Shown piece by piece: positions 1 to 64,000 of a stretch of 64,000 bases of DNA; the stretch's first letter is position 1, and each line of letters opens with the position of its first letter. The DNA comes from Pseudarthrobacter sp. NIBRBAC000502770 (lineage in GTDB: Bacteria > Actinomycetota > Actinomycetes > Actinomycetales > Micrococcaceae). The stretch is from the NCBI RefSeq assembly GCF_006517815.1, contig NZ_CP041197.1, positions 1 to 64,000 on the forward strand, in the 5' to 3' direction. The position numbers and the translations under genes are program-made. The notes under the pieces were generated by a model. That model ran no database searches. It saw nothing but the letters and a program-made list of their open reading frames with translations, and was not told where the DNA came from.

Positions 1-2
1 GT

Positions 3-329
3 TCCACAGGACTCAGCCGTACAGCCGTCGAGACGGCCCTAGGCGCCATGAGCAGCTTTAACATGATCGAACGTCGGTACGGGCAATGGAGAATTACGGC
101 CGGGACCAGCCTGACGGCGCTAGCCCGCCGGCTCGGGGCACTTGACGATGCTGCCGAGCAGATCAGCCGCCATCGAAAGCAGCGCGCAGCCTGGCACGCA
201 TGGCTCGACCGAAACCTGGTACCTGAACTTTCAGAATACGAAGTGGCAGACCCCGACTTGGACCTCTACTGGATCCCTCCCTCGGAAAGCGAACTGGACT
301 GGGGCGGGACGTTGTGGCGAGTGGCATGA
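3..329 (+). CDS. C-terminal part of a winged-helix plasmid protein, cut by the window edge
   Basis: The frame is open from the first complete codon, so the gene almost certainly begins before the window; the ATG at 48 lies inside it. The first residues (LSRTAVETALGAM) read like the recognition helix of a winged helix-turn-helix, followed by a Trp/Arg-rich tail ending at a TGA. The position just upstream of a partition locus suggests a replication initiator or a copy-control protein, as in many actinobacterial plasmids, but that is inference from context. No catalytic motif is visible in the part present. An unrelated DNA-binding regulator is equally compatible. Confidence 0.55.
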   Translation, partial: STGLSRTAVETALGAMSSFNMIERRYGQWRITAGTSLTALARRLGALDDAAEQISRHRKQRAAWHAWLDRNLVPELSEYEVADPDLDLYWIPPSESELDWGGTLWRVA

Positions 330-389
330 CGCTGCGCCGCGCGCAGACGTCGGGGATGTATCTGCGTGCCCTGATGTGGCAGGTTTGTT

Positions 390-547
390 GGGTTTGCTTG
401 TAAAGCAAGTGAAACCAGCAAACAAAGTGATTAAGTATTCACTTGATTCACATGTTTCGCTGGATTCACAAGTGAAAAAAGCGATGACACGGAAACCAGC
501 TTCACAAGTTAAACCAGTGTTGCTGGCTACGCTGGAATCACTTTGGA
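390..547. repeat. Short repeats upstream of parA: putative parS centromere/operator
   Basis: This AT-richer stretch carries repeated TTCAC boxes: ATTCACTTG (437-445), ATTCACATG (446-454), ATTCACAAGTGAA (464-476) and TTCACAAGTTAAA (501-513), with a half-site GCAAGTGAAACC at 405. The direct repeat AAACCAG(C/T) occurs at 412, 493 and 511. It lies immediately before parA, where type Ib partition systems keep the site bound by their small ribbon-helix-helix protein. A role as parS and as a self-regulatory operator is inferred. Replication iterons belonging to the truncated upstream gene are an alternative. Confidence 0.55.
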
Positions 548-557
548 AGGGGATTTG

Positions 558-1472
558 ATGAAACACGATCTGGACCGCGGTGCCCTTAGCCGCGTTATCG
601 CGGTAATCAACGGCAAAGGAGGTGTCTTCAAGACCAGCCTGGTGGCCAACGTAGGCGGACTCCTTGCCGAGGGCGGATCGCGTGTGCTTCTCGTGGATCT
701 CGACCCTCAAGGAAACCTCGCCGAGGACCTTGGCTACGCCGACCAAGGTGACGGCGGCAGAAGTCTGGCGGCTTCGCTATGTTTCGGGGGAGAACCCGAC
801 CTGCTGGCCGACGTCCGACCCAACCTGGATGTCATTGCCGGCGGCCCCCATCTAGACGATGCTGCGGCATTCCTTGGAGCCAAAGCCCAGAAGGATCGTG
901 ATGCTGCGCAGCTGGCTTTGGCCAAACTGCTTGCCAGCGTCGCGGGGGAGTACGATCTGGTTCTGCTGGACTGTCCGCCTGGAAATGAGCCTCTGCAGGC
1001 TGCCGCGGTAGCTGCCGCCCGTTACGCACTGGTGCCGCTGAAGACAGATATGTCCAGCCGTAAGGGTGTCGCCGCCGTCGCGGCACGCATGGACAGCGTC
1101 GTCGGCCTCAATCCTTCTCTGGACCTGCTGGGCGTCGTCCTCGTCGGTACAGGTACGAATTCCAAGCAGGTTCACAAGGTCACCCGCGACCACCTCACCG
1201 CCGATTTTGGGACAGACGAAGTGTTGTTCCCGATGAGCATCCGCCACGCGGAGGCCACTGCCCAGGCGTGCCGTGAGCGTGGATTGCTGGCCCACGAGCT
1301 CGAGCGGGAACTCAGCAAGGGACCGAAATGGTGGGAGGTCCTGCGCGGTGAAGCCAAGGCCGGCAATGCCGGGCCGAAGTCGGCTTCCAGCGTGGCGGAA
1401 GATCTCCATGCAGTCGCCATGGAAGTGACTCGTCGGATCGCCGTCGCAGAATCCCAGGAGGTCAACGCGTGA
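558..1472 (+). CDS. parA: ParA partition ATPase
   Basis: A 304-residue Walker-type ATPase that drives plasmid segregation together with its centromere-binding partner. The deviant Walker A motif NGKGGVFKTS lies at about residues 18-27, the Walker A' motif VDLDPQGN follows, and the motif LVLLDCPPG is near residue 135. There is no N-terminal helix-turn-helix extension, which fits short type Ib ParA proteins. I chose the ATG at 558 over the TTG at 543 because GAAGGGG stands 5-8 bases before it. It is translationally coupled to the next gene: the GTG at 1469 overlaps its TGA. Confidence 0.9.
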   Translation: MKHDLDRGALSRVIAVINGKGGVFKTSLVANVGGLLAEGGSRVLLVDLDPQGNLAEDLGYADQGDGGRSLAASLCFGGEPDLLADVRPNLDVIAGGPHLDDAAAFLGAKAQKDRDAAQLALAKLLASVAGEYDLVLLDCPPGNEPLQAAAVAAARYALVPLKTDMSSRKGVAAVAARMDSVVGLNPSLDLLGVVLVGTGTNSKQVHKVTRDHLTADFGTDEVLFPMSIRHAEATAQACRERGLLAHELERELSKGPKWWEVLRGEAKAGNAGPKSASSVAEDLHAVAMEVTRRIAVAESQEVNA

Positions 1473-1837
1473 GCGCCGAACCAACACCCAGCCGACCCGC
1501 GCTCGGTTTGCCCCCGCGTCGCACGCCAGCGCCGGCCGCCGAGGCGCCGCTGGCACGGATGCTCCCCGGACACCGCCCGGAGACCCCAAAGAAGGCTGAA
1601 CCCAAAGAAACTGAAACAGCGAATATGACGGTGAGCATCCCCGCCGCGCTGCGGAACCGGGCGCGGGCCGCGTACCGGGCTACCAGCTATGCCGAAGGGG
1701 ATAACACCTGGAGTCACTTCGTGGCGAAAGCTATCGAGGCAGAGACGGCCCGCCGCGAAGCTGAACACAATGACGGTGCGATGTACCCATCTTGGGGTGA
1801 AAACCTCCCAGGTGGGCGTCGGCTCAAAGACGGCTGA
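1469..1837 (+). CDS. parB: Small centromere-binding ParB-like protein (ribbon-helix-helix)
   Basis: A 122-residue protein with a Pro-rich, probably disordered N-terminus (1-50) and a C-terminal half (MTVSIPAALRNRARAAYRAT and the following helices) that resembles the ribbon-helix-helix domain of actinobacterial ParB proteins such as that of Leifsonia plasmid pCXC100. It has no ParB/Srx CTPase motif. The GTGA overlap with parA indicates coupled expression. Its likely targets are the TTCAC repeats upstream of parA. The family assignment is by pattern recognition; partner of ParA is a confident inference from gene order. Confidence 0.75.
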   Translation: MSAEPTPSRPALGLPPRRTPAPAAEAPLARMLPGHRPETPKKAEPKETETANMTVSIPAALRNRARAAYRATSYAEGDNTWSHFVAKAIEAETARREAEHNDGAMYPSWGENLPGGRRLKDG

Positions 1838-1905
1838 ACGGCATCAGCTGGGCGACCACGGTGGTGGAGGCGGACATGAGGACGGCGCGGAGGAAAGTCG
1901 GGCTC

Positions 1906-1927
1906 CCTGACGCTGTTGGGCGTCAGG
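1906..1927. terminator. Hairpin between parB and the leftward tlpA
   Basis: CCTGACGC (1906-1913) and GCGTCAGG (1920-1927) form an 8-bp stem with a 6-nt loop. It overlaps the stop codon of the leftward tlpA and lies between convergent genes, so it could end transcription from either side. No strong T-run follows. Confidence 0.4.
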
Positions 1928-2558
1928 ATTCCTTCAGCACACTGCCGATTAAGGCCTTGAGTGTACTTTTCTCGGCGATGCCGAGCACACGTGCGGTGAC
2001 TCTGCCTTGTTTGTCCAGGACGAGGGTTGTCGGTACCGCGCGCGGGGGAACGTAGTCGGCCAAGGCGAGCAGGATTGCCCCGTTGGCGTCGTTGAAGCTG
2101 GGATAGGTGGTGCCGAAGGTGCGCTCGAAGGCGGCGGCTGTGGCGGCGGTGTCGCGCAGGTTGATTCCGTAGAAGAGCACTCCCTCGCTCTTGTGTTCCT
2201 GATACAGGGCTTCCAGAGTCGGGGCTTCGGTGCGGCAGGGTGCGCATGCGGCGTACCAGACGTTCAGAACCGTCACCGATCCCCGCCAGGCCGTGGAATT
2301 GACGATGGTGCCGTCGTAGAGCGGGCCCTCCATCTCGACAGGGGCGCCTCTGTCGTTGGGGGCGTATTCGGAGACCGAGCCGTCGCCGGCGATGTAATTT
2401 TTGTTATCCCCGGCCCGGGCCTGCGCGGCCAGGGAATCCGGGGGTGTGGGTGTGCAGCCGGCCACGAGCAGGGCACCGGACGCGATGCCCAGCAGGAGGC
2501 TGCGCCGGCCTGGCAAGGATGCACCAGGGGCTGAGCGTGCGGGTGGTTGGGTGTTCAT
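1923..2558 (-). CDS. TlpA/ResA-like thioredoxin-fold lipoprotein
   Basis: A 211-residue predicted lipoprotein. An Arg-rich N-terminus and hydrophobic segment lead to the lipobox LVAGC (lipid Cys35), followed by a thioredoxin-like domain with the active site WYAACAPCR (Cys105/Cys108). Such proteins reduce extracytoplasmic thiols using electrons from a CcdA-type membrane protein, here encoded directly upstream in the same operon with a 16-nt gap. A close paralogue with the same NKNYIAGDGSV linker is encoded at 54633-55292. A link to metal-stress thiol repair is inferred from the neighbouring cadmium operon. Confidence 0.85.
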   Translation of the reverse strand: MNTQPPARSAPGASLPGRRSLLLGIASGALLVAGCTPTPPDSLAAQARAGDNKNYIAGDGSVSEYAPNDRGAPVEMEGPLYDGTIVNSTAWRGSVTVLNVWYAACAPCRTEAPTLEALYQEHKSEGVLFYGINLRDTAATAAAFERTFGTTYPSFNDANGAILLALADYVPPRAVPTTLVLDKQGRVTARVLGIAEKSTLKALIGSVLKES

Positions 2559-2574
2559 GATCCGGTCCTTGCGT

Positions 2575-3324
2575 TTAGACAGGGGTGGTGATGGTCGCGG
2601 CGAGGTTCTGCAGCTGGTAGATCCAGAGCATCCATACTCCGGAGACCATCAGGAGTCCGACGAGGATGAGGAGGGATCCGCCGATGATGTTGAAGGTGCG
2701 GATGTGCCGGCGGATGAAACCCAGGGTTCTGGTGACCCAGTTCAGGCCCAGGGCGACAAGGACAAAGGGGATTCCCAGTCCCAGGCAATAGATGAAACCC
2801 AGCAGGGCACCCCGCCAGGGATCCCCGGTGGTGGTGCTCAGCGCCAGGACCGCGCTGAGCGTGGGCCCCATGCAGGGTGTCCATCCGAGGCCGAAGATGA
2901 CACCGAGCAGAGGGGCTCCGGCGAGGCCAGTCCGCGGCCGGAAGGAGAGCTGGCGGGTGCTCTGGAGGAAGGAGAGGCTGCCGACGAGGACGAGTCCCAT
3001 CAGGACGACGAACACGCCCAGGGAACGGATCAGTGTGCCCTGCCACTGCACGAGCCAGCCGCCGATCACCCCGAACGCCGCACCGTACAGGGTGAACACT
3101 GCGGCGAAGCCAAGGATGAACAGACCGACCCCGGTCAGGACCCGCCGCCGGTTGTCCGGCCGTGACGGGTCGGTCAGCCCGGAGACGTACCCCAGGTACC
3201 CGGGCACCAGTGGAAGGATGCAGGGGGAGATGAAGGAGACAGTCCCGGCGGTCATCGCCAGTGGCATGGCCACCAGCAGGGCGCCGGACTGCACCATTTC
3301 GGCGAAATATCCGCCAATGCTCAT
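2575..3324 (-). CDS. ccdA: CcdA-like membrane thiol:disulfide electron transporter
   Basis: A 249-residue protein with about six membrane segments. It has the paired-cysteine signatures of the CcdA/DsbD family: [13 protein letters not shown] in the first helix and [10 protein letters not shown] in the fourth. It passes electrons from cytoplasmic thioredoxin to extracytoplasmic proteins such as the TlpA-like lipoprotein that follows it. A paralogue of identical length lies at 49389-50138 in the copper operon. The gene is divergent from cmtR, and the 190-bp gap carries the cmtR promoter. Confidence 0.88.
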
Positions 3325-3467
3325 CGGGTGTCTCCTGGGTCATTGTGTATGAAGCCCTGCCCAAGGGGCAGCAGCACGGCCCCCGTTGGGGCACAGTCCG
3401 CGCAGAATGTCCCGGCTGTGTCGGAGCGCCAGCACCGTGGGGACCGTGACGGGCATCTTTTCTGACG

Positions 3468-3510
3468 TTACAGCATTGCGGCGATGACAGCATAAATATG
3501 CGCTATTATC
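3468..3510 (+). promoter_or_regulatory. cmtR promoter with imperfect AT-rich dyad (putative CmtR operator)
   Basis: A good sigma-70-like promoter is visible: TTACAG at 3468-3473, a 17-bp spacer, and CATAAA at 3491-3496. The imperfect dyad ATAAATA/TATTAT (3492-3509) overlaps the -10 box and the expected transcription start, a typical place for an ArsR-family operator. Because transcription should begin near 3503, the ATG at 3498 is unlikely to be used; the ATG at 3516 fits. Binding by CmtR is inferred. Confidence 0.6.
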
Positions 3511-3515
3511 GTCGT

Positions 3516-3899
3516 ATGACGATTGAACCTGTTTCCGCTGACCCTTGCAGCCAGCTCAGTCCCGCGGCGGCGCTGTTCCATTCCCTTAGCGACCAGACCC
3601 GGTTGAGCATTGTGAAGCGGATGGCCGGCGGCGAGGTCCGCGTCGGTGACCTCACGGCAGAACTGGGCCTGGCCCAGTCCACCGTCTCAGCCCACGTGGC
3701 ATGCCTGCGTGATTGCGGCCTGGTCGAAGGCCGGGTCCAGGGCCGCAGCGTGTACTACTCGCTGTCCCGCCCTGAACTGATGGACGTGCTCGCCCAGGCT
3801 GAGATCCTGCTTGCCGCCACCGGCAACGCGGTCAGCCTGTGCCCGAACTACGGCACCGGCAGTACGGGTGCCCCCCTGACGGAAGAGAACACACGATGA
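3516..3899 (+). CDS. cmtR: CmtR-type ArsR-family Cd(II)/Pb(II)-sensing repressor
   Basis: A 127-residue winged-helix repressor of the ArsR/SmtB family. The recognition helix contains the CmtR signature VACLRDCGLV, giving Cys63 and Cys67, and a third cysteine, Cys109, lies in the C-terminal helix. The spacing closely matches the Cd/Pb-binding Cys57/61/102 of Mycobacterium tuberculosis CmtR. Metal binding should release it from the operator upstream. Its stop overlaps the start of the P-type ATPase gene (ATGA), the same sensor-pump pairing as mycobacterial CmtR/CtpG. Confidence 0.9.
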   Translation: MTIEPVSADPCSQLSPAAALFHSLSDQTRLSIVKRMAGGEVRVGDLTAELGLAQSTVSAHVACLRDCGLVEGRVQGRSVYYSLSRPELMDVLAQAEILLAATGNAVSLCPNYGTGSTGAPLTEENTR

Positions 3900-5851
3900 G
3901 TGATGCCTGCGGCTGCAGCGACGAGAAGACCGGGACCGGCGAGTCCGAAGAGGCGGAGGAAGCCGTAGGTTTCTGGCAGGTCACCGAGGTCAGGGCAGCC
4001 GCCGTTTCCGGTGTCCTGCTCCTCGCGGCGTGGATCGCCTCCTTGGCCGGCGGGCCGGTGTGGCTGACCCTTCCCCTGGAGATCCTGGCGCTGCTGGTTG
4101 CCGCGTGGACGTTCGTTCCTTCCACCCTGCGGCGCCTGGTCAAGGGCAAGATCGGGGTCGGGACGCTGATGACGATTGCCGCCGCCGGCGCTGTCGCCCT
4201 CGGGCAGTTCGAGGAGGCGGCCATGCTGGCCTTCCTCTACGCCATCTCCGAAGGCCTTGAGGAGTATTCGCTGGCGAAGACCCGGCGCGGCCTGCGCGCC
4301 CTGCTGGACCTGGTCCCGGCCGAGGCGACCGTCCTGCGCGACGGCACCGAAGTCACCGTCGCCCCGGCAGAACTCATTCCCGGGGACAGGATGGTTGTCC
4401 GGCCCGGGGAGCGTCTGGCCACCGACGGCAGAATCATTACCGGCCGTACGTCCCTGGACACCTCGGCGCTGACCGGCGAATCCGTTCCGGTCGAGGCCGG
4501 CCCGGGCAGCGAGGTCTACGCCGGGGCGATCAACGGTACCGGCCCGCTCGAGGTCGAAGTGACCAGCACCGCGGAGAACAACTCGCTGGCCAGGATTGTG
4601 CACATCGTGGAGGCCGAGCAGTCCCGCAAGGGCCCGGGCCAGCGCCTGGCCGACTCGATCGCCAGCAAGCTCGTCCCCGGCATCCTGATCGCCGCCGCCC
4701 TGATCATCGTTTTCGGCTTCATCGTCGGGGAACCGCTGCTGTGGTTCGAACGTGCCCTCGTCGTCCTGGTCGCAGCCTCGCCATGCGCCCTGGCCATCTC
4801 CGTCCCTGTCACGGTCGTCGCCTCCGTCGGGGCGGCCAGCCGCATCGGCGTGCTCATTAAGGGCGGCGGCGCCTTGGAAACCCTCGGCAAAATCCGCACC
4901 ATCGCACTGGACAAAACCGGAACCCTGACCCGGAACAAGCCCGCCGTGATTGACGTCGCCGCGACCGGAACCGCGACCAGGGACCAGGTCCTGGCCCTTG
5001 CCGCCGGATTGGAGGCCCGCAGCGAACACCCGCTGGCCCGCGCCATTCTCGCCGCGACACCGGACCGGGCGGCCGTCACCGACGTCGACACCATCCCCGG
5101 CGCGGGCCTGGAAGGCCAGCTCGAGGGCAGGACCGTCCGTCTCGGCCGGCCCGGCTGGATCGACGCCGGCCCCCTGACCTCCGAGGTCGAGCGGATGCAG
5201 CACGCCGGCGCGACCGCAGTCCTGATCGAGGACGACGGCCAGGTCATCGGAGCCATCGCGGTCCGCGACGAGCTGCGACCCGAAGCCCGCGAGGTCATCG
5301 CCCGGCTCACTGCATCCGGCTACACCACTGCGATGCTTACCGGAGACAACCTCATCACCGCCACCGCGCTGGGTAAGGCCGCGGGCATCACCGAGGTCCA
5401 CGCCGACCTCCGCCCCGAGGACAAGGCGGAGATCATCCGCACGCTCAAGGCCCGCCAGCCCACCGCCATGGTCGGGGACGGCGTCAACGACGCCCCGGCC
5501 CTCGCGACCGCCGACACCGGCATCGCGATGGGAGCCATGGGCACCGACGTCGCGATCGAAACCGCCGACATCGCCCTAATGGGCGAGGACCTGAATCACC
5601 TGCCCCAGGTACTGGACCACGCGCGCAGAACCCGGCGCATCATGCTCCAGAACGTGGGCCTGTCCCTGCTGCTGATCGCCGTGCTGATCCCGCTGGCGCT
5701 GTTCGGCATGCTCGGCCTGGCTGCCGTGGTCCTGATCCACGAACTGGCCGAAATCGTCGTGATTGCCAACGGCGTCCGGGCAGGCCGGCTCAGCGGCAAG
5801 ACCGCGCTCAGCCACGCCCGGTCCGCCCCCGCACTGGAACCGGCAGCATGA
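3896..5851 (+). CDS. ctpG: CtpG/CadA-like heavy-metal P1B-type ATPase (Cd/Pb export)
   Basis: A 651-residue P-type ATPase with the TGES actuator motif, the phosphorylation motif DKTGT (Asp339), the SEHPLA motif of P1B pumps and the hinge GDGVNDAP. The intramembrane metal motif is SPC (295-297) rather than CPC, and the last helices carry HELAEIVVIANGVR. There is no N-terminal HMA domain, only a short cysteine-bearing start (SDACGCSDEK). I used the ATG at 3896 that overlaps the cmtR stop. CmtR control points to Cd/Pb export; the SPC motif also occurs in P1B-4 (Co-type) pumps, so the substrate is not certain. Confidence 0.88.
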   Translation: MSDACGCSDEKTGTGESEEAEEAVGFWQVTEVRAAAVSGVLLLAAWIASLAGGPVWLTLPLEILALLVAAWTFVPSTLRRLVKGKIGVGTLMTIAAAGAVALGQFEEAAMLAFLYAISEGLEEYSLAKTRRGLRALLDLVPAEATVLRDGTEVTVAPAELIPGDRMVVRPGERLATDGRIITGRTSLDTSALTGESVPVEAGPGSEVYAGAINGTGPLEVEVTSTAENNSLARIVHIVEAEQSRKGPGQRLADSIASKLVPGILIAAALIIVFGFIVGEPLLWFERALVVLVAASPCALAISVPVTVVASVGAASRIGVLIKGGGALETLGKIRTIALDKTGTLTRNKPAVIDVAATGTATRDQVLALAAGLEARSEHPLARAILAATPDRAAVTDVDTIPGAGLEGQLEGRTVRLGRPGWIDAGPLTSEVERMQHAGATAVLIEDDGQVIGAIAVRDELRPEAREVIARLTASGYTTAMLTGDNLITATALGKAAGITEVHADLRPEDKAEIIRTLKARQPTAMVGDGVNDAPALATADTGIAMGAMGTDVAIETADIALMGEDLNHLPQVLDHARRTRRIMLQNVGLSLLLIAVLIPLALFGMLGLAAVVLIHELAEIVVIANGVRAGRLSGKTALSHARSAPALEPAA

Positions 5852-6357
5852 GCGCCGAAGCCGCAGCCCCTCCGGTCGTACCGGCCCGGACGGCACGACG
5901 GTTCAGGACGGTGCTGCTGCTCTGGGCAGCCGTCCTGGCTGCGGCCGACCTGGTCCTCAAAGCCCTCGCCGAAGCCCTGCTCTCCACCGGCACGGCGACC
6001 GAGCTGGGGCCGATCAACATCAAGCTGCTCTACAACCGCGGTGTCGCATTCAGTCTCGGTGCGGACCTTGCCCCCTGGGTCGTCATCGCCGCCACCGGGC
6101 TGATCATTGCAGCTCTGATCTGGTACACCGTCTCCGCCGCCCCTGCCATGACCGGACTGTCCCGGGCCGGAGCGGCCATGCTGCTCGGCGGCGCTGCCGG
6201 AAACTTCATTGACCGGCTCGACGGGGGCGGTGTCGTGGACTACCTGCACAGCGGCTGGTTCCCCACCTTCAACCTCGCGGACGTGTTCGTCACCACCGGG
6301 ATAGCACTTCTGGTCCTCGGCACAATCCTGTCCCCGCGGGCACGGACCGGCGAATAA
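5848..6357 (+). CDS. lspA: Signal peptidase II (lipoprotein signal peptidase)
   Basis: A 169-residue, four-helix membrane aspartic protease that removes signal peptides from diacylglyceryl-modified prolipoproteins. The conserved blocks GGAAGNFIDRL and FNLADV supply the catalytic pair, Asp122 and Asp145. The ATGA overlap with the ATPase gene shows it is part of the cadmium operon. Plasmid lspA copies are known partners of Cd/Pb operons. Together with lgt at 51768, this element encodes two steps of lipoprotein maturation. Confidence 0.93.
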   Translation: MSAEAAAPPVVPARTARRFRTVLLLWAAVLAAADLVLKALAEALLSTGTATELGPINIKLLYNRGVAFSLGADLAPWVVIAATGLIIAALIWYTVSAAPAMTGLSRAGAAMLLGGAAGNFIDRLDGGGVVDYLHSGWFPTFNLADVFVTTGIALLVLGTILSPRARTGE

Positions 6358-6406
6358 AACTCTCTTCCGCTTCGCCGGCCGCGCAGGCCCTGGAAAGGAC
6401 CCACTC

Positions 6407-7006
6407 ATGCTTGCCACCATCGCGGCCGCGGCGGCGATGTTCGCCGCCACCAACATTGACGACATCGTCGTTCTGACCGTCCTGTTCCTGGCCTCCGCCA
6501 AAGGCAGGCCGCGGCCCTGGGAGATCGTCGGCGGGCAATATCTGGGGTTCATCACCCTGGTCGGCATCAGCGTCCTGGCGGCCCTCGGGCTGACCCTCGT
6601 CCCGGATGAATGGGTGGGATGGCTCGGCCTGGTCCCGCTGGCCATCGGCGTGGTCGGGCTGATCCGGTTCCTGCGGACTCGAGGGGAGGAGGAGGCGGAG
6701 GGGTCATTCACTGCAGTCGGTCTGGCCAGCGTCGCTGGCATCACCATCGCCAACGGCGCCGATAACATCGCGATCTACACCCCGATCTTCCGCACCATGG
6801 GCACCCAGGACACCGTTGTGACCATCATGGTGTTCCTGATCCTGGTCGCCGTGTGGTGCGCACTCGGACGCGTCGTCGGCACCCACCCGAAGGTCACCGA
6901 AACCCTCGAAAGGATCGAACACTGGCTGGTCCCCGGTGTCTTCATCGGGCTGGGCCTGTTCATCCTCATCAGCTCCGGCGTCGTGTCACGGCTGTTCAGC
7001 ACCTGA
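6407..7006 (+). CDS. cadD: CadD-type cadmium resistance transporter
   Basis: A 199-residue integral membrane protein of the CadD family, within the LysE-like exporters. It starts with AATNIDDIVVLTVLF and contains the repeat-like block ANGADNIAIYTPIF; both are family signatures with acidic residues in the membrane. Five or so hydrophobic helices are visible. It follows lspA by 49 nt in the CmtR operon and would add a second route of Cd(II) tolerance beside the ATPase. Confidence 0.9.
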   Translation: MLATIAAAAAMFAATNIDDIVVLTVLFLASAKGRPRPWEIVGGQYLGFITLVGISVLAALGLTLVPDEWVGWLGLVPLAIGVVGLIRFLRTRGEEEAEGSFTAVGLASVAGITIANGADNIAIYTPIFRTMGTQDTVVTIMVFLILVAVWCALGRVVGTHPKVTETLERIEHWLVPGVFIGLGLFILISSGVVSRLFST

Positions 7007-7043
7007 GCAGTTATAGCACGCGCCGCCAGAGTCAGGAGAAACC

Positions 7044-8414
7044 ATGAGAGAAACACCGTTCCGTCTGTTGCTCGATGCCCGCACCGCCCGGAAACAGGGC
7101 AGCGCCGGCATCATGCGGCGGCAACGGCAGCGACTCTCAGAGATGGTCACCCACGCGCGGACATGCTCACCGTTTTACCGCCGGCTTTATCAGGGCCTGC
7201 CGGCCCGGGTCACCGACCCGCGCCTGCTGCCGGTGACGAACAAGGCCGACCTGATGGCCCATTTCGATGACTGGCCCACAGACCCCGCCATCACCCTGGA
7301 AGAAACCCAGACGTTCGCTGCAGACCCCTCACTGGTCGGCGAGAAATTTCTCAACCGCTATACCCTCGCCACTACGTCCGGGACCACCGGCACCCGGGGA
7401 TTGTTCCTGCTCGACACCACATCCCTCGCCGTCGCCCAGGCCCTGACGTTCCGGATGCTCAGCTCCTGGCTCTCACCAGCAGACCTCGCAGGGATCATCC
7501 GCGGCCGCGGGCGGATAGCCATGGTCATCGCGACCGGCGGCCACTTCGCCTCGGCAGCGGCCGCGGCCTCACTCCGAAAGGGGCCAGCCCGGCGCAGTGT
7601 GGGCGTGTTCCCGGTCCAGACGCCCATGCCGGACCTCGTCGCCTTGCTGAACGACTTCCGACCGGCCATTCTTGCCCCCTACGCCTCCACCGGCTGGCTG
7701 CTGGCAGGCGAGCAGGAAGCAGGACGCCTGAACATCCAGCCCGCCGCCGTTATTCTCTCCGCAGAGGGCCTGCCCGCCACAGAGTACGCCAGGATCAGCG
7801 CAGCGTTCCGAGGAGCCAAGGTCCGTCAAGGCTACGCGGCGACCGAATGCCCCTTCCTGAGCTACAGCTGCCCGGAAGGCTGGCTCCACGTCAACAGCGA
7901 CTGGGCCATCCTGGAACCGGTCGACGCGGACCACGCACCCGTCCCGCCCGGCCAGCCCTCGCACACCGTGCTGCTGAGCAACCTCGCCAACCGCGTCCAG
8001 CCCATCCTGCGCTACGACCTCGGCGACAGCGTCACCGCAAAGCCTGACCCCTGCCTGTGCGGGGACCCGACACCGGCCATCCAGGTGGAGGGCCGGACCG
8101 CGGAACTGCTGACCTTCCCGCGAAGCGACGGACTCCCCGTCTCAGTGACACCGCTGACACTGGCTACAGTGCTCGACAGCGTGCAGGGCCTGACCCGCGG
8201 CCAGATTGTCCAGACAGGACTCGACAGCCTCAGCCTCCGGCTGCAGCCCGCCGCCGGTGCTAATCCCGAGAACGTTTGGGAAGCTGCCTGCACTGAAATA
8301 ACCCGCGTGTTGACGAGTTTTGGTTTGGGCGGTGTCACCATCACGAGGGACGCCGGGCTGCCGCAGCTCACTCCGGGCGGCAAGCACCGCACAGTCGTTC
8401 CGTTGCCGCCGTAG
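7044..8414 (+). CDS. PaaK-like AMP-forming acyl-CoA ligase family protein
   Basis: A 456-residue adenylate-forming enzyme related to phenylacetate-CoA ligases and coenzyme F390 synthetases. Visible motifs are the phosphate-binding loop TTSGTTGTRG (near residue 112), the adenine motif GYAATECP, and LRYDLGDS. It lies 37 nt after cadD in the same direction with no terminator between, so it is probably cotranscribed with the cadmium genes. Its substrate is unknown and no link of this family to metal resistance is obvious. It may act on a metabolite or a thiol-linked acid, but this is speculation. Confidence 0.75.
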   Translation: MRETPFRLLLDARTARKQGSAGIMRRQRQRLSEMVTHARTCSPFYRRLYQGLPARVTDPRLLPVTNKADLMAHFDDWPTDPAITLEETQTFAADPSLVGEKFLNRYTLATTSGTTGTRGLFLLDTTSLAVAQALTFRMLSSWLSPADLAGIIRGRGRIAMVIATGGHFASAAAAASLRKGPARRSVGVFPVQTPMPDLVALLNDFRPAILAPYASTGWLLAGEQEAGRLNIQPAAVILSAEGLPATEYARISAAFRGAKVRQGYAATECPFLSYSCPEGWLHVNSDWAILEPVDADHAPVPPGQPSHTVLLSNLANRVQPILRYDLGDSVTAKPDPCLCGDPTPAIQVEGRTAELLTFPRSDGLPVSVTPLTLATVLDSVQGLTRGQIVQTGLDSLSLRLQPAAGANPENVWEAACTEITRVLTSFGLGGVTITRDAGLPQLTPGGKHRTVVPLPP

Positions 8415-8468
8415 AAGCCAATCCTGCATTGACGTCCGCCCCGACCTGACCACGAAAGCATCCCACTG

Positions 8469-9158
8469 ATGACACAAGCTCCACCGACCACCACAACCAC
8501 TGACGCTGCACGGAAAATACGCATGATCATCTGGATCATCCTGGGAGCCGTCGTGGCCGCCGGTTTGATCTGGTACGCCGTGTTCACCACGACCAAGCCC
8601 GCGCCGGCGGCCCTGCAACCGGTCGGCGACGCCCAGTTGGTCAGGGAAGACAGCCACCGGGTCACCAACCCGGGGACCGAAAAAGCCCAGCTCGTGGAAT
8701 TCCTGGACTTCGAATGCGAATCCTGCCGCGCGGCCGTGCCTCTGGTGGAGGAACTGAAAAGGGAATACGGGGACCGGATCACCTTCGTCCATCGCTATTT
8801 CCCTCTCCCCGGGCACCGGAACTCCGGCACAGCCGCCCTGGCCGTCGAAGCAGCCGCTCAGCAGGGCAAGTACGAGCAGATGGACACCAAGATGTTCGAG
8901 ACCCAGCCGCACTGGGGCGAAAAACAGGACTCCCAGGCCGCCCTGTTCCGCACCTACGCCCAGGAACTTGGCCTGGACCTGACCCAGTACGACGCGGCCG
9001 TCGCTAACGAAGCGACCAAGGTCCGGATCCGTAAAGACGTAGACGACGGCACAGCTCTGGGCGTCACCGGCACGCCCACGTTCTTCCTCAACGGGGAGGA
9101 GCTCACCCTCAACACCGAAGAACAATTCCGGCAGCTGCTCGACGACGCCTCCAAATAG
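8469..9158 (+). CDS. Membrane-anchored DsbA-like thioredoxin-fold oxidoreductase
   Basis: A 229-residue protein with one N-terminal membrane helix (about 18-40) and an extracytoplasmic DsbA-like domain. The active site is FECESC (Cys83/Cys86) and the cis-proline loop is GVTGTPTFFLNG. Family members form or rearrange disulfides in exported proteins. It is the last gene of the cadmium operon and runs into the convergent DNA-ligase gene. Its likely job is to protect or fold exported thiol proteins under metal stress (inference). Confidence 0.85.
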   Translation: MTQAPPTTTTTDAARKIRMIIWIILGAVVAAGLIWYAVFTTTKPAPAALQPVGDAQLVREDSHRVTNPGTEKAQLVEFLDFECESCRAAVPLVEELKREYGDRITFVHRYFPLPGHRNSGTAALAVEAAAQQGKYEQMDTKMFETQPHWGEKQDSQAALFRTYAQELGLDLTQYDAAVANEATKVRIRKDVDDGTALGVTGTPTFFLNGEELTLNTEEQFRQLLDDASK

Positions 9159-9186
9159 ACCCCGATAGCGGGGGAGCGGCGCCCGG

Positions 9187-10254
9187 TCACTGCTCTACTG
9201 TGTTCGCTCGCGCCGGGCGAAGTGGACGCAGCATGTCGGGCAGGATGATGTCCGTGGGGGACAGTTCCGGTCTCGCGCGGAGGACGCGGAGTGGGTGGCG
9301 GAAGGACCTGCCGGACCAGGCCGTATCGGCGGAGACTTCCACTGCCACAGGTTCGACCAAGGTCAGCGCCACGGGTTCCTTGTCGCGGTTGAACCGGTCC
9401 AGGGTGGTGCCTTTCACGGCGGGCGGCCAGGGGTGGGCGCCGCGGGGAGGTTGCAGCCACCGCGCCAGTTCCCGCGCAGCTGCCGTCTTCAACGGTGTGG
9501 ATCTGCCGACGATCCGCAGTTCCCCGTCCAGGACAAGGCCGGCCACGACTTCCCGGGGTTCGGTGATCGGCCCGATGACTGCTCCGCAGATGATTTCCAC
9601 GGTTTCGCGGTGTTTGAGTTTCAGCCAGGAACGGGCACCTGGTGTGTAGGGCTGGTCGATGCCCTTGATGACCAGTCCCTCAATCCCGGTGTGCGGCAAG
9701 TCCTCGAACCACCTGGCCGCCTCGTCCGGGTCGGTGGTGGCGGGGGAGAGCGAGAGCGGAGGCGCCCACCCGCGGGCCAGTTCTTCCAGGAGCGCCCGCC
9801 GCTCACTGAGCGGCAGCGCCCTGGCATCATGTCCGGCCACGGCCAGAACATCGAAGGCGACATAACTGGCCGGGGTCTGCCGGACCAGGCCGGAGAGGGT
9901 CTTAGCGCCGGCGCCCAGGCGTTGCTGCAATGCGGAGAAATCCAGCCTGCCCCCGGCCCAGATCACGGCTTCGCCGTCGACCACGCACCCGGGCGGGACC
10001 TCCGATGCGAAGGCTGCCGTGAGTTCGGGGAAGTACCCGGTGAGCTCTTTGCCCTGCCTGGACCACAGGGTCACCCCGTGGTCGTCGTGGATCGCGATGC
10101 AGCGGTAACCGTCCCATTTGGGCTCATAGGACAGAGTCCCGGACAACGTACCGGCGCGTGGCATCCTCGTGACGGCCCGGGCCAGGGCCACCTTCGGCGG
10201 CGGGACAAGGCCCGCCGGCAGCCCGGACACGGATGGCGCTCTAGCTGCCGCCAT
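9187..10254 (-). CDS. ATP-dependent DNA ligase (LigC/LigD-ligase-domain type)
   Basis: A 355-residue ligase with the nucleotidyltransferase motif I EPKWDGYR (Lys46 is the adenylated residue), motif III SYVAFDVLAV, motif IV IEGLVIKG and motif V SWLKLKHR, followed by an OB-fold-like C-terminus. This size fits stand-alone LigC-type enzymes used in repair and end joining. It is the last gene of the leftward operon that begins with umuD behind a LexA box, so SOS induction is inferred. A frameshifted fragment of a close relative lies at 34903-35072. Confidence 0.9.
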   Translation of the reverse strand: MAAARAPSVSGLPAGLVPPPKVALARAVTRMPRAGTLSGTLSYEPKWDGYRCIAIHDDHGVTLWSRQGKELTGYFPELTAAFASEVPPGCVVDGEAVIWAGGRLDFSALQQRLGAGAKTLSGLVRQTPASYVAFDVLAVAGHDARALPLSERRALLEELARGWAPPLSLSPATTDPDEAARWFEDLPHTGIEGLVIKGIDQPYTPGARSWLKLKHRETVEIICGAVIGPITEPREVVAGLVLDGELRIVGRSTPLKTAAARELARWLQPPRGAHPWPPAVKGTTLDRFNRDKEPVALTLVEPVAVEVSADTAWSGRSFRHPLRVLRARPELSPTDIILPDMLRPLRPARANTVEQ

Positions 10255-10525
10255 CGAGGCCTTCCAGCGCCTCTACCTCGGCGGCGTCCAGCAATGCTGC
10301 CGGATCGTCGCCGGTGGCCCGGGCCAGATCGTCCAGGGATTTGAAGTGCACCCGGGCGAGGGTGATGGCCACCAGCTCCAGGAAGGCGGTGCCGTTGCGC
10401 TGCTCGAGGTCGTCCAGATAGTCGAGCATGCGCCCTTCCAGGGCGCTGGGTCCTTCGGATTCTTCGGCGGCGAGCCGCGTCAGCGTCAGAGCCGCGAGGT
10501 CCGGGCTGTCGTAAATGAGTCCCAT
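10241..10525 (-). CDS. Small helical protein in the umuDC-ligase operon
   Basis: A 94-residue acidic, Leu/Ala-rich protein, probably all-helical, with no motif I recognise. Its end overlaps the ligase start by 14 nt, so the two are likely translationally coupled. It lies in the same leftward operon as umuD and umuC. The phrase SLDDLARATGDDPAALLDAAEVEALEG suggests a small helix bundle. Function unknown. Confidence 0.65.
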   Translation of the reverse strand: MGLIYDSPDLAALTLTRLAAEESEGPSALEGRMLDYLDDLEQRNGTAFLELVAITLARVHFKSLDDLARATGDDPAALLDAAEVEALEGLDGGS

Positions 10526-10568
10526 GGGCCAACGCTACCCACCCCGCCGGTGCGGTCAAGGGTCGGTG

Positions 10569-10943
10569 TTAGCGCCAGCGGTAGGATTCCAGCGCGCGGA
10601 GCAGGGGAGCGGGGCCGCCTTTCAGATGGTCGACCGGGCGTGCTCCAGCAAGGTCCCTGGTTGGGGTGACCATCCAGAGCGTGAAGTAGTTGTGCGGGAT
10701 CTGCAGCTCCATCGCACGCTGGAACAGCTCAAGGACGGTGGGGTGGAGCTGTCCGCCGGGGAGGAACTGGAATCCGGGGCAGAAGGTGCCGTCGTCGATG
10801 AAGACGCGGACGAGCTGGCGCATCACGGGTTCGGGGTCTTCCATCAGCTCGAAGAGCCGGCGCCGCACCTGCCCGAGGGTTGGCAGTGTGAATTCCGTCC
10901 GGATCCCTGCCCACGTCTGATCGTTGATGGTTTGGCGCGTCAC
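10569..10943 (-). CDS. Unknown protein in the umuDC-ligase operon
   Basis: A 124-residue protein starting at the GTG at 10943, which overlaps the TGA of the preceding gene (GTGA). The C-terminal stretch TPTRDLAGARPVDHLKGG resembles the toxin-binding segment of Xre/MbcA/ParS-type antitoxins, but no partner toxin is visible, so I give this only as a resemblance. Gene order suggests a role linked to mutagenic repair. A longer reading frame starting at 11129 is rejected because it would run through the upstream gene. Confidence 0.6.
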   Translation of the reverse strand: MTRQTINDQTWAGIRTEFTLPTLGQVRRRLFELMEDPEPVMRQLVRVFIDDGTFCPGFQFLPGGQLHPTVLELFQRAMELQIPHNYFTLWMVTPTRDLAGARPVDHLKGGPAPLLRALESYRWR

Positions 10944-11278
10944 TCTTCGTTGGTCGTTTCGTCGGCGTCGCTGATGTTTTCCAGGAGCCAGTGCGTGGAC
11001 AGCGGGTTCCGGCGCAGCGTGGCGGTCCGGAGGGCGGAATGGGTGCCGGAGCGGACCTGAACTTGCCAGTATTCGATGCTGACCAGGTCGCCGCTGCCTA
11101 CGGCTGCTGTGCGGCGGGTGTCCCACCATGCGTCTCTTCCGTACCAGTGCCGGGATTCGGTGGCGGGGTCGACAAGCCAGATCCGTCCGTCGTGCCGGAT
11201 GGCGAGGGGTTTGCCTGCCGCGTCGAGTCGGACCAGTGTGTCGTTGGTCTGCGGGGCGATGTCGGCGATGGTGCTCAT
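10940..11278 (-). CDS. Small Y-family-polymerase-associated protein (DUF6504-like?)
   Basis: A 112-residue protein with Trp-rich beta-like segments (RIWLVDPATE, RHWYGRDAWWDT, VSIEYWQVQVRSG). The pattern recalls small DUF6504-type proteins encoded beside actinobacterial mutasome polymerases; I cannot confirm that without a profile search. It follows umuC by 44 nt and is coupled to the next gene by a GTGA overlap. An accessory role for the UmuC polymerase is inferred. Confidence 0.6.
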   Translation of the reverse strand: MSTIADIAPQTNDTLVRLDAAGKPLAIRHDGRIWLVDPATESRHWYGRDAWWDTRRTAAVGSGDLVSIEYWQVQVRSGTHSALRTATLRRNPLSTHWLLENISDADETTNEE

Positions 11279-11322
11279 GGGGTGGTGTTCTTTCGTGGTG
11301 CGGTCGTGCTGGCGTGTTTGGG

Positions 11323-12621
11323 TTAGGCGGCTTTGACGAGGGGGAGTTCGTCCCAGTGGGTGGTGTAGCGGGGGGAGAGCATGTCGCGTTTCATGGTCCA
11401 GTCCGGCCCGCCCCGGATTCCGGCGTGGCCGAGGCCGATGGATCCGCGCCCGTACCGGCGGGTGACGTCTTCGAGGAGGGTTCCGACGTGGCGTTCCTCG
11501 TGGGGGTTTTCGAAGAGGGCCAGGGGTGCCTGGTTGCCGGTGGGCCGGAGGTCAGTGACCATGATGCCGGCCCGGGCGTACCGGATGCCCTCGCAGATGC
11601 GGGGCAGGAGTGCGTGGGCTGCCTTGGTGAGCAGGACCGGGTCCGCGGTGGGCATCGGCAGGGGCACGCACACCGAGGGGTAGGCGGTGTCTTTGGGGTT
11701 GAAGTGTGAAGTGCCGGCGAAGGCGGTGAGGACCTTGGCCTGGAGGCCGTGTTTGGCCAGCCGGGCCGAGGCCTGCTGGCCGTAGACGCTCATGACCTGC
11801 CGCATTCCCGCCGCGGTGGTGATGGGGGTGGCGAAGGAGCGGGAGAAGATGAGCTGGTCCCGGCCGATCCGTTCTTCCTCCATCGGGATGCAGGGGGTTC
11901 CCTGGAGTTCCAGGACGGTGCGCATCATGACGACGGAGAAGCGGTCCCGGATCATCACCGGATCGGCCCGGGACAGGTCATGGATGGAGTGGATCCCTAG
12001 GGCGTTGAGGCGTTTGGTCAGGCGGGTGGCGACGCCCCAGATCTCGATCACGGACAGGCGGCGCATCAGGGCTTCCCTGTCGGCTGCGGGCACGGAGTCC
12101 CAGTGGCAGACCCCGTCGAACGCCGGGTTGTTCTTGGCCCATTTGTTCGCCAGTTTCGCCAGGGTCTTGGTCCCGGCGATCCCGACGCAGACAGGTACCC
12201 CGACGTTACGCCGCACAGCTGTCTTCATGTCCCGGCCCAGGGCCAGGAGTTCTCCCGGGGCGCCTTTGACGCCGAGGAAGGCCTCGTCGATGCTGTAGAC
12301 CTCCAGCCAGGCGCTGTACCGGCCGAGCAGTTCCATCACGCGGGCGCTGATGTCGCCGTAGAGCTCGTAGTTACTGGAGAGGGCGACGAGTCCCCATTGT
12401 TTGGCCCGCGGAGCGAGTTTGAACCACGGCTCACCCATGGGGATCCCGAGGGCCTTGGCCTCGGGGGAGCGGGTGACGGCGCAGCCGTCGTTGTTGGACA
12501 GGACGATGACGGGACGGCCCTCCAGGGACGGGTTGAACGCCCGCTCGGCCGACGCGTAGAAGCAGTTCACATCCACATGCGCGATCTGCGGCATGTGCCG
12601 CATCGTGGCCGGCTTAGACAT
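11323..12621 (-). CDS. umuC: UmuC-like Y-family translesion DNA polymerase
   Basis: A 432-residue error-prone polymerase. It contains the metal-binding motif HVDVNCFYASAER, the dNTP-site block VLSNNDGCAVTRS, and the catalytic acidic pair in VYSIDEAFL, then two helix-hairpin-helix-like segments and a little-finger domain. It overlaps the end of umuD by 8 nt. An internal ATG (MPQIAHVD, 12597) is a possible alternative start. Together with cleaved UmuD' it would bypass DNA lesions; a plasmid copy can raise mutation rates of the host. Confidence 0.93.
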   Translation of the reverse strand: MSKPATMRHMPQIAHVDVNCFYASAERAFNPSLEGRPVIVLSNNDGCAVTRSPEAKALGIPMGEPWFKLAPRAKQWGLVALSSNYELYGDISARVMELLGRYSAWLEVYSIDEAFLGVKGAPGELLALGRDMKTAVRRNVGVPVCVGIAGTKTLAKLANKWAKNNPAFDGVCHWDSVPAADREALMRRLSVIEIWGVATRLTKRLNALGIHSIHDLSRADPVMIRDRFSVVMMRTVLELQGTPCIPMEEERIGRDQLIFSRSFATPITTAAGMRQVMSVYGQQASARLAKHGLQAKVLTAFAGTSHFNPKDTAYPSVCVPLPMPTADPVLLTKAAHALLPRICEGIRYARAGIMVTDLRPTGNQAPLALFENPHEERHVGTLLEDVTRRYGRGSIGLGHAGIRGGPDWTMKRDMLSPRYTTHWDELPLVKAA

Positions 12622-13045
12622 GATGCAAGCAGCGGGTCGCGACGCCCCAGATGACCAGATCCGCGACCGACGGGACCAGGATGTCCGGGTACGCCGGATT
12701 CTCCGCCTGCAGCACCACCCCGGTTCCCGTGACCCGCAGCCGCTTGATGGTCAGCTCCCCGTCCAGGACGGCGATGACCACGGACCCGTCCTTGGGTTCC
12801 AGAGCGCGGTTCACGATCAGTTCGTCGCCGTCGCTGATGCCGGCGCCCTCCATCGACTCCCCGGACACCCTCACGACATAGGTGCTGGTGATGTCCTTGA
12901 TCAGGTGCTCGTTCAGATCGATCCGGCCGTCAAAATAGTCCTGCGCCGGCGACGGATACCCGGCCGCGACGGGTACCGGAGAAATCAGCACCGACAACAA
13001 CGACACGCCCGCATCTATCACACGGGGACCGACAACAACGCCCAC
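12614..13045 (-). CDS. umuD: UmuD-like S24 self-cleaving mutagenesis protein
   Basis: A 143-residue LexA/UmuD-fold protein. The Ser-Lys dyad is visible as VSGESMEG (Ser64) and GELTIKRL (Lys101), and an Ala-Gly cleavage site lies near residues 28-29 (VAAGYP). There is no DNA-binding domain, so it is UmuD rather than a repressor. The GTG start at 13045 is preceded by AAAGG at a good distance and by a LexA box at 13059-13074. It heads the umuDC-ligase operon. Confidence 0.92.
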   Translation of the reverse strand: MGVVVGPRVIDAGVSLLSVLISPVPVAAGYPSPAQDYFDGRIDLNEHLIKDITSTYVVRVSGESMEGAGISDGDELIVNRALEPKDGSVVIAVLDGELTIKRLRVTGTGVVLQAENPAYPDILVPSVADLVIWGVATRCLHHV

Positions 13046-13058
13046 AACACACCTTTAT

Positions 13059-13074
13059 TCGAATATATGTTCGA
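13059..13074. promoter_or_regulatory. LexA (SOS) box upstream of umuD
   Basis: TCGAATATATGTTCGA is a near-perfect match to the actinobacterial/Bacillus-type SOS box CGAAC-N4-GTTCG: one half-site is perfect and the other differs by one base. It ends 14 bp before the umuD GTG, so bound LexA would block this promoter. The whole leftward operon from umuD to the DNA ligase should be DNA-damage inducible. Confidence 0.85.
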
Positions 13075-13085
13075 TTCATTCAGTC

Positions 13086-13393
13086 TACTGGTGTGGGCCG
13101 ACAAAAGAACCATCGAGGGTCTGGCGGGCTTTCGACGGGACGGGTTGTACGCCAATGGGGACAGCCTGAGCTGTGCGGAGGGCTCCGCCTGCCCCCAGTG
13201 GGCACAACACGGTTGGGTCGTCTGCTGGTTGGCCACACGGTGGTTTTTGGTTGGGCGTATGAGGAAAGCCTCCGCGCGAATCCGAGGACTCAAGCGCAGA
13301 GGCTCCCGGCTCTCCAAGCTGGGGGGACTGGAGAGCCGATGCAAGTGTACTAGCGGGTCTTGCCTCGTGGCCGCTGGAGATGCGGCCTTCCGG
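13086..13393. other. Non-coding gap with one hairpin
   Basis: I see no convincing gene here. Frames crossing it lack a ribosome-binding site and are rich in Pro/Arg. GGCTCTCC (13308-13315) and GGAGAGCC (13330-13337) form an 8-bp hairpin with a 14-nt loop about 56 bp beyond the stop of the leftward helicase-associated gene, where it may act as a terminator. A GCGGAG/CTCCGC hairpin lies near 13177-13190. Confidence 0.45.
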
Positions 13394-14062
13394 TCAGCGC
13401 AGGGGAGGGCGGCCGCGGGTCCGACCGGTCTGCCACCCGGGAGCTGCATTGTTCAGGAGCTTGACCTTCAGAGGATCGAGTTCGCCGCGGCGGCATTTGT
13501 ACCGCTGCGCGTGGACCCAGACCCCGAGGGTATGTTCACGCTCTGACTCGTAATCGTGGTGGCGTGGCCAGTCGTTGCCTTCCAACCGGAACTCCACGAG
13601 CTCGGCCAGCCGCTCGTACCACCGCGCCTCGTCCTCCACCTTCCGGCGGTTTTCGACCCACCCCGGCACCTGGGCAAGGCCGTCGCTGTAGGCCGGGTCC
13701 AGGGTCCCCTGGGCTGCTTCGCGCCGGCGTACGGACAGCCAACGGGCCATTGACCGTTCGCTCCGGTCGCCGGACCGGCCGTCAGGCAGCCGGCCTTCGG
13801 CTGAGGCCCAGGCGATGACCTCTTCCATCCGGGCGAGATCCGTGGGGGAGCGGGATGGAACAGGTCCGGCGCCGGCCGCTGCCTGGTGCTCGGCCTCCAG
13901 TCCCGGATCCTGGCGGCGGGCGATGGCCAGGTGGTATCCGACAGCGGCCGGCGGCACGCGCACGAGGTCAGCGATGCGTTGCCGGCTCAGTCCGAGCCGG
14001 TACATCAGCACCCATTCGGCGTCAGGAGCGCGCCGCAACCGCCTGTCCATAATGAACCCCAT
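13394..14062 (-). CDS. Protein with two helicase-associated (HA) domains
   Basis: A 222-residue protein (from the ATG at 14062). An N-terminal helix-turn-helix-like segment (YRLGLSRQRIADLVRVPPAAV) is followed by two helicase-associated repeats, each ending in a PGW-type turn (VPGW, APGW) and containing W-x-x-R/QR motifs (MARWLSVRRREAAQGTLD, LGVWVHAQRYKCRRGELD). HA domains are common in multiple copies in Arthrobacter genomes and plasmids and are thought to bind nucleic acid. No helicase motor is present. Function unknown. Confidence 0.75.
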   Translation of the reverse strand: MGFIMDRRLRRAPDAEWVLMYRLGLSRQRIADLVRVPPAAVGYHLAIARRQDPGLEAEHQAAAGAGPVPSRSPTDLARMEEVIAWASAEGRLPDGRSGDRSERSMARWLSVRRREAAQGTLDPAYSDGLAQVPGWVENRRKVEDEARWYERLAELVEFRLEGNDWPRHHDYESEREHTLGVWVHAQRYKCRRGELDPLKVKLLNNAAPGWQTGRTRGRPPLR

Positions 14063-14116
14063 CCTGCCACGGCCCTCCCGGACAGGGGCAGGCACCGCGG
14101 CCCTACAGACACTGCT

Positions 14117-14485
14117 TTCGGGCGTCCGCTGGCGCGGCCGGCTGTTGGGTCCAGTGCCTCCGTCGCAGGGCTCCGGATGCCCTGGCCCTGTCTTGTCTAC
14201 GACGTCTTTTGGTTGCTGTCCTTCGGATTCTAGGCGTCCGCTCCACCCCGTCTAGCCCCTCCTTCGTCGGGGCCTGCGGTGCAGGAAATGTCCCTCCGGC
14301 GCTCCTGCGTCGCTGATTTCCTTGAGGGAATTTCCTGCACCTTGCCCTGCGGGTAGACAGGGCTCCGTCGGCCGCCGAGCAAGCAAGCTTGCCAGCAACC
14401 AAAAAACAACGGGGGGAGAAGGGGGCGCTGGCCGGTCACCTAAGCCGCCCCACCCACCGGAATCCTCTGCAAAAGGAGCAACACC
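14117..14485 (+). ncRNA. Repeated structured 5' leader, copy 1
   Basis: First of three near-identical ~370-nt segments, each ending exactly at a start codon after AAAAGGAGCAACACC. Hairpins visible here: CAGGGC/GCCCTG; GCCCC/GGGGC (14255-14273); an 18-bp stem with one bulge formed by GGTGCAGGAAAT plus TCCCTC (14278-14296) with GAGGGA plus ATTTCCTGCACC (14324-14341); GCCCTG/CAGGGC (14344-14363); GCAAGC/GCTTGC (14379-14392). A 12-bp long-range pair TTTTGGTTGCTG (14207-14218) with CAGCAACCAAAA (14393-14404) would close them into a multibranch domain. Stems are conserved between copies while loops vary. Role as an mRNA control element is inferred. Confidence 0.7.
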
Positions 14486-15463
14486 ATGCTTGAAAAGATC
14501 AACCTCACCGGTCCCGCCGACCTGCTGGCCACCATCCCGCACCTGCTGGGCATCACGCCCTCGGAATCGTTCGTCGTCCTCACCGCCCACGCCGGCGCGC
14601 TCGGCGCGACCCTGCGGGTGGACGCACCCGAACACGTCGAGCCGGTCAACTACGCGCAGACGCTGACCAGCCACGCCGCCAACGATGAGAAGGCCACGGC
14701 GTCCTACCTCGTCGTCTACACCGACGAGAACCAGGACAGCTACCCCTACGCCGCGCACGTCGCCGCACTGGTGTCCGAGCTGGCCGCAGCCCGGATGCCC
14801 GTGCGGCACGTCTGGCTCGTGACCTCCACTCACTGGACGGAGTTCGGCACGGACGAGGAGCGCCCGCTGGAGCAAATCACCGACAGCCACGCCAACGCGA
14901 CGTTTACCTTCTTCGGCAGCGCCACGGACATCGACGTCTACAACCCCGCCCTGCTGGGCACCTGGGCCATGCCGGTGGAAGCACCCGAAGGCACCGAAGC
15001 AGACATCCAGAAAGCATGCGCCGCGTGGGCGGCCGTGCTGGACAGCACCGGAACCCCGGACAGCGAAACGGCCCGGGACCTTGCGGGAGCGTTCCAGCAC
15101 AAGATGGTCCGGGACTTCCTGTTCCGCGAGACCATCACCACCCAGAACGGCAACTTCGCCGACGTCATCCTCGGTACCTTCACCGGACGCCCCGACTGGA
15201 ACCGGGTGGACCGGGCCCAGGCCATCGCGTTCGAACTGATGAAGGCAGTCCCGGCAGGCCAGCGCGCACCGATGCTGACCCTGATGGGGTGGCTGGAATG
15301 GCTCAAAGGCAACGGCACCCAAGCCAGCCGGTACCTCAAGCACGCGGACACGGACGCCCCCGGGTTCCGGCTGGCAGGGCTGCTGCAGGAATTGATCAAC
15401 CGCGGCTCAGTCGCAGAGGTCGCTCGCGACCCGGAAACCTCCTACCAGCGCCACAACAACTAA
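14486..15463 (+). CDS. DUF4192 family protein
   Basis: A 325-residue protein recognised as DUF4192 by its start, GPADLLATIPHLLGITPSES, and the following FVVLTAHAGALGATLRVD block. This actinobacterial family is common on plasmids and near phage-like loci and has no established function. Translation starts behind the repeated leader (copy 1). A strong intrinsic terminator follows at 15472. No membrane helix or catalytic motif is evident. Confidence 0.85.
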   Translation: MLEKINLTGPADLLATIPHLLGITPSESFVVLTAHAGALGATLRVDAPEHVEPVNYAQTLTSHAANDEKATASYLVVYTDENQDSYPYAAHVAALVSELAAARMPVRHVWLVTSTHWTEFGTDEERPLEQITDSHANATFTFFGSATDIDVYNPALLGTWAMPVEAPEGTEADIQKACAAWAAVLDSTGTPDSETARDLAGAFQHKMVRDFLFRETITTQNGNFADVILGTFTGRPDWNRVDRAQAIAFELMKAVPAGQRAPMLTLMGWLEWLKGNGTQASRYLKHADTDAPGFRLAGLLQELINRGSVAEVARDPETSYQRHNN

Positions 15464-15471
15464 ACGGACAG

Positions 15472-15512
15472 GGCCGGACCGGGATCACCAAGAGATCCCG
15501 GTCCGGCCTTTT
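15472..15512 (+). terminator. Intrinsic terminator after the DUF4192 gene
   Basis: GGCCGGACCGGGATC (15472-15486) pairs perfectly with GATCCCGGTCCGGCC (15494-15508) around a 7-nt loop, followed by TTTT. This is a classic factor-independent terminator and isolates the leader-DUF4192 unit from what follows. Confidence 0.9.
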
Positions 15513-15652
15513 GCCGGTGGCGGGGCGGCCTCCCCCGCTGCGCTCCGCCGGCCGCCGGACGCTCGCGCGGGCGCAGCTCAGAACCCAGCTAGCGTGTAGA
15601 AACCACGGCTACAGTGAACCCAGGAACACTGCACCGACCAGGAAGCGTGAGC

Positions 15653-15802
15653 ATGGGAACTGACTACATCCTGACCGACGACGACAAGCCGGCGGCCGAG
15701 CCCAGCCTGGCTGAAGATGTCATCGAGATTCGTCTGCTCACCGCCGGCGAACCAACGGGGCCCGCGAATATCGGCTGGGCCCAGGAACACCCCAACCTCT
15801 AA
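15653..15802 (+). CDS. Small acidic protein, 49 residues
   Basis: The frame MGTDYILTDDDK... ends in GWAQEHPNL. AGGAAG stands 6 nt before the ATG. It is acidic, soluble and not similar to anything I recognise. The stop is 6 nt before the hairpin of the small-RNA-like element at 15809, so that element could be the 3' end of this mRNA. It could also be a chance frame; coding support is moderate. Confidence 0.45.
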   Translation: MGTDYILTDDDKPAAEPSLAEDVIEIRLLTAGEPTGPANIGWAQEHPNL

Positions 15803-15808
15803 CGCCCA

Positions 15809-15888
15809 GGCAGCGGGACGCTGCCCACCCAAATTTCCTTTGCAGAGGGAAACGGCGAAAGGCCGGCACTGCGGTGCCGGCCTTTCCT
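15809..15888 (+). ncRNA. Small-RNA-like element, copy 1 (anti-leader loop plus terminator)
   Basis: Three parts in order: hairpin GGCAGCGggaCGCTGCC (15809-15825); the 19-nt motif TTTCCTTTGCAGAGGGAAA (15834-15852), itself a TTTCC/GGAAA stem-loop; and the perfect terminator AAAGGCCGGCAC-tgcg-GTGCCGGCCTTT (15858-15885). A second locus with the same order but different flanking hairpin sequences lies at 19183. The motif can pair with the Shine-Dalgarno region of the three repeated leaders (12 bp with one bulged A). A trans-acting regulatory RNA is inferred; it may instead be only a 3' UTR with its terminator. Confidence 0.55.
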
Positions 15889-16133
15889 CATGCCCGGGTT
15901 TGTGCCAACAACCGCCGCCACAACAGGAACGCCGCCAGGGCATTCAGGGCGGTAATGAAGACATCGCCAGCTGCCGGCCGGGCAATCACAAGATCAACGA
16001 CAACCAGCGCCAGCGACCCCGCCGCGGCAACTGTGAACACCACGGCCAGGACCCAGAGGACCCGCGGGGAATCCAGCACAGAACCGCGCCCCGCACGGCC
16101 CGGGCGGTTATCACGCGGAACCGGCTCAGTCAT
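15888..16133 (-). CDS. Small two-helix membrane protein
   Basis: An 81-residue protein with a charged N-terminus and two hydrophobic segments (VLWVLAVVFTVAAAGSLALV and VFITALNALAAFLLWRRLL). GGGTGAGGGC precedes the ATG. It runs leftward between two of the repeated cassettes and ends at the bidirectional terminator hairpin 15858-15885. No family recognised. Confidence 0.5.
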   Translation of the reverse strand: MTEPVPRDNRPGRAGRGSVLDSPRVLWVLAVVFTVAAAGSLALVVVDLVIARPAAGDVFITALNALAAFLLWRRLLAQTRA

Positions 16134-16153
16134 GCCCTCACCCTACTCAGGAA

Positions 16154-16548
16154 GGGCATGCTCGCAGGGCTCGCACCCATTCGGGCGTCCGCTGGCGCGG
16201 CCGGCTGTTGGGTCCAGTGCTGTCCGTCGCAGGGCTCCGGCCCGCCCTGGCCCTGTCTTGTCTACGACGTCTTTTGGTTGCTGTCCTTCGGATTCTAGGC
16301 GTCCGCTCCACCCCGTCTAGCCCCTCCTTCGTCGGGGCCTGCGGTGCAGGAAATGTCCCTCCGGCGCTCCTGCGTCGCTGATTTCCTTGAGGGAATTTCC
16401 TGCACCTTGCCCTGCGGGTAGACAGGGCTCCGTCGGCCGCCGAGCAAGCGAGCTTGCCAGCAACCAAAAAACAACGGGGGGAGCGGGAAGCTGGCCGGTG
16501 ACCTGAGCCGCCCCACCCACCGGAATCCTCTGCAAAAGGAGCAACACC
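16154..16548 (+). ncRNA. Repeated structured 5' leader, copy 2
   Basis: Nearly identical to copy 1 from 16180 onward (TTCGGGCGTCC) to the start codon at 16549, and sharing 26 further upstream bases (from 16154) with copy 3. All stems of copy 1 are kept. Differences fall mostly in loops: the CAGGGC/GCCCTG hairpin has loop tccggccc instead of tccggat, and GCAAGC/GCTTGC has loop ga instead of aa. The same ribosome-binding segment TCCTCTGCAAAAGGAGC is present, in which TCCT and AGGA can form a small hairpin that would hide the Shine-Dalgarno bases. Confidence 0.7.
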
Positions 16549-16977
16549 ATGAACGCAGTAACCACTATGACGGTGACCACCCGGGACACCGGGGAAACCA
16601 TCGACGGCGTGACCGTGCTGGGCGATTACCACGAGAACGGCGGCTACGACTGGATGGAACTCATCGGTGAACACGGCTGGGCCGTCATCCCCAGCTGGGG
16701 GAGTGACGGCTGGGACCTTGGCAATTGGCCCTACGTCATGGTCGCCGCGACCCGCACCGCTGACAGCATCGGAAACCTGTTCGGCGTCGCCACCTACTGC
16801 GAGGGAGACGTGAGCTGCACGTTCTACCGGACCAAGGCCCGCCAATGGGACGCGATCAGCGAACAGGCGTTCTTCCAGTGGAAGAACGGCCAGGCCCACG
16901 GCCCGGACGACCTGCCCGAAGCCGCCGCGGAATTGCCGAGCCGGTACCGGATGCCGTACATGGCCAACGTCGCCTAA
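16549..16977 (+). CDS. Unknown soluble protein behind leader copy 2
   Basis: A 142-residue protein, rich in Trp, Tyr and Gly (GGYDWMELIGEHGWAVIPSWGSDGWDLGNWPY). No membrane segment or recognised catalytic motif. It has a good start directly after the leader's ribosome-binding site. The sequence looks like a compact mixed alpha/beta domain typical of plasmid accessory or anti-restriction-like proteins, but I cannot name a family. Expression is presumably controlled together with the other two leader-bearing genes. Confidence 0.7.
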   Translation: MNAVTTMTVTTRDTGETIDGVTVLGDYHENGGYDWMELIGEHGWAVIPSWGSDGWDLGNWPYVMVAATRTADSIGNLFGVATYCEGDVSCTFYRTKARQWDAISEQAFFQWKNGQAHGPDDLPEAAAELPSRYRMPYMANVA

Positions 16978-16990
16978 ACCTCCTGAAACT

Positions 16991-17017
16991 TTGCCGGGCG
17001 GAACCACCGCCCGGCAA
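16991..17017 (+). terminator. Hairpin downstream of the 16549 gene
   Basis: TTGCCGGGCGG (16991-17001) pairs with CCGCCCGGCAA (17007-17017) around the loop aacca. There is no T-run, so termination strength is uncertain. The next 190 bases up to leader copy 3 hold no gene that I can support. Confidence 0.5.
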
Positions 17018-17210
17018 GGTGACGCCCTCCTCACTAATGGACCGGGACCGGCCGAAAGGTTCGGGCGGTCCGCCGCCGGTGGTTGGCTTCCGTCGCTGGT
17101 CACCGGCGGCGCACCGCCGTTTCGGTGAAGGACCGCCGGAGGAACAGGCAGCGGGCCGGCCAGGCTAGGAGCGGGGCCGGCATGGGCGGATCCAGGGGAG
17201 ACGAAGCCAG

Positions 17211-17612
17211 GGGCATGCTCGCAGGGCTCGCACCCATTCGGGCGTCCGCTGGCGCGGCCGGCTGTGGGTCCAGTGCTGTCCGTCGCAGGGCTCCGGCCAG
17301 CCCTGGCCCTGTCTTGTCTACGACGTCTTTTGGTTGCTGTCCTCCGGATTCTAGGCGTCCGCTCCACCCCGTCTAGCCCCGGTTCCGCAAGCTCCACCGG
17401 GGCCTGCGGGGCAGGAAATGTCCCTCCGGCGCTCCTGCGTCGCTGATTTCCTCCGGGAATTTCCTTCACCTTGCCCTGCGGGTAGACAGGGCTCCGTCGG
17501 CCGCCGAGCAAGCGAGCTTGCCAGCAACCAAAAAACAACGGGGGAGAGGGGAAGCTGGCCGGTCACCTGAGCCGCCCCACCCACCGGAATCCTCTGCAAA
17601 AGGAGCAACACC
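17211..17612 (+). ncRNA. Repeated structured 5' leader, copy 3
   Basis: Third copy, matching copy 2 from 17211 to the start codon at 17613. It is the most diverged: the GCCCC/GGGGC stem has become GCCCCGG/CCGGGGC with an unrelated loop (ttccgcaagctcca), a change that keeps and lengthens the pairing. The large central stem keeps 10 of 12 outer pairs. The long-range pair TTTTGGTTGCTG/CAGCAACCAAAA and the Shine-Dalgarno hairpin are unchanged. The compensated change supports function as a folded RNA. Confidence 0.7.
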
Positions 17613-18956
17613 ATGAACACCACACCCACCCTCGAAATGCTCAACCCGGCCACCCTGACCGTGGACATCAACGTCCGCAAAGACGCCGCCCTGACCCCCG
17701 ATTTCATTGCCAGCATCAAAGAGCACGGCGTGATGGAACCCGTCATCGCCCACCGCAAGGACGACGGGACCGTGCACGTCCTGATGGGACAGCGCCGCAC
17801 CCGCGCCGCCGTTGAAGCCGGACGCACCAGCATCCCGGTGATGATCATCGAGTCCCCCGAGGAAGCAGAACGGATCGTGACCCAGGTCGTGGAGAACATC
17901 CAGCGCGCCGAACTGACCGAAGCGGACGAGGCCGACGCCTACCACCAGCTGTCCCTGATCGGCGTCTCAGCCGCCGCGATCGCCAAGAAAACCGGACGCA
18001 CCAAGACCATCGTGGAAGGGGCGCTGAAAGCCAAATCCTCGACCGCCGGATCCACCGCCCTGGGCAAGGGATACACCATCGACGAAGCGCTCATCATGGC
18101 CGAATTTGAAGGGGACCAGGACGCCACGGAGGAATTAGAGTCCGTGATCGCGGACGAACCCGATCAGCTCCTGCACGTCGCGCAGATGCTCCGGGACCGC
18201 CGCGACCGCGCCGCCGCCCTCGCCGCACTCATCGCCGAGCTCGAGGCGGAGGGCAAGACCATCGTGGAGGACGCCGGGCACTACTCCAACGAAGAGAACC
18301 TGTACGTCTCGGCCGCGAAGCGGGCCGACGGGAAACCGGCCACCGACGAGGACGCCAACGCCTACCTGATCAGCACCGACTACCGGGGCCAGCACAACGC
18401 CCAGCCCGTCATCACCGGCTGGCAGGACCGGGGCTTCACCCCGAAGTACGAACGCTACGACGGCGGCACGCAGGCCCAGAAAGGCCCGATGACCGAGGAA
18501 CAGAAAGCCGAGCGGAAAACCCTGATCGCCAATAACCGCGAGATGGAAAGCGCCACGAAGGTCAGGCGTGAATTCGTGAAGACCCTGCTGTCGCGCAAGA
18601 CCGCGCCGAAGGGCTGGCAGTACTTCACCGTCCACGCCATCACCCACGACCCCGAAACCGCCAGCGGCTACGACGGCAAAGTCGCCACCGAGATGATCGG
18701 GGCCAAGACCGGAGAGGACACCGATCGGTGGGGCTGGAACCCGTTGCGGGACCACACCGCCAAAACCACCACACGCCCAGAATTCTCCCTCATCGCCCTG
18801 ATCTGCGCCGGGTATGAAAAGACCCTCCAGAAAGACTCATGGCGGTCCGCCGAGAAGCGGCACTTCCACTACCTGAACCAGCTCACCACATGGGGATACA
18901 CCGCCAGCGCCGTCGAGCAGATCATCATCGACAATCACACCACCGACACCGAGTAA
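17613..18956 (+). CDS. ParB/Spo0J-like nuclease-domain protein
   Basis: A 447-residue protein. The N-terminal ParB/Srx domain shows LNPATLTVDINVRKD, the GQRRTRAAVEAG box (equivalent to GERRxRA) and VVENIQRAELTEADEA, followed by a helix-turn-helix (SAAAIAKKTGRTKTIVEGALKA). The C-terminal 250 residues are not recognised. It is far from parA and has its own leader, so it is more likely an accessory DNA-binding or CTP-switch protein than the partition ParB; plasmid ParB-like proteins of this kind are widespread with unknown roles. Confidence 0.8.
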   Translation: MNTTPTLEMLNPATLTVDINVRKDAALTPDFIASIKEHGVMEPVIAHRKDDGTVHVLMGQRRTRAAVEAGRTSIPVMIIESPEEAERIVTQVVENIQRAELTEADEADAYHQLSLIGVSAAAIAKKTGRTKTIVEGALKAKSSTAGSTALGKGYTIDEALIMAEFEGDQDATEELESVIADEPDQLLHVAQMLRDRRDRAAALAALIAELEAEGKTIVEDAGHYSNEENLYVSAAKRADGKPATDEDANAYLISTDYRGQHNAQPVITGWQDRGFTPKYERYDGGTQAQKGPMTEEQKAERKTLIANNREMESATKVRREFVKTLLSRKTAPKGWQYFTVHAITHDPETASGYDGKVATEMIGAKTGEDTDRWGWNPLRDHTAKTTTRPEFSLIALICAGYEKTLQKDSWRSAEKRHFHYLNQLTTWGYTASAVEQIIIDNHTTDTE

Positions 18957-18968
18957 CCGGACAGTGAA

Positions 18969-19000
18969 CCGGGCGGCTGGCCCCAGGGGCAGCCGCCCGG
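18969..19000 (+). terminator. Hairpin after the ParB-like gene
   Basis: CCGGGCGGCTG (18969-18979) and CAGCCGCCCGG (18990-19000) form an 11-bp stem, with GCCCC/GGGGC extending it inward. It starts 13 nt after the stop codon. No T-run follows, so it may be a terminator or an mRNA-stabilising structure. Confidence 0.6.
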
Positions 19001-19182
19001 CCCACTCACCCCGGCAAGGGCCAGGAACCTTCCAGAAGTGGGGCGGTCCGTCGCCCCGGGCGAACCACAGCAGCCACTCACCAGCGACGGACCGCCATTA
19101 ACCGCGACCACGCGCCGGCGCACCACCACCCCCGCGGGACCAGGAACAACGAGGTACCAGGCCGCGGCAGCACCACAAAACA

Positions 19183-19260
19183 GTTCAGCTAAGCTGAACC
19201 ACATATTTCCTTTGCAGAGGGAAAACCAGGCAGGGCCGGCTCACGCCGGCCCTGCCTTCT
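19183..19260 (+). ncRNA. Small-RNA-like element, copy 2 (anti-leader loop plus terminator)
   Basis: Same architecture as the element at 15809: a hairpin (GTTCAGCT-a-AGCTGAAC, 19183-19199), a short spacer, the identical motif TTTCCTTTGCAGAGGGAAA (19206-19224), then a terminator stem AGGCAGGGCCGGC/GCCGGCCCTGCCT (19228-19257) followed by TCTTA. Only the central motif is sequence-identical between the two loci; both flanking hairpins differ in sequence but keep their positions. The surrounding 19001-19306 contains no supported gene. Regulatory RNA function is inferred. Confidence 0.55.
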
Positions 19261-19306
19261 TAACGTCACGCACGGACCTTCCGGAATGCCCTCGGCGGTC
19301 CGCGGA

Positions 19307-20680
19307 TTAGGCCAGGAGTCCGTCGCTCTTCCATTTCAAGGCATAAGCCAGGTATGGCTCCAGGATGTCGATTTCGCCGTGCCTGCGGGAGTTGTATTCG
19401 AACAAAGGCTGATGTTTGTTGTTTGGCAGGGACTCATCCGGTGCTGCTGCTGGTAGCTCGTCATCCTCGGTTTCAAGGTCATCCGCGTGTTGAGCGCTCA
19501 GCGTTCTGGAGGAGATCTTAGTGAGTTGGTTCAGCTTGGTAACGAGGTTGAGTCGCGCGTATTCATCGTTCGAACCGTTTGTCAGCAGCTGTGTGACGAT
19601 AGGTTTCAAGTCGCGAACCTTCGTCGAAAGGACCGGGCCGCCGGCCTTTAGGGCAGCGAAGATTAGCTGGTATCCGTCCAATTTGCGGCCGTCCTGCAAG
19701 TCAAATACCCGACGGTCCTGACCTCGTACCGGAGGTCCGAAGACCAAGGTCTCGAGCCATTCGTAGGCCCTCTCATCCACCTGTTCCTCGAAGAAATCGG
19801 ACCACGTCGCAGGAGCCTGAAGGGGCGTGGGCTGCTGTTGCTCTACCTTGATGCCGTTGACGTCGCGGACAAAGCTGAGGCACAGCGCCTGCATGAGCTG
19901 AGGGCTACCGTAACTTTCACGGGCTAGCATTTGTCCGTATGCGCCGCTGGGGTCCAGGAGATTGAGTTTGTGGAAACCGAGCTTAGCTATCTCTTCTAGC
20001 TCAGAGAGTGTCCATCCCTCCAGCGTTGCCACTTTGTTCCGACCGATCATGTCCTGGATTTGGGTCACTGCTTCGTTGCGGTGATGAGGCAATGTGATGA
20101 GTACGCCAGTGGCGCCATTTGCGCAGAGTCCCTTGAGGCTGGCGACAACCTGAGCGCGCACGGAGGGCGGCATGTAGTGGAAGTCATCGATGATGATTAC
20201 AGCAGATTGATCGACTTCGTTCAGGGCGCGAATGGCCGCCGTGACAGCTTGGTCTGCGGGAATTTCGGCGGACCAACCCTTGGCAATAATGCGCGAGTGC
20301 TCGCCGCCAATTTGGCTTTCGGCGCTACCAAGCAGGAGGTCGAGCTTGGCTTTGAATCCCCATTTCGAGGTGTCACCATTTGTCTTGTTGCCATTTTGGG
20401 ACGTTGGTATGTCGAGTTGGGCCGCTAGACGTACCCAGAAATCCTTGGCATCGGTGATCCAGCTGCCGTCAATGTAAAAGGCATCGGGCACAGTCCTGCG
20501 AACCAATACCGTTTTGCCCATTTTCGTGGGGCCTACCACAGGGATGAGGTATCCCTTCTGGTGCACATATTGGCGGATCCTGGCGACCTGGGGAGCATTT
20601 TCCCGTTCGACATGTGTGTATTCGGAGTCGAGCCCAGGCACAAAGACCTTATCGACAGCTAGCAAGGGTTTTGAGGTCAT
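19307..20680 (-). CDS. P-loop (STAND/AAA-like) ATPase of unknown role
   Basis: A 457-residue protein. The Walker A motif is VVGPTKMGKT (near residue 53) and the Walker B motif is SAVIIIDDFHY (near 165), typical of AAA/STAND-type ATPases. The C-terminal 200 residues may hold winged-helix segments and a charged acidic linker. Base composition is clearly lower in GC than the neighbouring genes. The next gene upstream, in the same direction 182 bp away, encodes a membrane coiled-coil protein of similar composition, so the two may be a transferred unit, possibly a defence or stress system (inference). Confidence 0.7.
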   Translation of the reverse strand: MTSKPLLAVDKVFVPGLDSEYTHVERENAPQVARIRQYVHQKGYLIPVVGPTKMGKTVLVRRTVPDAFYIDGSWITDAKDFWVRLAAQLDIPTSQNGNKTNGDTSKWGFKAKLDLLLGSAESQIGGEHSRIIAKGWSAEIPADQAVTAAIRALNEVDQSAVIIIDDFHYMPPSVRAQVVASLKGLCANGATGVLITLPHHRNEAVTQIQDMIGRNKVATLEGWTLSELEEIAKLGFHKLNLLDPSGAYGQMLARESYGSPQLMQALCLSFVRDVNGIKVEQQQPTPLQAPATWSDFFEEQVDERAYEWLETLVFGPPVRGQDRRVFDLQDGRKLDGYQLIFAALKAGGPVLSTKVRDLKPIVTQLLTNGSNDEYARLNLVTKLNQLTKISSRTLSAQHADDLETEDDELPAAAPDESLPNNKHQPLFEYNSRRHGEIDILEPYLAYALKWKSDGLLA

Positions 20681-20862
20681 GGCTAGAGCCTACGACGGCC
20701 GCCCTCGTGCACCCTCGTTCTTCGCTGCTGATGTGTGGCGGTTCGCGAGGAGAAAGGAAAACCTGGCTTTCCATGACTGCGGGACCTTGCGCTGCTTTAG
20801 ATCCGAAAGTCAGTCAAAAGCGATCGCTCACGATGTGTCGGAGTCTCTTGGGAAGGAAGGCG

Positions 20863-21831
20863 TCACTCGCTGGCTACGGTTTGTTCCTCATTGGCGCCGA
20901 TCTTTCGCCAGAACCACACAACATAGCCAAGGATGGCTAGTAGCCCAACGACGAAGCTGACGATGAGACCAACCTTCGCCCAATTTGCCAAGGCATCCGG
21001 CTCAAGGGCCATCACAACCACTGGCACTAGGATCCCCAAGAGTGAGAGGACGCCTAGCATCCAAATCGCGGAAAGAACCCCGAGCGGCTTACCAACCCGA
21101 ACCAACTCGTCATTCAAGCGGCTCCGCTCGGCGATAGCTGACTTGAGTTGCGTACTCAAATCCGACTCGGCCCGAAGTGCTTCATCAGCCCGTCGGGCAT
21201 TTACTTCATGCACCCAAGGGGGCGTTATGCCGGCGATCAATGATCGATGATCGAATGCGCCTCCAAACATCCCAGGAGGTGAGGGCAGCCGCTTCCGCAG
21301 ATGTTCGAACGCGCTCTCGTACAGATCTCGATCAGTGTCGATGGAAAGACCACGGGCGACAAGGTCCTCAAGGTCCAGCTCTCGGGTATCGCCTCTCCTG
21401 AAGGCCGCCTTAATGTCTTTCACCGCCTGCACGGTGCGCTCCCGCAATTCAAGTGCGTACGGCTTGAGCTCCTCCTCGGTAGTTCCCCTCGGAACAAAGT
21501 CATGAAGCATTTCGTCCAAATCCAGTTCGGGATCCTCAAGGAACTTATCCACAGCCTCGTCATGGAAATCTCGTTGAGCCCTTCCGAGCCTTACCTTGCG
21601 GGCATCGTCCAGATCCGATTGGACATGGGATATGCGACCTGAAGCTGCGGCCAGAAGCCGTCGAAGTCCTTCTCTTTCGCTAGAGATGGCCACTAGGCGG
21701 CTCACAAGAAACCCGCCGATAATGGCAACGAGAACGGCTGAGGCCTGGCTTAGCGTAGCCAAAAGGGTACTTGGATCACCGGCATTCTGTTGCGGCGCAT
21801 TGACGATCACGGTGATCGGGTCGCACTGCAT
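20863..21831 (-). CDS. Membrane protein with central coiled coil, paired with the ATPase
   Basis: About 322 residues from the ATG at 21831 (the frame extends further to a TTG at 21954, so the start is uncertain). One N-terminal membrane helix (LSQASAVLVAIIGGFLVSRLVA), a long charged cytoplasmic helical region with coiled-coil character (about 70-220), and two C-terminal membrane helices (SAIWMLGVLSLLGILVPVVV, VGLIVSFVVGLLAILGYVVW). No family recognised. Low GC matches the ATPase gene downstream. Membrane effectors with coiled coils occur in several anti-phage systems, but this is only an analogy. Confidence 0.65.
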   Translation of the reverse strand: MQCDPITVIVNAPQQNAGDPSTLLATLSQASAVLVAIIGGFLVSRLVAISSEREGLRRLLAAASGRISHVQSDLDDARKVRLGRAQRDFHDEAVDKFLEDPELDLDEMLHDFVPRGTTEEELKPYALELRERTVQAVKDIKAAFRRGDTRELDLEDLVARGLSIDTDRDLYESAFEHLRKRLPSPPGMFGGAFDHRSLIAGITPPWVHEVNARRADEALRAESDLSTQLKSAIAERSRLNDELVRVGKPLGVLSAIWMLGVLSLLGILVPVVVMALEPDALANWAKVGLIVSFVVGLLAILGYVVWFWRKIGANEEQTVASE

Positions 21832-22042
21832 GACGGTCTGGAGTAACGGTGTTCTGGAGAAGCATGAAAGGAATTCGGATGAGACCACCGATCGATAATA
21901 GACGTGGCCTCGGCGGGAACGCCTCCTGAAGGGTTCCAGTTTCGAAGTGGTCAAGGGTGGTGATGAGCCCGGGCGGCCACGGCGATGCTCAGGGGAATCG
22001 AGCTGCGGCGTTCCCGTTTCGTACTTGAGGCCTCCAAGGTGG

Positions 22043-22174
22043 CGTCAAAAACGACCGTTTCTTACCGAATCCGGGCAAGCCTCCTAAAAACAGCCGGATT
22101 GCCCCAATAGGGTTGGTCAGAACTGGTTTCCGAAATGAAATCCGGTCAAAACGTGAGGTGGAGGGTTTTTGACG
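22043..22174. repeat. Inverted repeats upstream of the serine recombinase (possible res/attachment subsites)
   Basis: CGTCAAAAAC (22043-22052) is repeated in inverted orientation as GTTTTTGACG (22165-22174), and the dyad AAAACGACCGTTT lies at 22047-22059. The segment is AT-richer than its surroundings and sits directly upstream of the recombinase start, as res sites often do. A crossover site is inferred; no duplicate copy was noticed elsewhere in the window. Confidence 0.4.
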
Positions 22175-22764
22175 TGTCGGGCAATGTGATCGGCTATGCG
22201 AGGGTCAGCACCCGGGGGCAGTCTCTGGATTCCCAGGTTGATGCGCTGGTGTCGGCGGGGGCGGTCCGCGTGTTTCAGGAATACGCTTCCGGGGCGACGC
22301 AGGCCCGGGCGCGGTGGATGGAGTGCCTGGACTACCTGCAACCGGGCAACGTCCTGATGGTTGCTGACCTCACCAGGCTGGGTCGTAGCACGGCGGATCT
22401 GGCTGACATTGTGACAGTGCTGGGGCGGCGGGGGATAGGGTTCCGTTCCCTGGCCGAGCCATGGCTAGATACCACCAGTGCGCACGGCAAGCTCATCTTT
22501 GACATGTTCGCCTCCCTGGCAGAGTACGAGCGTTCGAGGTTGTCCGAAAGGACAAAGGCTGGCCTGGCTGCGGCGAAGGCGCGCGGCCGGCTGGGTGGAC
22601 GCCCCCGCACCATGACGGCGGGGAAGCTTGAAACGGCCCGACAGTTACGCGGCGAGGGTCATACCTTGAAGGAGACAGCTCAAAGGCTTAGCGTCAGCGT
22701 CTCATCGCTGACCAGGGCCCTCAGTCAAAACGGAGTCCCGGAAACCAAGTCCGCACGCTCTTAG
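22174..22764 (+). CDS. Serine recombinase (resolvase/invertase family)
   Basis: A 196-residue small serine recombinase. The catalytic N-terminus IGYARVSTRGQS carries the nucleophilic Ser, followed by LTRLGRSTADL and the E-helix block MFASLAEYERSRLSERTKAGL; the C-terminus has a helix-turn-helix (TLKETAQRLSVSVSSLTRAL). The GTG at 22174 is preferred because GGAGGG lies 9 nt upstream. It probably resolves plasmid multimers or a transposon cointegrate. It stands at the left edge of the mercury region, whose acquisition it may have mediated. Confidence 0.88.
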   Translation: MSGNVIGYARVSTRGQSLDSQVDALVSAGAVRVFQEYASGATQARARWMECLDYLQPGNVLMVADLTRLGRSTADLADIVTVLGRRGIGFRSLAEPWLDTTSAHGKLIFDMFASLAEYERSRLSERTKAGLAAAKARGRLGGRPRTMTAGKLETARQLRGEGHTLKETAQRLSVSVSSLTRALSQNGVPETKSARS

Positions 22765-22845
22765 CTGTCTAGCCCTGAGCTCCGCACCCTCGATTCTCAA
22801 AATCCGATTGTGAGAGAGGCACCAGCCGGGCGGGGCCGGTTTTCG

Positions 22846-23526
22846 TCAGCGCGCAGCTGCCAGGGCCGCGGGAAGTTCGGTCAGGGCTGTGATGATGAAT
22901 TCAGGAGTCTCAAAGTGGCCCGGGTAGCTACCCCCGGTCCTGTTCAGCCAGGCCGTGCGCAATCCGGCGCGGGCGGCGCCGTGGATGTCCCACGGATGCA
23001 CGGCGACCAGCAGCATGCCGGCCGGGTCAGCCCCGGAAGCAGCGGCGGCATATTCATAAGAGGCCCGGGCAGGCTTCCAGGCGGGCGCGTCTTCGACCGA
23101 AAGCAGCGATTCGAACGCGTCCCGGATCCCGGCTTCGCTGAACAGCTTGTCGGCGATCTGGGCGGAGCCGTTGCTGAGCGTGATCAGTCGGAACCCTGCA
23201 GCGGCGAGTGCCCTGATCCCCTCGGGTACATCTGGATGTACCCCGAGGCCGGTCATGCCGGCCATGACATGGTCGACCGCTGCGGCGAGGGGGCGGTTGA
23301 GTTCCACGCCGGTCAGGAGTCCCCGGAGTGCGTCGGCCCCGATGGCGGCGAATGAGCCGTTGTCTCCGCTGGCCGTCAGTGCGAAGCCGTCACGTAGCAG
23401 TGTGGCGAACCAGAGTTTGGCCAGTTCAGCCGGCGCTCCGACCTGGCTGAAGCGTTCCCCCATGGGTGACATGTCTGACAGGGTTTCGTTGACATCAAAG
23501 ACAATGACTGAAATGGCGGTGGTCAT
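22846..23526 (-). CDS. HAD-superfamily type II 2-haloacid dehalogenase-like hydrolase
   Basis: A 226-residue HAD hydrolase. Motif I is IVFDVNETL (nucleophilic Asp), motif II LSN, a conserved Lys occurs in AWKPARASYEYA, and the motif near the end is VAVHPWDIHGAARAG. This layout is that of type II haloacid dehalogenases, which remove halogens from short 2-haloacids, though many homologues have other phosphatase-like roles. AGGAGAATCC precedes the chosen ATG at 23526. It is adjacent to, but not clearly cotranscribed with, merR. Confidence 0.85.
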   Translation of the reverse strand: MTTAISVIVFDVNETLSDMSPMGERFSQVGAPAELAKLWFATLLRDGFALTASGDNGSFAAIGADALRGLLTGVELNRPLAAAVDHVMAGMTGLGVHPDVPEGIRALAAAGFRLITLSNGSAQIADKLFSEAGIRDAFESLLSVEDAPAWKPARASYEYAAAASGADPAGMLLVAVHPWDIHGAARAGLRTAWLNRTGGSYPGHFETPEFIITALTELPAALAAAR

Positions 23527-23619
23527 GGATTCTCCTGTGGTCGCATGTACGTCTTGAGTGCAAGTCTGCCGGGCACTGGGGAATTCAGTAGCGGCCAACT
23601 GGCAGGGCCGTGGCTTTCG

Positions 23620-24012
23620 TTAGAGGTAGCTGCAGATGCGTTCGGGGTCGCAGGATGCGGGGTTTCCTGCGGCCGCGGCGTCATGGAATTCGGCGACGGT
23701 TGCCCGGAGCGCTGTGAGTTCGGCGATCTGGGCATCGAGGTGGCGGAGTTGACTGGCCAGCAGATCCTTCACGTGTACGCAGGGGGCCTGCCCGAGGTCG
23801 CGGACGGTGAGGATGTCGCTGATCTGGGCCAGGGTCAGTCCGGCGGTGCGGCCGCGGCGGATGAATTCCAGCCGGCTGACCGTCTCGTGGGGATAGTCGC
23901 GGTATCCGTTCGGGGCCCTGTCGGCGGCCGGCAGCAGGCCCCGGTCCTCGTAGAACCGCAGTGTCTTAGCCGTCAAGCCCGCAGCTGCGGCGGTCTCGCC
24001 AATGCGCATCAT
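23620..24012 (-). CDS. merR: MerR-family mercury-responsive regulator
   Basis: A 130-residue MerR regulator: winged helix (MRIGETAAAAGLTAKTLRFYEDRGLL), dimerisation helix, and metal-site cysteines Cys78, Cys121 and Cys127. MerR proteins coordinate Hg(II) with three cysteines in this arrangement, one before the long helix and two at the C-terminus. It is divergent from merA, and a perfect 13-bp-arm dyad lies 30 bp upstream of its start. The context makes Hg(II) the most likely signal, although the short C-x5-C spacing differs from the C-x8-C of Tn501 MerR. Confidence 0.85.
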   Translation of the reverse strand: MMRIGETAAAAGLTAKTLRFYEDRGLLPAADRAPNGYRDYPHETVSRLEFIRRGRTAGLTLAQISDILTVRDLGQAPCVHVKDLLASQLRHLDAQIAELTALRATVAEFHDAAAAGNPASCDPERICSYL

Positions 24013-24041
24013 GCACCTCTTCGTCCCGGGGAATTTCCCTC

Positions 24042-24069
24042 TTGACCTTCCAGTCTACTGGAAGGTCAA
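24042..24069. promoter_or_regulatory. MerR operator 1, perfect dyad
   Basis: TTGACCTTCCAGT (24042-24054), a 2-bp centre, and ACTGGAAGGTCAA (24057-24069) form a perfect inverted repeat upstream of merR. The arms contain a TTGACC -35-like element in both directions with an 18-bp spacer to TCAATA or TCAAGA. It is probably the autoregulatory site of merR and may also feed the rightward genes. Confidence 0.8.
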
Positions 24070-24187
24070 TAACGGGCACCGCAGGAACATGTGTGGGCCA
24101 CCCCGGACCGAGGGGAACTCATCTTTTTCTTGGGGGGTGAAGCCGGGACGGGGCTCCGCGCTTGTGTGCCGGCGATGAGTCCACCTC

Positions 24188-24219
24188 TTGACCTTCCCCC
24201 GTGGTGGAAGGTGCAGACT
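24188..24219 (+). promoter_or_regulatory. merA promoter with MerR operator 2
   Basis: TTGACCTTCC (24188-24197) and GGAAGGTGCA form an imperfect dyad centred between a -35 element TTGACC and a -10-like CAGACT separated by 20 bp. An over-long spacer bridged by a dyad is characteristic of MerR-activated promoters. It lies about 75 bp upstream of the merA start. Confidence 0.75.
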
Positions 24220-24292
24220 TGGGGCAGACCCATTCACGAGGCGCCGTTGCGGATATTGCAGGCGGCGCTGCTGTATGACTTTGGAGGATTTC

Positions 24293-25735
24293 ATGTCTGA
24301 ACCAACACCTGATTTTGATCTGGCCATCATCGGTTCCGGCGGCGGGGCGTTCGCGGCCGCGATCCGGGCGACCAACCTGGGCAAACGCGTGCTGATGATC
24401 GAGCGTTCCACCGTCGGCGGGACGTGCGTGAACACCGGCTGTGTGCCGTCCAAGGCGCTCCTCGCGGCGGCCGAGGCCCGACACGTTGCCCTGGACGCTT
24501 CCGGCCGGTTCCCCGGCATCAGCACCTCTGCCGAGCCGGTGGATATGGGTGCGCTCGTCGGCGGGAAACGTTCCCTTGTGGAGACGATGCGCGCGGATAA
24601 GTACGTGGACCTAGCGGCGGATTACGGCTGGGAGCTGCGTCAGGGCAACGCCGTTTTCGCCGGCACCCCGCAGGAACCGGTCCTGGAAATCACCGGTGAG
24701 GGCGGCGCACGCGAGTCCGTCACTGCGGCGCACTATCTGGTGGCCACAGGCTCCAGTCCTTGGGCGCCCCCGATCGAGGGACTGCAGGACACGGACTACG
24801 TGACGTCAACCACGGCGATGGAACTGGACGAGGTTCCGGACTCTTTGCTGGTGCTCGGCGGCGGCTATGTGGCGCTGGAACAGGCCCAGCTCTTCGCCCG
24901 GCTCGGGTCCAAGGTGACCATGCTGGTCCGGTCCCGGCTGGCATCGGCCGAGGAACCCGAAGCGTCCCGGGCCCTGATGGGCGTCTTCGCCGATGAGGGC
25001 ATCCGCGTGGTCCGCCGTGCCGCCGTTTCCGCCGTACGGACCGACCCGGCCACCGGAGAGATCGTCGCGACCGCTGCCGTCTCAGGCGGGCAAGAAGAAT
25101 TCCGGGCCACCCGGCTGCTCGTCGCCATGGGCCGGCGCCCGGTCACCGACGGCCTGAACCTGGACGCCGTCGGCGTCAAGACCGGGGACGGCGGAGAGAT
25201 CCTGGTCAACAGCCAGCTGACCAGCTCCAACGACCGGATCTGGGCAGCCGGGGACGTGACCGGACACCGCGAATTCGTCTACGTCGCAGCCGCCCACGGC
25301 TCCCTGGCCGTCGAAAACGCCTTCAACAACGCAGGCCGCGAGGTCGACTACCGGCACCTGCCCCGTGTCACCTTCACCAGCCCCGCGCTGGCCGCGGTCG
25401 GGATGACCGATAAGGAAGCCAACGCGGCGGGCATCCGGTGCGAGTGCCGGGTCCTGCCCTTGGAATACGTGCCCCGGGCCCTGGTGAACAGGGACACCCG
25501 CGGTTTTATCAAGATCGTCGCAGACGCCTCCACCGGGCGGATTGTGGGAATCACCGCCGTGGGCAAGGAAGCAGGAGACCTCGCCGCCGCCGGTGTCTAC
25601 ATCCTCGAGGCAGGCATGACCGTGCACCAGGTGGCGAACCTCTGGTCCCCGTACCTGACCATGGCCGAGGGGATCAAGATCGCGGCCCAGTCCTTCAGTA
25701 CCGACATCTCCAAACTCTCTTGCTGCGCCTCCTGA
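24293..25735 (+). CDS. merA: Mercuric reductase MerA
   Basis: A 480-residue FAD-dependent disulfide oxidoreductase that reduces Hg(II) to volatile Hg(0) with NADPH. The N-terminal FAD motif IIGSGGGAFAAA is followed by the redox-active pair in GGTCVNTGCVPSK (Cys45/Cys50), and the C-terminal vicinal cysteines specific to MerA are present in LSCCAS (Cys477/Cys478). There is no N-terminal NmerA metal-binding domain. GGAGG precedes the ATG at 24293; an in-frame extension to 24188 covers the operator and is rejected. Confidence 0.95.
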   Translation: MSEPTPDFDLAIIGSGGGAFAAAIRATNLGKRVLMIERSTVGGTCVNTGCVPSKALLAAAEARHVALDASGRFPGISTSAEPVDMGALVGGKRSLVETMRADKYVDLAADYGWELRQGNAVFAGTPQEPVLEITGEGGARESVTAAHYLVATGSSPWAPPIEGLQDTDYVTSTTAMELDEVPDSLLVLGGGYVALEQAQLFARLGSKVTMLVRSRLASAEEPEASRALMGVFADEGIRVVRRAAVSAVRTDPATGEIVATAAVSGGQEEFRATRLLVAMGRRPVTDGLNLDAVGVKTGDGGEILVNSQLTSSNDRIWAAGDVTGHREFVYVAAAHGSLAVENAFNNAGREVDYRHLPRVTFTSPALAAVGMTDKEANAAGIRCECRVLPLEYVPRALVNRDTRGFIKIVADASTGRIVGITAVGKEAGDLAAAGVYILEAGMTVHQVANLWSPYLTMAEGIKIAAQSFSTDISKLSCCAS

Positions 25736-25784
25736 CGCCTGCCTGTCAGTCTCACGGCCCAATCCCCAACCGAAGGGAAAAACG

Positions 25785-26450
25785 ATGACAAACAACATCA
25801 ACCAGGTCACCGACCGCCTCGCCTCCGCCGAAACCGGCATGCAGCCCTGGCTGTGGCTGCCCCTGCTGAAGCTCCTCGCCCAGGGCGACCCGGTCGACGT
25901 GAATGACCTCACCGCTGCCACCGGCCGCACTGAGCCGGAGATCCGCGCCGCACTGGAGACCATGGCCGACACCGAGTACGACGGGTCCGGGCGGATCATC
26001 GGGCAGGGCCTGACGATGCGTCCCACCCAGCACCGCTTCGAAGTCGACGGCGAACAGCTTTATACCTGGTGCGCCTTGGACACCCTGATTTTCCCCACCC
26101 TTCTGGGTGGTTCCGCGCGGATCGAATCCGCCTACAAATCAACGGGAACACCCGTACGGGTGCGGGTCGAGGGCTCCGGTGTCACCAGTGTTGAGCCGGC
26201 CACCGCCGTGGTCTCACTGGTTAATCCGGAGGACATGAGCTCTGTCCGCTCATCCTTTTGTAACCAGGTCCACTTCTTCGCCTCACCCGAAGAAGCGGAA
26301 CCTTGGCTCAAGAACCACCCCGACGGCACCGTCATCCCCGTCGACGAGGCATACCGCCTGGCCTCCACCATGGCCGACCAAATGCTCGCCGGGATCCCCA
26401 CGCAGGGCAGGGAGAAACCGGGCAACGGGGCGCAAAGCTGCAGCTGCTAA
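25785..26450 (+). CDS. merB: Organomercurial lyase MerB
   Basis: A 221-residue alkylmercury lyase that cleaves carbon-mercury bonds and hands Hg(II) to MerA. The catalytic residues fall at the canonical numbers: Cys96 and Asp99 in YTWCALDTLIFP and Cys159 in SSFCNQVHFF. An N-terminal winged-helix-like region precedes the core. It follows merA by 49 nt in the same operon, giving broad-spectrum mercury resistance. The C-terminus ends with an extra CSC, which could help metal transfer (inference). Confidence 0.95.
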   Translation: MTNNINQVTDRLASAETGMQPWLWLPLLKLLAQGDPVDVNDLTAATGRTEPEIRAALETMADTEYDGSGRIIGQGLTMRPTQHRFEVDGEQLYTWCALDTLIFPTLLGGSARIESAYKSTGTPVRVRVEGSGVTSVEPATAVVSLVNPEDMSSVRSSFCNQVHFFASPEEAEPWLKNHPDGTVIPVDEAYRLASTMADQMLAGIPTQGREKPGNGAQSCSC

Positions 26451-26514
26451 ATCCCGTCGCACCGGCGCCCTTTCCAGTGCCGGACCGTTTGATTTGAAAG
26501 GCCACCCCTCACGC

Positions 26515-27144
26515 ATGAGACAGCGTTGGTTCACCCTACCCGCCGCCGCCTTGGCAGCTTTGGCTCTGGCCGGGTGTTCCGGTACCCCGACGTCTCCGGC
26601 ACAGGGGGCGACATCGGCCCCTGCCCCGACCGTTCCGGCAGCTCCGGCGGGACCGTCCGCGACTACGTGGGACCTGGATCCGGCCGGGGCGGCCGGGAGG
26701 ATCCAGGCCGCGGGGCTGCCTGTCCTGACTGCCGAGGGAACGGCGGAACATTTTCATGCCCATCTGGACGTGGTCGTGCACGGGAAACCCGTGACGGTTC
26801 CGGGGGGCATCGGGGTTAGTGTCGGCCCGGACGGTAAACCCGACGGAATATCCTCCCTGCACACCCATGACACCTCCGGGATAATCCATATCGAGGCGCC
26901 CACGGCCGGCCAGCGCTATACCCTGGGCCAGGTTCTGCAGGAATGGGGAATGCTCGGCGGCACCGGATGTATCGGCCCGGAATGCAGTTCCGACGCGGGC
27001 AAGTGGACGGTGTACGTCAACGGAAAAGCCAAGACATGGGGTCTCACGGAAGTTGTCCTGGCTGCCCATGACGAGATCGCGCTGGTATACGGGAACGAAG
27101 CGGCCATGATCCAGCCGAAATACGCGTTCCCGCCCGGCCTCTGA
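26515..27144 (+). CDS. Predicted lipoprotein with His-rich HxHxD motif in the mer operon
   Basis: A 209-residue predicted lipoprotein (lipobox LALAGC, Cys21) with a Pro/Ala/Thr-rich linker and a domain containing AEHFHAHLDVVVHGKPVTVP, SLHTHDTSGIIHIE and two cysteines (GGTGCIGPECSS). The clustered histidines look like a metal-binding site. Related lipoproteins occur in actinobacteria without a firm function. It is transcribed with merB (44-nt gap), so an extracytoplasmic role in mercury handling is inferred. An upstream TTG at 26494 is an unlikely alternative start. Confidence 0.75.
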   Translation: MRQRWFTLPAAALAALALAGCSGTPTSPAQGATSAPAPTVPAAPAGPSATTWDLDPAGAAGRIQAAGLPVLTAEGTAEHFHAHLDVVVHGKPVTVPGGIGVSVGPDGKPDGISSLHTHDTSGIIHIEAPTAGQRYTLGQVLQEWGMLGGTGCIGPECSSDAGKWTVYVNGKAKTWGLTEVVLAAHDEIALVYGNEAAMIQPKYAFPPGL

Positions 27145-27298
27145 ACGACAAGGCTCCTCCCGCAACCACCGCCCTCACCCGTGCCTGGCCCGTGTGAAAC
27201 CGGGAAGAAAGCGCACGGAGTAAGTCCGGAATCCGGGGCCACGCTACGGGAAGCTCGACTAGAACCTGAACGGCCAATGACGATTGAAGGGACAAACG

Positions 27299-28648
27299 AT
27301 GAGCGAACATTTTGACGTGGCAGTGCTGGGGATGGGGCCCGGCGGGGAAGTCGCCGCAGGCCGGCTGCTGAAAGCCGGGAAGAAGGTCGCGGTCATCGAG
27401 CGCGAGCTCATCGGCGGGGAATGCGCGTACTGGGCCTGCGTGCCGTCCAAAACCGTGCTCAGGCCACCCGAGGCCCGAACGGAAGTGCACCGGGCGGCCG
27501 GTGTTACGGGCGCGGAGCTGGACTGGGCCGAAACCAGCGACTACCGCGATTACATGATCAGGCATCTTGATGACAAGGACCAGATCGACGGGTACGCCCG
27601 CCACGGTGCCGTGGTCATTAAAGAGGAGGCCCGGATCACCGGACCCGGACGGATCCGGGCCGGAGACCGGGAACTGAGCGCCGAGCACATCATCATCGCG
27701 ACCGGTTCCGCCCCGGTCATCCCGGCCTTGGAGGGCCTGGATCAGATCACGGCCTGGACAAACCGGGAAACCTATACGGCCACGACCCTGCCGGAACGCG
27801 CTGTGGTCGTCGGCGGCAGCGCCGTCGGGATTGAGACGGCCACGTTCCTGGCCCGCTTCGGAGTCACCGTCACCCTGATCCACCGCGGGGACCGGCTCCT
27901 GGAACGTGAAGAACCCCGCGCCGGTGAACTGGTCGGCAAATACCTCCCCGAATCCGGGATCGACATCCGCCTGGGAGTAAACGCCCGTCGCGGCCGTCGT
28001 GCAGGCGGGCAGAGCGTCCTTGACCTCGACGACGGCACCGAGGTGGCGGCCGACGTCGTCATCTTTGCCACCGGCCGCACCCCGCGCACCCAGGATCTGG
28101 GGTTCGAGCAGGCGGGAGTGATCCTGGGTGACCGCGGGCAGGTGCAGGTTGATGAACATTGCCGTGCGGGTGAGAAGATCTGGGCGATCGGGGACGTCAC
28201 CGGAATTATGGCCTTCACCCACGTCGCGAAGTACCAGGGCCGTATCGCGGCCGACGCTATTCTCGGCCAACCCCGGAAGGCCTTCTACGAGGGCATTCCC
28301 CGGGTCGTGTTCGCCGACCCGGAAATCGCCGCCGCCGGCCTCACCCAGGCCCGGGCAGACCAGGAGGGCCTGAACACCACAGCGGCGGAAATCGACCTCG
28401 CCGCAGCCATCACCCGGCCCTGGACCTACGAACGGGATCCCCGCGGACACCTCGGGCTTTTGGCAGACACCGACCGGAAGGTCCTGATCGGCGCCTGGGC
28501 GGTGGCCCCGATGGCCGGGGAATGGATCCACCAGGCCTCCCTGGCCATCCGCGCCCGGATCCCCATCGCCACGTTGCGGGACCAGGTCGCCCAGTACCCG
28601 ACCTACAACGAGGCGTACCAGGCCGCCCTGGACAAACTCGACATCTAG
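27299..28648 (+). CDS. MerA-like FAD/NAD(P) disulfide oxidoreductase (second flavoprotein)
   Basis: A 449-residue member of the pyridine-nucleotide disulfide oxidoreductase family. FAD motif VAVLGMGPGGEVAA, redox pair in GGECAYWACVPSK (Cys42/Cys47), NAD(P) motif VVVGGSAVGIE, and the FAD-binding WAIGDVTG. It lacks the C-terminal Cys pair of MerA and the classical His-Glu active site of lipoamide dehydrogenase (the corresponding region reads GEWIHQASLAIR). It is often annotated as mercuric reductase-like. A thiol-disulfide reductase supporting mercury detoxification is plausible; the substrate is unknown. Confidence 0.8.
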   Translation: MSEHFDVAVLGMGPGGEVAAGRLLKAGKKVAVIERELIGGECAYWACVPSKTVLRPPEARTEVHRAAGVTGAELDWAETSDYRDYMIRHLDDKDQIDGYARHGAVVIKEEARITGPGRIRAGDRELSAEHIIIATGSAPVIPALEGLDQITAWTNRETYTATTLPERAVVVGGSAVGIETATFLARFGVTVTLIHRGDRLLEREEPRAGELVGKYLPESGIDIRLGVNARRGRRAGGQSVLDLDDGTEVAADVVIFATGRTPRTQDLGFEQAGVILGDRGQVQVDEHCRAGEKIWAIGDVTGIMAFTHVAKYQGRIAADAILGQPRKAFYEGIPRVVFADPEIAAAGLTQARADQEGLNTTAAEIDLAAAITRPWTYERDPRGHLGLLADTDRKVLIGAWAVAPMAGEWIHQASLAIRARIPIATLRDQVAQYPTYNEAYQAALDKLDI

Positions 28649-28725
28649 CCGCCGCACACACCCCAAAGGTTGTAGCCTCCGGGGAATCCGGGATTACACG
28701 ATTGCCACAAAGGGAGAAGGCCATC

Positions 28726-29232
28726 ATGAAAATCACCGAAGCATTCGAAGACCTGGTCACCGCCTGGGTCGCCGGCTACGTCGGGACCAAGGCCATGGAA
28801 CCGGTGAGCATGAAACTCTACGAACTGGAATCCGCACAGGACCGGGCCAGGGAAGACGCCGCCCGACCCGGGCCGCCCTATGAACTGGCCGCGAAGAAGA
28901 TCTTCGGTGCCGGCGGGATCATGCTGGAGGGAAAAGCGCTGGAGCGAGCTTCGCTGTTCATGCATTATGGGCTTGCACTGAGCTGGTCGCCCCTGTATGT
29001 GCTGCTGCGCCGCACGACCGGGATGAGAGTGGTCCCGGCCGGCCTGGCCACGGGGACGGCGATGTCGTTGATCGCCGATGAATTGCTGACGCCCCTGGCC
29101 GGGTTCAGCGCCCCGAACCGCGCATACCCGCTGGTGACCCATCTGCGTGGCTTTGCCGCCCACCAGGTGTTCGGGCTCGCCGTAGCCGCAACCTGCGAGA
29201 CGCTCTGGGCACTGCGGGGACGCCGACCGTGA
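28726..29232 (+). CDS. DUF1440-like membrane protein
   Basis: A 168-residue protein starting at MKITEAFEDLV after AGGGAG. It has hydrophobic segments around VAGYVGTKAM, ASLFMHYGLALSWSPLYVLL and HQVFGLAVAATCETLWAL, and resembles the DUF1440 (YagU-like) family of inner-membrane proteins. It is the last gene of the rightward mer operon and ends before a convergent terminator. Function unknown. Confidence 0.65.
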   Translation: MKITEAFEDLVTAWVAGYVGTKAMEPVSMKLYELESAQDRAREDAARPGPPYELAAKKIFGAGGIMLEGKALERASLFMHYGLALSWSPLYVLLRRTTGMRVVPAGLATGTAMSLIADELLTPLAGFSAPNRAYPLVTHLRGFAAHQVFGLAVAATCETLWALRGRRP

Positions 29233-29287
29233 TCTTCCCCGACGGTCTCGAACCCAAGCTCAGCTGACTGCCGGTCGGCGGCTCGAC

Positions 29288-29334
29288 GGCGCCGGGGTCC
29301 AGGTGTGTTCATCAAACCGCCTTGCCCCGGCGCC
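29288..29334. terminator. Large hairpin between the convergent mer transcripts
   Basis: GGCGCCGGGG (29288-29297) and CCCCGGCGCC (29325-29334) form a perfect 10-bp stem around a 27-nt loop. It sits between the ends of two convergent operons and probably terminates both. Confidence 0.6.
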
Positions 29335-29347
29335 TCGTGCTCCTGCG

Positions 29348-30319
29348 TCAGGCCGGCGGGGCGTCGCGTGATGCAGGGGTCGTGCGGTTCAGGTCGGCGG
29401 CGGAGTGGTTGGCGGCATTTACGGGCGGTTCGGCTGCGGGTGCGCAGCAGTTCTCCTCGGGTTCCTTCGGCACCGGCCCGGCGGTGCGCCTGCGTGTCCC
29501 GAGGGCCGCGAGCAGCACGGCCGCGGCGAGGGAGAGGGCGAGAACCGCGATGAGGGTGGTATTGGCCCCGATGAACCCGGTCACTGCCGAAGATGCGACG
29601 TTCATCCCTCCGGCGATGCCCTGATTGGGTTGGCCGGTGGCCAGCGCGGGAGCCCAGTAAGCGACAAGGTAGGCACCGGAAAGTACGAGGACGGCTCCGG
29701 CGACACGGGGCAGGTAGCGTGAGGCCCGGTGCAGTCCTTTGGCCAAGGCTCCGCTGGCCAGTGCCGAGGAGAGCGCCAGCAGGATCAGGACCATGCTCGC
29801 CCCTCCGGCGTAGGCCACGAAGACCGAAATCAGGGCTGTGATGCTGTTCGCGGCCAGAGCCTGGGCGATGACTGCCAGCAGCACCGCCAGGGTGCAGGAG
29901 AGCGATGCGACGGCGTAGGCGGCGCCGAAGGCGATCATCGAGCCCGGACCGCGGCCGGGCCGGTTGATCCGGTTCGAGTTCAGGGTCAGCCCCACGCGGC
30001 GGCCGGCGAGCATCGCGATGCCGACTCCGGCGAGCAGGACCCCGATCAGGACGGCCACCCATGGGACGGCGCCGATGATGCTGCGCAGCCCGAAAGCAAC
30101 GAGCAGTCCGGTAATGGTGAAGATCCCGGCGAATCCGAGGCTGACCAGGGCTCCTGCGGCGAGGCCGCTGAGGGCTCGGCGGAGCAGTCCCGGACCTGCG
30201 GCGCCGGTGTCGTCCCGGCCGATGTAGTAGGCCAGGAAAGCCGGAAGCATGGCGAATCCGCAGGGGTTCACGGTCGAAAGCATGCCGGCGCCGAAAGCGA
30301 AGGCGAGTGTTCCTGTCAT
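29348..30319 (-). CDS. CcdA-like membrane protein of the mer region
   Basis: A 323-residue protein with six or more membrane segments. The paired-cysteine motifs of the CcdA/DsbD family are present: STVNPCGFAMLPAF (Cys20) and ASLSCTLAVLL. It is longer than ccdA at 2575 and 49389 and has a C-terminal hydrophilic tail containing ENCCAP, a possible metal-binding vicinal pair. It is the last gene of a three-gene leftward operon under a MerR-type operator, and presumably supplies electrons to the thioredoxin lipoprotein upstream or moves Hg(II). Confidence 0.8.
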   Translation of the reverse strand: MTGTLAFAFGAGMLSTVNPCGFAMLPAFLAYYIGRDDTGAAGPGLLRRALSGLAAGALVSLGFAGIFTITGLLVAFGLRSIIGAVPWVAVLIGVLLAGVGIAMLAGRRVGLTLNSNRINRPGRGPGSMIAFGAAYAVASLSCTLAVLLAVIAQALAANSITALISVFVAYAGGASMVLILLALSSALASGALAKGLHRASRYLPRVAGAVLVLSGAYLVAYWAPALATGQPNQGIAGGMNVASSAVTGFIGANTTLIAVLALSLAAAVLLAALGTRRRTAGPVPKEPEENCCAPAAEPPVNAANHSAADLNRTTPASRDAPPA

Positions 30320-30332
30320 GGGGCGTTCCCTC

Positions 30333-30926
30333 CTACGAGCCGGCGGCCGCGAGGGCCTTGGCAGTTTCGTCGGCGGAGGGATCGACGCCGCGGAAGATTT
30401 CCTTACCTGACGAGTTCAGGACGACCGTCGTCCCGAGGGAATCGACGTTGAAGTGTTTCAACAGGGTCCCGTCGTCCCGCACCATAGTGACCGGCGGGTT
30501 GCCGACAGAGGCGATGAACTGGTTCAGGACCTCGGTCGGCTCGCTGGGATCAAGATCGACGGTCACGGCCTGCGCGCCTGGGGCGGCCTTGGCCAGGCCC
30601 GAGGCAACATTCTTCACCCCGGTGGCGCAGGGGCCGCAGGAGGCGGTAAAGAAATAGATGACGGTCGGCTTACCCGTCGGAAGCGTCAGCGGCGAGCCGT
30701 TAAGGGTTTTCACCGAGACAGACGCAACCGCGGGCCCCGAACCGGTGCCGGCGCTTGAGGCAGCCGCTGCACTCGGCGGTGCGCCTGCGCCGGTGGTCGA
30801 GCCGCAGCCGGCGAGCAGTATTGCGGTCAGCAGTGCGCCCATCAGTGCACCTGCGCGGGCCGCGGGCCGCTGGCGCGGGTGTTGCCGTGTCGGACGGGGT
30901 TCTGACGGTGGTGTGGAAGCGGTCAT
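30333..30926 (-). CDS. Thioredoxin-fold lipoprotein of the mer region
   Basis: A 197-residue predicted lipoprotein: twin-positive N-terminus, hydrophobic segment, lipobox LLAGC (Cys41), low-complexity Ala/Ser linker, then a thioredoxin-like domain with YFFTASCGPC (Cys97/Cys100). Its ATG overlaps the stop of the MerT-like gene (ATGA). Such proteins accompany CcdA-like proteins in actinobacterial mer clusters. A role in extracytoplasmic Hg(II) capture or thiol repair is inferred. Confidence 0.8.
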   Translation of the reverse strand: MTASTPPSEPRPTRQHPRQRPAARAGALMGALLTAILLAGCGSTTGAGAPPSAAAASSAGTGSGPAVASVSVKTLNGSPLTLPTGKPTVIYFFTASCGPCATGVKNVASGLAKAAPGAQAVTVDLDPSEPTEVLNQFIASVGNPPVTMVRDDGTLLKHFNVDSLGTTVVLNSSGKEIFRGVDPSADETAKALAAAGS

Positions 30927-31321
30927 GGGCGGCTGTTCCTTCCGTTCGTGGATGAAGTGTCCCGGCTCTCCGGTTTCTGTGCGGAAGCGTTGGCCCCGGT
31001 CTTTTGGGGGTCACAGCAGTCAGCTATCTTCGGGGAGCGAGCTTCAGCAGCGGATGACCCGCCCTCGGACTGGCCGCCCGGTACTTCATTTGCCCGCGCA
31101 CGGACGCGGCGGCGGCTCAGAGTAAACGCGACGGCTCCCGCAACAATGAGCGCACCGATTGCAAGGACGGCAGGATTTCCGATTACCCCGCCCGCCAAGG
31201 CGAGTCCGCCTCCTGCGATCAGAACCGGGCCGGCACAACAGATAACGGCCAGGGTAACGGCCCCGACAGCGAATAGAATGCCGGGCATTCCCCCCGAAGG
31301 GGCGGACGGACGATCAGACAT
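30923..31321 (-). CDS. MerT/MerF-like small mercury-transport protein
   Basis: A 132-residue protein with two membrane helices. The first contains a vicinal cysteine pair, AVICCAGP (Cys28/Cys29), as in the first helix of MerT/MerF-type Hg(II) uptake proteins; a second pair, DCCDP (Cys102/Cys103), lies in the cytoplasmic tail where it could hand Hg(II) to MerA. GAGGAG precedes the ATG at 31321. It is the first gene behind a MerR-type operator. Sequence is diverged, so the exact family is not certain. Confidence 0.75.
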   Translation of the reverse strand: MSDRPSAPSGGMPGILFAVGAVTLAVICCAGPVLIAGGGLALAGGVIGNPAVLAIGALIVAGAVAFTLSRRRVRARANEVPGGQSEGGSSAAEARSPKIADCCDPQKTGANASAQKPESRDTSSTNGRNSRP

Positions 31322-31362
31322 ACGATTTCTCCTCAAGAGTGTGTGAAAACAATCTCCCGAGA

Positions 31363-31396
31363 CCAGTGTCGACCTTCCACCAGAGGGGAAGGTCAA
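31363..31396 (-). promoter_or_regulatory. MerR operator 3 and promoter of the leftward mer operon
   Basis: Read leftward, TTGACCTTCC (from 31396) and GGAAGGTCGA flank the centre CCTCTGGT, nearly the same sequence as the merA operator. TTGACC is followed after 20 bp by GACACT as a -10-like element, again the long MerR-type spacer. It places the MerT-like, thioredoxin and CcdA-like genes in the MerR regulon although merR lies 7 kb away. Confidence 0.75.
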
Positions 31397-31430
31397 GCCT
31401 CCCTGTGGAGCTCAGCAAGCCGGGCAAGTT

Positions 31431-31838
31431 ATGGCCCTGATAGCTTCATTCGCCCTGGTCTCAGCACACTTGCAGGCGAGCTGCCGCCGGGACGGCCAGT
31501 GCAGACGACTTCGGGACGAGCTGCGCAACGGTGGCACCATCAGAATCCGGACCCGCACCGGCGCGAACCGCACGCTCCGGTTGCGCGTCCAGCAGATGCC
31601 GGGCGAGGTGATGACCTGGACCGGCGGTCTGCCTCTGGGTCTGTTCACCGGCGTGCGCACACTCAAGCTCGAACCCCGCGGCGGCATGACGCACCTGCGG
31701 GTGAAGGAGGAGTTTACCGGCCCGCTGCGGGGGCTGCCCTGGAAGGCCAGCCCCGACATGCAGCAGGCGTTCACCGACTACGTCGACGCCGTCAAGGAAC
31801 GTGCCGAAATCCTGGACGGACACCGCAACCCGGGATGA
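31431..31838 (+). pseudogene. C-terminal remnant of an SRPBCC-domain protein
   Basis: The last ~85 residues (MTWTGGLPLGLFTGVRTLKL, then VKEEFTGPLRGLPWKASPDMQQAFTDYVDAVKERAE) match the C-terminal half of actinobacterial SRPBCC (START-like) proteins. The expected N-terminal half is missing; the sequence instead begins 35 bp from the MerR operator. The break probably marks the right end of the inserted mer segment. A short translated product is possible but unlikely to be functional. Confidence 0.6.
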
Positions 31839-31934
31839 TGAGCCACGCCGGAAGTCGGGTCTTCCAGGAGCGAGACACGGCTTGTCCGGGCCACGGTGTC
31901 TGTCTGTTTCTGAGTTCATAAAAAAATATACGAG

Positions 31935-31956
31935 GGTATAAAGAAATCCTTATACC
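31935..31956. promoter_or_regulatory. GGTATAA palindrome upstream of the ATPase gene
   Basis: GGTATAA (31935-31941) and TTATACC (31950-31956) are perfect 7-bp arms around an 8-bp centre in a markedly AT-rich stretch. It lies about 40 bp before the ATPase start and overlaps likely promoter sequence, so a repressor operator is probable. The binding protein is unknown. Confidence 0.5.
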
Positions 31957-31996
31957 GGCTCATATTCTTCTATAGACTTCTCGTGTGGACTCCGAC

Positions 31997-33157
31997 ATGA
32001 ACCCCTTCGCCCCCGGCTCCGGACTCAAGCCTCCCGCGCTGGAGGGACGCGAAGCAGAAATCGAAGCGTTCGACCGCCTGATCGTCAGGACCAAACGCCA
32101 AGCCACTGAGCGGGGAATGCTCCTGTCCGGACTCCGGGGAGTCGGCAAGACCGTGCTGCTGAACAACTTCGCCGCACAAGCTGAGCGACATGACTGGTTC
32201 GTTGTGCAGATAGAAGCCCAACCCTCGCCGGACGGCCGCAAGGCCACACGGCAAAAACTGGCCCGGGCAATCGAGGCGGGGGCAAGGAGGCTGCGGACCA
32301 GGTCCGCCTGGGACTACGTCAAGGGTGTCCTGGGCAGCATCGGCTCCTTCAACGTAACCCTCGGCGTGACGGGAGTATCAGCCACACTCGGCACCACAGA
32401 GGGCCGCGCGGACTCCGGAAACCTGGACATCGACCTCGAAGAGCTCGTTGAAGACATCGCAACGGCCATGGCCAAATCCCGCAGCGGCTTCGGGATCTTC
32501 ATCGACGAAATGCAGGACCTCGACGACGAGCTGCTGGGTGCACTGATTTCGGTCCAGCACATGGCCGGCCAGAAAGGCTGGCCGTTCTTCATCATCGGGG
32601 CCGGGCTGCCCAACCTGCCTGGAAAGCTCAGCGCCACAAGGTCCTACTCAGAACGCCTCTTTGACTACCGCACCATCGGAGCCCTCGATCACGCGTCGGC
32701 AGCCGACGCCATCAGCCTCCCGATGAACCAGCTCGGTGCCCACGTGGACACAGATGCCCTACGGGCGCTCGTTACGGCAGCAGACGGGTATCCCTTCTTC
32801 CTGCAGGCCTACGGCAAGGCCGTTTGGGACGTGGCCTCCAGCAAAACAGTCAACCTCGACGACGCCCGCCTGGCCATCGAAATAGGCACGGAACAACTCG
32901 ACGCCGGCTTCTTCAGGGCACGCTGGCAGCGGGCGACACCCGCGGAACGCCAGTATCTCCGCGCCATGGCCGACGACCACGACGAAGCCTCATCCACCGC
33001 CCAAGTGGCCTCCCGGCTCAACCGGGCAGCCAGCCAGCTGACCGTCGCCCGCTCCAGCCTCATCTCCAAAGGCCTCATCTACGCCCCCGACCATGGCGCC
33101 GTCCGCTTCACCGTTCCCGGCATGTCAGGCTTCATCAGCCGCCAGTTCGAAGAGTAA
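31997..33157 (+). CDS. AAA-type ATP-binding protein
   Basis: A 386-residue ATPase (starting MNPFAPGSG, a typical family start; a GTG at 31985 is an alternative). Walker A SGLRGVGKT is near residue 45 and Walker B FGIFIDEMQDLD near 165; a C-terminal winged helix follows (YLRAMADDHDEASSTAQVASRL...). This is the Orc1/Cdc6-like single-protein AAA family common in actinobacteria, of unknown cellular role, sometimes linked to mobile elements. Upstream sequence holds a perfect GGTATAA palindrome. Confidence 0.75.
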   Translation: MNPFAPGSGLKPPALEGREAEIEAFDRLIVRTKRQATERGMLLSGLRGVGKTVLLNNFAAQAERHDWFVVQIEAQPSPDGRKATRQKLARAIEAGARRLRTRSAWDYVKGVLGSIGSFNVTLGVTGVSATLGTTEGRADSGNLDIDLEELVEDIATAMAKSRSGFGIFIDEMQDLDDELLGALISVQHMAGQKGWPFFIIGAGLPNLPGKLSATRSYSERLFDYRTIGALDHASAADAISLPMNQLGAHVDTDALRALVTAADGYPFFLQAYGKAVWDVASSKTVNLDDARLAIEIGTEQLDAGFFRARWQRATPAERQYLRAMADDHDEASSTAQVASRLNRAASQLTVARSSLISKGLIYAPDHGAVRFTVPGMSGFISRQFEE

Positions 33158-33194
33158 CCACACTGGAAGCCAGTCCGGCAGGGACAATAGCTTC

Positions 33195-33506
33195 ATGAGA
33201 CTAGAACTGCTCCATATTGATGAGTGTCCCAACTCAGCCAAAGCATACGAGCGTCTTGAAGCAGCGCTGACCGCCCTGGGACGCACCGACGTTGAAGTCC
33301 ATATGCGTCTTCTCGAGTCCGCATCAGATATTGAGGGCACCGGATTTGCCGGTTCACCGACGATCACCGTCAACGGAACCGATATCTTCCCGAACGGAGC
33401 ATCCTCGAACGATTTGGCCTGCCGCATCTACATGACTCCCAATGGATATGCAGGCCTGCCCACCCTTGAGCAGCTAACGAAAGCCCTCAGGAACAGTGGA
33501 CTCTGA
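33195..33506 (+). CDS. Small thioredoxin-like protein (mercury-cluster associated type)
   Basis: A 103-residue protein, MRLELLHIDECPNSAKAYERL..., with GFAGSPTITVNGTDIFP and LACRIYMTPNGYAGLPTLEQL. The pattern resembles a small thioredoxin-like family frequently found in actinobacterial mercury-resistance loci and sometimes misnamed alkylmercury lyase. It has a single N-terminal cysteine (Cys11) in place of a CxxC, and one more in LACR. A function in Hg(II) or thiol handling is inferred. The 50-residue zinc-ribbon gene starts within its end. Confidence 0.7.
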   Translation: MRLELLHIDECPNSAKAYERLEAALTALGRTDVEVHMRLLESASDIEGTGFAGSPTITVNGTDIFPNGASSNDLACRIYMTPNGYAGLPTLEQLTKALRNSGL

Positions 33507-33648
33507 CACCGCCACCTGCTCGTGCTGCGGCAGGGTGAAGCAGCGTCGAAAATTGCATGCCCTTGGGACCGAACCTGCCTACATCTGCCGGCGCTGTGGC
33601 CTGTGGGTTGCCCTCCGGCTCCAACGGGATCACGCCGAACAAAACTGA
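33496..33648 (+). CDS. Small zinc-ribbon protein, 50 residues
   Basis: Starting at the GTG at 33496, which overlaps the last codons of the preceding gene, the frame reads [15 protein letters not shown] ... [12 protein letters not shown] ... and stops at 33648. Two cysteine knuckles (Cys8/Cys11 and Cys31/Cys34) separated by 20 residues have the form of a zinc ribbon. AGGAAC lies upstream of the GTG. The overlap suggests coupling to the thioredoxin-like gene. Too short for a firm assignment, but the paired CxxC knuckles argue against chance. Confidence 0.5.
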
Positions 33649-33739
33649 CGACGGCGCTGCCACGTGCCGGGCACTACCCACATCTGGTGAGCTGCTGGTG
33701 GTCCGGCTTCAATCGCGACCGGCAGGCGATGATGGATCC

Positions 33740-34078
33740 ATGACGATCGCAAAATCCGTACTGCTTTTCATTCTTGCCGCAGCTGCCGAAATTGGCGGGG
33801 CCTGGCTGGTCTGGCAAGCCGTACGGGAGGGCAGGTCGTGGTGGTGGGCAGGGCTCGGAGTCATCGCCCTTGGCATCTATGGATTTGTTGCCACGCTTCA
33901 GCCTGACGCGCACTTTGGACGCATCCTGGCTGCCTACGGTGGCGTGTTTGTGGCCGGGTCCCTTGCCTGGGGCATGGTTTTTGACGGTTTCCGACCCGAC
34001 CGCTGGGACGTCGTCGGTGCAACAGTCTGCCTGGCGGGTGTCGCCATCATCATGTTCGCGCCGCGGAACGCCGGCTGA
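33740..34078 (+). CDS. YnfA/UPF0060 family membrane protein
   Basis: A 112-residue protein with four membrane helices, recognised by [57 protein letters not shown] and the final [23 protein letters not shown]. The family is related to small multidrug transporters and often accompanies metal-resistance genes on mobile elements; the transported substrate is not established. Confidence 0.9.
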
Positions 34079-34204
34079 CTCCGAGGAGCTGCTGAACAGG
34101 GGCTTCGCTCGCCGGAGGATGGAACCGGGTTCAAGGCACTCTCACGTGAGCATCCGGCCAGCCGCCTGTCACGCTGCAGCCAGTTCATAAGTACGACTGG
34201 CCCG

Positions 34205-34735
34205 TTATCGGAGCGGTTGGCTGAGACTTAGCTGCCGGGCATGGAAGTCGAAATGAAGTGTGGGGTAGGCGTAGACGTCGTTGAGTGTCATGGTCGGGGC
34301 GAAGAACGGGTCCCACCGGTCCGGAAATGGCATCGACCGTGACAACGACCTGGGGCTCTCGCGTTCCAGCCGGCGCGAAATGGCGGTGATGGTTTTGTCG
34401 AGTTTCCGGGCCATCCGCTGCTTGTTGTAGACGAGGGCCGCAGCCCGGGAGCCCCAGTAGTTCACGACGTCAAAGGGCCGGGTTCCGGCGTTCAGGACGG
34501 CAGCGAACGCTGTGCCGACCGGCCTGGGGAGCCGGCTGATGACATGGACCATCGGTAGCAGCGCGCGGACGATCATGTAGCCGAACACCATGTGAAAGAG
34601 CAGTTCCTCATTGGTCCACCGGGTCCCGTTACTCCCTCGTCGAAGATCAGCGGCCGTCGCGCTCTCCAGCCAGGCACCAAGGGCGTCGCAGGCGCCCCCG
34701 TAGCCGGCCACGATGTCCGCTTTGGTTGGTTCCAC
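34205..34735 (-). CDS. DinB-like (DinB/YfiT superfamily) protein
   Basis: A 176-residue four-helix-bundle protein. The block RWTNEELLFHMVFGYM and a C-terminal HFDFHARQL carry histidines in the positions used by DinB/YfiT metal-dependent proteins. In actinobacteria such enzymes are thiol-dependent (for example mycothiol) transferases, which would suit an environment of thiol stress, but specificity cannot be told. It ends near the YnfA gene, in convergent orientation. Confidence 0.7.
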   Translation of the reverse strand: MEPTKADIVAGYGGACDALGAWLESATAADLRRGSNGTRWTNEELLFHMVFGYMIVRALLPMVHVISRLPRPVGTAFAAVLNAGTRPFDVVNYWGSRAAALVYNKQRMARKLDKTITAISRRLERESPRSLSRSMPFPDRWDPFFAPTMTLNDVYAYPTLHFDFHARQLSLSQPLR

Positions 34736-34902
34736 GTCGTGCCGTCCCCTTCTTCATGCCTGAATCCGGCCGCGGTCCGGGTGTGTCCGCGAGCCGCTGC
34801 CCATGGCTTCATTATGGGGCGCGACAGCGCGAGCCGGGGCGTTTGACAGCACTTAGGGCAAAGACAGTATTCGCCGGTCACTTGTCGACGGGTCCGACCA
34901 GC

Positions 34903-35072
34903 GGGGGACAGCTCCGGTCCGTGCGCGGAGTGGGTGGCGGAACGACCTGCCTGACCAGGCCGAGTCGGGGGAGACTTCCACTGCACAGGTTCGACCAGGG
35001 GCAGCGATACCGGCTCCTTGTCGCGGTTGGACCGGACCAGGGTGGTGCCTTTCACGGTCGGGGGCCAGTCGT
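34903..35072 (-). pseudogene. Frameshifted remnant of a DNA-ligase 3' end
   Basis: The leftward frame reads DDWPPTVKGTTLVRSNRDKE then PVSLPLVEPV, closely matching WPPAVKGTTLDRFNRDKE then PVALTLVEPV of the ligase at 9187-10254. After EPV the match continues in another frame (VEVSPDSAWSGRSFRHPLR), showing a frameshift. Nucleotide similarity to 9255-9430 is obvious over about 170 bp. The rest of the ligase is gone. The surrounding 34736-35322 contains no other supported gene. Confidence 0.8.
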
Positions 35073-35322
35073 CAGGACTGATCAAAGCCGGCCCCCTCTC
35101 GTGGTGACGGGGCCGGCTGTCTTGGTCCATGGGGACGGCCGGGTCGTGCTGTACCGACGCTCTGGAGGCTGTGCAGGATCGCCGGTCTCATCGGTCAGCT
35201 AGGCTCCCGTGGTGACCTGGCGATGGTGTGCAGCCGTTCCGTTGGGTCCGGTCGTCCACCTGTGTGCGGGAAAAGCCCGAAGGGTTGAGCTTTTGCCGTG
35301 CCCAAGTGGGCGAGGGGCAACG

Positions 35323-35628
35323 CTACTCTCCGCTGTTGCTTTCCTTCTGACCAACCGCAGCGCTACCGCTTTCGCCGCGGTTGGCCGTCTTGCGCCGGCG
35401 CCCCGCAGCGCCTGATTCGAGACCTAGCTTCTTGAGCTCTTCGGGGCTCCATCCGTCCTTGGTGGCGCGGACGTAAGCGCGCTTGTCGTCTCGTTCGGCC
35501 TCCGTCAACTGTTCCTTCAGATCCGAGATCCGCTGGCGGGTCTTCACCAGTGCAGTGACAGACTCAATGCGCGAATCAAGGAGGGCCCTGGCCTGGTTGC
35601 GTGTCTGTTCAATGTCGATGATTGCCAT
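35323..35628 (-). CDS. Small coiled-coil protein beside the mobilisation region
   Basis: A 101-residue, highly charged, mostly helical protein (TALVKTRQRISDLKEQLTEAERDDKRAYVRATKDGWSPEELKKLGL) with a Lys/Arg-rich tail. A coiled coil is likely at 25-55. It is divergent from mobC across the oriT-like palindromes. No recognised family; a relaxosome accessory or small DNA-binding protein is possible from location. Confidence 0.6.
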   Translation of the reverse strand: MAIIDIEQTRNQARALLDSRIESVTALVKTRQRISDLKEQLTEAERDDKRAYVRATKDGWSPEELKKLGLESGAAGRRRKTANRGESGSAAVGQKESNSGE

Positions 35629-35715
35629 GCCCTCAGCCTAGCCCGACGGAGTGACGTTTTCACGGCCCCTCGGAATCTGTCAGTGGTGCTGGCTCTACGG
35701 AACCACCTGCCTAGT

Positions 35716-35776
35716 TGCTGAAATTCAGCAGAAGTATCGCCGACGGAGCAAGCTGGTAACTTAGCCCGGCTAAGTT
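35716..35776. other. Putative oriT: two perfect palindromes upstream of mobC
   Basis: TGCTGAA-a-TTCAGCA (35716-35730) and AACTTAGCC-c-GGCTAAGTT (35758-35776) lie 146 and 100 bp before the mobC start. Inverted repeats of this kind just upstream of MobC and relaxase genes are the usual layout of origins of transfer. The nick site is not identified; the stretch after the second palindrome (35777-35830) is the likely region. Confidence 0.6.
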
Positions 35777-35876
35777 TGCTCGATCCTCGACTTGTCGTCT
35801 CGGATGCGGCACACTTGTCAGTGTGATCCCCGGGTTTCCGGGTTCGCTGCGCTGGCAAATTCGAAGGGCGGGACAA

Positions 35877-36272
35877 GTGAGTGAAGGCAACGGCTTCGCC
35901 GGCTGGAAGTCCCGTCGTCGGCGGGCGAATGTTGACGGCGGCCGGATGCACCGTCACGAGGTCAAGGTCAGTCCGGAAGAGGAAGCCAAGCTTCTTGCCC
36001 TGGCGGAGAAGCACCGCGTGACCATCCCGCGGCTTTTGATTGAGGCTGCGCTCAGCGAGGGAACGGAGAACCCGTCGGAGCGGCGTGATCAGTTCATGCA
36101 GCTCTCTACGCTGCAGCGTCTCGTCGGGACCGTGGCGAACAACATCAACCAGATCGCCAAGCACGCGAATGCGACGGGGGAAGTGCCCGCAGAAGCTGCC
36201 GCTTCCATCGCCCACGCGCGGGCTGTCATTATCCGAATCGACCGTCAGCTCGCCGACATGGCCGGGCGGTAG
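35877..36272 (+). CDS. mobC: MobC-like mobilisation accessory protein
   Basis: A 131-residue protein. A basic N-terminus (WKSRRRRANVDGG) precedes a ribbon-helix-helix-like segment (HRHEVKVSPEEEAKLLALAEKHRVTIPRLLIEAAL) and the typical MobC C-terminal helix (LVGTVANNINQIAKHANATGEVP). It would help the relaxase open oriT. The GTG at 35877 was chosen for its upstream GGGCGGGAC; the frame extends to a GTG at 35823. The relaxase starts 8 nt downstream. Confidence 0.8.
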   Translation: MSEGNGFAGWKSRRRRANVDGGRMHRHEVKVSPEEEAKLLALAEKHRVTIPRLLIEAALSEGTENPSERRDQFMQLSTLQRLVGTVANNINQIAKHANATGEVPAEAAASIAHARAVIIRIDRQLADMAGR

Positions 36273-36279
36273 TTGCTCC

Positions 36280-37884
36280 GTGATTCCGAACATTACCCAG
36301 GGCGACCGCATGGCGGGTCTGATGATCTACCTCGCGGGCCCGGGACGTGCAAACGAACACGAAGAACCGCACCTCGTTGCCGGCGATTCGGCGCTGATGG
36401 CCTGGCACGACGACAACGAGCTGAACCGCGACGCTGCCCTCGATATTGCCAACGCCCTGGACCGGGCCAAGCAGTTTTTCGAAACCGAGGTAGACGGCGG
36501 ACACGTCTTCCACTGCTCACTGAGTTTGGCCGCAGAAGAAGGCCAGCTCAGCGAGGAGCGGTGGAGTGCCATCGCCAACGACTTCATGAAGGAACTGGAC
36601 TTCACCGAGGACGGCGGAAGAGCCCCCGCCCGGTGGGTCGCGGTCCGTCACGGACTGAGCAAAAACGGCAACGACCACATCCACATCGTGGCCAGCATGG
36701 TCCGGGACGACGGCACCAAATGGAACAGCTGGAAGAGTAAATACAAGTCCCAGCAAGCTGCCAGGACACTGGAGAAGAAGTACGGGCTGAACGCTGTCGG
36801 GACCCTGCGCGCCGAGCGCGGATTCACCCCGGCTGAACAGTCCAAAGCCATCCGCCACGGACTGACGGAAGTTGAGCGGCACAGCCTCGCCCGCAAGGTG
36901 CGCGTCTGCGCCGCAGCATCGACAGATGAGGCAGAGTTTGTCCGCCGGGCACGCCAGGAGGGCATGCTCGTGCGCCCCCGCTACGCGGCCGGCCGCACCG
37001 ACGTCGTGACCGGGTACTCCGTGGCCGAACGCCCCCGGAAGGGCGAGCGTGCCGTCTGGTTCGGCGGGAACTCCCTGGGTCGTGACCTCGCCCTGCCCAA
37101 GCTCCGGGCCGAGTGGGAAAGCACCCCGGAGTCAGCGGCGTCCGCTGTCGCGGAATGGAACGCCGCAGCACGCAACCGCAGACCGGCAAGCCCCGGCCGG
37201 GAGACCCTGCAGCCGTCGGCCGAGCTGTGGAACAAGTACGCCAACGACGTCCAGGCACTGCGCGAGAAGCTGGCCACGACCCCGTACGGTGACCACGTTG
37301 CCTGGGCGCAGGCAGCCCGCGAAACATCGGCAGCTTTCGGTGCATGGTCCAGACGCATCGAACCCACTCCCGGGCCGCTGGCGGACGCCGCACGGGAGCT
37401 GTCCAAATCAGCCCAGCTCCGGCGCTACCCGTCACGGCCGGCAGTTGCTTTGCCGTCGGCACGCGGGGCCACCATGATCCTCCTGGCCGCGACGTCCAAG
37501 AGCGACCGGGCCGCCTATGCTCTCATGTTCCGGCAGCTCGCCCAGACCGCCCGTGCCATCCACGACATGCACAAGGCCACCGATGACCTCCGCCGGGTCC
37601 GGGGCCTCTCCGCAGCCGTGGTCGCCGCCGGCAGGGTCGTTGAAGCCAGCGCCACCGCCCAAACCATCACGGCGCGGCCTCTGACCATGGAAACACTGCG
37701 GGAGCAGCACCCGGAAGCCAGCGAAGAAGCCCTCCGGGCACGGCTCATCGCGGAACGGTCACGGGGCGGCTCGCCCGTCCCCACGACACTCACTAAACCG
37801 GACCGAACACTGCAGCAGGCCGGGTCCATCCGGCCCGAAGAGCCGAACCGAGACCAGCATCCGAATCCAGGCATCGAGCGATAG
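36280..37884 (+). CDS. MOBP-type relaxase (VirD2/TraI-like nuclease)
   Basis: A 534-residue relaxase that nicks oriT and pilots the strand into the recipient. The N-terminus VIPNITQGDRMAGLMIYLAGPG is typical of actinobacterial relaxases, and the metal-binding histidine motif is NGNDHIHIVASM (near residue 140), with a candidate catalytic Tyr17. The C-terminal half is Ala/Arg-rich and helical. The GTG start at 36280 follows mobC by 7 nt. It presumably works with the coupling protein encoded at 57806. Confidence 0.88.
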   Translation: MIPNITQGDRMAGLMIYLAGPGRANEHEEPHLVAGDSALMAWHDDNELNRDAALDIANALDRAKQFFETEVDGGHVFHCSLSLAAEEGQLSEERWSAIANDFMKELDFTEDGGRAPARWVAVRHGLSKNGNDHIHIVASMVRDDGTKWNSWKSKYKSQQAARTLEKKYGLNAVGTLRAERGFTPAEQSKAIRHGLTEVERHSLARKVRVCAAASTDEAEFVRRARQEGMLVRPRYAAGRTDVVTGYSVAERPRKGERAVWFGGNSLGRDLALPKLRAEWESTPESAASAVAEWNAAARNRRPASPGRETLQPSAELWNKYANDVQALREKLATTPYGDHVAWAQAARETSAAFGAWSRRIEPTPGPLADAARELSKSAQLRRYPSRPAVALPSARGATMILLAATSKSDRAAYALMFRQLAQTARAIHDMHKATDDLRRVRGLSAAVVAAGRVVEASATAQTITARPLTMETLREQHPEASEEALRARLIAERSRGGSPVPTTLTKPDRTLQQAGSIRPEEPNRDQHPNPGIER

Positions 37885-37893
37885 GGGAAGAGC

Positions 37894-38652
37894 ATGAGCG
37901 AAGCAGACGGAATGGACGATGCAGTAGACGGTGCGATGCGGACCGGGCTGATGGTAGCCAGCCGGATAGGGGAGCAGCTGGCCAGAATGCGGGAAGAAGA
38001 GCAGCGCAATATCGCCGCCGCCGAGGAACACCGGGCACGCCAGCTGCAGGAACGCTTCGACGCCCAGCACGCGGCAGCCCGGGCCCAGCTCGCACCGGTT
38101 CCACGGGATGACTGGTGGGACAAAGCCACCCCCGAAATGATCGAATGCGTCCACGAGACAGCCATGGCATGGAAGGCCTACGACCCCGAAGCCGCCCAGG
38201 CATCAGAGAAGATCCGAGAACAGGTGCGAAGCCGCTACGGAATCGACGTGAACAACCCGGGGTCGGATGAACGGTCCGTTTCTGAAGCCCTCGCCCGCGC
38301 GCAGCAGGCCCGCTCCGAAGCCGAAACCGAACGGACCAAAGCCTCGGCTGCGCGCACCGATGAAGCCGCAGCCGGCGCCGCAGTTGCAAGCGCCAACAGA
38401 CAGGACAACGCCGCCCACAAGGCGCAGGCCGGAGCGGCCTACGATTCCCCCGAACGGCGCCAGCAACTGGCCGAACGCCTCGAAGGCAAGGGTGACCGCG
38501 AGGCGGTCAACTCCCGGCTAGTCGCGGACAAACACCAGGGCACTCACCCGACGGCCGCGGTCGCGGTGAAGCCCTCGCTGGCAAAGACCTCGAGGATGGC
38601 CAAGACGGCTACCAAGGGACCGTCGTTGGAACGCGGGGGCCTCCAACGATAG
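37894..38652 (+). CDS. Relaxase-operon accessory protein, coiled coil
   Basis: A 252-residue, Ala/Glu/Arg-rich protein with long helices, including a coiled-coil candidate at about 28-65 and another at 125-165 (ALARAQQARSEAETERTKASAARTDE as overall type). It follows the relaxase by 9 nt. A central segment DDWWDKATPEMIECVHETAMAW is the only non-repetitive part. No family recognised; a role in DNA processing during conjugation is inferred from its place. Confidence 0.65.
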   Translation: MSEADGMDDAVDGAMRTGLMVASRIGEQLARMREEEQRNIAAAEEHRARQLQERFDAQHAAARAQLAPVPRDDWWDKATPEMIECVHETAMAWKAYDPEAAQASEKIREQVRSRYGIDVNNPGSDERSVSEALARAQQARSEAETERTKASAARTDEAAAGAAVASANRQDNAAHKAQAGAAYDSPERRQQLAERLEGKGDREAVNSRLVADKHQGTHPTAAVAVKPSLAKTSRMAKTATKGPSLERGGLQR

Positions 38653-38783
38653 AGAGAAACCGAAGCGAATCCGGCCGGATGGCGGGCTCGCTTCCGCGTC
38701 TGCGCCCCGGGACCTGATCTTCGGTGCAACCGCATCCCCGATTGGCATGTACGAAGCACTGGGGCTGGATCTTGCGTTCCCGC

Positions 38784-39065
38784 CTAGGCGGCTCCGGCTT
38801 CCTGATAGGTAATCAATACAATTGCCGACGCCACATATTGGATTATCGGCAGGGGGCCGGGATGCGCGGGCGAACCCGGACTAGTCGGAACTGAAGTAAC
38901 GGCATGCGTCCCGGACTCGATGGACCACAGCCGGCTCCCCTCTTCTTCGAGCAGCGCCAACGCGTCGGCGAGAGAATCGTCGAGCATCGTCTGGAGTTCC
39001 ATCATCGCGTCCGCGACGGTGGAACAACCGTCGGTCGCGACTACTAGCGATTGGGTTTTCGTCAT
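38784..39065 (-). CDS. Hypothetical protein
   Basis: A 93-residue acidic protein starting MTKTQSLVVATDGCSTVADAMMELQTML. GGAAGG stands upstream of the ATG. The C-terminus is hydrophobic (IIQYVASAIVLITYQEAG). No recognised family. Coding is supported by the start signal and composition only. Confidence 0.45.
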   Translation of the reverse strand: MTKTQSLVVATDGCSTVADAMMELQTMLDDSLADALALLEEEGSRLWSIESGTHAVTSVPTSPGSPAHPGPLPIIQYVASAIVLITYQEAGAA

Positions 39066-39245
39066 AACAATGAACCTTCCATGCGCCGGGCGATGGCGGC
39101 GTGGGCATGTTTGATATGCAGGATTTTCGGGCAGGGCGAGAGCCGGCACATGTTCGCCGGCATCGCCGGCAGCGGTCCAGGCTCGGGTGCTGCCGCGGAC
39201 GGGCCGGCAGCACGGGCCGGCTCTGCGGACTTCCGGGCGGCGGCT

Positions 39246-39752
39246 TTACGTCCGGCTGATAGAAAGTTGAACGAGTGATGGCGTTAGTGAGCCACCATGG
39301 ATTGGGCCGGAAGCGGGGGAAACTGACGCACTGCAGTCCGCGAGGGGCGCGGCAGTTACTGCGGCATGCAGGACTTGCGGATTCGGTGCCATGACGCGGC
39401 CCGGATCGCGGACGCTGGGGCCAGACGCGCTGTGAGCACAATCATGGTTGCTCGTCAGGAGTGACTCCGGCCCGGCAGCATGCGGAACGGCAGTGAATGA
39501 CGTCTCCGAACTTGGCCGCTGGTCGACATGAAACGCCGGCACCGCGCCAATCGTCGGATTCTCCGCCACGGGGTGGGCATGGGCCGAACCTAGCGATTGG
39601 ATCCCGTGAGCAGTGGCTGTCGAAGGATGGGACCCGGTGAGACAGCTGGCAACGGTGCACGCGAGCAGGAGTACGAAAGCCAGCACGGCACTAACAATGC
39701 GCAGTTGCACCCAGTCCCGTCGCGTGCTGGAACTTTCCACCTGCCAGGCCAA
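39246..39752 (-). CDS. DUF6153-like small membrane protein, left copy
   Basis: Up to 168 residues: a membrane helix (LRIVSAVLAFVLLLACTVASCL), a long His/Ser/Ala-rich extracytoplasmic part, and the C-terminal signature LTPSLVQLSISRT. A second protein with the same plan and ending QLCISRT is encoded at 47218 in the copper operon, and such endings mark the DUF6153 family. The first codon is a weak TTG; GTG at 39710 with GGGAC upstream is a plausible true start. It lies at the left edge of the copper island. Confidence 0.6.
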   Translation of the reverse strand: MAWQVESSSTRRDWVQLRIVSAVLAFVLLLACTVASCLTGSHPSTATAHGIQSLGSAHAHPVAENPTIGAVPAFHVDQRPSSETSFTAVPHAAGPESLLTSNHDCAHSASGPSVRDPGRVMAPNPQVLHAAVTAAPLADCSASVSPASGPIHGGSLTPSLVQLSISRT

Positions 39753-40233
39753 GTCCGCCCCCTCTGCATATTTGAGGTCAGCCTACCGGACCGAGGCACC
39801 GGAACTAGAGGCGAGATCAGGTCCACAGGAAGAGCGCGGGATCCATTGGAACCGTGGACGCAAAATACGGTACCCGCGGATCAGGATTCGGCAACACAGA
39901 ACGCCGGTATTGGACTTTACGGTCGGGAAGGGGACCTGATGGCTGCCGTGCATGTCGGCCGATTGCCGCGCCGCGGCAAGCAGGCTTGTGGCTGCTCTCG
40001 GTGGGCTGCTCTGCCGGGGATACCTGACCGCTTCTGGGACTCCTCCCCCAGGGAAAATCAAACGCCGATATCGGATATTACGTCAACTTAGGTTGACGGA
40101 AGCTTCGATATCGGCGTCTATGAATCAGCCTAATGCGATCCCACGGACCGGGTCAGACCGGCCAGGATGATCCACAGTCTGCCCCTCCCATCCTCGCCGA
40201 TGTGAACCTGACCGTGCCGGCCACGGCAGTTTC
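39753..40233. other. Gene-free gap containing a nested palindrome
   Basis: No supported gene. The main feature is a nested inverted repeat: outer arms ACGCCGATATCG (40062-40073) and CGATATCGGCGT (40106-40117), inner arms CGTCAAC (40081-40087) and GTTGACG (40092-40098) around TTAG. The inner dyad GTCAACTTAGGTTGAC has the look of a MerR/SoxR-family operator, but no such regulator gene is nearby, so it may be a relict promoter or the end of a lost element. Confidence 0.5.
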
Positions 40234-42738
40234 CTATCGGCCCGGAACCGGGGCAAGCGGACGGGATGCTGCGACAGGGGCTGCTCCCGGCTGGCCCGGA
40301 CGGGGAAGCCGCAGTCTCTTGAGGAGCAAGGCGTTGACGGCGACCAGGAAGCTGGAGCCTGACATCGAGAGCGCCGCGATCTCGGGGCTGAGCACCACTC
40401 CGGCGAATGCGAAGACGCCGGCGGCGATCGGAAGGGCAATTGCGTTATAGCCGACGGCCCAGCCGAGGTTCTGGCGCATTTTGCGCAGGGTTCCCTTGCC
40501 GATCCGCAGTGCGATCGGCACGTCGAGCGGATCGGAGCGCATCAGCACGACGTCGGCGGTTTCAATAGCCACGTCAGTTCCGGCGCCGATGGCGATGCCG
40601 AGGTCCGCCTGGGCCAGGGCCGGGGCGTCGTTGACGCCGTCGCCGACCATGGCGACTTTCTTCCCGGCCTGTTGCAGTTCTGCGACCTTGGCGGATTTGT
40701 CGCCCGGGAGCACCTCGGCGATGACGGTGTCGATGCCAAGCTGGGAAGCGATCCGCCGGGCGGTTGCCTCGTTGTCACCGGTGAGCATGACGACTTCGAT
40801 GCCGGCCTCATGGAGTGCTGTGACGGCGGCGGCCGCGGTGTCCCGGGCGGCGTCGGCGAGGGCGATGACCGCTGCGGCGCGTCCGTCGACGGCGGCGAGC
40901 ACCGCTGTGCGTCCCGTTGCGGCCAGGTCGTCACGGACCGCGGCCAGGGCGCCCAGGTCGATCCCCTGATCGGCCATGAGCTTCCGGTTTCCGACCAGGA
41001 TCCTGTGTCCGTCGACGGAGGCTCCGGCGCCGTGGCCGGGCACGTTCAGAAACTCGGAGGCAGCCAGCACAGGCGCACCCTGCTCGCGTGCATACCGGAC
41101 GACGGCGGCGGCCAGCGGGTGTTCGGATTCCTGCTCCACGGCGGCGACGAGGGCCAGGAGTTCGATTTCGTCGATGCCATCGACGACGACGTCGGTCACT
41201 TCGGGTTCGCCCTTCGTCAGGGTCCCGGTCTTATCCATGACCACGGTGTCGATCCGGGCCGACGTTTCCAGGGCCGTGGCGTTCTTGAACAGCACGCCTC
41301 GTTTGGCGCCCAGTCCGGTGCCGACCATGATGGCCGTCGGTGTGGCCAGCCCCAGGGCATCGGGGCAGGTGATGACCACGACCGTGATGGCGAACAGCAG
41401 GGCTGTCTGCACTCCGGCGCCTAGGGCGAGCCAGGCAGCGAAGGTCACGGTTCCTCCGATGAGGGCGACCAGAACCAGCCAGAACGCGGCCCGGTCGGCC
41501 AGGCGCTGCCCGGGGGCCTTGGAGTTCTGGGCCTCCTGGACGAGGGCGACGATCTGGGCCAGGGCGGTGTCGGCGCCGACCTTGGTGGCGCGGACCCGCA
41601 TCGTGCCGGTGGTGTTGATCGATGCCCCGATCACCTCCGAGCCGACCGTCTTGCTGACTGGCAGGCTTTCGCCGGTGACCATCGATTCATCGACCTCGGA
41701 CTGTCCTTCCTCGACCTCGCCGTCGACAGGGATCTTCGACCCTGGGCGGACGAGTAGCAGGTCGCCGGTTTGGACCTCGGATGTGGGGACTTCCACGGCT
41801 TCGCCGTCGCGGATGACGACCGCGACCGGCGGTGCCAGTTCGAGCAGAGTACGAATGGCCTCGTTGGCTCCGCCACGGGCGCGCATTTCAAACCAGTGGC
41901 CAAGCAGCACGAAGGATGTCAGGACGGTGGCAGCCTCGTAAAACACCTCGCCGCCGCCGGTCAGCGTGACCCCGAGGCTGTAGAGCCAGCCGGCTCCGAC
42001 GGCGATCGCGACCAGCACCATCATGTCCAGGGTGCGGGCCTTCAGCGCCCGGTAGGCGCCGTCGAAGAAGATCCAGGCGGAGTAGAAGATCACCGGCAGG
42101 GAAAGGATGAGGGCCATGACGTCGTCGCGGAGGCCGAACGGCGTCGGGGCGGTGAATCCGAGCATGTCGCGGCCCATCGGGGAGAACAGCGTCACGCCGA
42201 CAGACAGGACGGCGGCGACAAGGAACCTGTTGCGCATGTCCCGGACCATGTCATCCATCGACATTCCGCCGTGGTGGCCGCCGTGGCCCATCATCTCCTG
42301 TGGGCTGCGCGGCTCTGGCCCGGGAGCGTGCACGTGGCCAGGCACAGTCATGCCGGGAGGCATCTCATGACCCGTGTCCGTCACCGCCTGCGCGGACGCG
42401 GGGTGGGCAGCGTGACCATCATGCTCGCCGTGGTGGTGCTCGCCGGTTGCCGGGGCGGCGGTGGCCGACGCGGCTGCCGGTTCCTCCATGGGGAAGCAGA
42501 TGTGCTTCGGCACTGACTGTCCACGGCAGTGGTAGCCGCAATCGGTGATCCAGCCGCTGATCTGCTCAACGGAGGTCCGGGACGGGTCGAAGGTGACCGT
42601 GGCCGTTTGGGCAACAGCGTTCGCATCAACGGCGGTGATGCCTGGTTGACTGCCGAGCACTTTTTCGATGATGGCTTTGGACGTTGCCCATTGCAGACCC
42701 TGGACTTCGACCGTTGTGCTTTTGAGTGTTTGTGGCAT
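40234..42738 (-). CDS. CopB-like P1B-type ATPase with atypical CPD motif
   Basis: An 834-residue P-type ATPase. An HMA-like N-terminal domain without the CxxC motif (ends DCGYHC) is followed by a His/Met-rich stretch ([25 protein letters not shown]) as in CopB pumps. TGES, DKTGT, SEHPLA and GDGVNDAP are all present. The intramembrane motif is CPD (Cys458-Pro-Asp460) instead of CPC or CPH. The ATG at 42738 has GGAAGAG upstream. It follows an HMA protein gene under a CsoR-type promoter, so copper (perhaps Cu(II) or another ion) export is inferred. Confidence 0.88.
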
Positions 42739-42815
42739 TGCTACTCTTCCGATATTGATGCCAGGCATCAGGGACGCCGGTCCGGCCCCTGGTTTCTAGG
42801 AAGCGGGTGTATGGC

Positions 42816-43166
42816 CTAGCTCCTGTGCAGGCTGTATCCGGCCTTTGCCACGGCTCCTCTGACATCGTCCAGCGACAGTTGTGAGCGGCTGGCGACGGTG
42901 ACCGTGGATGTCTTGCCCGGAGCCAGGGAAACGCGTACATCCGTGACGCCGGTGACCTTTTTCAACTGCGTGGTCACTCCCGAGGCGCACCCTGCGCAGG
43001 TCATGCCCTCGACCTCGTAGTCGGTCACGACGATGGAGCCGGTGTCCTTTTGAGGGCGGCCGATCTGCAGCCCGGACGTCGGTGCCGGAGCGCAGCAGGA
43101 GCAGCCGGAAGTTTCGGCGGCGGGAGTAGATGGGGTGGGGTAAATATCGCTCACGGTTCGGTCCAT
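42816..43166 (-). CDS. HMA-domain copper-binding protein with extra N-terminal cysteine cluster
   Basis: A 116-residue protein. The C-terminal HMA domain has the metal-binding motif VEGMTCAGC (Cys57/Cys60), and the N-terminal extension carries SGCSCCAP (Cys22, 24, 25), a second potential metal site. It is the first gene of the leftward copper operon, 98 bp from a perfect CsoR-type dyad. It may act as chaperone for the CPD-type ATPase, whose own HMA domain lacks cysteines. The start is uncertain (ATG 43166 or GTG 43154). Confidence 0.8.
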   Translation of the reverse strand: MDRTVSDIYPTPSTPAAETSGCSCCAPAPTSGLQIGRPQKDTGSIVVTDYEVEGMTCAGCASGVTTQLKKVTGVTDVRVSLAPGKTSTVTVASRSQLSLDDVRGAVAKAGYSLHRS

Positions 43167-43263
43167 TCATTCGCTGTTTAGGAACGGGACCGCTCGGTGT
43201 GCAGCCCCGCGGGACCTTCGCTGCGTGTGAACCTGTCGGCTCGGACGCGACTTTCCGGTGAAC

Positions 43264-43295
43264 TGACCGTATACCCCCTAGGGGTATACGGTCAA
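43264..43295 (-). promoter_or_regulatory. CsoR operator/promoter of the leftward copper operon
   Basis: TGACCGTATACCCC (43264-43277) and GGGGTATACGGTCA (43281-43294) are perfect 14-bp arms with a 3-bp centre. Read leftward, the -35 TTGACC (43295-43290) and the -10 TATACG (43273-43268) are 16 bp apart and the TACCCC-TAGGGGG core fills the spacer. GTATACCCC boxes of this form are CsoR sites. The rest of 43167-43506 contains nothing I can support. Confidence 0.85.
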
Positions 43296-43506
43296 GGTTT
43301 GTTGAATCCTATTAGTCACAGGCAGGACGACCTCGCGCACGCCCCTGTAGCGCCGCCCCGCAGCATGGAGTCGTACCGAGCCCTGCCGGCCAGAGGCTTG
43401 GCCCCCACCCTGTACGTGCCGGCTCCATCGGTTTAGCCGGCGTTCAACGACCCCGGCGACCCCACCCACCGAGTTGCCGCGACTGCCTGCGAGGCCTAAC
43501 GCAAGA

Positions 43507-43938
43507 TCAACCGCAGCACAATAATGAAAGTCCGGACAGGAAGAGCAGGCTCCGAATCCACACGCCCAGGGTTTCAGCAGCCTTCACCTGAGCCGGGTCG
43601 AGCGGCGTTTCAAGGTCGTAGATTGCCGACGCCGCCCACAACTGGTAGCGGACGACCTCTCTGCGGAAGATAAACCAGATCCCCGCCAACAGCATCAGCC
43701 CAAGTCCAAGTTCGGCAGTCATCCCGCTCTCCGCTGGAGCGATACCCATCCCAGGGACCAGAATGACGTAGAGACCAAGGGCAGCCAGGATGGCGCCAGC
43801 TGCGAGAACCATCCGGCGGCTCAGGGCAGGAACGGCATCACCGTCCCGCTCCGGATGGGAGCGGGACGTCATCAGCCCAAGTGCCGCAGCCAGTGCCACA
43901 AGCGATCCACCGAACAGGACAGATAACGGTTCGCCCAC
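43507..43938 (-). CDS. Membrane protein of unknown function in the copper island
   Basis: A 143-residue protein with three to four membrane helices (LFGGSLVALAAALGLMTS, MVLAAGAILAALGLYVILV, LGLGLMLLAGIWFIFRREV, SLLFLSGLSLLCCG). It ends in a vicinal cysteine pair, LLCCG. It lies between the two CsoR-type promoters and faces left. No family recognised. Confidence 0.6.
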   Translation of the reverse strand: MGEPLSVLFGGSLVALAAALGLMTSRSHPERDGDAVPALSRRMVLAAGAILAALGLYVILVPGMGIAPAESGMTAELGLGLMLLAGIWFIFRREVVRYQLWAASAIYDLETPLDPAQVKAAETLGVWIRSLLFLSGLSLLCCG

Positions 43939-44087
43939 GAACAGACCTCTTTGCCGACTAGTGAGGCCAGATTACAAGAAGCGGTGACGCCGTCACCATC
44001 CCCGGCTCCCTCGCGACGCCTTCGAAGTCTGCCGGTGACCTCTACGACATCACCGCAGGAACTGCACCCCGGAGGGGCGCCCGGTAA

Positions 44088-44130
44088 TACCCCTGGGGGT
44101 AGTGGACTTTATACCCTATGGGGGTATACA
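44088..44130 (+). promoter_or_regulatory. Tandem CsoR boxes and csoR promoter
   Basis: Two dyads precede csoR: TACCCCTGGGGGTA (44088-44101) and TATACCCTATGGGGGTATA (44110-44128). The second lies between a -35-like TGGACT (44103-44108) and the -10 TATACA (44125-44130) with a 16-bp spacer, the same arrangement as the leftward promoter. CsoR should repress csoR-copZ-copA and following genes until Cu(I) binds. Confidence 0.85.
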
Positions 44131-44155
44131 GTGTTGCCATACCCGAGGAGAAGCC

Positions 44156-44473
44156 ATGAGCGAAACCACTGACGCCACCGCCGCTCTCGTAGCTGAGCAC
44201 GGTTACACCTCAGACAAAGCCGCCTACCTGAGAAGGCTCAAGCGCATTGAAGGCCAGGTTCGGGGCATTGCCCGGATGGTCGATGAGGATGCGTACTGCA
44301 TCGACATCCTGACCCAGGTCGCGGCCGTCAACAAGGCACTGCATGCAGTCAGTCTCGGACTGCTGGAAGACCACATCGGCCATTGCGTTGTCAACGCCGC
44401 GGCCGAGTCACCTGAGGCGGGCGGGGCGAAAGTCAAGGAAGCAGCAGACGCCATCGGACGCCTGCTGCGCTAG
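44156..44473 (+). CDS. csoR: CsoR Cu(I)-sensing repressor
   Basis: A 105-residue all-helical repressor. The Cu(I) ligands of the family are present with the right spacing: Cys48 (DAYCIDIL), His73 and Cys77 (DHIGHC), equivalent to Cys36/His61/Cys65 of M. tuberculosis CsoR. YLRRLKRIEGQVRGIARM is the family's DNA-contact helix. GAGGAGAAGCC precedes the ATG at 44156. It is first in a long rightward operon behind two CsoR boxes. Confidence 0.95.
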   Translation: MSETTDATAALVAEHGYTSDKAAYLRRLKRIEGQVRGIARMVDEDAYCIDILTQVAAVNKALHAVSLGLLEDHIGHCVVNAAAESPEAGGAKVKEAADAIGRLLR

Positions 44474-44492
44474 GACTAGAAGGAGAATCACC

Positions 44493-44720
44493 ATGAGCGT
44501 CAACACCACCGTCAGCATCTCCGGCATGCACTGCGGCCACTGCGTATCCTCGGTCAGCGAAGAGCTCCAGGAACTTGAGGGCGTCCAGGACGTCGCCGTC
44601 GAACTGAACAAGGACGGCATTTCTGTAGCCACCATCACCTCAGCGTCCGAGCTTGACCCGGAAGAAATCAGCGAAGCCATCGCCGAAGCGGGTTACACAG
44701 TCGTCGGCGGAGCGTACTAG
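44493..44720 (+). CDS. copZ: CopZ copper chaperone
   Basis: A 75-residue single HMA domain with the Cu(I) site SGMHCGHC (Cys14/Cys17) and a typical beta-alpha-beta-beta-alpha-beta pattern ending [11 protein letters not shown]. It carries Cu(I) to the CopA pump, whose gene begins at the last base of its stop codon, and may load CsoR. AAGGAGAATCACC precedes the ATG. Confidence 0.93.
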
Positions 44721-47023
44721 TGGAGTCAGTAACCTTGGCCAACACGCGCGTCATTGACCTCGATATTCAGGGCATGACCTGCGCCTCCTGCGTTGCGCGG
44801 GTTGAACGCAAACTCGGGAAACTCGATGGCGTCCACGCGGTCGTCAACCTGCCGCTGGAATCCGCCCAGATCACCGTGCCCGAATCAGTCACGGACCAGC
44901 AGATCCTCGACACTGTCACCGCCACCGGCTATTCGGCCCGGCTGAAGGCGGCTCCGACTGCCCGCAACCTGCCTGACGATGGTACCGAGGTGGCGGAACT
45001 CTCCGGGGACGAACCGGCGGCGGCCGCGGCACTGCGGCACCGGCTGCTGCTCGCCGCCGCCCTCACACTGCCGGCGCTCATCATTTCCATGATTCCGGCC
45101 GCGCAGTTCCCGAACTGGGGCTGGTGGGCATTTGCCCTCAGCCTGCCCGTCGTTACTTGGGCGGCCTGGCCCTTCCACCGCGCCGCCGCCGTCAACGCCC
45201 GCCACCTGGCCTCCACCATGGACACGCTGGTGTCCATCGGCGTGGGTGCAGCTTTCCTGTTTTCCACATGGCAACTGCTGGCCGATCCGGCCCTGACCGA
45301 ACACCCGGGCATGGATATGAGCGCCCACGCCCTGTACTTCGAAGTGGCCGCCGTCGTCACAACGTTCCTGCTGCTGGGCAGGTATCTGGAGGCGAACGCG
45401 AAACAGAAGGCAGGAAATGCCCTGAAGGCGCTGCTCAATCTGGGAGCTAAGGAGGCCACGGTAATCCGCGACGGGGCCGAGGTCCGGATGCCGGCGGACC
45501 GGCTGCAGCCCGGAGATGTCTTCCTCGTCCGTCCGGGGGAAAAGATTGCCACCGACGGGTTCGTCGTGGACGGGCAAAGCGCGGTCGATACCTCGCTCAT
45601 CACCGGTGAATCGCTGCCGGTAGAGGTCGGCGTGGACGACACCGTGACCGGGGCCACGATCAACACGAATGGCCGGCTACTGGTGAAGGCGACCCGCGTC
45701 GGGAGCGAAACAACGCTCGCCCAGATGGGCAAGCTGGTCAGCCAGGCACAAAGCGGAAAAGCCCCCATTGCCCGGCTGGCCGACCGGATCAGCGCCGTTT
45801 TCGTCCCGATTGTCCTCGCCATTGCCGCAGCCACCTTCACCATCTGGATGCTCTCCACCGGCGACCAGCAGTCCGCCTTTACCGCCGCTGTCGCGGTCCT
45901 GGTCATCGCCTGCCCCTGCGCGCTCGGCCTTGCCACCCCGACCGCCCTGCTGACCGGAACCGGCCGAGGCGCCCAAATGGGAATCCTGATCAAGGGCCCC
46001 CAAGTCCTCGAAGACACCCGCACGGTCGACACCATCGTGCTGGACAAAACCGGCACCGTGACCAGCGGGCGACTTTCTGTCGCGGGAATCCACAGCTTCA
46101 CCGGCGCCGGCGAAGAGGAAATCCTGGCCCTGGCCGGTGCGGTCGAAACCGCCAGCGAGCATCCGATCGCCCAGGCTATCGCCCGCGCTGCCAACCTCAA
46201 TGGACCGCTGCTGCCGGTGACCGGCTTTGAGAGCGCACCCGGCGGAGGCGTCCGGGGAACCGTCGACGGCCGCCAAGTGGTCGCCGGACGCGCCGGGTGG
46301 CTCCAGGACAACGGCATCATCGTGGAGGACCGCCATCGCGCGGCCCTGCAAACACGGGAGGAAACCGGCGCCACCGTCATCTGGGTCGCCGTCGACGGCC
46401 TGACCGCGGGAATCATCAGCCTCACCGACACAGTCAAGGACGGCTCCGGCGCGGCTATCGCCCGGCTCAAAGCGCTCGGACTCCGGCCCATCCTGCTGAC
46501 TGGCGACAATGCCGCCGCCGCGGCGATCGTTGCCGCCGACGTGGGCATCCCGGCCCGGGATGTCCTTGCGGGTGTTCTGCCGGAAGGAAAAGTTGATGCG
46601 GTCCGGAAGCTGCAGGCAGCCGGGGCTACGGTGGCGATGGCGGGGGACGGCGTCAACGACGCAGCGGCCCTGGCGCAGGCTGATCTGGGCATAGCCATGG
46701 GCAGCGGGACGGACGTCGCGATCGCCGCGGCCGACCTGACGGTCATGGGAAACGACCTCGACCAGGTCGCCCAGGCGATCGAGCTGTCCCGCCGCACCCT
46801 GGCCACCATCAAGACCAACCTGTTCTGGGCTTTCTTCTACAACGCCATCGGGATCCCGGTCGCCGCTTTGGGGCTGCTGAATCCGATGATCGCAGGCGCC
46901 GCGATGGCCGCCAGTTCGGTCCTGGTCGTCAGCAATTCGCTGCGCCTGCGCCGCTTCGACGGGAGGGCGGTTCCGGATCCCGCAGCGCATCCGCCTGCCG
47001 CCCTGCCCGTTCCGGTCGGCTAA
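44720..47023 (+). CDS. copA: CopA Cu(I)-exporting P1B-1 ATPase
   Basis: A 767-residue pump with one N-terminal HMA domain (IQGMTCASC, Cys21/Cys24), eight membrane helices, TGES, CPC (398-400, [13 protein letters not shown]), DKTGT, SEHPIA and GDGVNDAA. This is the complete set for Cu(I) export. The GTG start overlaps the copZ stop by one base. It differs from the leftward CopB-like ATPase in having both the HMA cysteines and CPC. Confidence 0.95.
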
Positions 47024-47217
47024 CCCCGGTTCCAGTTGCAGGCATTCCCGCACCACGAAACACAGGGCCGGTGGAGGCCACCCACGATAGAGAATGCGTG
47101 ACGGTCTGGTTCCTGGTGTTCACGCCGGCACTGAGAGCACTTGGCCGCTGTCGACGTAGACGCCAAGGTGGCCCGGTATCCTTTATGGAAGGCAACCCGT
47201 TTGGGAGGAGGAACTTC

Positions 47218-47691
47218 GTGATCGACGCTTTACCCCGCCGCGCTGCGGCGTTCCTCCGCCGAGCGAGCCTGCTTGCCGGTCTGCTGGCCATCATCGCCGG
47301 GATCTTCGGCATGCATGTCATGACCGGCCCCCACAGCATGCCGGCATCCACCGCCGTCCAGGGCGTGGAGATGCAGCATGTGATGCAGCCACCGGCCACC
47401 ACGCACTCGTCCCATGCCCCCAGCGCCACACCGGTCATAGACAGTTCACCATTACCGGATACGAGGTCCATGCCGGGACCGTCGTGTGCTGACCTGGGGG
47501 GGTGCGCCATGATGGCATCCATGGATGCCTCGTGCATTCCGTCCCCCGGCAACACATCGCTGGCAGCCCCGCTGCCCGGCCAGACCCCTTTTGCAGCGCA
47601 CAACGATGCCGATGCGCCGACCCCGGCCTCCGCATACTCCTATCTTCCGGGAAGTCCTTCTCCGGGCCAGCTCTGCATCAGCCGGACGTAA
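47218..47691 (+). CDS. DUF6153-like small membrane protein, right copy
   Basis: A 157-residue protein starting at GTG 47218 after GGGAGGAGG. It has a single N-terminal membrane helix (ASLLAGLLAIIAGIFGMHVM) and a Met/His/Cys-containing outer part (GVEMQHVMQ, DLGGCAMMASMDASC), ending PSPGQLCISRT. The Met and Cys content suits Cu(I) binding. The same plan is seen at 39246-39752. Extracytoplasmic copper buffering is inferred. Confidence 0.75.
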   Translation: MIDALPRRAAAFLRRASLLAGLLAIIAGIFGMHVMTGPHSMPASTAVQGVEMQHVMQPPATTHSSHAPSATPVIDSSPLPDTRSMPGPSCADLGGCAMMASMDASCIPSPGNTSLAAPLPGQTPFAAHNDADAPTPASAYSYLPGSPSPGQLCISRT

Positions 47692-47830
47692 GCGGCTGAA
47701 CCGCGCCGTGTCCTCACCGGCGCATCAACCCTCGCCCTGACGCGCCCTGCCGGAACTCCGGCCTCGTTGCCGTGCGCGTCGCCAGCCATCGGCGCCCCGC
47801 GCCGGTTGATGTTCAAGGACCCCGATTTCC

Positions 47831-48433
47831 ATGAAAAAAATTCTGACAATTTCAGCGACCGCCCTCGCAGCTGCCATCGCGCTGGCCGGATGCTCTGCCG
47901 GCTCCAGCGGCGGCAGCATGCCCGGCATGAACCATGGCAGCTCCGGAACTTCCTCAAGCTCCGCCCCGGCTGCCGCCGCGGACCACAACGCAGCCGACAC
48001 CATGTTCACGCAGGGGATGATCCCCCACCACACACAGGCTGTGGAAATGAGCGACATGATGCTCAAGAAACAGGGCATCGACCCGAAAGTGACCGCCCTG
48101 GCCACGAAGATCAAAGCGGACCAGGGACCGGAGATCACCACCATGACCGGCTGGCTCAAGACCTGGAACGAGCCGAGCCAAATGTCCGGCGGCCACAGCA
48201 TGACCGGCATGATGGGCGAGGAGGACATGGGTAAGCTCCAGACCGCCCAGGGCACCGACGCGGCCAAGTTGTTCCTGACCCAGATGATCGCCCACCATCA
48301 AGGGGCGGTCATGATGGCCAAGACTGAAGAATCAGGCGGCAAGAACACCGACGCCGTCGCTCTCAGCAAGAACATCGTGGTTTCCCAGCAAGCGGAAATC
48401 CAGGAAATGAAGGATCTGCTGGGCACCCTCTAG
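47831..48433 (+). CDS. DUF305 (CopM-like) lipoprotein
   Basis: A 200-residue predicted lipoprotein (lipobox ALAGC, Cys21) with a Met/Ser linker (GGSMPGMNHG) and a DUF305 four-helix domain. The paired motifs MIPHHTQAVEMSDMML and MIAHHQGAVMMAK supply the His and Met ligands typical of the family, whose members bind copper outside the membrane. The native start is plain: MKKILTISATAL. It follows the DUF6153 gene in the CsoR operon. Confidence 0.9.
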   Translation: MKKILTISATALAAAIALAGCSAGSSGGSMPGMNHGSSGTSSSSAPAAAADHNAADTMFTQGMIPHHTQAVEMSDMMLKKQGIDPKVTALATKIKADQGPEITTMTGWLKTWNEPSQMSGGHSMTGMMGEEDMGKLQTAQGTDAAKLFLTQMIAHHQGAVMMAKTEESGGKNTDAVALSKNIVVSQQAEIQEMKDLLGTL

Positions 48434-48502
48434 CCAACGGCACCGGTCCCCCACGGGCCGGTGCCGACGCTCCTTCCTTCCGTCCCCGTCCTGGAGTCCT
48501 CA

Positions 48503-49384
48503 ATGCACTTTTCACTGATCCCGCGTCTGCGGTTCGCAGTCGTCGCCGCTGCGGCGGCCAGCCTTGTCCTGACCCTGTCTGCCTGCGCCCCGGCAACCGG
48601 CCCCGCCGTTCCAACCCCACCTCAAAACGCCGCGAACACCCTTCCCAGCGCCCACATCCACGGTCTGAGCGTTAACGGCGAAACCGGTCAGGTGCTCCTG
48701 GCCACCCACGAAGGCCTGTACGACGTGTCCAAAAAGCCGGCCGTCAAAGTCGGCCCCACCAACGACCTCATGGGGTTCGCCCCCGCCATGGACCAGGGCG
48801 TGTTCTATGCTTCGGGCCATCCGGGCCAAGGCTCGTCGCTGCCCAGCCCGCTGGGCCTGATCAAGACCAGCGACGGCGGCAAGACCTGGGAACAGCTCTC
48901 CCGGCAGAACGAATCCGACTTCCATGCGCTCACGACGACCAAGTCCGGGATTGTGGCCTTCGACGGAGCACTGCGCACCAGCACAGACGGCAAAACCTGG
49001 AAAACAGTCGCCGCCGGGTTCATGCCGGCAGTCCTGGCCGGGAATCCCTACAGCGACACCGTCCTTGCCACCACCCAGGAGGGCGTGCAGCGCTCGACTG
49101 ACGGCGGTGCCACCTGGGCGCTGGACAAATCCGCCCCGATCATCCAGTTCGCCGCATTCGCCAGCGCCAAGGAAGCCATCGGCGCCGCACCCGACGGGAC
49201 CGTCTACTATTCCGAGGACGCCGGCTCCACCTGGAAACAGACGGGCAAAATCACCGGCGAGGTCCAGGCCGTCGCCGCAACGGAAGGCACGGACGGGAAC
49301 CCCTGGATCTGGGCCGCCACCTCCACGGGGCTGGTGGTTTCCACCGACGGCGGGACCACATTCCGGCCCTCTGACGCCGACTGA
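48503..49384 (+). CDS. Asp-box (BNR) repeat lipoprotein, F510_1955 type
   Basis: A 293-residue predicted lipoprotein (LSAC, Cys28) whose body is a beta-propeller-like repeat array. Asp-box motifs are visible as [39 protein letters not shown] and [10 protein letters not shown]. Proteins of this type are annotated as glycosyl hydrolase or exo-sialidase-like but are often found in copper operons; an enzyme activity is not evident. AHIHGL near the start is a conserved feature. It is followed by ccdA after 4 nt. Confidence 0.8.
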
Positions 49385-49388
49385 ACCG

Positions 49389-50138
49389 ATGGACATCGGC
49401 GGATTCTTCGCATCCACGGTGACCTCCGGGGCCCTGGTCATCGCCATTCCCTTGGCCATGGCGGCAGGGCTGGTGTCATTCCTTTCACCCTGCATCCTGC
49501 CCCTGGTGCCGGGCTACCTCGGGTATGTGTCCGGGCTGACCGACCCGACCCAGCCGCGCAACCGCCGCCGGGTCATGGCCGGGGTCGGTCTCTTCGTGCT
49601 CGGCTTCGCCGCCGTGTTCACGCTCTACGGGGCGGCGTTCGGAGCGATCGGATCGTGGCTCCTGCGCTGGCAGGATGTCCTGATGCGCGGCCTCGGCGTC
49701 CTTGTGATCCTGATGGGCGCGGCCCTGCTCGGATTCATCCCCTGGCTGCAGCAGACCCGCAAGATCACCCTTGGCCGCCGGACAGGGCTGGCCGGCGCAC
49801 CGCTGCTGGGCATCGTCTTCGGACTCGGCTGGACCCCCTGCATGGGGCCGACGCTCAGCGCCGTCCTGTCCCTGAGCGTCACCACCGCCAGCGCGGGCCG
49901 CGGGGCGCTGCTGGCCTTCGCTTACTGCCTGGGCCTGGGCATCCCCTTCGGCCTGACCGCCATGGGCCTGAACTGGGTCAGCACCGCCCTGGCCTTCGTC
50001 CGTCGACACATCCGGGTGGTCAACATCGCCGGAGCCTCCATGCTGATCATCCTGGGCGTGCTCATGGTCAGCGGACTCTGGGTGCAGTGGATCTATCAGC
50101 TTCAGAACCTCTCCGGGACCTTCCTCACCCCCATCTGA
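49389..50138 (+). CDS. ccdA: CcdA-like membrane electron transporter, copper operon copy
   Basis: A 249-residue paralogue of the protein at 2575-3324, sharing [22 protein letters not shown] and [17 protein letters not shown]. It moves reducing equivalents across the membrane. The matching TlpA-like partner in this operon is encoded at 54633. Only 4 nt separate it from the lipoprotein gene upstream. Reduction of Cu(II)-oxidised thiols or support of haem-copper enzyme assembly is inferred. Confidence 0.88.
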
Positions 50139-50174
50139 CACGCGGCGCTCACGTCCGCCTCCGAAGGACTCCAC

Positions 50175-51755
50175 ATGAACAACCACACCGATCACCCCCT
50201 GGGCCGGCGCCGCTTTCTGGGCTTGTCCGTGGCCGGGGCCGCCGCCGCAGCCCTGGCGGCATGCACCAACACGCGGGTCCCCGCGGGCCTTCCGGCCCGG
50301 GTCCTGTCAACCGACCCGCTCGTCGCCGACTACGAAGCCCGTAGGGCGTTCAGCGGAAAAACGGTCACCCGGAACCTGATCGCCGGATCCTTCCAGACAA
50401 CGGTCGCCGGGAAGCCGGTCACGACCTGGGGCTACGACGGCGGCCTGACCGCCCCGGTACTCAGGGCCACGGCGGGCGACCGGCTCCAGATATCACTGGC
50501 CAACCGGCTGACGGACCCGACGAGTATCCACTGGCATGGCCTTGCGCTGCGGAACGATCAGGACGGCGTCGCGGGGCTCACCCAGGACGCCGTCGCGGCC
50601 GGCGCCGGGTTTAGCTACGATTTCAGGCTCCCTCACCCCGGCACGTACTGGTACCACTCCCACGTGGAAATGCAGCGCGAACGCGCCCTCTACGGGGCGC
50701 TGATCATCGAGGACCCGGCCGAAAAACTCGTCTACGACCGGGACTGGGTCATCGTCCTGGATGACTGGATGGAAGGCATCACCGGCACCCCGGACGATGT
50801 CCTGAACGAGCTCTCCGAAGGCATGTCCATGCCCGGCATGGACCACGGAACCATGTCCGGGTCCATGGAAGCCTCACCCTCGCCTACCGGCACCGATGGA
50901 GCCAGGGGCATGGGGATGAAGCACATGCTGATGGGCTCCCGCAGCGACTTCCTCGGCGGCGACGCCGGCGACGTCAGCTACCCGTTCCACCTGTTCAACT
51001 CAAAAGGGCCGGAGGAAGCGGAGATCTTGACGGCGAAGGCGGGACAGGTGATCCGTCTGCGGATCATCAATGCCGCCGGCGACACCGCCTACCGCGTCGG
51101 CGTCCCGGGCCAGAAAATCACCCTTACCCATACCGACGGATTTCCTGTCCAGCACCAGGAGGTCGACGCTGTCGTGCTGGGCATGGGCGAACGCATCGAT
51201 GCCCTCCTCACCGTCAGGGAAGGGTTCACCCCCGTGATGGCACTTCCCGAAGGCAAAACCGGCCAGGCTTTGGGTTTCATCAGCACCGGCACGGGCAAAC
51301 AGCCCCTTGCCGCCACCCTGCCGGACACGCTGGACGGGACCGTCGTGGATGGCGGCCAGCTCAAGGCCGACCCCGTCGTCACCCTGGCGGCCAAAGCGCC
51401 GGACCGCACCCACGAACTCAAACTCACCGGCGGTATGGCCAAGTACGACTGGGGCATCAACGGGCGCCGCTTCGACATGAACAAGCCGTTCGAGAACGCC
51501 TTCGAGATCAAAGCCGGCGAACGCATCGAGGTGAGATTCATCAACGACACCGACATGTGGCACCCCATGCACCTCCATGGCCACACGTTCCAGGTCGGCG
51601 ACGGCGGGGCCCGCAAAGACACCGTTATCGTCCGTGCCAAACAGGCCGTCACGGTGATCTTCGACGCCGATAACCCCGGCCAGTGGCTCACCCACTGCCA
51701 CAACGCCTACCATGCCGAGCGCGGCATGATGGGCGTCTTCTCCTACATCAAATAA
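50175..51755 (+). CDS. Multicopper oxidase (Cu(I) oxidase, Tat exported)
   Basis: A 526-residue multicopper oxidase. The signal has RRRFLG (Tat-type) and a possible lipobox AAC (Cys30). All four copper-ligand motifs are present: HWHG (His119/His121), HSH (His161/His163), HPMHLHGH (463-470) and HCHNAYHAERGM, giving the type 1 ligands Cys508, His513 and Met518. A Met-rich loop (EGMSMPGMDHGTMSGSME, GMGMKHMLMG) probably binds Cu(I). It oxidises toxic Cu(I) outside the cell. Confidence 0.93.
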   Translation: MNNHTDHPLGRRRFLGLSVAGAAAAALAACTNTRVPAGLPARVLSTDPLVADYEARRAFSGKTVTRNLIAGSFQTTVAGKPVTTWGYDGGLTAPVLRATAGDRLQISLANRLTDPTSIHWHGLALRNDQDGVAGLTQDAVAAGAGFSYDFRLPHPGTYWYHSHVEMQRERALYGALIIEDPAEKLVYDRDWVIVLDDWMEGITGTPDDVLNELSEGMSMPGMDHGTMSGSMEASPSPTGTDGARGMGMKHMLMGSRSDFLGGDAGDVSYPFHLFNSKGPEEAEILTAKAGQVIRLRIINAAGDTAYRVGVPGQKITLTHTDGFPVQHQEVDAVVLGMGERIDALLTVREGFTPVMALPEGKTGQALGFISTGTGKQPLAATLPDTLDGTVVDGGQLKADPVVTLAAKAPDRTHELKLTGGMAKYDWGINGRRFDMNKPFENAFEIKAGERIEVRFINDTDMWHPMHLHGHTFQVGDGGARKDTVIVRAKQAVTVIFDADNPGQWLTHCHNAYHAERGMMGVFSYIK

Positions 51756-51767
51756 GGGACCCCGACC

Positions 51768-52673
51768 ATGAACACCCCTGTCGCGACAGAACTGTTCTTC
51801 CCCTCCCCCGCCGTCAGCGCCTTCCAGCTCGGGCCGCTGACCATACGCTTCTACGCCCTCGCCATCCTGACAGGAATCGTCGTCGGCGTCTGGCTCACCG
51901 CCCGCCGCCTCCGGGCCCGGGGCGGCACCACGTCCCAGACCCTGGACATCGTGGCCTGGGCGGTGCCCTTCGGCATCGTCGGTGGCAGGCTCTACCACGT
52001 CATCACCGACAACCAACTCTATTTCGGCCAGGGCAGGGACCCCTGGGGCGCGCTGCGGATCTGGGAAGGCGGCCTCGGGATCTGGGGAGCCGTCGCCCTC
52101 GGGCTCGTCGGCGCCGGGATCGGCGCCCGCCGTGCCGGGGTCCCCTTCGCAGCCTTCGCGGACGCGGCCGCCCCCGGGCTGCTCCTTGCCCAAGGCCTGG
52201 GCCGCTGGGGCAACTGGTTCAACAATGAACTCTACGGCGAGCCCACGGACCTGCCCTGGAAACTCCAGATCCACGCCATAAACCCGGCCACCGGACAGGC
52301 ACTGACCGCCCCCGATGGCACACCGGACGTCCTCGGCTACTTCCAGCCCACCTTCCTCTACGAGTCCCTCTGGTGCCTGGCCGCAGCGTCGCTGCTGATC
52401 TTCCTGGACCGCCGGTACACACTCGGTGCCGGGGCGGTCTTCTCCCTCTACGTCGTGTTCTACACCGCTGGGCGCTTCGTCTTCGAACTGATGCGCTCCG
52501 ACCCCGCAAACCTGATTCTGGGCCTGCGGGTCAACACCTGGGTCTCCGGCCTGCTCTTCCTCGCCGGGCTGGCCCTCTTCCAGCGGCTCAGGACCCGTCC
52601 CCGCTCCGCCGTCCCACCCGCACCCGTCCTGAAGCAGGACTCTGAAGCGCCCAGCAAAGGAATACCCGCATGA
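51768..52673 (+). CDS. lgt: Prolipoprotein diacylglyceryl transferase
   Basis: A 301-residue membrane enzyme that attaches diacylglycerol to the lipobox cysteine. The Lgt signature is present as VGGRLYHVITD and QGLGRWGNWFNNELYGEPT, with the later YFQPTFLYES and FYTAGRFVFELMR blocks containing essential Arg/Glu residues. It is coupled to the next gene by an ATGA overlap. A plasmid lgt inside a copper operon complements the lspA of the cadmium operon. Confidence 0.93.
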   Translation: MNTPVATELFFPSPAVSAFQLGPLTIRFYALAILTGIVVGVWLTARRLRARGGTTSQTLDIVAWAVPFGIVGGRLYHVITDNQLYFGQGRDPWGALRIWEGGLGIWGAVALGLVGAGIGARRAGVPFAAFADAAAPGLLLAQGLGRWGNWFNNELYGEPTDLPWKLQIHAINPATGQALTAPDGTPDVLGYFQPTFLYESLWCLAAASLLIFLDRRYTLGAGAVFSLYVVFYTAGRFVFELMRSDPANLILGLRVNTWVSGLLFLAGLALFQRLRTRPRSAVPPAPVLKQDSEAPSKGIPA

Positions 52674-53305
52674 ACAACACCGGCAAACGACCCTCCGAAC
52701 ACCAGGCCATCGTCGCCGCGATCCGCGACCGGCAACAGGCCAAACGGCGCCGGTTCAACATCCTCGTCTACGGCGGCTTCGGCCTGCTCCTGGCCGCCAT
52801 CATCACCGCCGTCGCCTTCGTTGTTGCCGGGTCCATCCAGCAACGGAACGCGGCGGCCGAAGCGGCCAAAAAACCCATCGACGGGATCCAGACCTTCGCC
52901 GGCCTGTCCCGCAACCACGTCCAGAACGCCGTGGCCTACCCCCAGGAGCCCGGCGTCGGGGGCGACCACTCCCCCGTCTGGACAAACTGCGGCATCTACA
53001 CCGACCCGGTCAACGAACAACGCGCCGTCCATTCCCTGGAACACGGCGCCGTCTGGATCACCTACACCCCCGGCCTGCCCGCGGCCGAGATCACCAGACT
53101 CACCGCTCTGGCCAAAGACAAGCCCTACGTCCTGCTCAGCCCGGACAAAGACCAGAGCGCCCCGGTCATCGCCACCGCCTGGGGCACCCAGCTGGCGGTC
53201 CCGGACGCCGGCGATCCCCGCATCCCCGCCTTCATCGGCGCCTACGCCCAGTCCCCGAAAGCACCGGAACCTGGAGCCCCCTGCACCGGCGGAACCAACG
53301 GCTAA
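52670..53305 (+). CDS. DUF3105 membrane-anchored protein
   Basis: A 211-residue protein with one N-terminal membrane helix (ILVYGGFGLLLAAIITAVAFVVAG) and a DUF3105 domain: PQEPGVGGDHSPVWTNCGIYTDPVNEQRAVHSLEHGAVWITY. The conserved His and Cys suggest metal binding. DUF3105 genes often occur near copper or oxidase-assembly genes in actinobacteria; no biochemical role is established. Overlaps lgt by 4 nt. Confidence 0.85.
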   Translation: MNNTGKRPSEHQAIVAAIRDRQQAKRRRFNILVYGGFGLLLAAIITAVAFVVAGSIQQRNAAAEAAKKPIDGIQTFAGLSRNHVQNAVAYPQEPGVGGDHSPVWTNCGIYTDPVNEQRAVHSLEHGAVWITYTPGLPAAEITRLTALAKDKPYVLLSPDKDQSAPVIATAWGTQLAVPDAGDPRIPAFIGAYAQSPKAPEPGAPCTGGTNG

Positions 53306-53335
53306 GCGCACCACCGGTCAAGCAAAGGACAACCC

Positions 53336-53590
53336 GTGAAGAAGTTCCACAAGCCCAAAGCAGCGGCCGACTCCGAGTCCCGCTACCGCCGGCACCGGAG
53401 GCTCGTCCGGATCGGCCAGCTCCTCATGGCCGCCGGCGCCCTCGTTCTCATCAGCCATTGGTTCGCCCACCTCGCACCCGCCGGACAGGGACCGGGCATC
53501 ACGGAGGACATGTTCATCGGCTACCCCACCGGCGGCGTGCTGCTCCTCATCGGCGCCGTTGTCGCCGGGCGCACCGAGACCAGGCGCTGA
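53336..53590 (+). CDS. Small two-helix membrane protein
   Basis: An 84-residue protein: basic N-terminus (KKFHKPKAAADSESRYRRHRRLVR), two membrane helices (IGQLLMAAGALVLISHWFAHLA and GGVLLLIGAVVAGRT). It starts 30 nt after the DUF3105 gene and ends 2 nt before ctaG, so it belongs to the copper operon. No named family. The single His in SHWFAH might contact copper, which is speculative. Confidence 0.7.
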   Translation: MKKFHKPKAAADSESRYRRHRRLVRIGQLLMAAGALVLISHWFAHLAPAGQGPGITEDMFIGYPTGGVLLLIGAVVAGRTETRR

Positions 53591-53592
53591 GC

Positions 53593-54510
53593 ATGCCGCC
53601 CTGGGACGTAGTCCTGACCTCGTGGACCCTGAACTGGCCGGCCCTGGCACTCCTGGTCCCCGCCGCCGTCCTGTATGCGCGCGGCCTCCGCACGGCCCGG
53701 CGCCGCGGGATCCGCTGGCCGTGGCGGCGGACCCTGACGTTCTACGTCCTGGGACTGGGCAGTTTCGCGGCACTCAGCTTCGGGTTCACCGGCGTCTACA
53801 GCCACGACCTGCGCTGGGTCTTCACCCTGAAGATCACCGCCTACCTCTTCATCGTCCCGCTCCTGGTCACCGCGGGCAAACCCCTGACCCTTGCCCGGCA
53901 AACCCTGGGACCGGCCGGAGCGGCACGGCTTCAGACATTCCTCGGACACGGCCTGATGAGGGCACTGAGCAACACCGTCGTTGCCGCTCTGCTGGGTCTG
54001 GGAATGTTCACCCTCTTCCTGACACCCCTGTTCCATCCCCTGCGGACCGAGCCGCTCTGGGACGTGGCCCTGACCATCCTCGTGCCGCTGACCGGGATGC
54101 TGATGGTCGTGCCGATCATCGAAGACGAATCGGCCAAGGCCGTCAGCGCGCTGATCATCGTCGAATTCATCTACGTGTTCATCGAACTCGTCGCAGACGC
54201 CGTCCCGGGGATCATGATGCGCATCAGCCCACAAATCTTGGACGGGGCAACCCAGGCCCTCACCGGGCATCCGGGCTGGCTGCCCGGCGCGCTGCGGGAC
54301 CAGCAGCTCGCCGGGGACCTGCTGTGGTTCCTAGCCGAAATCGTCGACGTGCCGCTCATCATCCTGATGTTCGTCCGGTTCGCCCGCAGCGACCGGAACG
54401 AGGCGACCTCCTTCGACAGCCTCACCGACGACCAGCTGGAAGCGCTGAACCGCGAACACCTGAACGGCCCCCACCCGCCCCGCGGTAACAATGGTCCGCC
54501 AGAAAACTGA
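53593..54510 (+). CDS. ctaG: CtaG-type cytochrome c oxidase assembly protein
   Basis: A 305-residue membrane protein with seven or so helices, of the caa3-oxidase CtaG family (not the Cox11 type). The blocks FTGVYSHDLRWVFTLKITAYLFIVPLLVTAGKP and FTLFLTPLFHPLR are typical. The family is linked to copper delivery and copper tolerance. Starts 2 nt after the small membrane gene. A role in moving copper outside the membrane is inferred. Confidence 0.85.
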   Translation: MPPWDVVLTSWTLNWPALALLVPAAVLYARGLRTARRRGIRWPWRRTLTFYVLGLGSFAALSFGFTGVYSHDLRWVFTLKITAYLFIVPLLVTAGKPLTLARQTLGPAGAARLQTFLGHGLMRALSNTVVAALLGLGMFTLFLTPLFHPLRTEPLWDVALTILVPLTGMLMVVPIIEDESAKAVSALIIVEFIYVFIELVADAVPGIMMRISPQILDGATQALTGHPGWLPGALRDQQLAGDLLWFLAEIVDVPLIILMFVRFARSDRNEATSFDSLTDDQLEALNREHLNGPHPPRGNNGPPEN

Positions 54511-54550
54511 AGGTTCATATCCCGTCGGCGAGGTTTGGCGAAGCGGTCAC

Positions 54551-54571
54551 ACGCATACCCGCTGGGGTGTG
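54551..54571 (+). promoter_or_regulatory. Degenerate CsoR-like box upstream of tlpA
   Basis: ACGCATACCCGCTGGGGTGT contains the half-sites ATACCC and TGGGGT with CACAC/GTGTG-like flanks, resembling the CsoR boxes at 43264 and 44088 but imperfect. It lies in the 120-bp gap before tlpA, so this gene may have an additional copper-responsive promoter. Weak evidence. Confidence 0.3.
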
Positions 54572-54632
54572 TCTTGCTCCAACCCTGCCCAACCTCGCCT
54601 CGAAACTGCAATTCCGTCATCAAAGGACAGCC

Positions 54633-55292
54633 ATGCATGAGCCCAGCCTCCCAACGCCGTCAGCCTCGGCCTCCCGGACCCGGGAGACACCGCCGGGTTT
54701 CTCCCGGCGCCGCCTGCTCGCCTCAGCCCTTCTGGGTGCACTGGGCGCCACAGGCCTCGCCGGATGCGCCTCCGGCGACGCCCTTGCCCAACAGGCCAAA
54801 GCCGGCGACAACAAAAACTACATCGCAGGGGACGGCTCCGTCACCGAATATGCCGCAGCCGACCGGAAGCCACCGGTGGTAGTAACGGGGGAACAGTACG
54901 ACGGGACGGTCGTTAGCTCCCGTGACTGGGCCGGAAAAGTGATCGTGCTGAACTTCTGGTACGCCGCATGCGCCCCGTGCCGGCTCGAAGCTCCCAGGCT
55001 GGAAGCGCTCTGGAAAGAGTTCGAACCACAGAATGTCCTGTTCTACGGCGTGAACGTCCGCGATGAGGAAGCCGCAGCTGCCGCCTTCGAGCGGACCTTC
55101 GGAATCACCTACCCCAGCATGCAGGACAAAAATGGGGGGATCCTGCTGGCCATGACACAGTACGTGCCGCCGCAGGCGGTCCCCTCTACCCTCGTACTCG
55201 ACAAACAGGGACGGGTCGCCGCCAGAATCCTCGGCCTGGCCGATCAAGGCATCCTCAAGTCCCTCATCGCCGGCGCCGTGGGCGGAGGGTAG
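54633..55292 (+). CDS. TlpA/ResA-like thioredoxin-fold lipoprotein, copper copy
   Basis: A 219-residue paralogue of the protein at 1923-2558. A Tat-like start (SRRRLLAS), lipobox GLAGC (Cys45), the shared NKNYIAGDGSV linker, and the active site WYAACAPC (Cys113/Cys116). It is likely the redox partner of the CcdA encoded at 49389. Both copies of the pair probably derive from one duplication or from separate acquisition of related metal islands. Confidence 0.87.
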   Translation: MHEPSLPTPSASASRTRETPPGFSRRRLLASALLGALGATGLAGCASGDALAQQAKAGDNKNYIAGDGSVTEYAAADRKPPVVVTGEQYDGTVVSSRDWAGKVIVLNFWYAACAPCRLEAPRLEALWKEFEPQNVLFYGVNVRDEEAAAAAFERTFGITYPSMQDKNGGILLAMTQYVPPQAVPSTLVLDKQGRVAARILGLADQGILKSLIAGAVGGG

Positions 55293-55514
55293 CTCGGAAC
55301 CCGGCTGCCCCCGCAAGGGCGGGGCAGAGAACCGCATCGCACCGGAAGGCCCCGGCGAAGCTGCCCGCGTTGGCGGGCCGCCGGCCTGCAAGGGGCCGCA
55401 GGGTTACTGCTCCGGCGGCGGGAGGCTCCAGCCCACCGCCCACCTCACCACCAGAGATACGAGCAACACCACGGGCCATCACGTCAGTGCGATGTCCGGA
55501 GCCTACCCAGATAC

Positions 55515-55928
55515 CTACGGCGCCCGATGATGCTGGTGTCCGGCCGGGCCGCCTTCTTTCTCAATGCCGGAGGTCTTCGCCAGGTAGTTCCAGGCCCGGT
55601 TGCTCAGGGTGTGCCAGGCTGCGTGGACCTCTCTCGCGGGGACGCTGGCGGCCTTCGTGTCGCCCTCATCGAGTGCGGCGGCCAGTCGCCCGGCGGCATC
55701 TGTAAAGGCCGTCAACTGGGGCTGGAGGTCATCCGGCCAGGAAACGGAGGCGGCCGCGATCCGCGCCTTGCGGACGTGGCCGGCCCAGGACGGGTCGATC
55801 GTGGGCGAGGCGCCGCCCAGTGCCATGTCGATGCCATGGAAGCCGGCGCTGTCGATGTGGGAAAGGGCGGCGATCATGCCGCCTGCCTGGGCGGCGGTTT
55901 CGCTGTCGGGATTCCGGTGTAGTTTCAT
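55515..55928 (-). CDS. Helical protein of unknown function
   Basis: A 137-residue protein, mostly helical (GGMIAALSHIDSAGFHGIDMAL, LTAFTDAAGRLAAALDEGD, VHAAWHTLSNRAWNYLAKTSG). Its start overlaps the stop of the DUF2269-like gene (ATGA), so it is the last gene of a three-gene leftward operon. Spaced histidines suggest a small helical bundle that could bind a metal; no family recognised. Confidence 0.65.
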   Translation of the reverse strand: MKLHRNPDSETAAQAGGMIAALSHIDSAGFHGIDMALGGASPTIDPSWAGHVRKARIAAASVSWPDDLQPQLTAFTDAAGRLAAALDEGDTKAASVPAREVHAAWHTLSNRAWNYLAKTSGIEKEGGPAGHQHHRAP

Positions 55929-56497
55929 TCGATTCCCCCTCGTGGGTTGCCCCTCGGCGCTGCCGGGCCCGCGTCGAGAGCAGGCTCGAGGACTCTGCGC
56001 TGCTGTCGTTGCCCGTAGCCGGTCATACCCCGCGGCTTGTGCGTTGACAGCGCCGTCGCCACGGACAATACCAACAGCGCGGCACCGGCCTGGACCACGA
56101 TCTGGATTCGCAGCCCTTGAAAATCGGAACCAGGTAACGCCGTTGCCGCCGCAGCGGCAAGACCGCTAATGGGGCCCATATGCACCAGCAAAACAACGGT
56201 AGCGAGTGCGGTTATCAGCAACTTGATCAGGACCCAGTAGTACCGGAACAGGCCCCACGTGGTGCCCAGAGATGAGACAACCCCGGTGAGCAGCGAAGCG
56301 AGTGCCAACGGGACAATGACAAACCACCCGATCAATCCCATGACGAGATAGGCGGCCCGCACCAACTGAGCATCCGGGCTGGCCAGGCCTGCAACCGCGA
56401 GAACCAGGAAAGCGGCGACCCCGCCGAACCAGCCCACCGAGGAAAGGACATGTGCGGTGAGCGCGACTCTACGGAGGCGCGGTGTCATAGTCATCAC
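55925..56497 (-). CDS. DUF2269/CopD-like membrane protein
   Basis: A 190-residue protein with four membrane helices (VALTAHVLSSVGWFGGVAAFLVLA, AAYLVMGLIGWFVIVPLALASLLTG, YYWVLIKLLITALATVVLLVHM, IQIVVQAGAALLVLSVATALS). The start AHVLSSVGWFGG is typical of DUF2269-like and CopD-like proteins. It is the middle gene of a leftward operon joined by ATGA overlaps and divergent from a TetR gene. Function unknown. Confidence 0.75.
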   Translation of the reverse strand: MMTMTPRLRRVALTAHVLSSVGWFGGVAAFLVLAVAGLASPDAQLVRAAYLVMGLIGWFVIVPLALASLLTGVVSSLGTTWGLFRYYWVLIKLLITALATVVLLVHMGPISGLAAAAATALPGSDFQGLRIQIVVQAGAALLVLSVATALSTHKPRGMTGYGQRQQRRVLEPALDAGPAAPRGNPRGGIE

Positions 56498-56700
56498 GGC
56501 GTATGGCTGCCCATACCGCCGCCGGCCAGGTGGATGATGACAAACAGCAGAACAAGGGCGATTGCGATGATTCCAAAAACCTTCACCCAGCGCGGTGGCC
56601 CGGTGACAGGCCCGCGCCCGACCCCGGCACCGGGCTTGGAGTCCGCCGTGACGTCGCGGTCGGTGGGCACGTCATCCATGAAGCTATCCTCTTCTGCCAT
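56494..56700 (-). CDS. Small single-helix membrane protein
   Basis: A 68-residue protein with an acidic soluble N-terminus and one membrane helix (VFGIIAIALVLLFVIIHLAGGGMG). First gene of the three-gene leftward operon, overlapping the DUF2269-like gene by 4 nt. The promoter should lie in 56701-56755 together with the TetR operator. Function unknown. Confidence 0.7.
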   Translation of the reverse strand: MAEEDSFMDDVPTDRDVTADSKPGAGVGRGPVTGPPRWVKVFGIIAIALVLLFVIIHLAGGGMGSHTP

Positions 56701-56732
56701 GCGTCGACTCTACGGCGCTGGGCACTACATTA

Positions 56733-56751
56733 TCGATACAACCTGTATTGA
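56733..56751. promoter_or_regulatory. Inverted repeat between the TetR gene and its target operon
   Basis: TCGATACA (56733-56740) and TGTATTGA (56744-56751) are inverted repeats with one mismatch around ACC. It sits in the 95-bp divergent gap, 33 bp from the 56700 start codon, a typical location for a TetR-family operator controlling both sides. Confidence 0.65.
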
Positions 56752-56795
56752 TCAAGACAAAGTGTCCTGACATCGTCGTCTCGTATACTGGGTTG

Positions 56796-57353
56796 GTGCC
56801 AAAGCTGTGGAACGAAACAATCGACGCGCACCGCGGTGCGGTGCGTGATGCAATCCTGGACGCCACGACAGCCCTGGTGTCCGAGCATGGGCTGCTGTCG
56901 GTAACCATGTCGCAGATCGCCCAGGCGGTCGGTATCGGACGCGCGACCCTCTACAAGTACTTCCCCAACGTCGAAGCCATACTTCTCGCCCAGCACGATC
57001 GCCAGCTCGCCGGCCACCTCGAACATCTCGCCGCGGCCACGCACGCGGGAGGCGACGCGGCCCATCAGCTGGAGACAGTCCTGCACATCCACGCCATGAT
57101 GACCTACGAGCACCACGACTCGGCCCTGGCCACGATCATGCACCACGATGGCGCACGGCAACGTCAAGATACCTTCATCCAGGACGTGCTGCGTCGCGCC
57201 GCCGAAGCCGGCGCCATCCGCGACGACATGGCCCCACAGGAACTGGCCAGCTACTGCCTTCACGCCCTCGCGGCAGCCGCCGAATCGCCGTCGAAAGCAG
57301 CCGTAACCCGCCTCGTCCAACTCACGCTCGACAGCCTACGAACGAGACCCTGA
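56796..57353 (+). CDS. TetR-family transcriptional regulator
   Basis: A 185-residue TetR regulator from the GTG at 56796 (VPKLWNETIDAHRGAVRDAILDATTALVSEHGL). The helix-turn-helix MSQIAQAVGIGRATLYKYFPNVEAIL is canonical. The ligand-binding half is helical with clustered histidines (HIHAMMTYEHHDSALATIMHHDG), possibly a metal site. It likely represses the divergent DUF2269-like operon through the TCGATACA dyad. Confidence 0.88.
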   Translation: MPKLWNETIDAHRGAVRDAILDATTALVSEHGLLSVTMSQIAQAVGIGRATLYKYFPNVEAILLAQHDRQLAGHLEHLAAATHAGGDAAHQLETVLHIHAMMTYEHHDSALATIMHHDGARQRQDTFIQDVLRRAAEAGAIRDDMAPQELASYCLHALAAAAESPSKAAVTRLVQLTLDSLRTRP

Positions 57354-57380
57354 GTCGGAAGACGGATCCCCCTGGGGCGG

Positions 57381-57809
57381 TCAGTCGAAGATCCCTGCTT
57401 CGGGTATGACGTGGGGCAGTGCTGCCTTCTCCGCTGCGAGAGGCTTGTGCCCGTCGTAGGCGCATTTCTTGAACGGTCCTTCTGTGTCCATGAGGATGCG
57501 CATGTGGGGGTCGGCGTGGTTCAGCCACCAGGTGCTGACCCCGAGGGCCGGCTCCAGCCGTAGGTGTTCCCAGGCCCGCCAGATTGCCTCCATGCGGATC
57601 AGGGCTTCGGGGTGTTTGTACCATTCGGGGCACCAGGCGAACGTTGCGCCTTCGTTGACTTCCCGGACGTAGGACTGGGCCAGTAGCTCGGCGAAGAACT
57701 CCACTGCACTGGAGTAGACGAGCTCCGCTTCGGATTCGGCATGGCTGTGGCCGCTGCTTGCGGACTGGGCCTCTTCGTCGCCGAACGCGTCGCCGAACTC
57801 CTCGCTCAT
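57381..57809 (-). CDS. DUF4913 conjugation-associated protein
   Basis: A 142-residue protein with the DUF4913 core: FAWCPEWYKHPEALIRMEAIWRAWEHLRLEP and DPHMRILMDTEGPFKKC. The family accompanies actinobacterial conjugation genes without known function. Its start overlaps the coupling-protein stop (ATGA), so it is the end of the leftward transfer operon within this window. Confidence 0.85.
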   Translation of the reverse strand: MSEEFGDAFGDEEAQSASSGHSHAESEAELVYSSAVEFFAELLAQSYVREVNEGATFAWCPEWYKHPEALIRMEAIWRAWEHLRLEPALGVSTWWLNHADPHMRILMDTEGPFKKCAYDGHKPLAAEKAALPHVIPEAGIFD

Positions 57810-59575
57810 GCGGTGTCCCCGTCCGTCCAGGGATTGTGTGCCGCAACGGTCACGGGTTCACCATCGACGTTCACTTCAGTGGCGAGGGAGTCTTTGACTT
57901 TCTGGGCGTGGGGGCCGTTCATCCATGGGATGGTTTCGATCATGGTGGCCGGGGCGCCGGAGGTGAGCAGGATGGCCCGGAACCTGGGCAGTGCTGTCAG
58001 GTCGGCGACGGAGAGGATCTCGTCTTTGTTTTCCTGCCGGGAGGAGGAGGATCCGGTTTTGCTGTGGCTGCGGGAGACGTTGATGTAGCTGTATTGGCCG
58101 ATGAGGCGGGAGAGTTCATCGAGGTAGCCGACTTCGGAGACGCCGCCGCCGTAGATTTTCACGTTCGACGCGGACCAGAGTTTCCGCATGCCTTCCAGGG
58201 ACCAGACCTCCACGCCCTGGGACCAGGACTGCAGGATGGTCATGAGGATGATCCCGCGGGAGCCGTAGTGGCTGTACTGGTCCGGCAGTGCCTTCCAGCG
58301 GCAGACGTTCGCTGCCTCATCGAGGATGCCGAGCAGCGGTGTTGCGAGCCGGCCGCCGGGCTGGGAGGTGGCGTACTTTTCGGCCGCTTCCACGACGGCG
58401 ACGGTCAGGGCGGTGACGAGGGGGCCGGCGGTGCCGACGCCTTCGCGGGAGAGGCTGTAGAGGGTGCCGTTGCCTCGCACGAAGTCCTCGGGGACGAACT
58501 GCGGCCGCGGGTCGGTGTCCACTGTCGTGTCGCGCAGGGGCGTGACCCATTGGCTGACCTCGCGGTCGGTCAGGCAGGAAACCATTTGCCGGGCGGTGCC
58601 GTAGACGCCGGCCCGCTGCTTTTCCGGTTCGCGGATGTGGCCTATCACCATGTCCGAGAGCAGGTCATACCCTGCGGTCCTCAGCAGTTCTGCGGGGGCG
58701 TCGTCGTGCGGGCGGGTCAGCCAGGTGTAGACCTGTGTGACCGGGGCGGAGTCGAGTGAGGCGGCGAGCAGGAAGGCTTTGAGCAGGTTCTGCCCTGCCG
58801 GGTCGAAGTAGGCATCGGGTTTGGTCCCGGGTTCACGGGAGCCGTTGGCGAAGTGCTGTGCCAGGTTCCCGGCCGTGGCTTCGTTCTTCACGTAGGAGAG
58901 CGGGTTCCACCACCAGGTGGGTTCCTCTTCCGCGACGGCCTGCGGGTCAAAGACCCACACAGCGCCGGCTTCAGTCCGGATCGGGCGGGTGACGTCCACG
59001 ATGTCGCGCTTGTTCGAGGTGGCAATCACCGCGCCGGGTGCATCCAGGATTGCCGGGACGGCGTAGGAGGTGGTCTTCATCGTTCGGGGACCGGCGATGA
59101 GGATCAGCATGTCCTCCCAGGACGCCCACAGCGGGCGCTTCCCGGCAACGCTGCGGCCAAGCCGCACTCCGGTGGAGTTCTCCACGCCGAGACGCACAGC
59201 GGTGGCCGTGGCCCCCTTGGTGCCCAGATGATCGAGGTCTTTCCCGCGGCCCATGTGGACGGCGGCCTTATCCACCCGGGTGCGCTTGTGCGCTGTTCGG
59301 GAGCGGACCACCAGCACTGTCACTGTCAGGGAAATCAATACTCCGAGGAGCACGCAGGCGACGATGGTGGACTGGACGGGCCAGGGCACCCGGCCCTTGG
59401 CCAGGCCTGCCACCAGATCAATCGGGTGGGCCGGGGGCGAGGCAAGGCCGGCCATCCAGGATCCGAGATGTGCCGAGACCCAGCTGCCGCCCCCAATGAC
59501 GACAGCTGCGCCGATGGCCAGCCAGATCCCCAACGCGTCGCCGAGCCCTGTGCCTTTACGGTTCGGGGCACTCAT
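57806..59575 (-). CDS. Type IV coupling protein (TraG/VirD4 family)
   Basis: A 589-residue protein with two N-terminal membrane helices (about 11-33 and 60-82) and a VirD4-like ATPase. Walker A is deviant, LIAGPRTMKTTSY, and Walker B is LLGILDEAANVC. It couples the relaxosome to the secretion channel. The ATG at 59575 overlaps the stop of the VirB4-like gene (ATGA). The GPRTMKTT form of the P-loop is common in actinobacterial TraG-like proteins. Confidence 0.9.
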   Translation of the reverse strand: MSAPNRKGTGLGDALGIWLAIGAAVVIGGGSWVSAHLGSWMAGLASPPAHPIDLVAGLAKGRVPWPVQSTIVACVLLGVLISLTVTVLVVRSRTAHKRTRVDKAAVHMGRGKDLDHLGTKGATATAVRLGVENSTGVRLGRSVAGKRPLWASWEDMLILIAGPRTMKTTSYAVPAILDAPGAVIATSNKRDIVDVTRPIRTEAGAVWVFDPQAVAEEEPTWWWNPLSYVKNEATAGNLAQHFANGSREPGTKPDAYFDPAGQNLLKAFLLAASLDSAPVTQVYTWLTRPHDDAPAELLRTAGYDLLSDMVIGHIREPEKQRAGVYGTARQMVSCLTDREVSQWVTPLRDTTVDTDPRPQFVPEDFVRGNGTLYSLSREGVGTAGPLVTALTVAVVEAAEKYATSQPGGRLATPLLGILDEAANVCRWKALPDQYSHYGSRGIILMTILQSWSQGVEVWSLEGMRKLWSASNVKIYGGGVSEVGYLDELSRLIGQYSYINVSRSHSKTGSSSSRQENKDEILSVADLTALPRFRAILLTSGAPATMIETIPWMNGPHAQKVKDSLATEVNVDGEPVTVAAHNPWTDGDTA

Positions 59576-61164
59576 GCTGCACCCTCTTCCTGGACCGGAG
59601 CGGTGGCTTCCAGCAGGGATTCTGCCGGAGCGTGCCAGCGCTTGTTGGTGTCGTTCAGGGAGGCTTCGATGGACGTGAGGCCGATCTGGACGGGGATGCC
59701 GGGGCGGCCGCCGACCTTGATGAGGAATTTCCCGCGTCCGGGAGGTTCGACGTCGCCGCCGCGGGAGTCCCATGCGGGCGGGTCCTGCCAGGAGATGAGC
59801 TTTTGCTGTTCCTGCCGTGAGAGTGGGATCGCTGCGGTCAGCAGCGGCATTTCGGAGGCGGGAAGCCCGCCGCAGATGACCATGCCGGAGCGTTCGACGA
59901 AGCCGCGGGCCTTCATCCGGTCCTCTTCTGCCGGGAGCGCGAGCAGGTCGGACATGGTGTGGGAAATCATGACTTGGCCGACGCCGACTGAGCGGTTGAG
60001 GCGGGTCAGGGCGTCCACCCGGTCCACCATGCCCTTGCCGGCGCGCAGTGCCCGCCAGAGCTCGTCCAGGACGACGAAGTAGTTCCGCCGCGGTTCCAGC
60101 CCGGCGTCGGCGAGGGCGTTGGCGACGTTGACGGTGCCGAAGCCGTAGGACCAGCAGGCCAGCAGCACTGCGGCCTGCAGGTCCGTTTCTGTCTCATCGA
60201 TGCTGGAGACGTCAAAGACGACGGCCCGGTCGCGCCGCATCGGGTTCGTGGTGTGCCGGGAGAAGATTTCCCCGAGTTTCCCGCCGCCGGTCAGCCCGAG
60301 CAAGGTTGCTTCCAGTGCACGGGTTTCCTGCAGATAGACGGTCATGTCCCCGCGGTCCAGCGCGACCTGGCGCAGCTCGTCCGGGGCGGCGGTGATGACG
60401 TCGAGGAGATCTTTCAGGACCGGGACACCGTCGAAGGAGTCATCGAGGACGCGCAGGGCGCGGTCCAAAATGGTCTGTTCCTGATCGGTGGGCGGGTTGT
60501 TCCGGCTGATCGTGATGAGGGAAACGACCATGTTCAGGCGCCGGCCGTGGGCATCGGCCCGGACCCGGACGGCCGCTTCGTGGTGTCCGCGCTCCTCGAG
60601 GAGTTGGGCGACCTCAATGGCCTGTCCCGGGTCGAGGATGTTCAGGTAGCCGCGGCCGCGGCCGAGTTCGATGACCTGCCCGCCGACGGCGCTAATGGCG
60701 TCCACGTGTTCGCCCTTGAGGTCCCCGAGCACGAGCGGGTGGACGCCCTGGCCGGAGAGGCCTAGCATCATGCGGCGCACGAGCGTGGATTTGCCCAGGC
60801 CGGGTTTGCCGAGGATGAACGCGGAGGGGTTGGAAATCAGGTGGGCGCGCTGGAACCAGCTGATCGGGTCACAGCAGACTGTGGCCTGGGTTTCCTCGTG
60901 CCGGCCCAGCGGGACGCCGATCATGGGCGAGGACGTGCCCGAGGAAAATGGCCACAGCCCGCAGACCTGCACCGTGGTCCCACGGTATTCACGCACCGCC
61001 GGGACCAGGGCCGCAGCCCCTCCCCCGCGTCCGCCCCAGCCACGGGAGCCGGGGACACGCACCCGGGCCGGACGAGCCGTGGACGCGCGGCCGTCGCGGG
61101 CTTCGGATTCCACACCATCAAGGAGCGGATTCTTCTTCTTCTTCCCTCGAAAGAGCTTCTGCAT
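59572..61164 (-). CDS. VirB4-like conjugation ATPase
   Basis: A 530-residue ATPase with a basic start (KKKKNPLL), Walker A LGKPGLGKSTLVRRMM (near residue 120) and Walker B YFVVLDELWRALRAG. This matches the C-terminal motor of VirB4/TraE-type proteins that energise T4SS assembly; the N-terminal membrane-associated part of VirB4 is supplied by the separate SCO6880-like protein upstream. ATG start overlaps the previous stop by one base. Confidence 0.88.
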   Translation of the reverse strand: MQKLFRGKKKKNPLLDGVESEARDGRASTARPARVRVPGSRGWGGRGGGAAALVPAVREYRGTTVQVCGLWPFSSGTSSPMIGVPLGRHEETQATVCCDPISWFQRAHLISNPSAFILGKPGLGKSTLVRRMMLGLSGQGVHPLVLGDLKGEHVDAISAVGGQVIELGRGRGYLNILDPGQAIEVAQLLEERGHHEAAVRVRADAHGRRLNMVVSLITISRNNPPTDQEQTILDRALRVLDDSFDGVPVLKDLLDVITAAPDELRQVALDRGDMTVYLQETRALEATLLGLTGGGKLGEIFSRHTTNPMRRDRAVVFDVSSIDETETDLQAAVLLACWSYGFGTVNVANALADAGLEPRRNYFVVLDELWRALRAGKGMVDRVDALTRLNRSVGVGQVMISHTMSDLLALPAEEDRMKARGFVERSGMVICGGLPASEMPLLTAAIPLSRQEQQKLISWQDPPAWDSRGGDVEPPGRGKFLIKVGGRPGIPVQIGLTSIEASLNDTNKRWHAPAESLLEATAPVQEEGAA

Positions 61165-62672
61165 TACAGGGCCTCTCTGATTTCGGTGGGCAGCAGGATG
61201 TGCTTGGGCAGGACCAGTCCGAGCGGCAGGGACGCGGCGAACGCGGTGTCCTGGGAACCGTAGGCACGGCGCAGCAGCACCCGGGCGGTGCCGGAGGTCT
61301 GTTCCACGGCGGCGACCGCATCGGGGAGCCGGGCAGGGTCGGTGACGGTGGCGGTGACGACCATGCCAAAGTTCACCAGACCGGCACCTTGGGCTTCCTC
61401 CTGGGCGGTTTGTGCAGCGGAGCGGGCGTCGACCAGCGCGCGGGCGGACGGTCGGCCTCCGGAGGTGATGCGGACGTTCGCGTTGTTCTGGTCCCGCTCG
61501 ACCACGGCTGCGGCCCGGGCCGAATCCATCGGACGGTACAGCAGGGAAACGCGCTTGCGGTCGATGTCCCCGTGCGGGGCCAGCAGCCGGGAGAGAACCG
61601 AGGAATTTACCGACCCGCGCGGGGCGCCGGTCATGGTCCAGGAGGCAGAGAACGCGCCGTCGTGCCGGTAGTCATCCCAGCTCGCCTGCGCCGCAGAGGG
61701 GCCGACTTCGCCCCACGTGAGGGCGACCGGGGATCCGGCGGCGTGGGCTTCATCAATGATCAACGCCGCGGGCGGGTCGTAAGCGATCCGGACGACCTCG
61801 CAGAGTTCCTGCGCGGACATCGGCCGGGCAATGCCGGCGCCGGTCGCCTGCAACCGGGCACCGAGCCCGGGGATGCGGGATGCCAGGTCCCGGGCGACAT
61901 CTTCGGGTTCGCGCTTCCGGGACCCGGAGCGCAGCGCGGCGGTAAAGGTCAGGGACACCCAGGCCCGGACGGTGGCCGAGCCTTCCGGGTAGGTGCGGAC
62001 AACCTCGCGGAGGATCGCCTTCGCGGTCTCCGGGGCATCGGCATGAATGTTCATTTCGACTTCGTTGCGCAGCCGGTAACCGGAATCCGGTGCGGTCTCC
62101 ACGGTCACGGCCGCGGCCTCCAAACCGGCCTCATCCCCGAGCCCGGCGATCCAGCCGCCCCAGTTCGCAACCCACGCGTCGACCTGCTCCGGATCCACCA
62201 GGGACGCACCATCTGGTTCGGTGGAAAAGACCACGGTGAAGTGGTTCGTGGTGGGGACGTGAAGCATGGCGAACGGGCGGTTGTAGGAGTCGTTGAACTC
62301 GTACAGCCGGGACTTCGCGGCAAGGCCGGGAAGCTGGAACATGCCCCACTCGGTGACCCCGAGCGGGCCGGAACGGTAAAGGTTGGTCCCGCCGGAACGG
62401 GCGAGACGGAAGTTCATGCGCGTCGCGAACCGGTCCACGATGGACTGTCCGTGCTTGTCCTTGACCGTCAGCAGCAGCACGAGCAAGCCCGAGACGGCGA
62501 GGACACTCATGCCCGGCAGCAGGCCCCAGATGGCGAAGGTGATGATGCCGGCCAACAGACCGGTCATGACGATGCCGGTGCCGATCGCGCCCAGGCTTCC
62601 CAGCCCTGCGGAGCGGGGAACGCGCCAGTTGCCGTAGGACGGTTCCTTATATTCGGTATTAATTGCTGCCAC
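61164..62672 (-). CDS. SCO6880-like T4SS component (VirB3/VirB4 N-terminal-like)
   Basis: A 502-residue protein with two membrane helices near the N-terminus (AIGTGIVMTGLLAGIITFAIWGLLPGMSVLAVSGLLVLLL region) followed by a large soluble domain (RLYEFNDSYNRPFAMLHVP, LRNEVEMNIHADAPE, LIIDEAHAAG). This is the SCO6880 type found before VirB4-like ATPases in actinobacterial conjugation loci. GTG 62672 with GGGAGG upstream is chosen; it overlaps the TrbL-like gene by 14 nt. Confidence 0.85.
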   Translation of the reverse strand: MAAINTEYKEPSYGNWRVPRSAGLGSLGAIGTGIVMTGLLAGIITFAIWGLLPGMSVLAVSGLLVLLLTVKDKHGQSIVDRFATRMNFRLARSGGTNLYRSGPLGVTEWGMFQLPGLAAKSRLYEFNDSYNRPFAMLHVPTTNHFTVVFSTEPDGASLVDPEQVDAWVANWGGWIAGLGDEAGLEAAAVTVETAPDSGYRLRNEVEMNIHADAPETAKAILREVVRTYPEGSATVRAWVSLTFTAALRSGSRKREPEDVARDLASRIPGLGARLQATGAGIARPMSAQELCEVVRIAYDPPAALIIDEAHAAGSPVALTWGEVGPSAAQASWDDYRHDGAFSASWTMTGAPRGSVNSSVLSRLLAPHGDIDRKRVSLLYRPMDSARAAAVVERDQNNANVRITSGGRPSARALVDARSAAQTAQEEAQGAGLVNFGMVVTATVTDPARLPDAVAAVEQTSGTARVLLRRAYGSQDTAFAASLPLGLVLPKHILLPTEIREAL

Positions 62673-63960
62673 TGGGGCCCTCCCCGGTTGAATCCTGCGC
62701 GGTTTGTTGTGCGGCCTGAGAGGCCTTTGACGCTGCTTGTGCTCCTGCGGCGACGGCGATACCGGCCGGGCCGGCGGCTTTCGCCGCTCCCGACGCGGCG
62801 CCGGCGCCGGCACCGGCGGAACCTGCGCCGGCTCCTGCAACCGAGCCGGAGGTGCCTGCCCCGGCGGTAGCGGCGCTTCCGGTGGTGCCCTTACCGGGCG
62901 CCCCTCCGGGGCCAGTTGAGCCAGGGGTGGGTTTGCCGTTGCCGCCGTTACTGCCGCCGGCGCCCTTGCTGCCCTGTGCGCTGGCGCTCTGGCCGGGTTG
63001 GCTGGCCGGTGTGGGCGATGCGTTGCCGCGTCCACTGCCGGAGCGGCCCATCGACACAGCGCCGGTAGCCATGGCCCCCACCGCCGCTCCTGCTCCCCCG
63101 CCGGAACCGGAAGCGACAGCTCCGACCATCGGGGTGACGAAGCGCATCAATGCCGGCAGTGCCAGCAGCGCGACAATCATGAGGGCGAAGCCGGTAATGG
63201 ATCCCAGCAGGACGTTGCCGCCCGAGGATCCCATGAGCTTGAAGGCCACGGCGTAGACGATGGCTGCGGCGGGCTTGTAGAGAATGAACGCGATGGTCCA
63301 GCCGATGGCTTTCTGGAACCACTGGCGTCCCATCTCGGTGTTGGTGAACGCAGCCGTGGTCGGGAGGATGCCGGCCAGGATGACGAGCATTCCGCCGCGG
63401 ACGATCATGAGAACGATCTGCACCAGCGAGGCAAGCAAACCCACCAGGCCCAGGATGATCAGAATGAAGACCCCGACGCCGGTCTGGTTTGTCATCACCA
63501 GGATGGCCATCGCGTGGGCGAAGCCCTTGCCGTCCGTTGCCCGGTCAATGATCGAGGCCGAGAACGCGTCGGCCGCGATCACCAGAATGGAGATCACCGC
63601 CAGCCCTAGCCCGGACACCAGCGTGAGGGTCAGCAGGGACCGCAGCAGGTCTTTCAACGGTGCCCCGCGCTGCTCCCAAATCATCCGGGTTCCACCGAGA
63701 ATGACCGACAAAACCGCCAGCGCCAGCGTCCAGTAGCCCAGCTGCGAATTCACGAAACCGACCACAGGACTGGCGGTGACCCCATCCTGGGATGCGAGAT
63801 TGGCCGTGGGCATGCTCACCCAGAAGGTGGAGAGCGTTGTCACCATCTGGCTCATGCCCTCCATGATGGCTTTCGCTAGATTGCCTATAGCGTCATCGAT
63901 TACGCCGGAAACCGCGCTTTTCGATACACAATCAAGGTTCCAAATCTCGCACTCGGCCAT
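62659..63960 (-). CDS. TrbL/VirB6-like T4SS membrane channel protein
   Basis: A 433-residue protein with about six to seven membrane helices (residues 70-290) and a long, low-complexity Gly/Ala/Ser-rich C-terminal tail. The hydrophobic core (LLASLVQIVLMIVRGGMLVILAG, EMGRQWFQKAIGWTIAFILYKPAAAIVYAVAF) is typical of TrbL/VirB6. It forms the inner-membrane channel of the conjugation apparatus. It is the first gene of the leftward transfer operon seen here; upstream genes probably lie beyond the window end. Confidence 0.88.
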   Translation of the reverse strand: MAECEIWNLDCVSKSAVSGVIDDAIGNLAKAIMEGMSQMVTTLSTFWVSMPTANLASQDGVTASPVVGFVNSQLGYWTLALAVLSVILGGTRMIWEQRGAPLKDLLRSLLTLTLVSGLGLAVISILVIAADAFSASIIDRATDGKGFAHAMAILVMTNQTGVGVFILIILGLVGLLASLVQIVLMIVRGGMLVILAGILPTTAAFTNTEMGRQWFQKAIGWTIAFILYKPAAAIVYAVAFKLMGSSGGNVLLGSITGFALMIVALLALPALMRFVTPMVGAVASGSGGGAGAAVGAMATGAVSMGRSGSGRGNASPTPASQPGQSASAQGSKGAGGSNGGNGKPTPGSTGPGGAPGKGTTGSAATAGAGTSGSVAGAGAGSAGAGAGAASGAAKAAGPAGIAVAAGAQAASKASQAAQQTAQDSTGEGPSGSN

Positions 63961-64000
63961 GTCAGACTCCGGTCCAGAGGATGAATCCGCTCAGATCACT

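Follow-up and report, generated by a model that had tools for sequence, protein, structure and literature searches.

Does a short motif carried twice by an actinobacterial plasmid encode antisense RNAs aimed at several of that plasmid's own genes? In the window analysed here, the whole 64,000-nt stretch at positions 1–64,000 (+) of NZ_CP041197.1 (GCF_006517815.1, Pseudarthrobacter sp. NIBRBAC000502770), the 19-nt motif TTTCCTTTGCAGAGGGAAA occurs exactly at 15834–15852 (+) and 19206–19224 (+), and its target CCTCTGCAAAAGG exactly at 14464, 16527 and 17591, all on the + strand and each within a leader (Table 1). We argue that trans-acting antisense RNAs from these plasmids may well block translation of several leading-region genes, a reading to which we assign a probability of about 0.85. 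As the initial annotation had proposed, RNAs aimed at several leaders fit the data best, given complementarity that is maintained while both partners change together, through about 16 codes.

Two elements and three leaders on one plasmid

Both motif copies and all three complements are carried by one 74-kb plasmid (exact genome counts of 2 and 3). The annotated motif proved exact at both positions and absent elsewhere: allowing up to three mismatches, neither the window (chance mean 0.01) nor the 4.48-Mb genome yielded a further match. Searched genome-wide with up to one mismatch, CCTCTGCAAAAGGAG matched only the three leader sites, all exactly; since the reversed-pattern control gave four matches at the same tolerance, one-mismatch matches alone would mean little. 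The pairing described earlier between motif and leaders was recovered as CCUCUGCAAA with UUUGCAGAGG (10 bp), followed, after a bulged A, by GGA(G) with UUUCC. A known Rfam family for the elements was rejected, as no score exceeded the gathering threshold: the whole window gave 0 matches, and in 14050–19330 the best sub-threshold score (Thr_leader, E=0.18) was taken as chance.

CopA, RNAI, FinP and Sok are cis-encoded plasmid antisense RNAs, and the candidate RNAs resemble them as small antisense RNAs with hairpins that would control plasmid genes; the RNA of the window, in contrast, would be encoded away from its targets and address several leaders. The elements (15834, 19206) do not lie opposite the targets (14464, 16527, 17591), and these positions rule out a cis-encoded RNA of the CopA/FinP type.

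The leaders of one plasmid are alike on comparison, those of related plasmids differ in sequence immediately upstream of the Shine–Dalgarno (SD) sequence, and in the leaders that were listed the target adjoins the SD. The genes behind them are leading-region genes for DUF4192, ParB-like and DprA proteins, the last in NicSoilB4, where the leader end (L142:12117) is the dprA start. In three mapped plasmids, for which oriT and the direction of transfer were assumed, the presumed oriT separates the genes of the leader set from the relaxase, and these genes are read toward oriT; their positions and strands would fit an Frpo-type leading-region layout.

Table 1. Features of the leader and element region, in window coordinates
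Feature	Position	Strand	Basis or detail
Leader 1, conserved ~370-nt repeat ahead of DUF4192 gene	14117..14485	+	Target CCTCTGCAAAAGG at 14464–14476
Gene behind leader 1, DUF4192 protein	14486..15463	+	PF13830, E=2.6e-33
Conserved 49-aa ORF, element 1 behind it	15653..15802	+	ORF family recurs at type-1 elements
Type-1 upstream hairpin GGCAGC/GCTGCC	15809..15825	+	Sequence
Element 1, antisense motif	15834..15852	+	Motif search, HMM
Terminator-like GC hairpin of element 1, weak U-tract	15857..15886	+	Folding; no + terminator in scan
Leader 2	16180..16548	+	Target at 16527–16539
Gene behind leader 2, 142-aa protein, no Pfam match	16549..16977	+	Pfam search
Leader 3	17237..17612	+	Target at 17591–17603
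Gene behind leader 3, ParB-like protein	17613..18956	+	PF02195, E=1.7e-11
Palindrome GTTCAGCTAAGCTGAAC with −10-like TAAGCT at 19190–19195	19183..19199	+	Sequence, TAnnnT class
Element 2, antisense motif, probably 5′ end of ~60-nt RNA	19206..19224	+	Motif search, HMM, folding
Terminator-like GC hairpin of element 2, weak U-tract on +	19228..19257	+	Folding; scan terminator on −

The two kinds of element

Element 1 would form the 3′ end of a transcript of the 49-aa ORF, whose family lies in the same direction 32–41 nt upstream of 33 of the 40 type-1 elements examined; the hairpin at 15809–15825 would be a 3′UTR hairpin, and RNA folding of 15804–15892 gave z −4.6. Element 2 is placed after parB (z −6.6 for 19202–19262). 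The palindrome ahead of it overlaps the −10-like box, which suggests that the RNA of 19206 probably starts at the motif. A TAnnnT sequence lies upstream in 37 of 81 elements, exactly 10 nt before TTTC in 32 of these 37; the class is defined by TAnnnT itself, and the argument for a promoter palindrome rests on the constant spacing. The 19190 hairpin as a general part of the RNA was set aside in favour of such a palindrome, the TAnnnT spacing being constant while the palindrome varies.

The flanks had been annotated as a variable hairpin and a strong terminator. A stable GC hairpin does follow both motifs, but ‘strong’ holds for the stem only, because a scan called no + strand terminator at either element (nor any + strand promoter there); the upstream hairpin stands at 15834, whereas at 19206 it is more likely a promoter palindrome. 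The weak + strand U-tracts, and the call of the element-2 hairpin as a terminator on the − strand, count against the antisense reading.

As each element stands behind a coding sequence, element 1 behind an ORF and element 2 behind parB, both might act only in cis, each as a 3′UTR that pairs with the leader at the 5′ end of the same mRNA. We consider this very unlikely: the leader search found no match directly ahead of the ORF of element 1, a long hairpin near 15472–15510 (by eye; the terminator scan made no call) parts that ORF from the DUF4192 gene, element 2 has a −10-like box of its own, and the leaders in the window outnumber the elements, three against two.

Co-change of elements and leaders within the genus

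Elements were collected with an HMM; the initial filter had let false hits through and overlooked real ones, seven of its candidates being removed before training and one HMM hit (L143, +) afterwards, and element orientation was partly fixed by the search model. In the first set of stretches (60, from 58 of 130 genomes with a leader match, mostly the best leader matches), 137 leaders had an element within the stretch retrieved, and 125 of these have an exact complement of at least 8 nt. Reduced to unique segments, and with later-fetched additions left out, 64 of 77 were matched, against a shuffled mean of 22.8 and maximum of 38 (10,000 shuffles). With the later-fetched elements the count becomes 71 of 79 (shuffled mean 23.6, maximum 39), which scores as unmatched one mis-cut leader (L116) whose true segment, CCTCGGAAAAGG, fits its element by eye. 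The later stretches were chosen partly for unmatched leaders, and their elements enter this last count and neither of the first two; because the sequences are related, the match counts are not independent.

Nine genomes had an unmatched leader, and for five of them extending the retrieved part of that contig brought the expected element to light; one of the five has a new code, CCCCGCAAA/TTTGCGGGG. No partner element was found for G159, for one leader of G151 or for G138, and in G088 the sole partner candidate has no terminator. Five leaders of another kind (GAGTCGAYGAAACAAGGAG-like) likewise yielded no partner element, the only complement of GAGTCGAYGAAACAAGGAG leaders being their own antisense strand in L098, L102, L107 and L115. 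Covariance models gave counts of 124 of 198 for the genus and 61 of 295 for the family, which were not taken as prevalence because the tail near 1e-5 is probably chance.

Inverted repeats that are inherited and functionless would agree with leaders alike within a plasmid and with plasmids related to one another; they are scarcely credible here, as both partners change together against different flanks.

Codes beyond the genus and plasmids with two codes

A second set of 35 stretches from 27 genomes, one of them (L225, G092) from the genus of the window, was examined with outside-genus elements picked blind to code. Collapsed by genome and with G092 dropped, 24 of 47 leader segments match their own element, against 45 of 1,175 non-own pairings and against a shuffled mean of 2.7 and maximum of 11 (10,000 shuffles), and a match is present in 18 of the 21 genomes having both a leader and a candidate element. 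Counted over all 35 stretches, 14 have no leader that reaches 8 nt (11 stay below 7 nt), and 9 lacked a candidate element. The complementarity is kept in related plasmids while its sequence changes, well above shuffled controls in and beyond the genus; these controls and the mismatch searches rule out a chance origin. The plasmids concerned are conjugative and come from soil bacteria; the pairing sequence appears to change between them in step with the leaders, and the code appears to span the bacterial family.

There are about 16 codes in all, and nine plasmids carry two, each code with its own element. Because membership of this two-code set required an own run of 8 or more and a crossed run of no more than 7, the contrast in run length (own 10.0, crossed 5.2) is partly by construction, and the energies alone, with later-fetched elements used for L120 and L137, are a free comparison: the cognate duplexes stand at −21.7 and the crossed ones at −18.1 kcal/mol, a poor discrimination, the crossed duplex being at least as stable as the cognate for 4 of the 18 leaders.

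Predicted pairing and the likely direction of its effect

Of the 134 best predicted duplexes within a plasmid that fall below −15 kcal/mol, 115 have the whole GGA base-paired. The complementarity covers or adjoins the target RBS, and pairing is kept by co-change of both partners, both being marks of trans-encoded antisense sRNAs that act at the SD. Of 112 cases, 52 have G.U at the first flank position that departs from Watson–Crick pairing; these counts are the least independent of all, the sequences being related.

The core of exact complementarity precedes GGA, and by eye the bases on either side of that core can pair in the listed leaders. Both features would suit activation, in which the antisense RNA would bind the 5′ arm and the loop of a leader hairpin and release the SD. 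This seems unlikely, though the least so of the alternatives, given that the SD itself is paired in most predicted duplexes and that the leader hairpin of the window is weak: the UCCU/AGGA stem formerly proposed to present the leader bases in a loop is not a stable fold there (z −0.46 and +0.57).

A different reading takes both sites as operators of one DNA-binding regulator, in opposite orientations, which change together because the specificity of the regulator changes. The motif is near-palindromic, and inverted copies are the expected look of a strand-blind DNA site. This is very improbable in our judgement, considering that the target adjoins the SD in the listed leaders, that the element stands directly before a GC hairpin, in an sRNA or 3′UTR position and antisense to the leader (an orientation partly set by the model), that each of the roughly 16 codes would call for a regulator of its own, and each of nine plasmids for two, and that pairing often runs on through a G.U wobble.

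Under the antisense reading, a plasmid would make one or two short RNAs, one kind of ~60 nt from its own −10-like box and the other as the 3′ end of the 49-aa ORF mRNA. A small hairpin, followed by the terminator hairpin, would present UUUCC and a plasmid-specific antisense core of ~8–12 nt; the core may pair in trans with its matching sequence immediately before the SD of several leading-region genes, and pairing that runs on through the GGA of the SD would block translation. Transcription of the elements, action in trans and repression of the leader genes are what we infer from these sequences, as is the idea that the RNAs keep establishment genes off except for a short period after plasmid entry.

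Relation to known systems

Mihasan and Brandsch (2016) described conserved DNA repeats 5′ of DUF4192, DprA and ParB genes in Arthrobacter/Paenarthrobacter plasmids (cited in PMC10494377, PMC6305408), and by these citing passages, with the same genes and plasmid group, they are very probably the leader side. Repeats lie 5′ of the DUF4192 and ParB genes in the window and of DprA in NicSoilB4, an agreement of gene and position. The passages differ in naming no antisense partner, SD target or code (PMC10494377, PMC6305408), and our literature search found no published antisense partner of leader repeats. The leader repeats themselves had been reported before.

In the pLS20 family, EGeRS1 and EGeRS2 are described in the relevant passages of PMC8708921 as long repeats, rich in inverted repeats, that immediately precede the RBS in several establishment operons, and in this they resemble the leaders; the mechanism of EGeRS1 is stated there as unknown. 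They differ in belonging to another phylum and, for EGeRS2, in having a protein repressor (PMC8708921), and inspection by eye of five pLS20 start regions revealed no SD hairpin of the leader kind. The single-stranded Frpo promoters of the F leading region, credited with early, transient expression, likewise consist of a folded sequence repeated in front of several leading-region genes, but there control is by promoter, and ‘antisense’ is absent from both main texts (PMC9849209, PMC11541004). The sRNAs Asr9 and Ssr9 act on the ISPpu9 transposase mRNA, so that small RNAs and a structured 5′UTR again control a mobile-element gene; the target is a single transposase gene, and the sections concerned describe no co-changing code family (PMC8450116).

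Antisense RNAs of the proposed kind would provide a concrete, testable mechanism by which actinobacterial plasmids could shut down their establishment genes, the shutdown mechanism of the analogous EGeRS1 repeats being given as unknown in the passages cited (PMC8708921). The approximately 16 co-changing SD-directed RNA pairs, some of them two per plasmid, form a natural set useful for the evolution of antisense specificity and for limits on plasmid entry or cell sharing.

More tentatively, we suggest as one possibility an RNA-based zygotic induction with plasmid-specific codes that double as RNA superinfection immunity. The antisense RNAs of a resident plasmid would keep its own leading-region genes silent, entry into an RNA-free cell would allow a burst of leader translation until the RNA accumulates, and a resident of the same code would silence the establishment genes of an incoming plasmid, such immunity being the reason for code diversification. 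In genome G096 a single leader code is shared by two contigs (L092, L093), which speaks against the strict form of superinfection immunity.

Leader and element sequences co-vary

The 19-nt motif TTTCCTTTGCAGAGGGAAA that the initial annotation described is present in both elements, which are its only sites at up to three mismatches in the window and in the 4.48-Mb genome, and its complement in all three leaders was likewise found as claimed, at the Shine–Dalgarno (SD) ends of these mutually near-identical copies of about 370 nt. Both motif copies and the three targets share one contig of 74,326 bp. The motif forms a hairpin in the predicted RNA fold of the window, and an Rfam search of the window, including the leader and element region, returned no family above threshold.

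Features of the 74,326-bp plasmid contig
Feature	Position	Strand	Remark
Partner CCTCTGCAAAAGG(AG)	14464		just before start codon of DUF4192 gene
Conserved 49-aa protein, EYILTEDD...ELxLLTAGxxxGPV-like	15653-15802	+	precedes most type-1 elements
Element 1, motif TTTCCTTTGCAGAGGGAAA	15834		CAGC/GCTG-type (type 1)
Partner CCTCTGCAAAAGG(AG)	16527		just before start codon of 142-aa gene
Partner CCTCTGCAAAAGG(AG)	17591		just before start codon of ParB-like gene
Element 2, motif TTTCCTTTGCAGAGGGAAA	19206		TAnnnT box upstream
Relaxase gene	36040-37884		
TraG/TraD gene	57806-59773		

Of 198 genomes drawn from the genus, 43 matched the window motif at up to two mismatches (the reversed pattern matched once, in G048). 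Leader DNA was matched in 130, weak matches counted, against 55 for the window's 15-nt SD sequence at up to one mismatch, and therefore many leaders carry a different SD-proximal sequence; for the 15-nt sequence the reversed control matches many genomes too and some matches are the antisense strand of elements, only exact matches adjoining a leader being usable. Within 60 stretches out of 58 of the 130 genomes, BLAST with the conserved core found 142 leaders with SD and start codon (the window's included) and eight without; elements came from an HMM whose training set was defined by linkage to a terminator and not by complementarity, with three weaker elements added manually. Loss of complementarity in related plasmids, which the initial annotation had named as speaking against its proposal, was looked for among the 137 leaders whose fetched stretch contained at least one element: pairing is kept while the sequence varies (CCUUGGGCAAA/UUUGCCCAAGG, CUCGGACAA/UUGUCCGAG, UUCGGCAAAA/UUUUGCCGAA and CCUCAGCAAA/UUUGCUGAGG, for example), with an exact complement on the leader's own stretch of at least 8 nt in 125, at least 9 in 113 and at least 10 in 90. 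When the SD was left out and duplicate patterns were counted once, 64/77 segments reached 8 nt, whereas permuting element sets among plasmids 10,000 times gave 22.8 on average and 38 at most; including later-fetched elements, the figures are 71/79 against 23.6 (maximum 39), and the mean run is 9.1 against 6.3 shuffled.

Once leaders of a different kind and two mis-cut leaders are left out, nine genomes had unmatched leaders at first. Fetching more sequence revealed the expected same-contig element in five of them (G075, whose element carries the new code CCCCGCAAA/TTTGCGGGG, G152, G143, G024 and G141). G088 has the matching TTCCTTTGCAGAGGG without a terminator, and after further fetching no match was found in G159, for the CTCGGACAA leader of G151, or in G138 (element TTTCTTATGCAGAGG, leader CCTCAGCAAAGG). 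GAGTCGAYGAAACAAGGAG-like leader ends share the core and have no SD hairpin (L098:6805, L102:9195, L107:7278, L115:8254 and L225:11558); the scan of the first four stretches found no complementary element, nor was a matching one found on that of L225. Elsewhere a conserved TGTGAGTCTT...GGGACTAGCTGGCAGTGTTGATGCCGGTCGTTCTGCC... stands in place of the SD after the leader core (L104:6558, L111:6577, L112:990, L131:6231 and L136:5387), possibly another regulatory or replication element.

Beyond the genus, the leader core was matched in 90 of 295 family genomes drawn, weak matches counted. In 35 stretches of 27 genomes, where the rule for choosing elements made no use of the code (pattern T3-4C[CT] ... 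G[GA]A, hairpin score at least 30), 28/54 leader segments have a complement of at least 8 nt on their own stretch versus 72/1,836 on other stretches; collapsed by genome, with the genome of the window's genus dropped, this becomes 24/47 versus 45/1,175, and shuffling gave a mean of 2.7 (maximum 11 in 10,000) against the 24 observed. Of the 21 genomes in which a leader segment and a candidate element are both present, 18 show a match. Fourteen of the 35 stretches are without any leader reaching 8 nt, 11 of these falling below 7 as well, and nine lack a candidate element under this rule. Further new codes include CTCGCCAAAGGA/TCCTTTGGCGAG, CCTTCGCAC/GTGCGAAGG, CCTCGTGAC/GTCACGAGG, CCACAACAA/TTGTTGTGG, CGTCACCAAGG/CCTTGGTGACG and CCTACCAAG/CTTGGTAGG; genus and family sets together hold 118 unique leader–element pairs with a run of at least 7 nt at 78 loci, with, by our own count, about 16 clearly distinct cores.

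Predicted pairing and transcription of the elements

Nine plasmids carry two codes, each with a matching element. Their mean run is 10.0 in 18 cognate and 5.2 in 18 crossed combinations, a contrast partly by construction because these plasmids were selected by run length. Predicted duplex energies (cognate −21.7, crossed −18.1 kcal/mol) discriminate less well, since every duplex shares the SD part, and in 4/18 leaders the crossed duplex is at least as stable; any specificity would need to come from the contiguous core. GGA is fully paired in 115/134 best same-plasmid predicted duplexes (below −15 kcal/mol), so that SD occlusion would be the natural outcome. Among 112 deduplicated but non-independent cases, 52 have G.U at the first position past exact pairing, a wobble that RNA pairing would be expected to show and a DNA site would not.

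TAnnnT lies 9–12 nt upstream of the motif in 37/81 elements (exactly 10 nt in 32), element 2 among them, which suggests a −10-like box of an RNA beginning at (A)GATTTCC; by eye no conserved −35 was seen upstream of these, and a promoter scan of the window called no plus-strand promoter at the elements. In most of the remaining 44, element 1 included, a CAGC/GCTG-type hairpin replaces the box. Among 40 of this type examined, 33 (element 1 again included) lie 32–41 nt downstream of a conserved, co-oriented ORF of about 49 codons, whose mRNA may be coding and antisense at once; the ORF was not found in six and was spurious in one. The window's 49-aa protein has no Pfam match. The L114 element (minus strand, reverse-complement index 10479) has an altered −10 box, CTCCGCT, and lacks a visible terminator hairpin downstream, which gives it the look of a decaying copy.

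These comparisons establish two kinds of terminator-linked element, SD-located targets and co-change of the partners. We propose that an antisense RNA from the element would pair with the leader in trans, cover the SD and repress translation; that the elements are transcribed, act in trans and repress appears, jointly, quite probable (roughly 0.85) from the sequences compared. Among the points weighing most heavily against it are the plus-strand terminator U-tracts, weak for the window elements in a terminator scan, the overlapping duplex energies and the unmatched stretches. Antisense RNAs that act on the SD are already known; a plasmid-specific, co-changing, trans-encoded code family directed at a regulon of leading-region genes would, to our knowledge, be a new form of them. 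Repeats 5' of DUF4192, DprA and ParB genes were reported in 12 plasmids (Mihasan and Brandsch 2016, as cited in PMC10494377), and the top-ranked hits of literature searches taking in few subscription papers included no report of antisense RNAs on them.

Leaders and plasmid position

In the NicSoilB4 plasmid, FB24 plasmid 2 and pSI-1, the ParB-like and DUF4192 genes lie across the presumed oriT from the relaxase gene and read toward oriT, as does the DprA gene in two of the three; the window shares this gene order and orientation, the two parts being 17 kb apart. Leaders map before these genes in the NicSoilB4 plasmid (L142) and FB24 plasmid 2 (L106), and pSI-1 has five match places for the window's region. 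The relaxase gene usually enters the recipient last; if so here, the leader-borne genes belong to the leading region and have the transferred strand as their template. The antisense RNAs might, tentatively, help shut down establishment genes. In G096 the same leader code occurs on two contigs (L092 and L093), which counts against a strict incompatibility role.

The leaders themselves may be ssDNA promoters, EGeRS1-like elements or plain 5'UTRs. RNAalifold on 43 leaders gave 50 pairs, 11 with double changes, and a small covariation term (−1.29 kcal/mol). The closest analogue is the EGeRS1 repeats of pLS20, whose control is stated to be unknown in PMC8708921. Each window leader contains a minus-strand promoter-like pair, TAGACG-16-TAGAAT (14254-14227, 16319-16292 and 17375-17348; three observed, 0.4 expected). 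The NicSoilB4 plasmid has two closely spaced leader-core matches, at 6427 and 6554, where the 3' part of the leader is partially duplicated before parB, and a UmuC/UmuD pair lies near the leader gene cluster there as in the window (11323-13045, minus strand).
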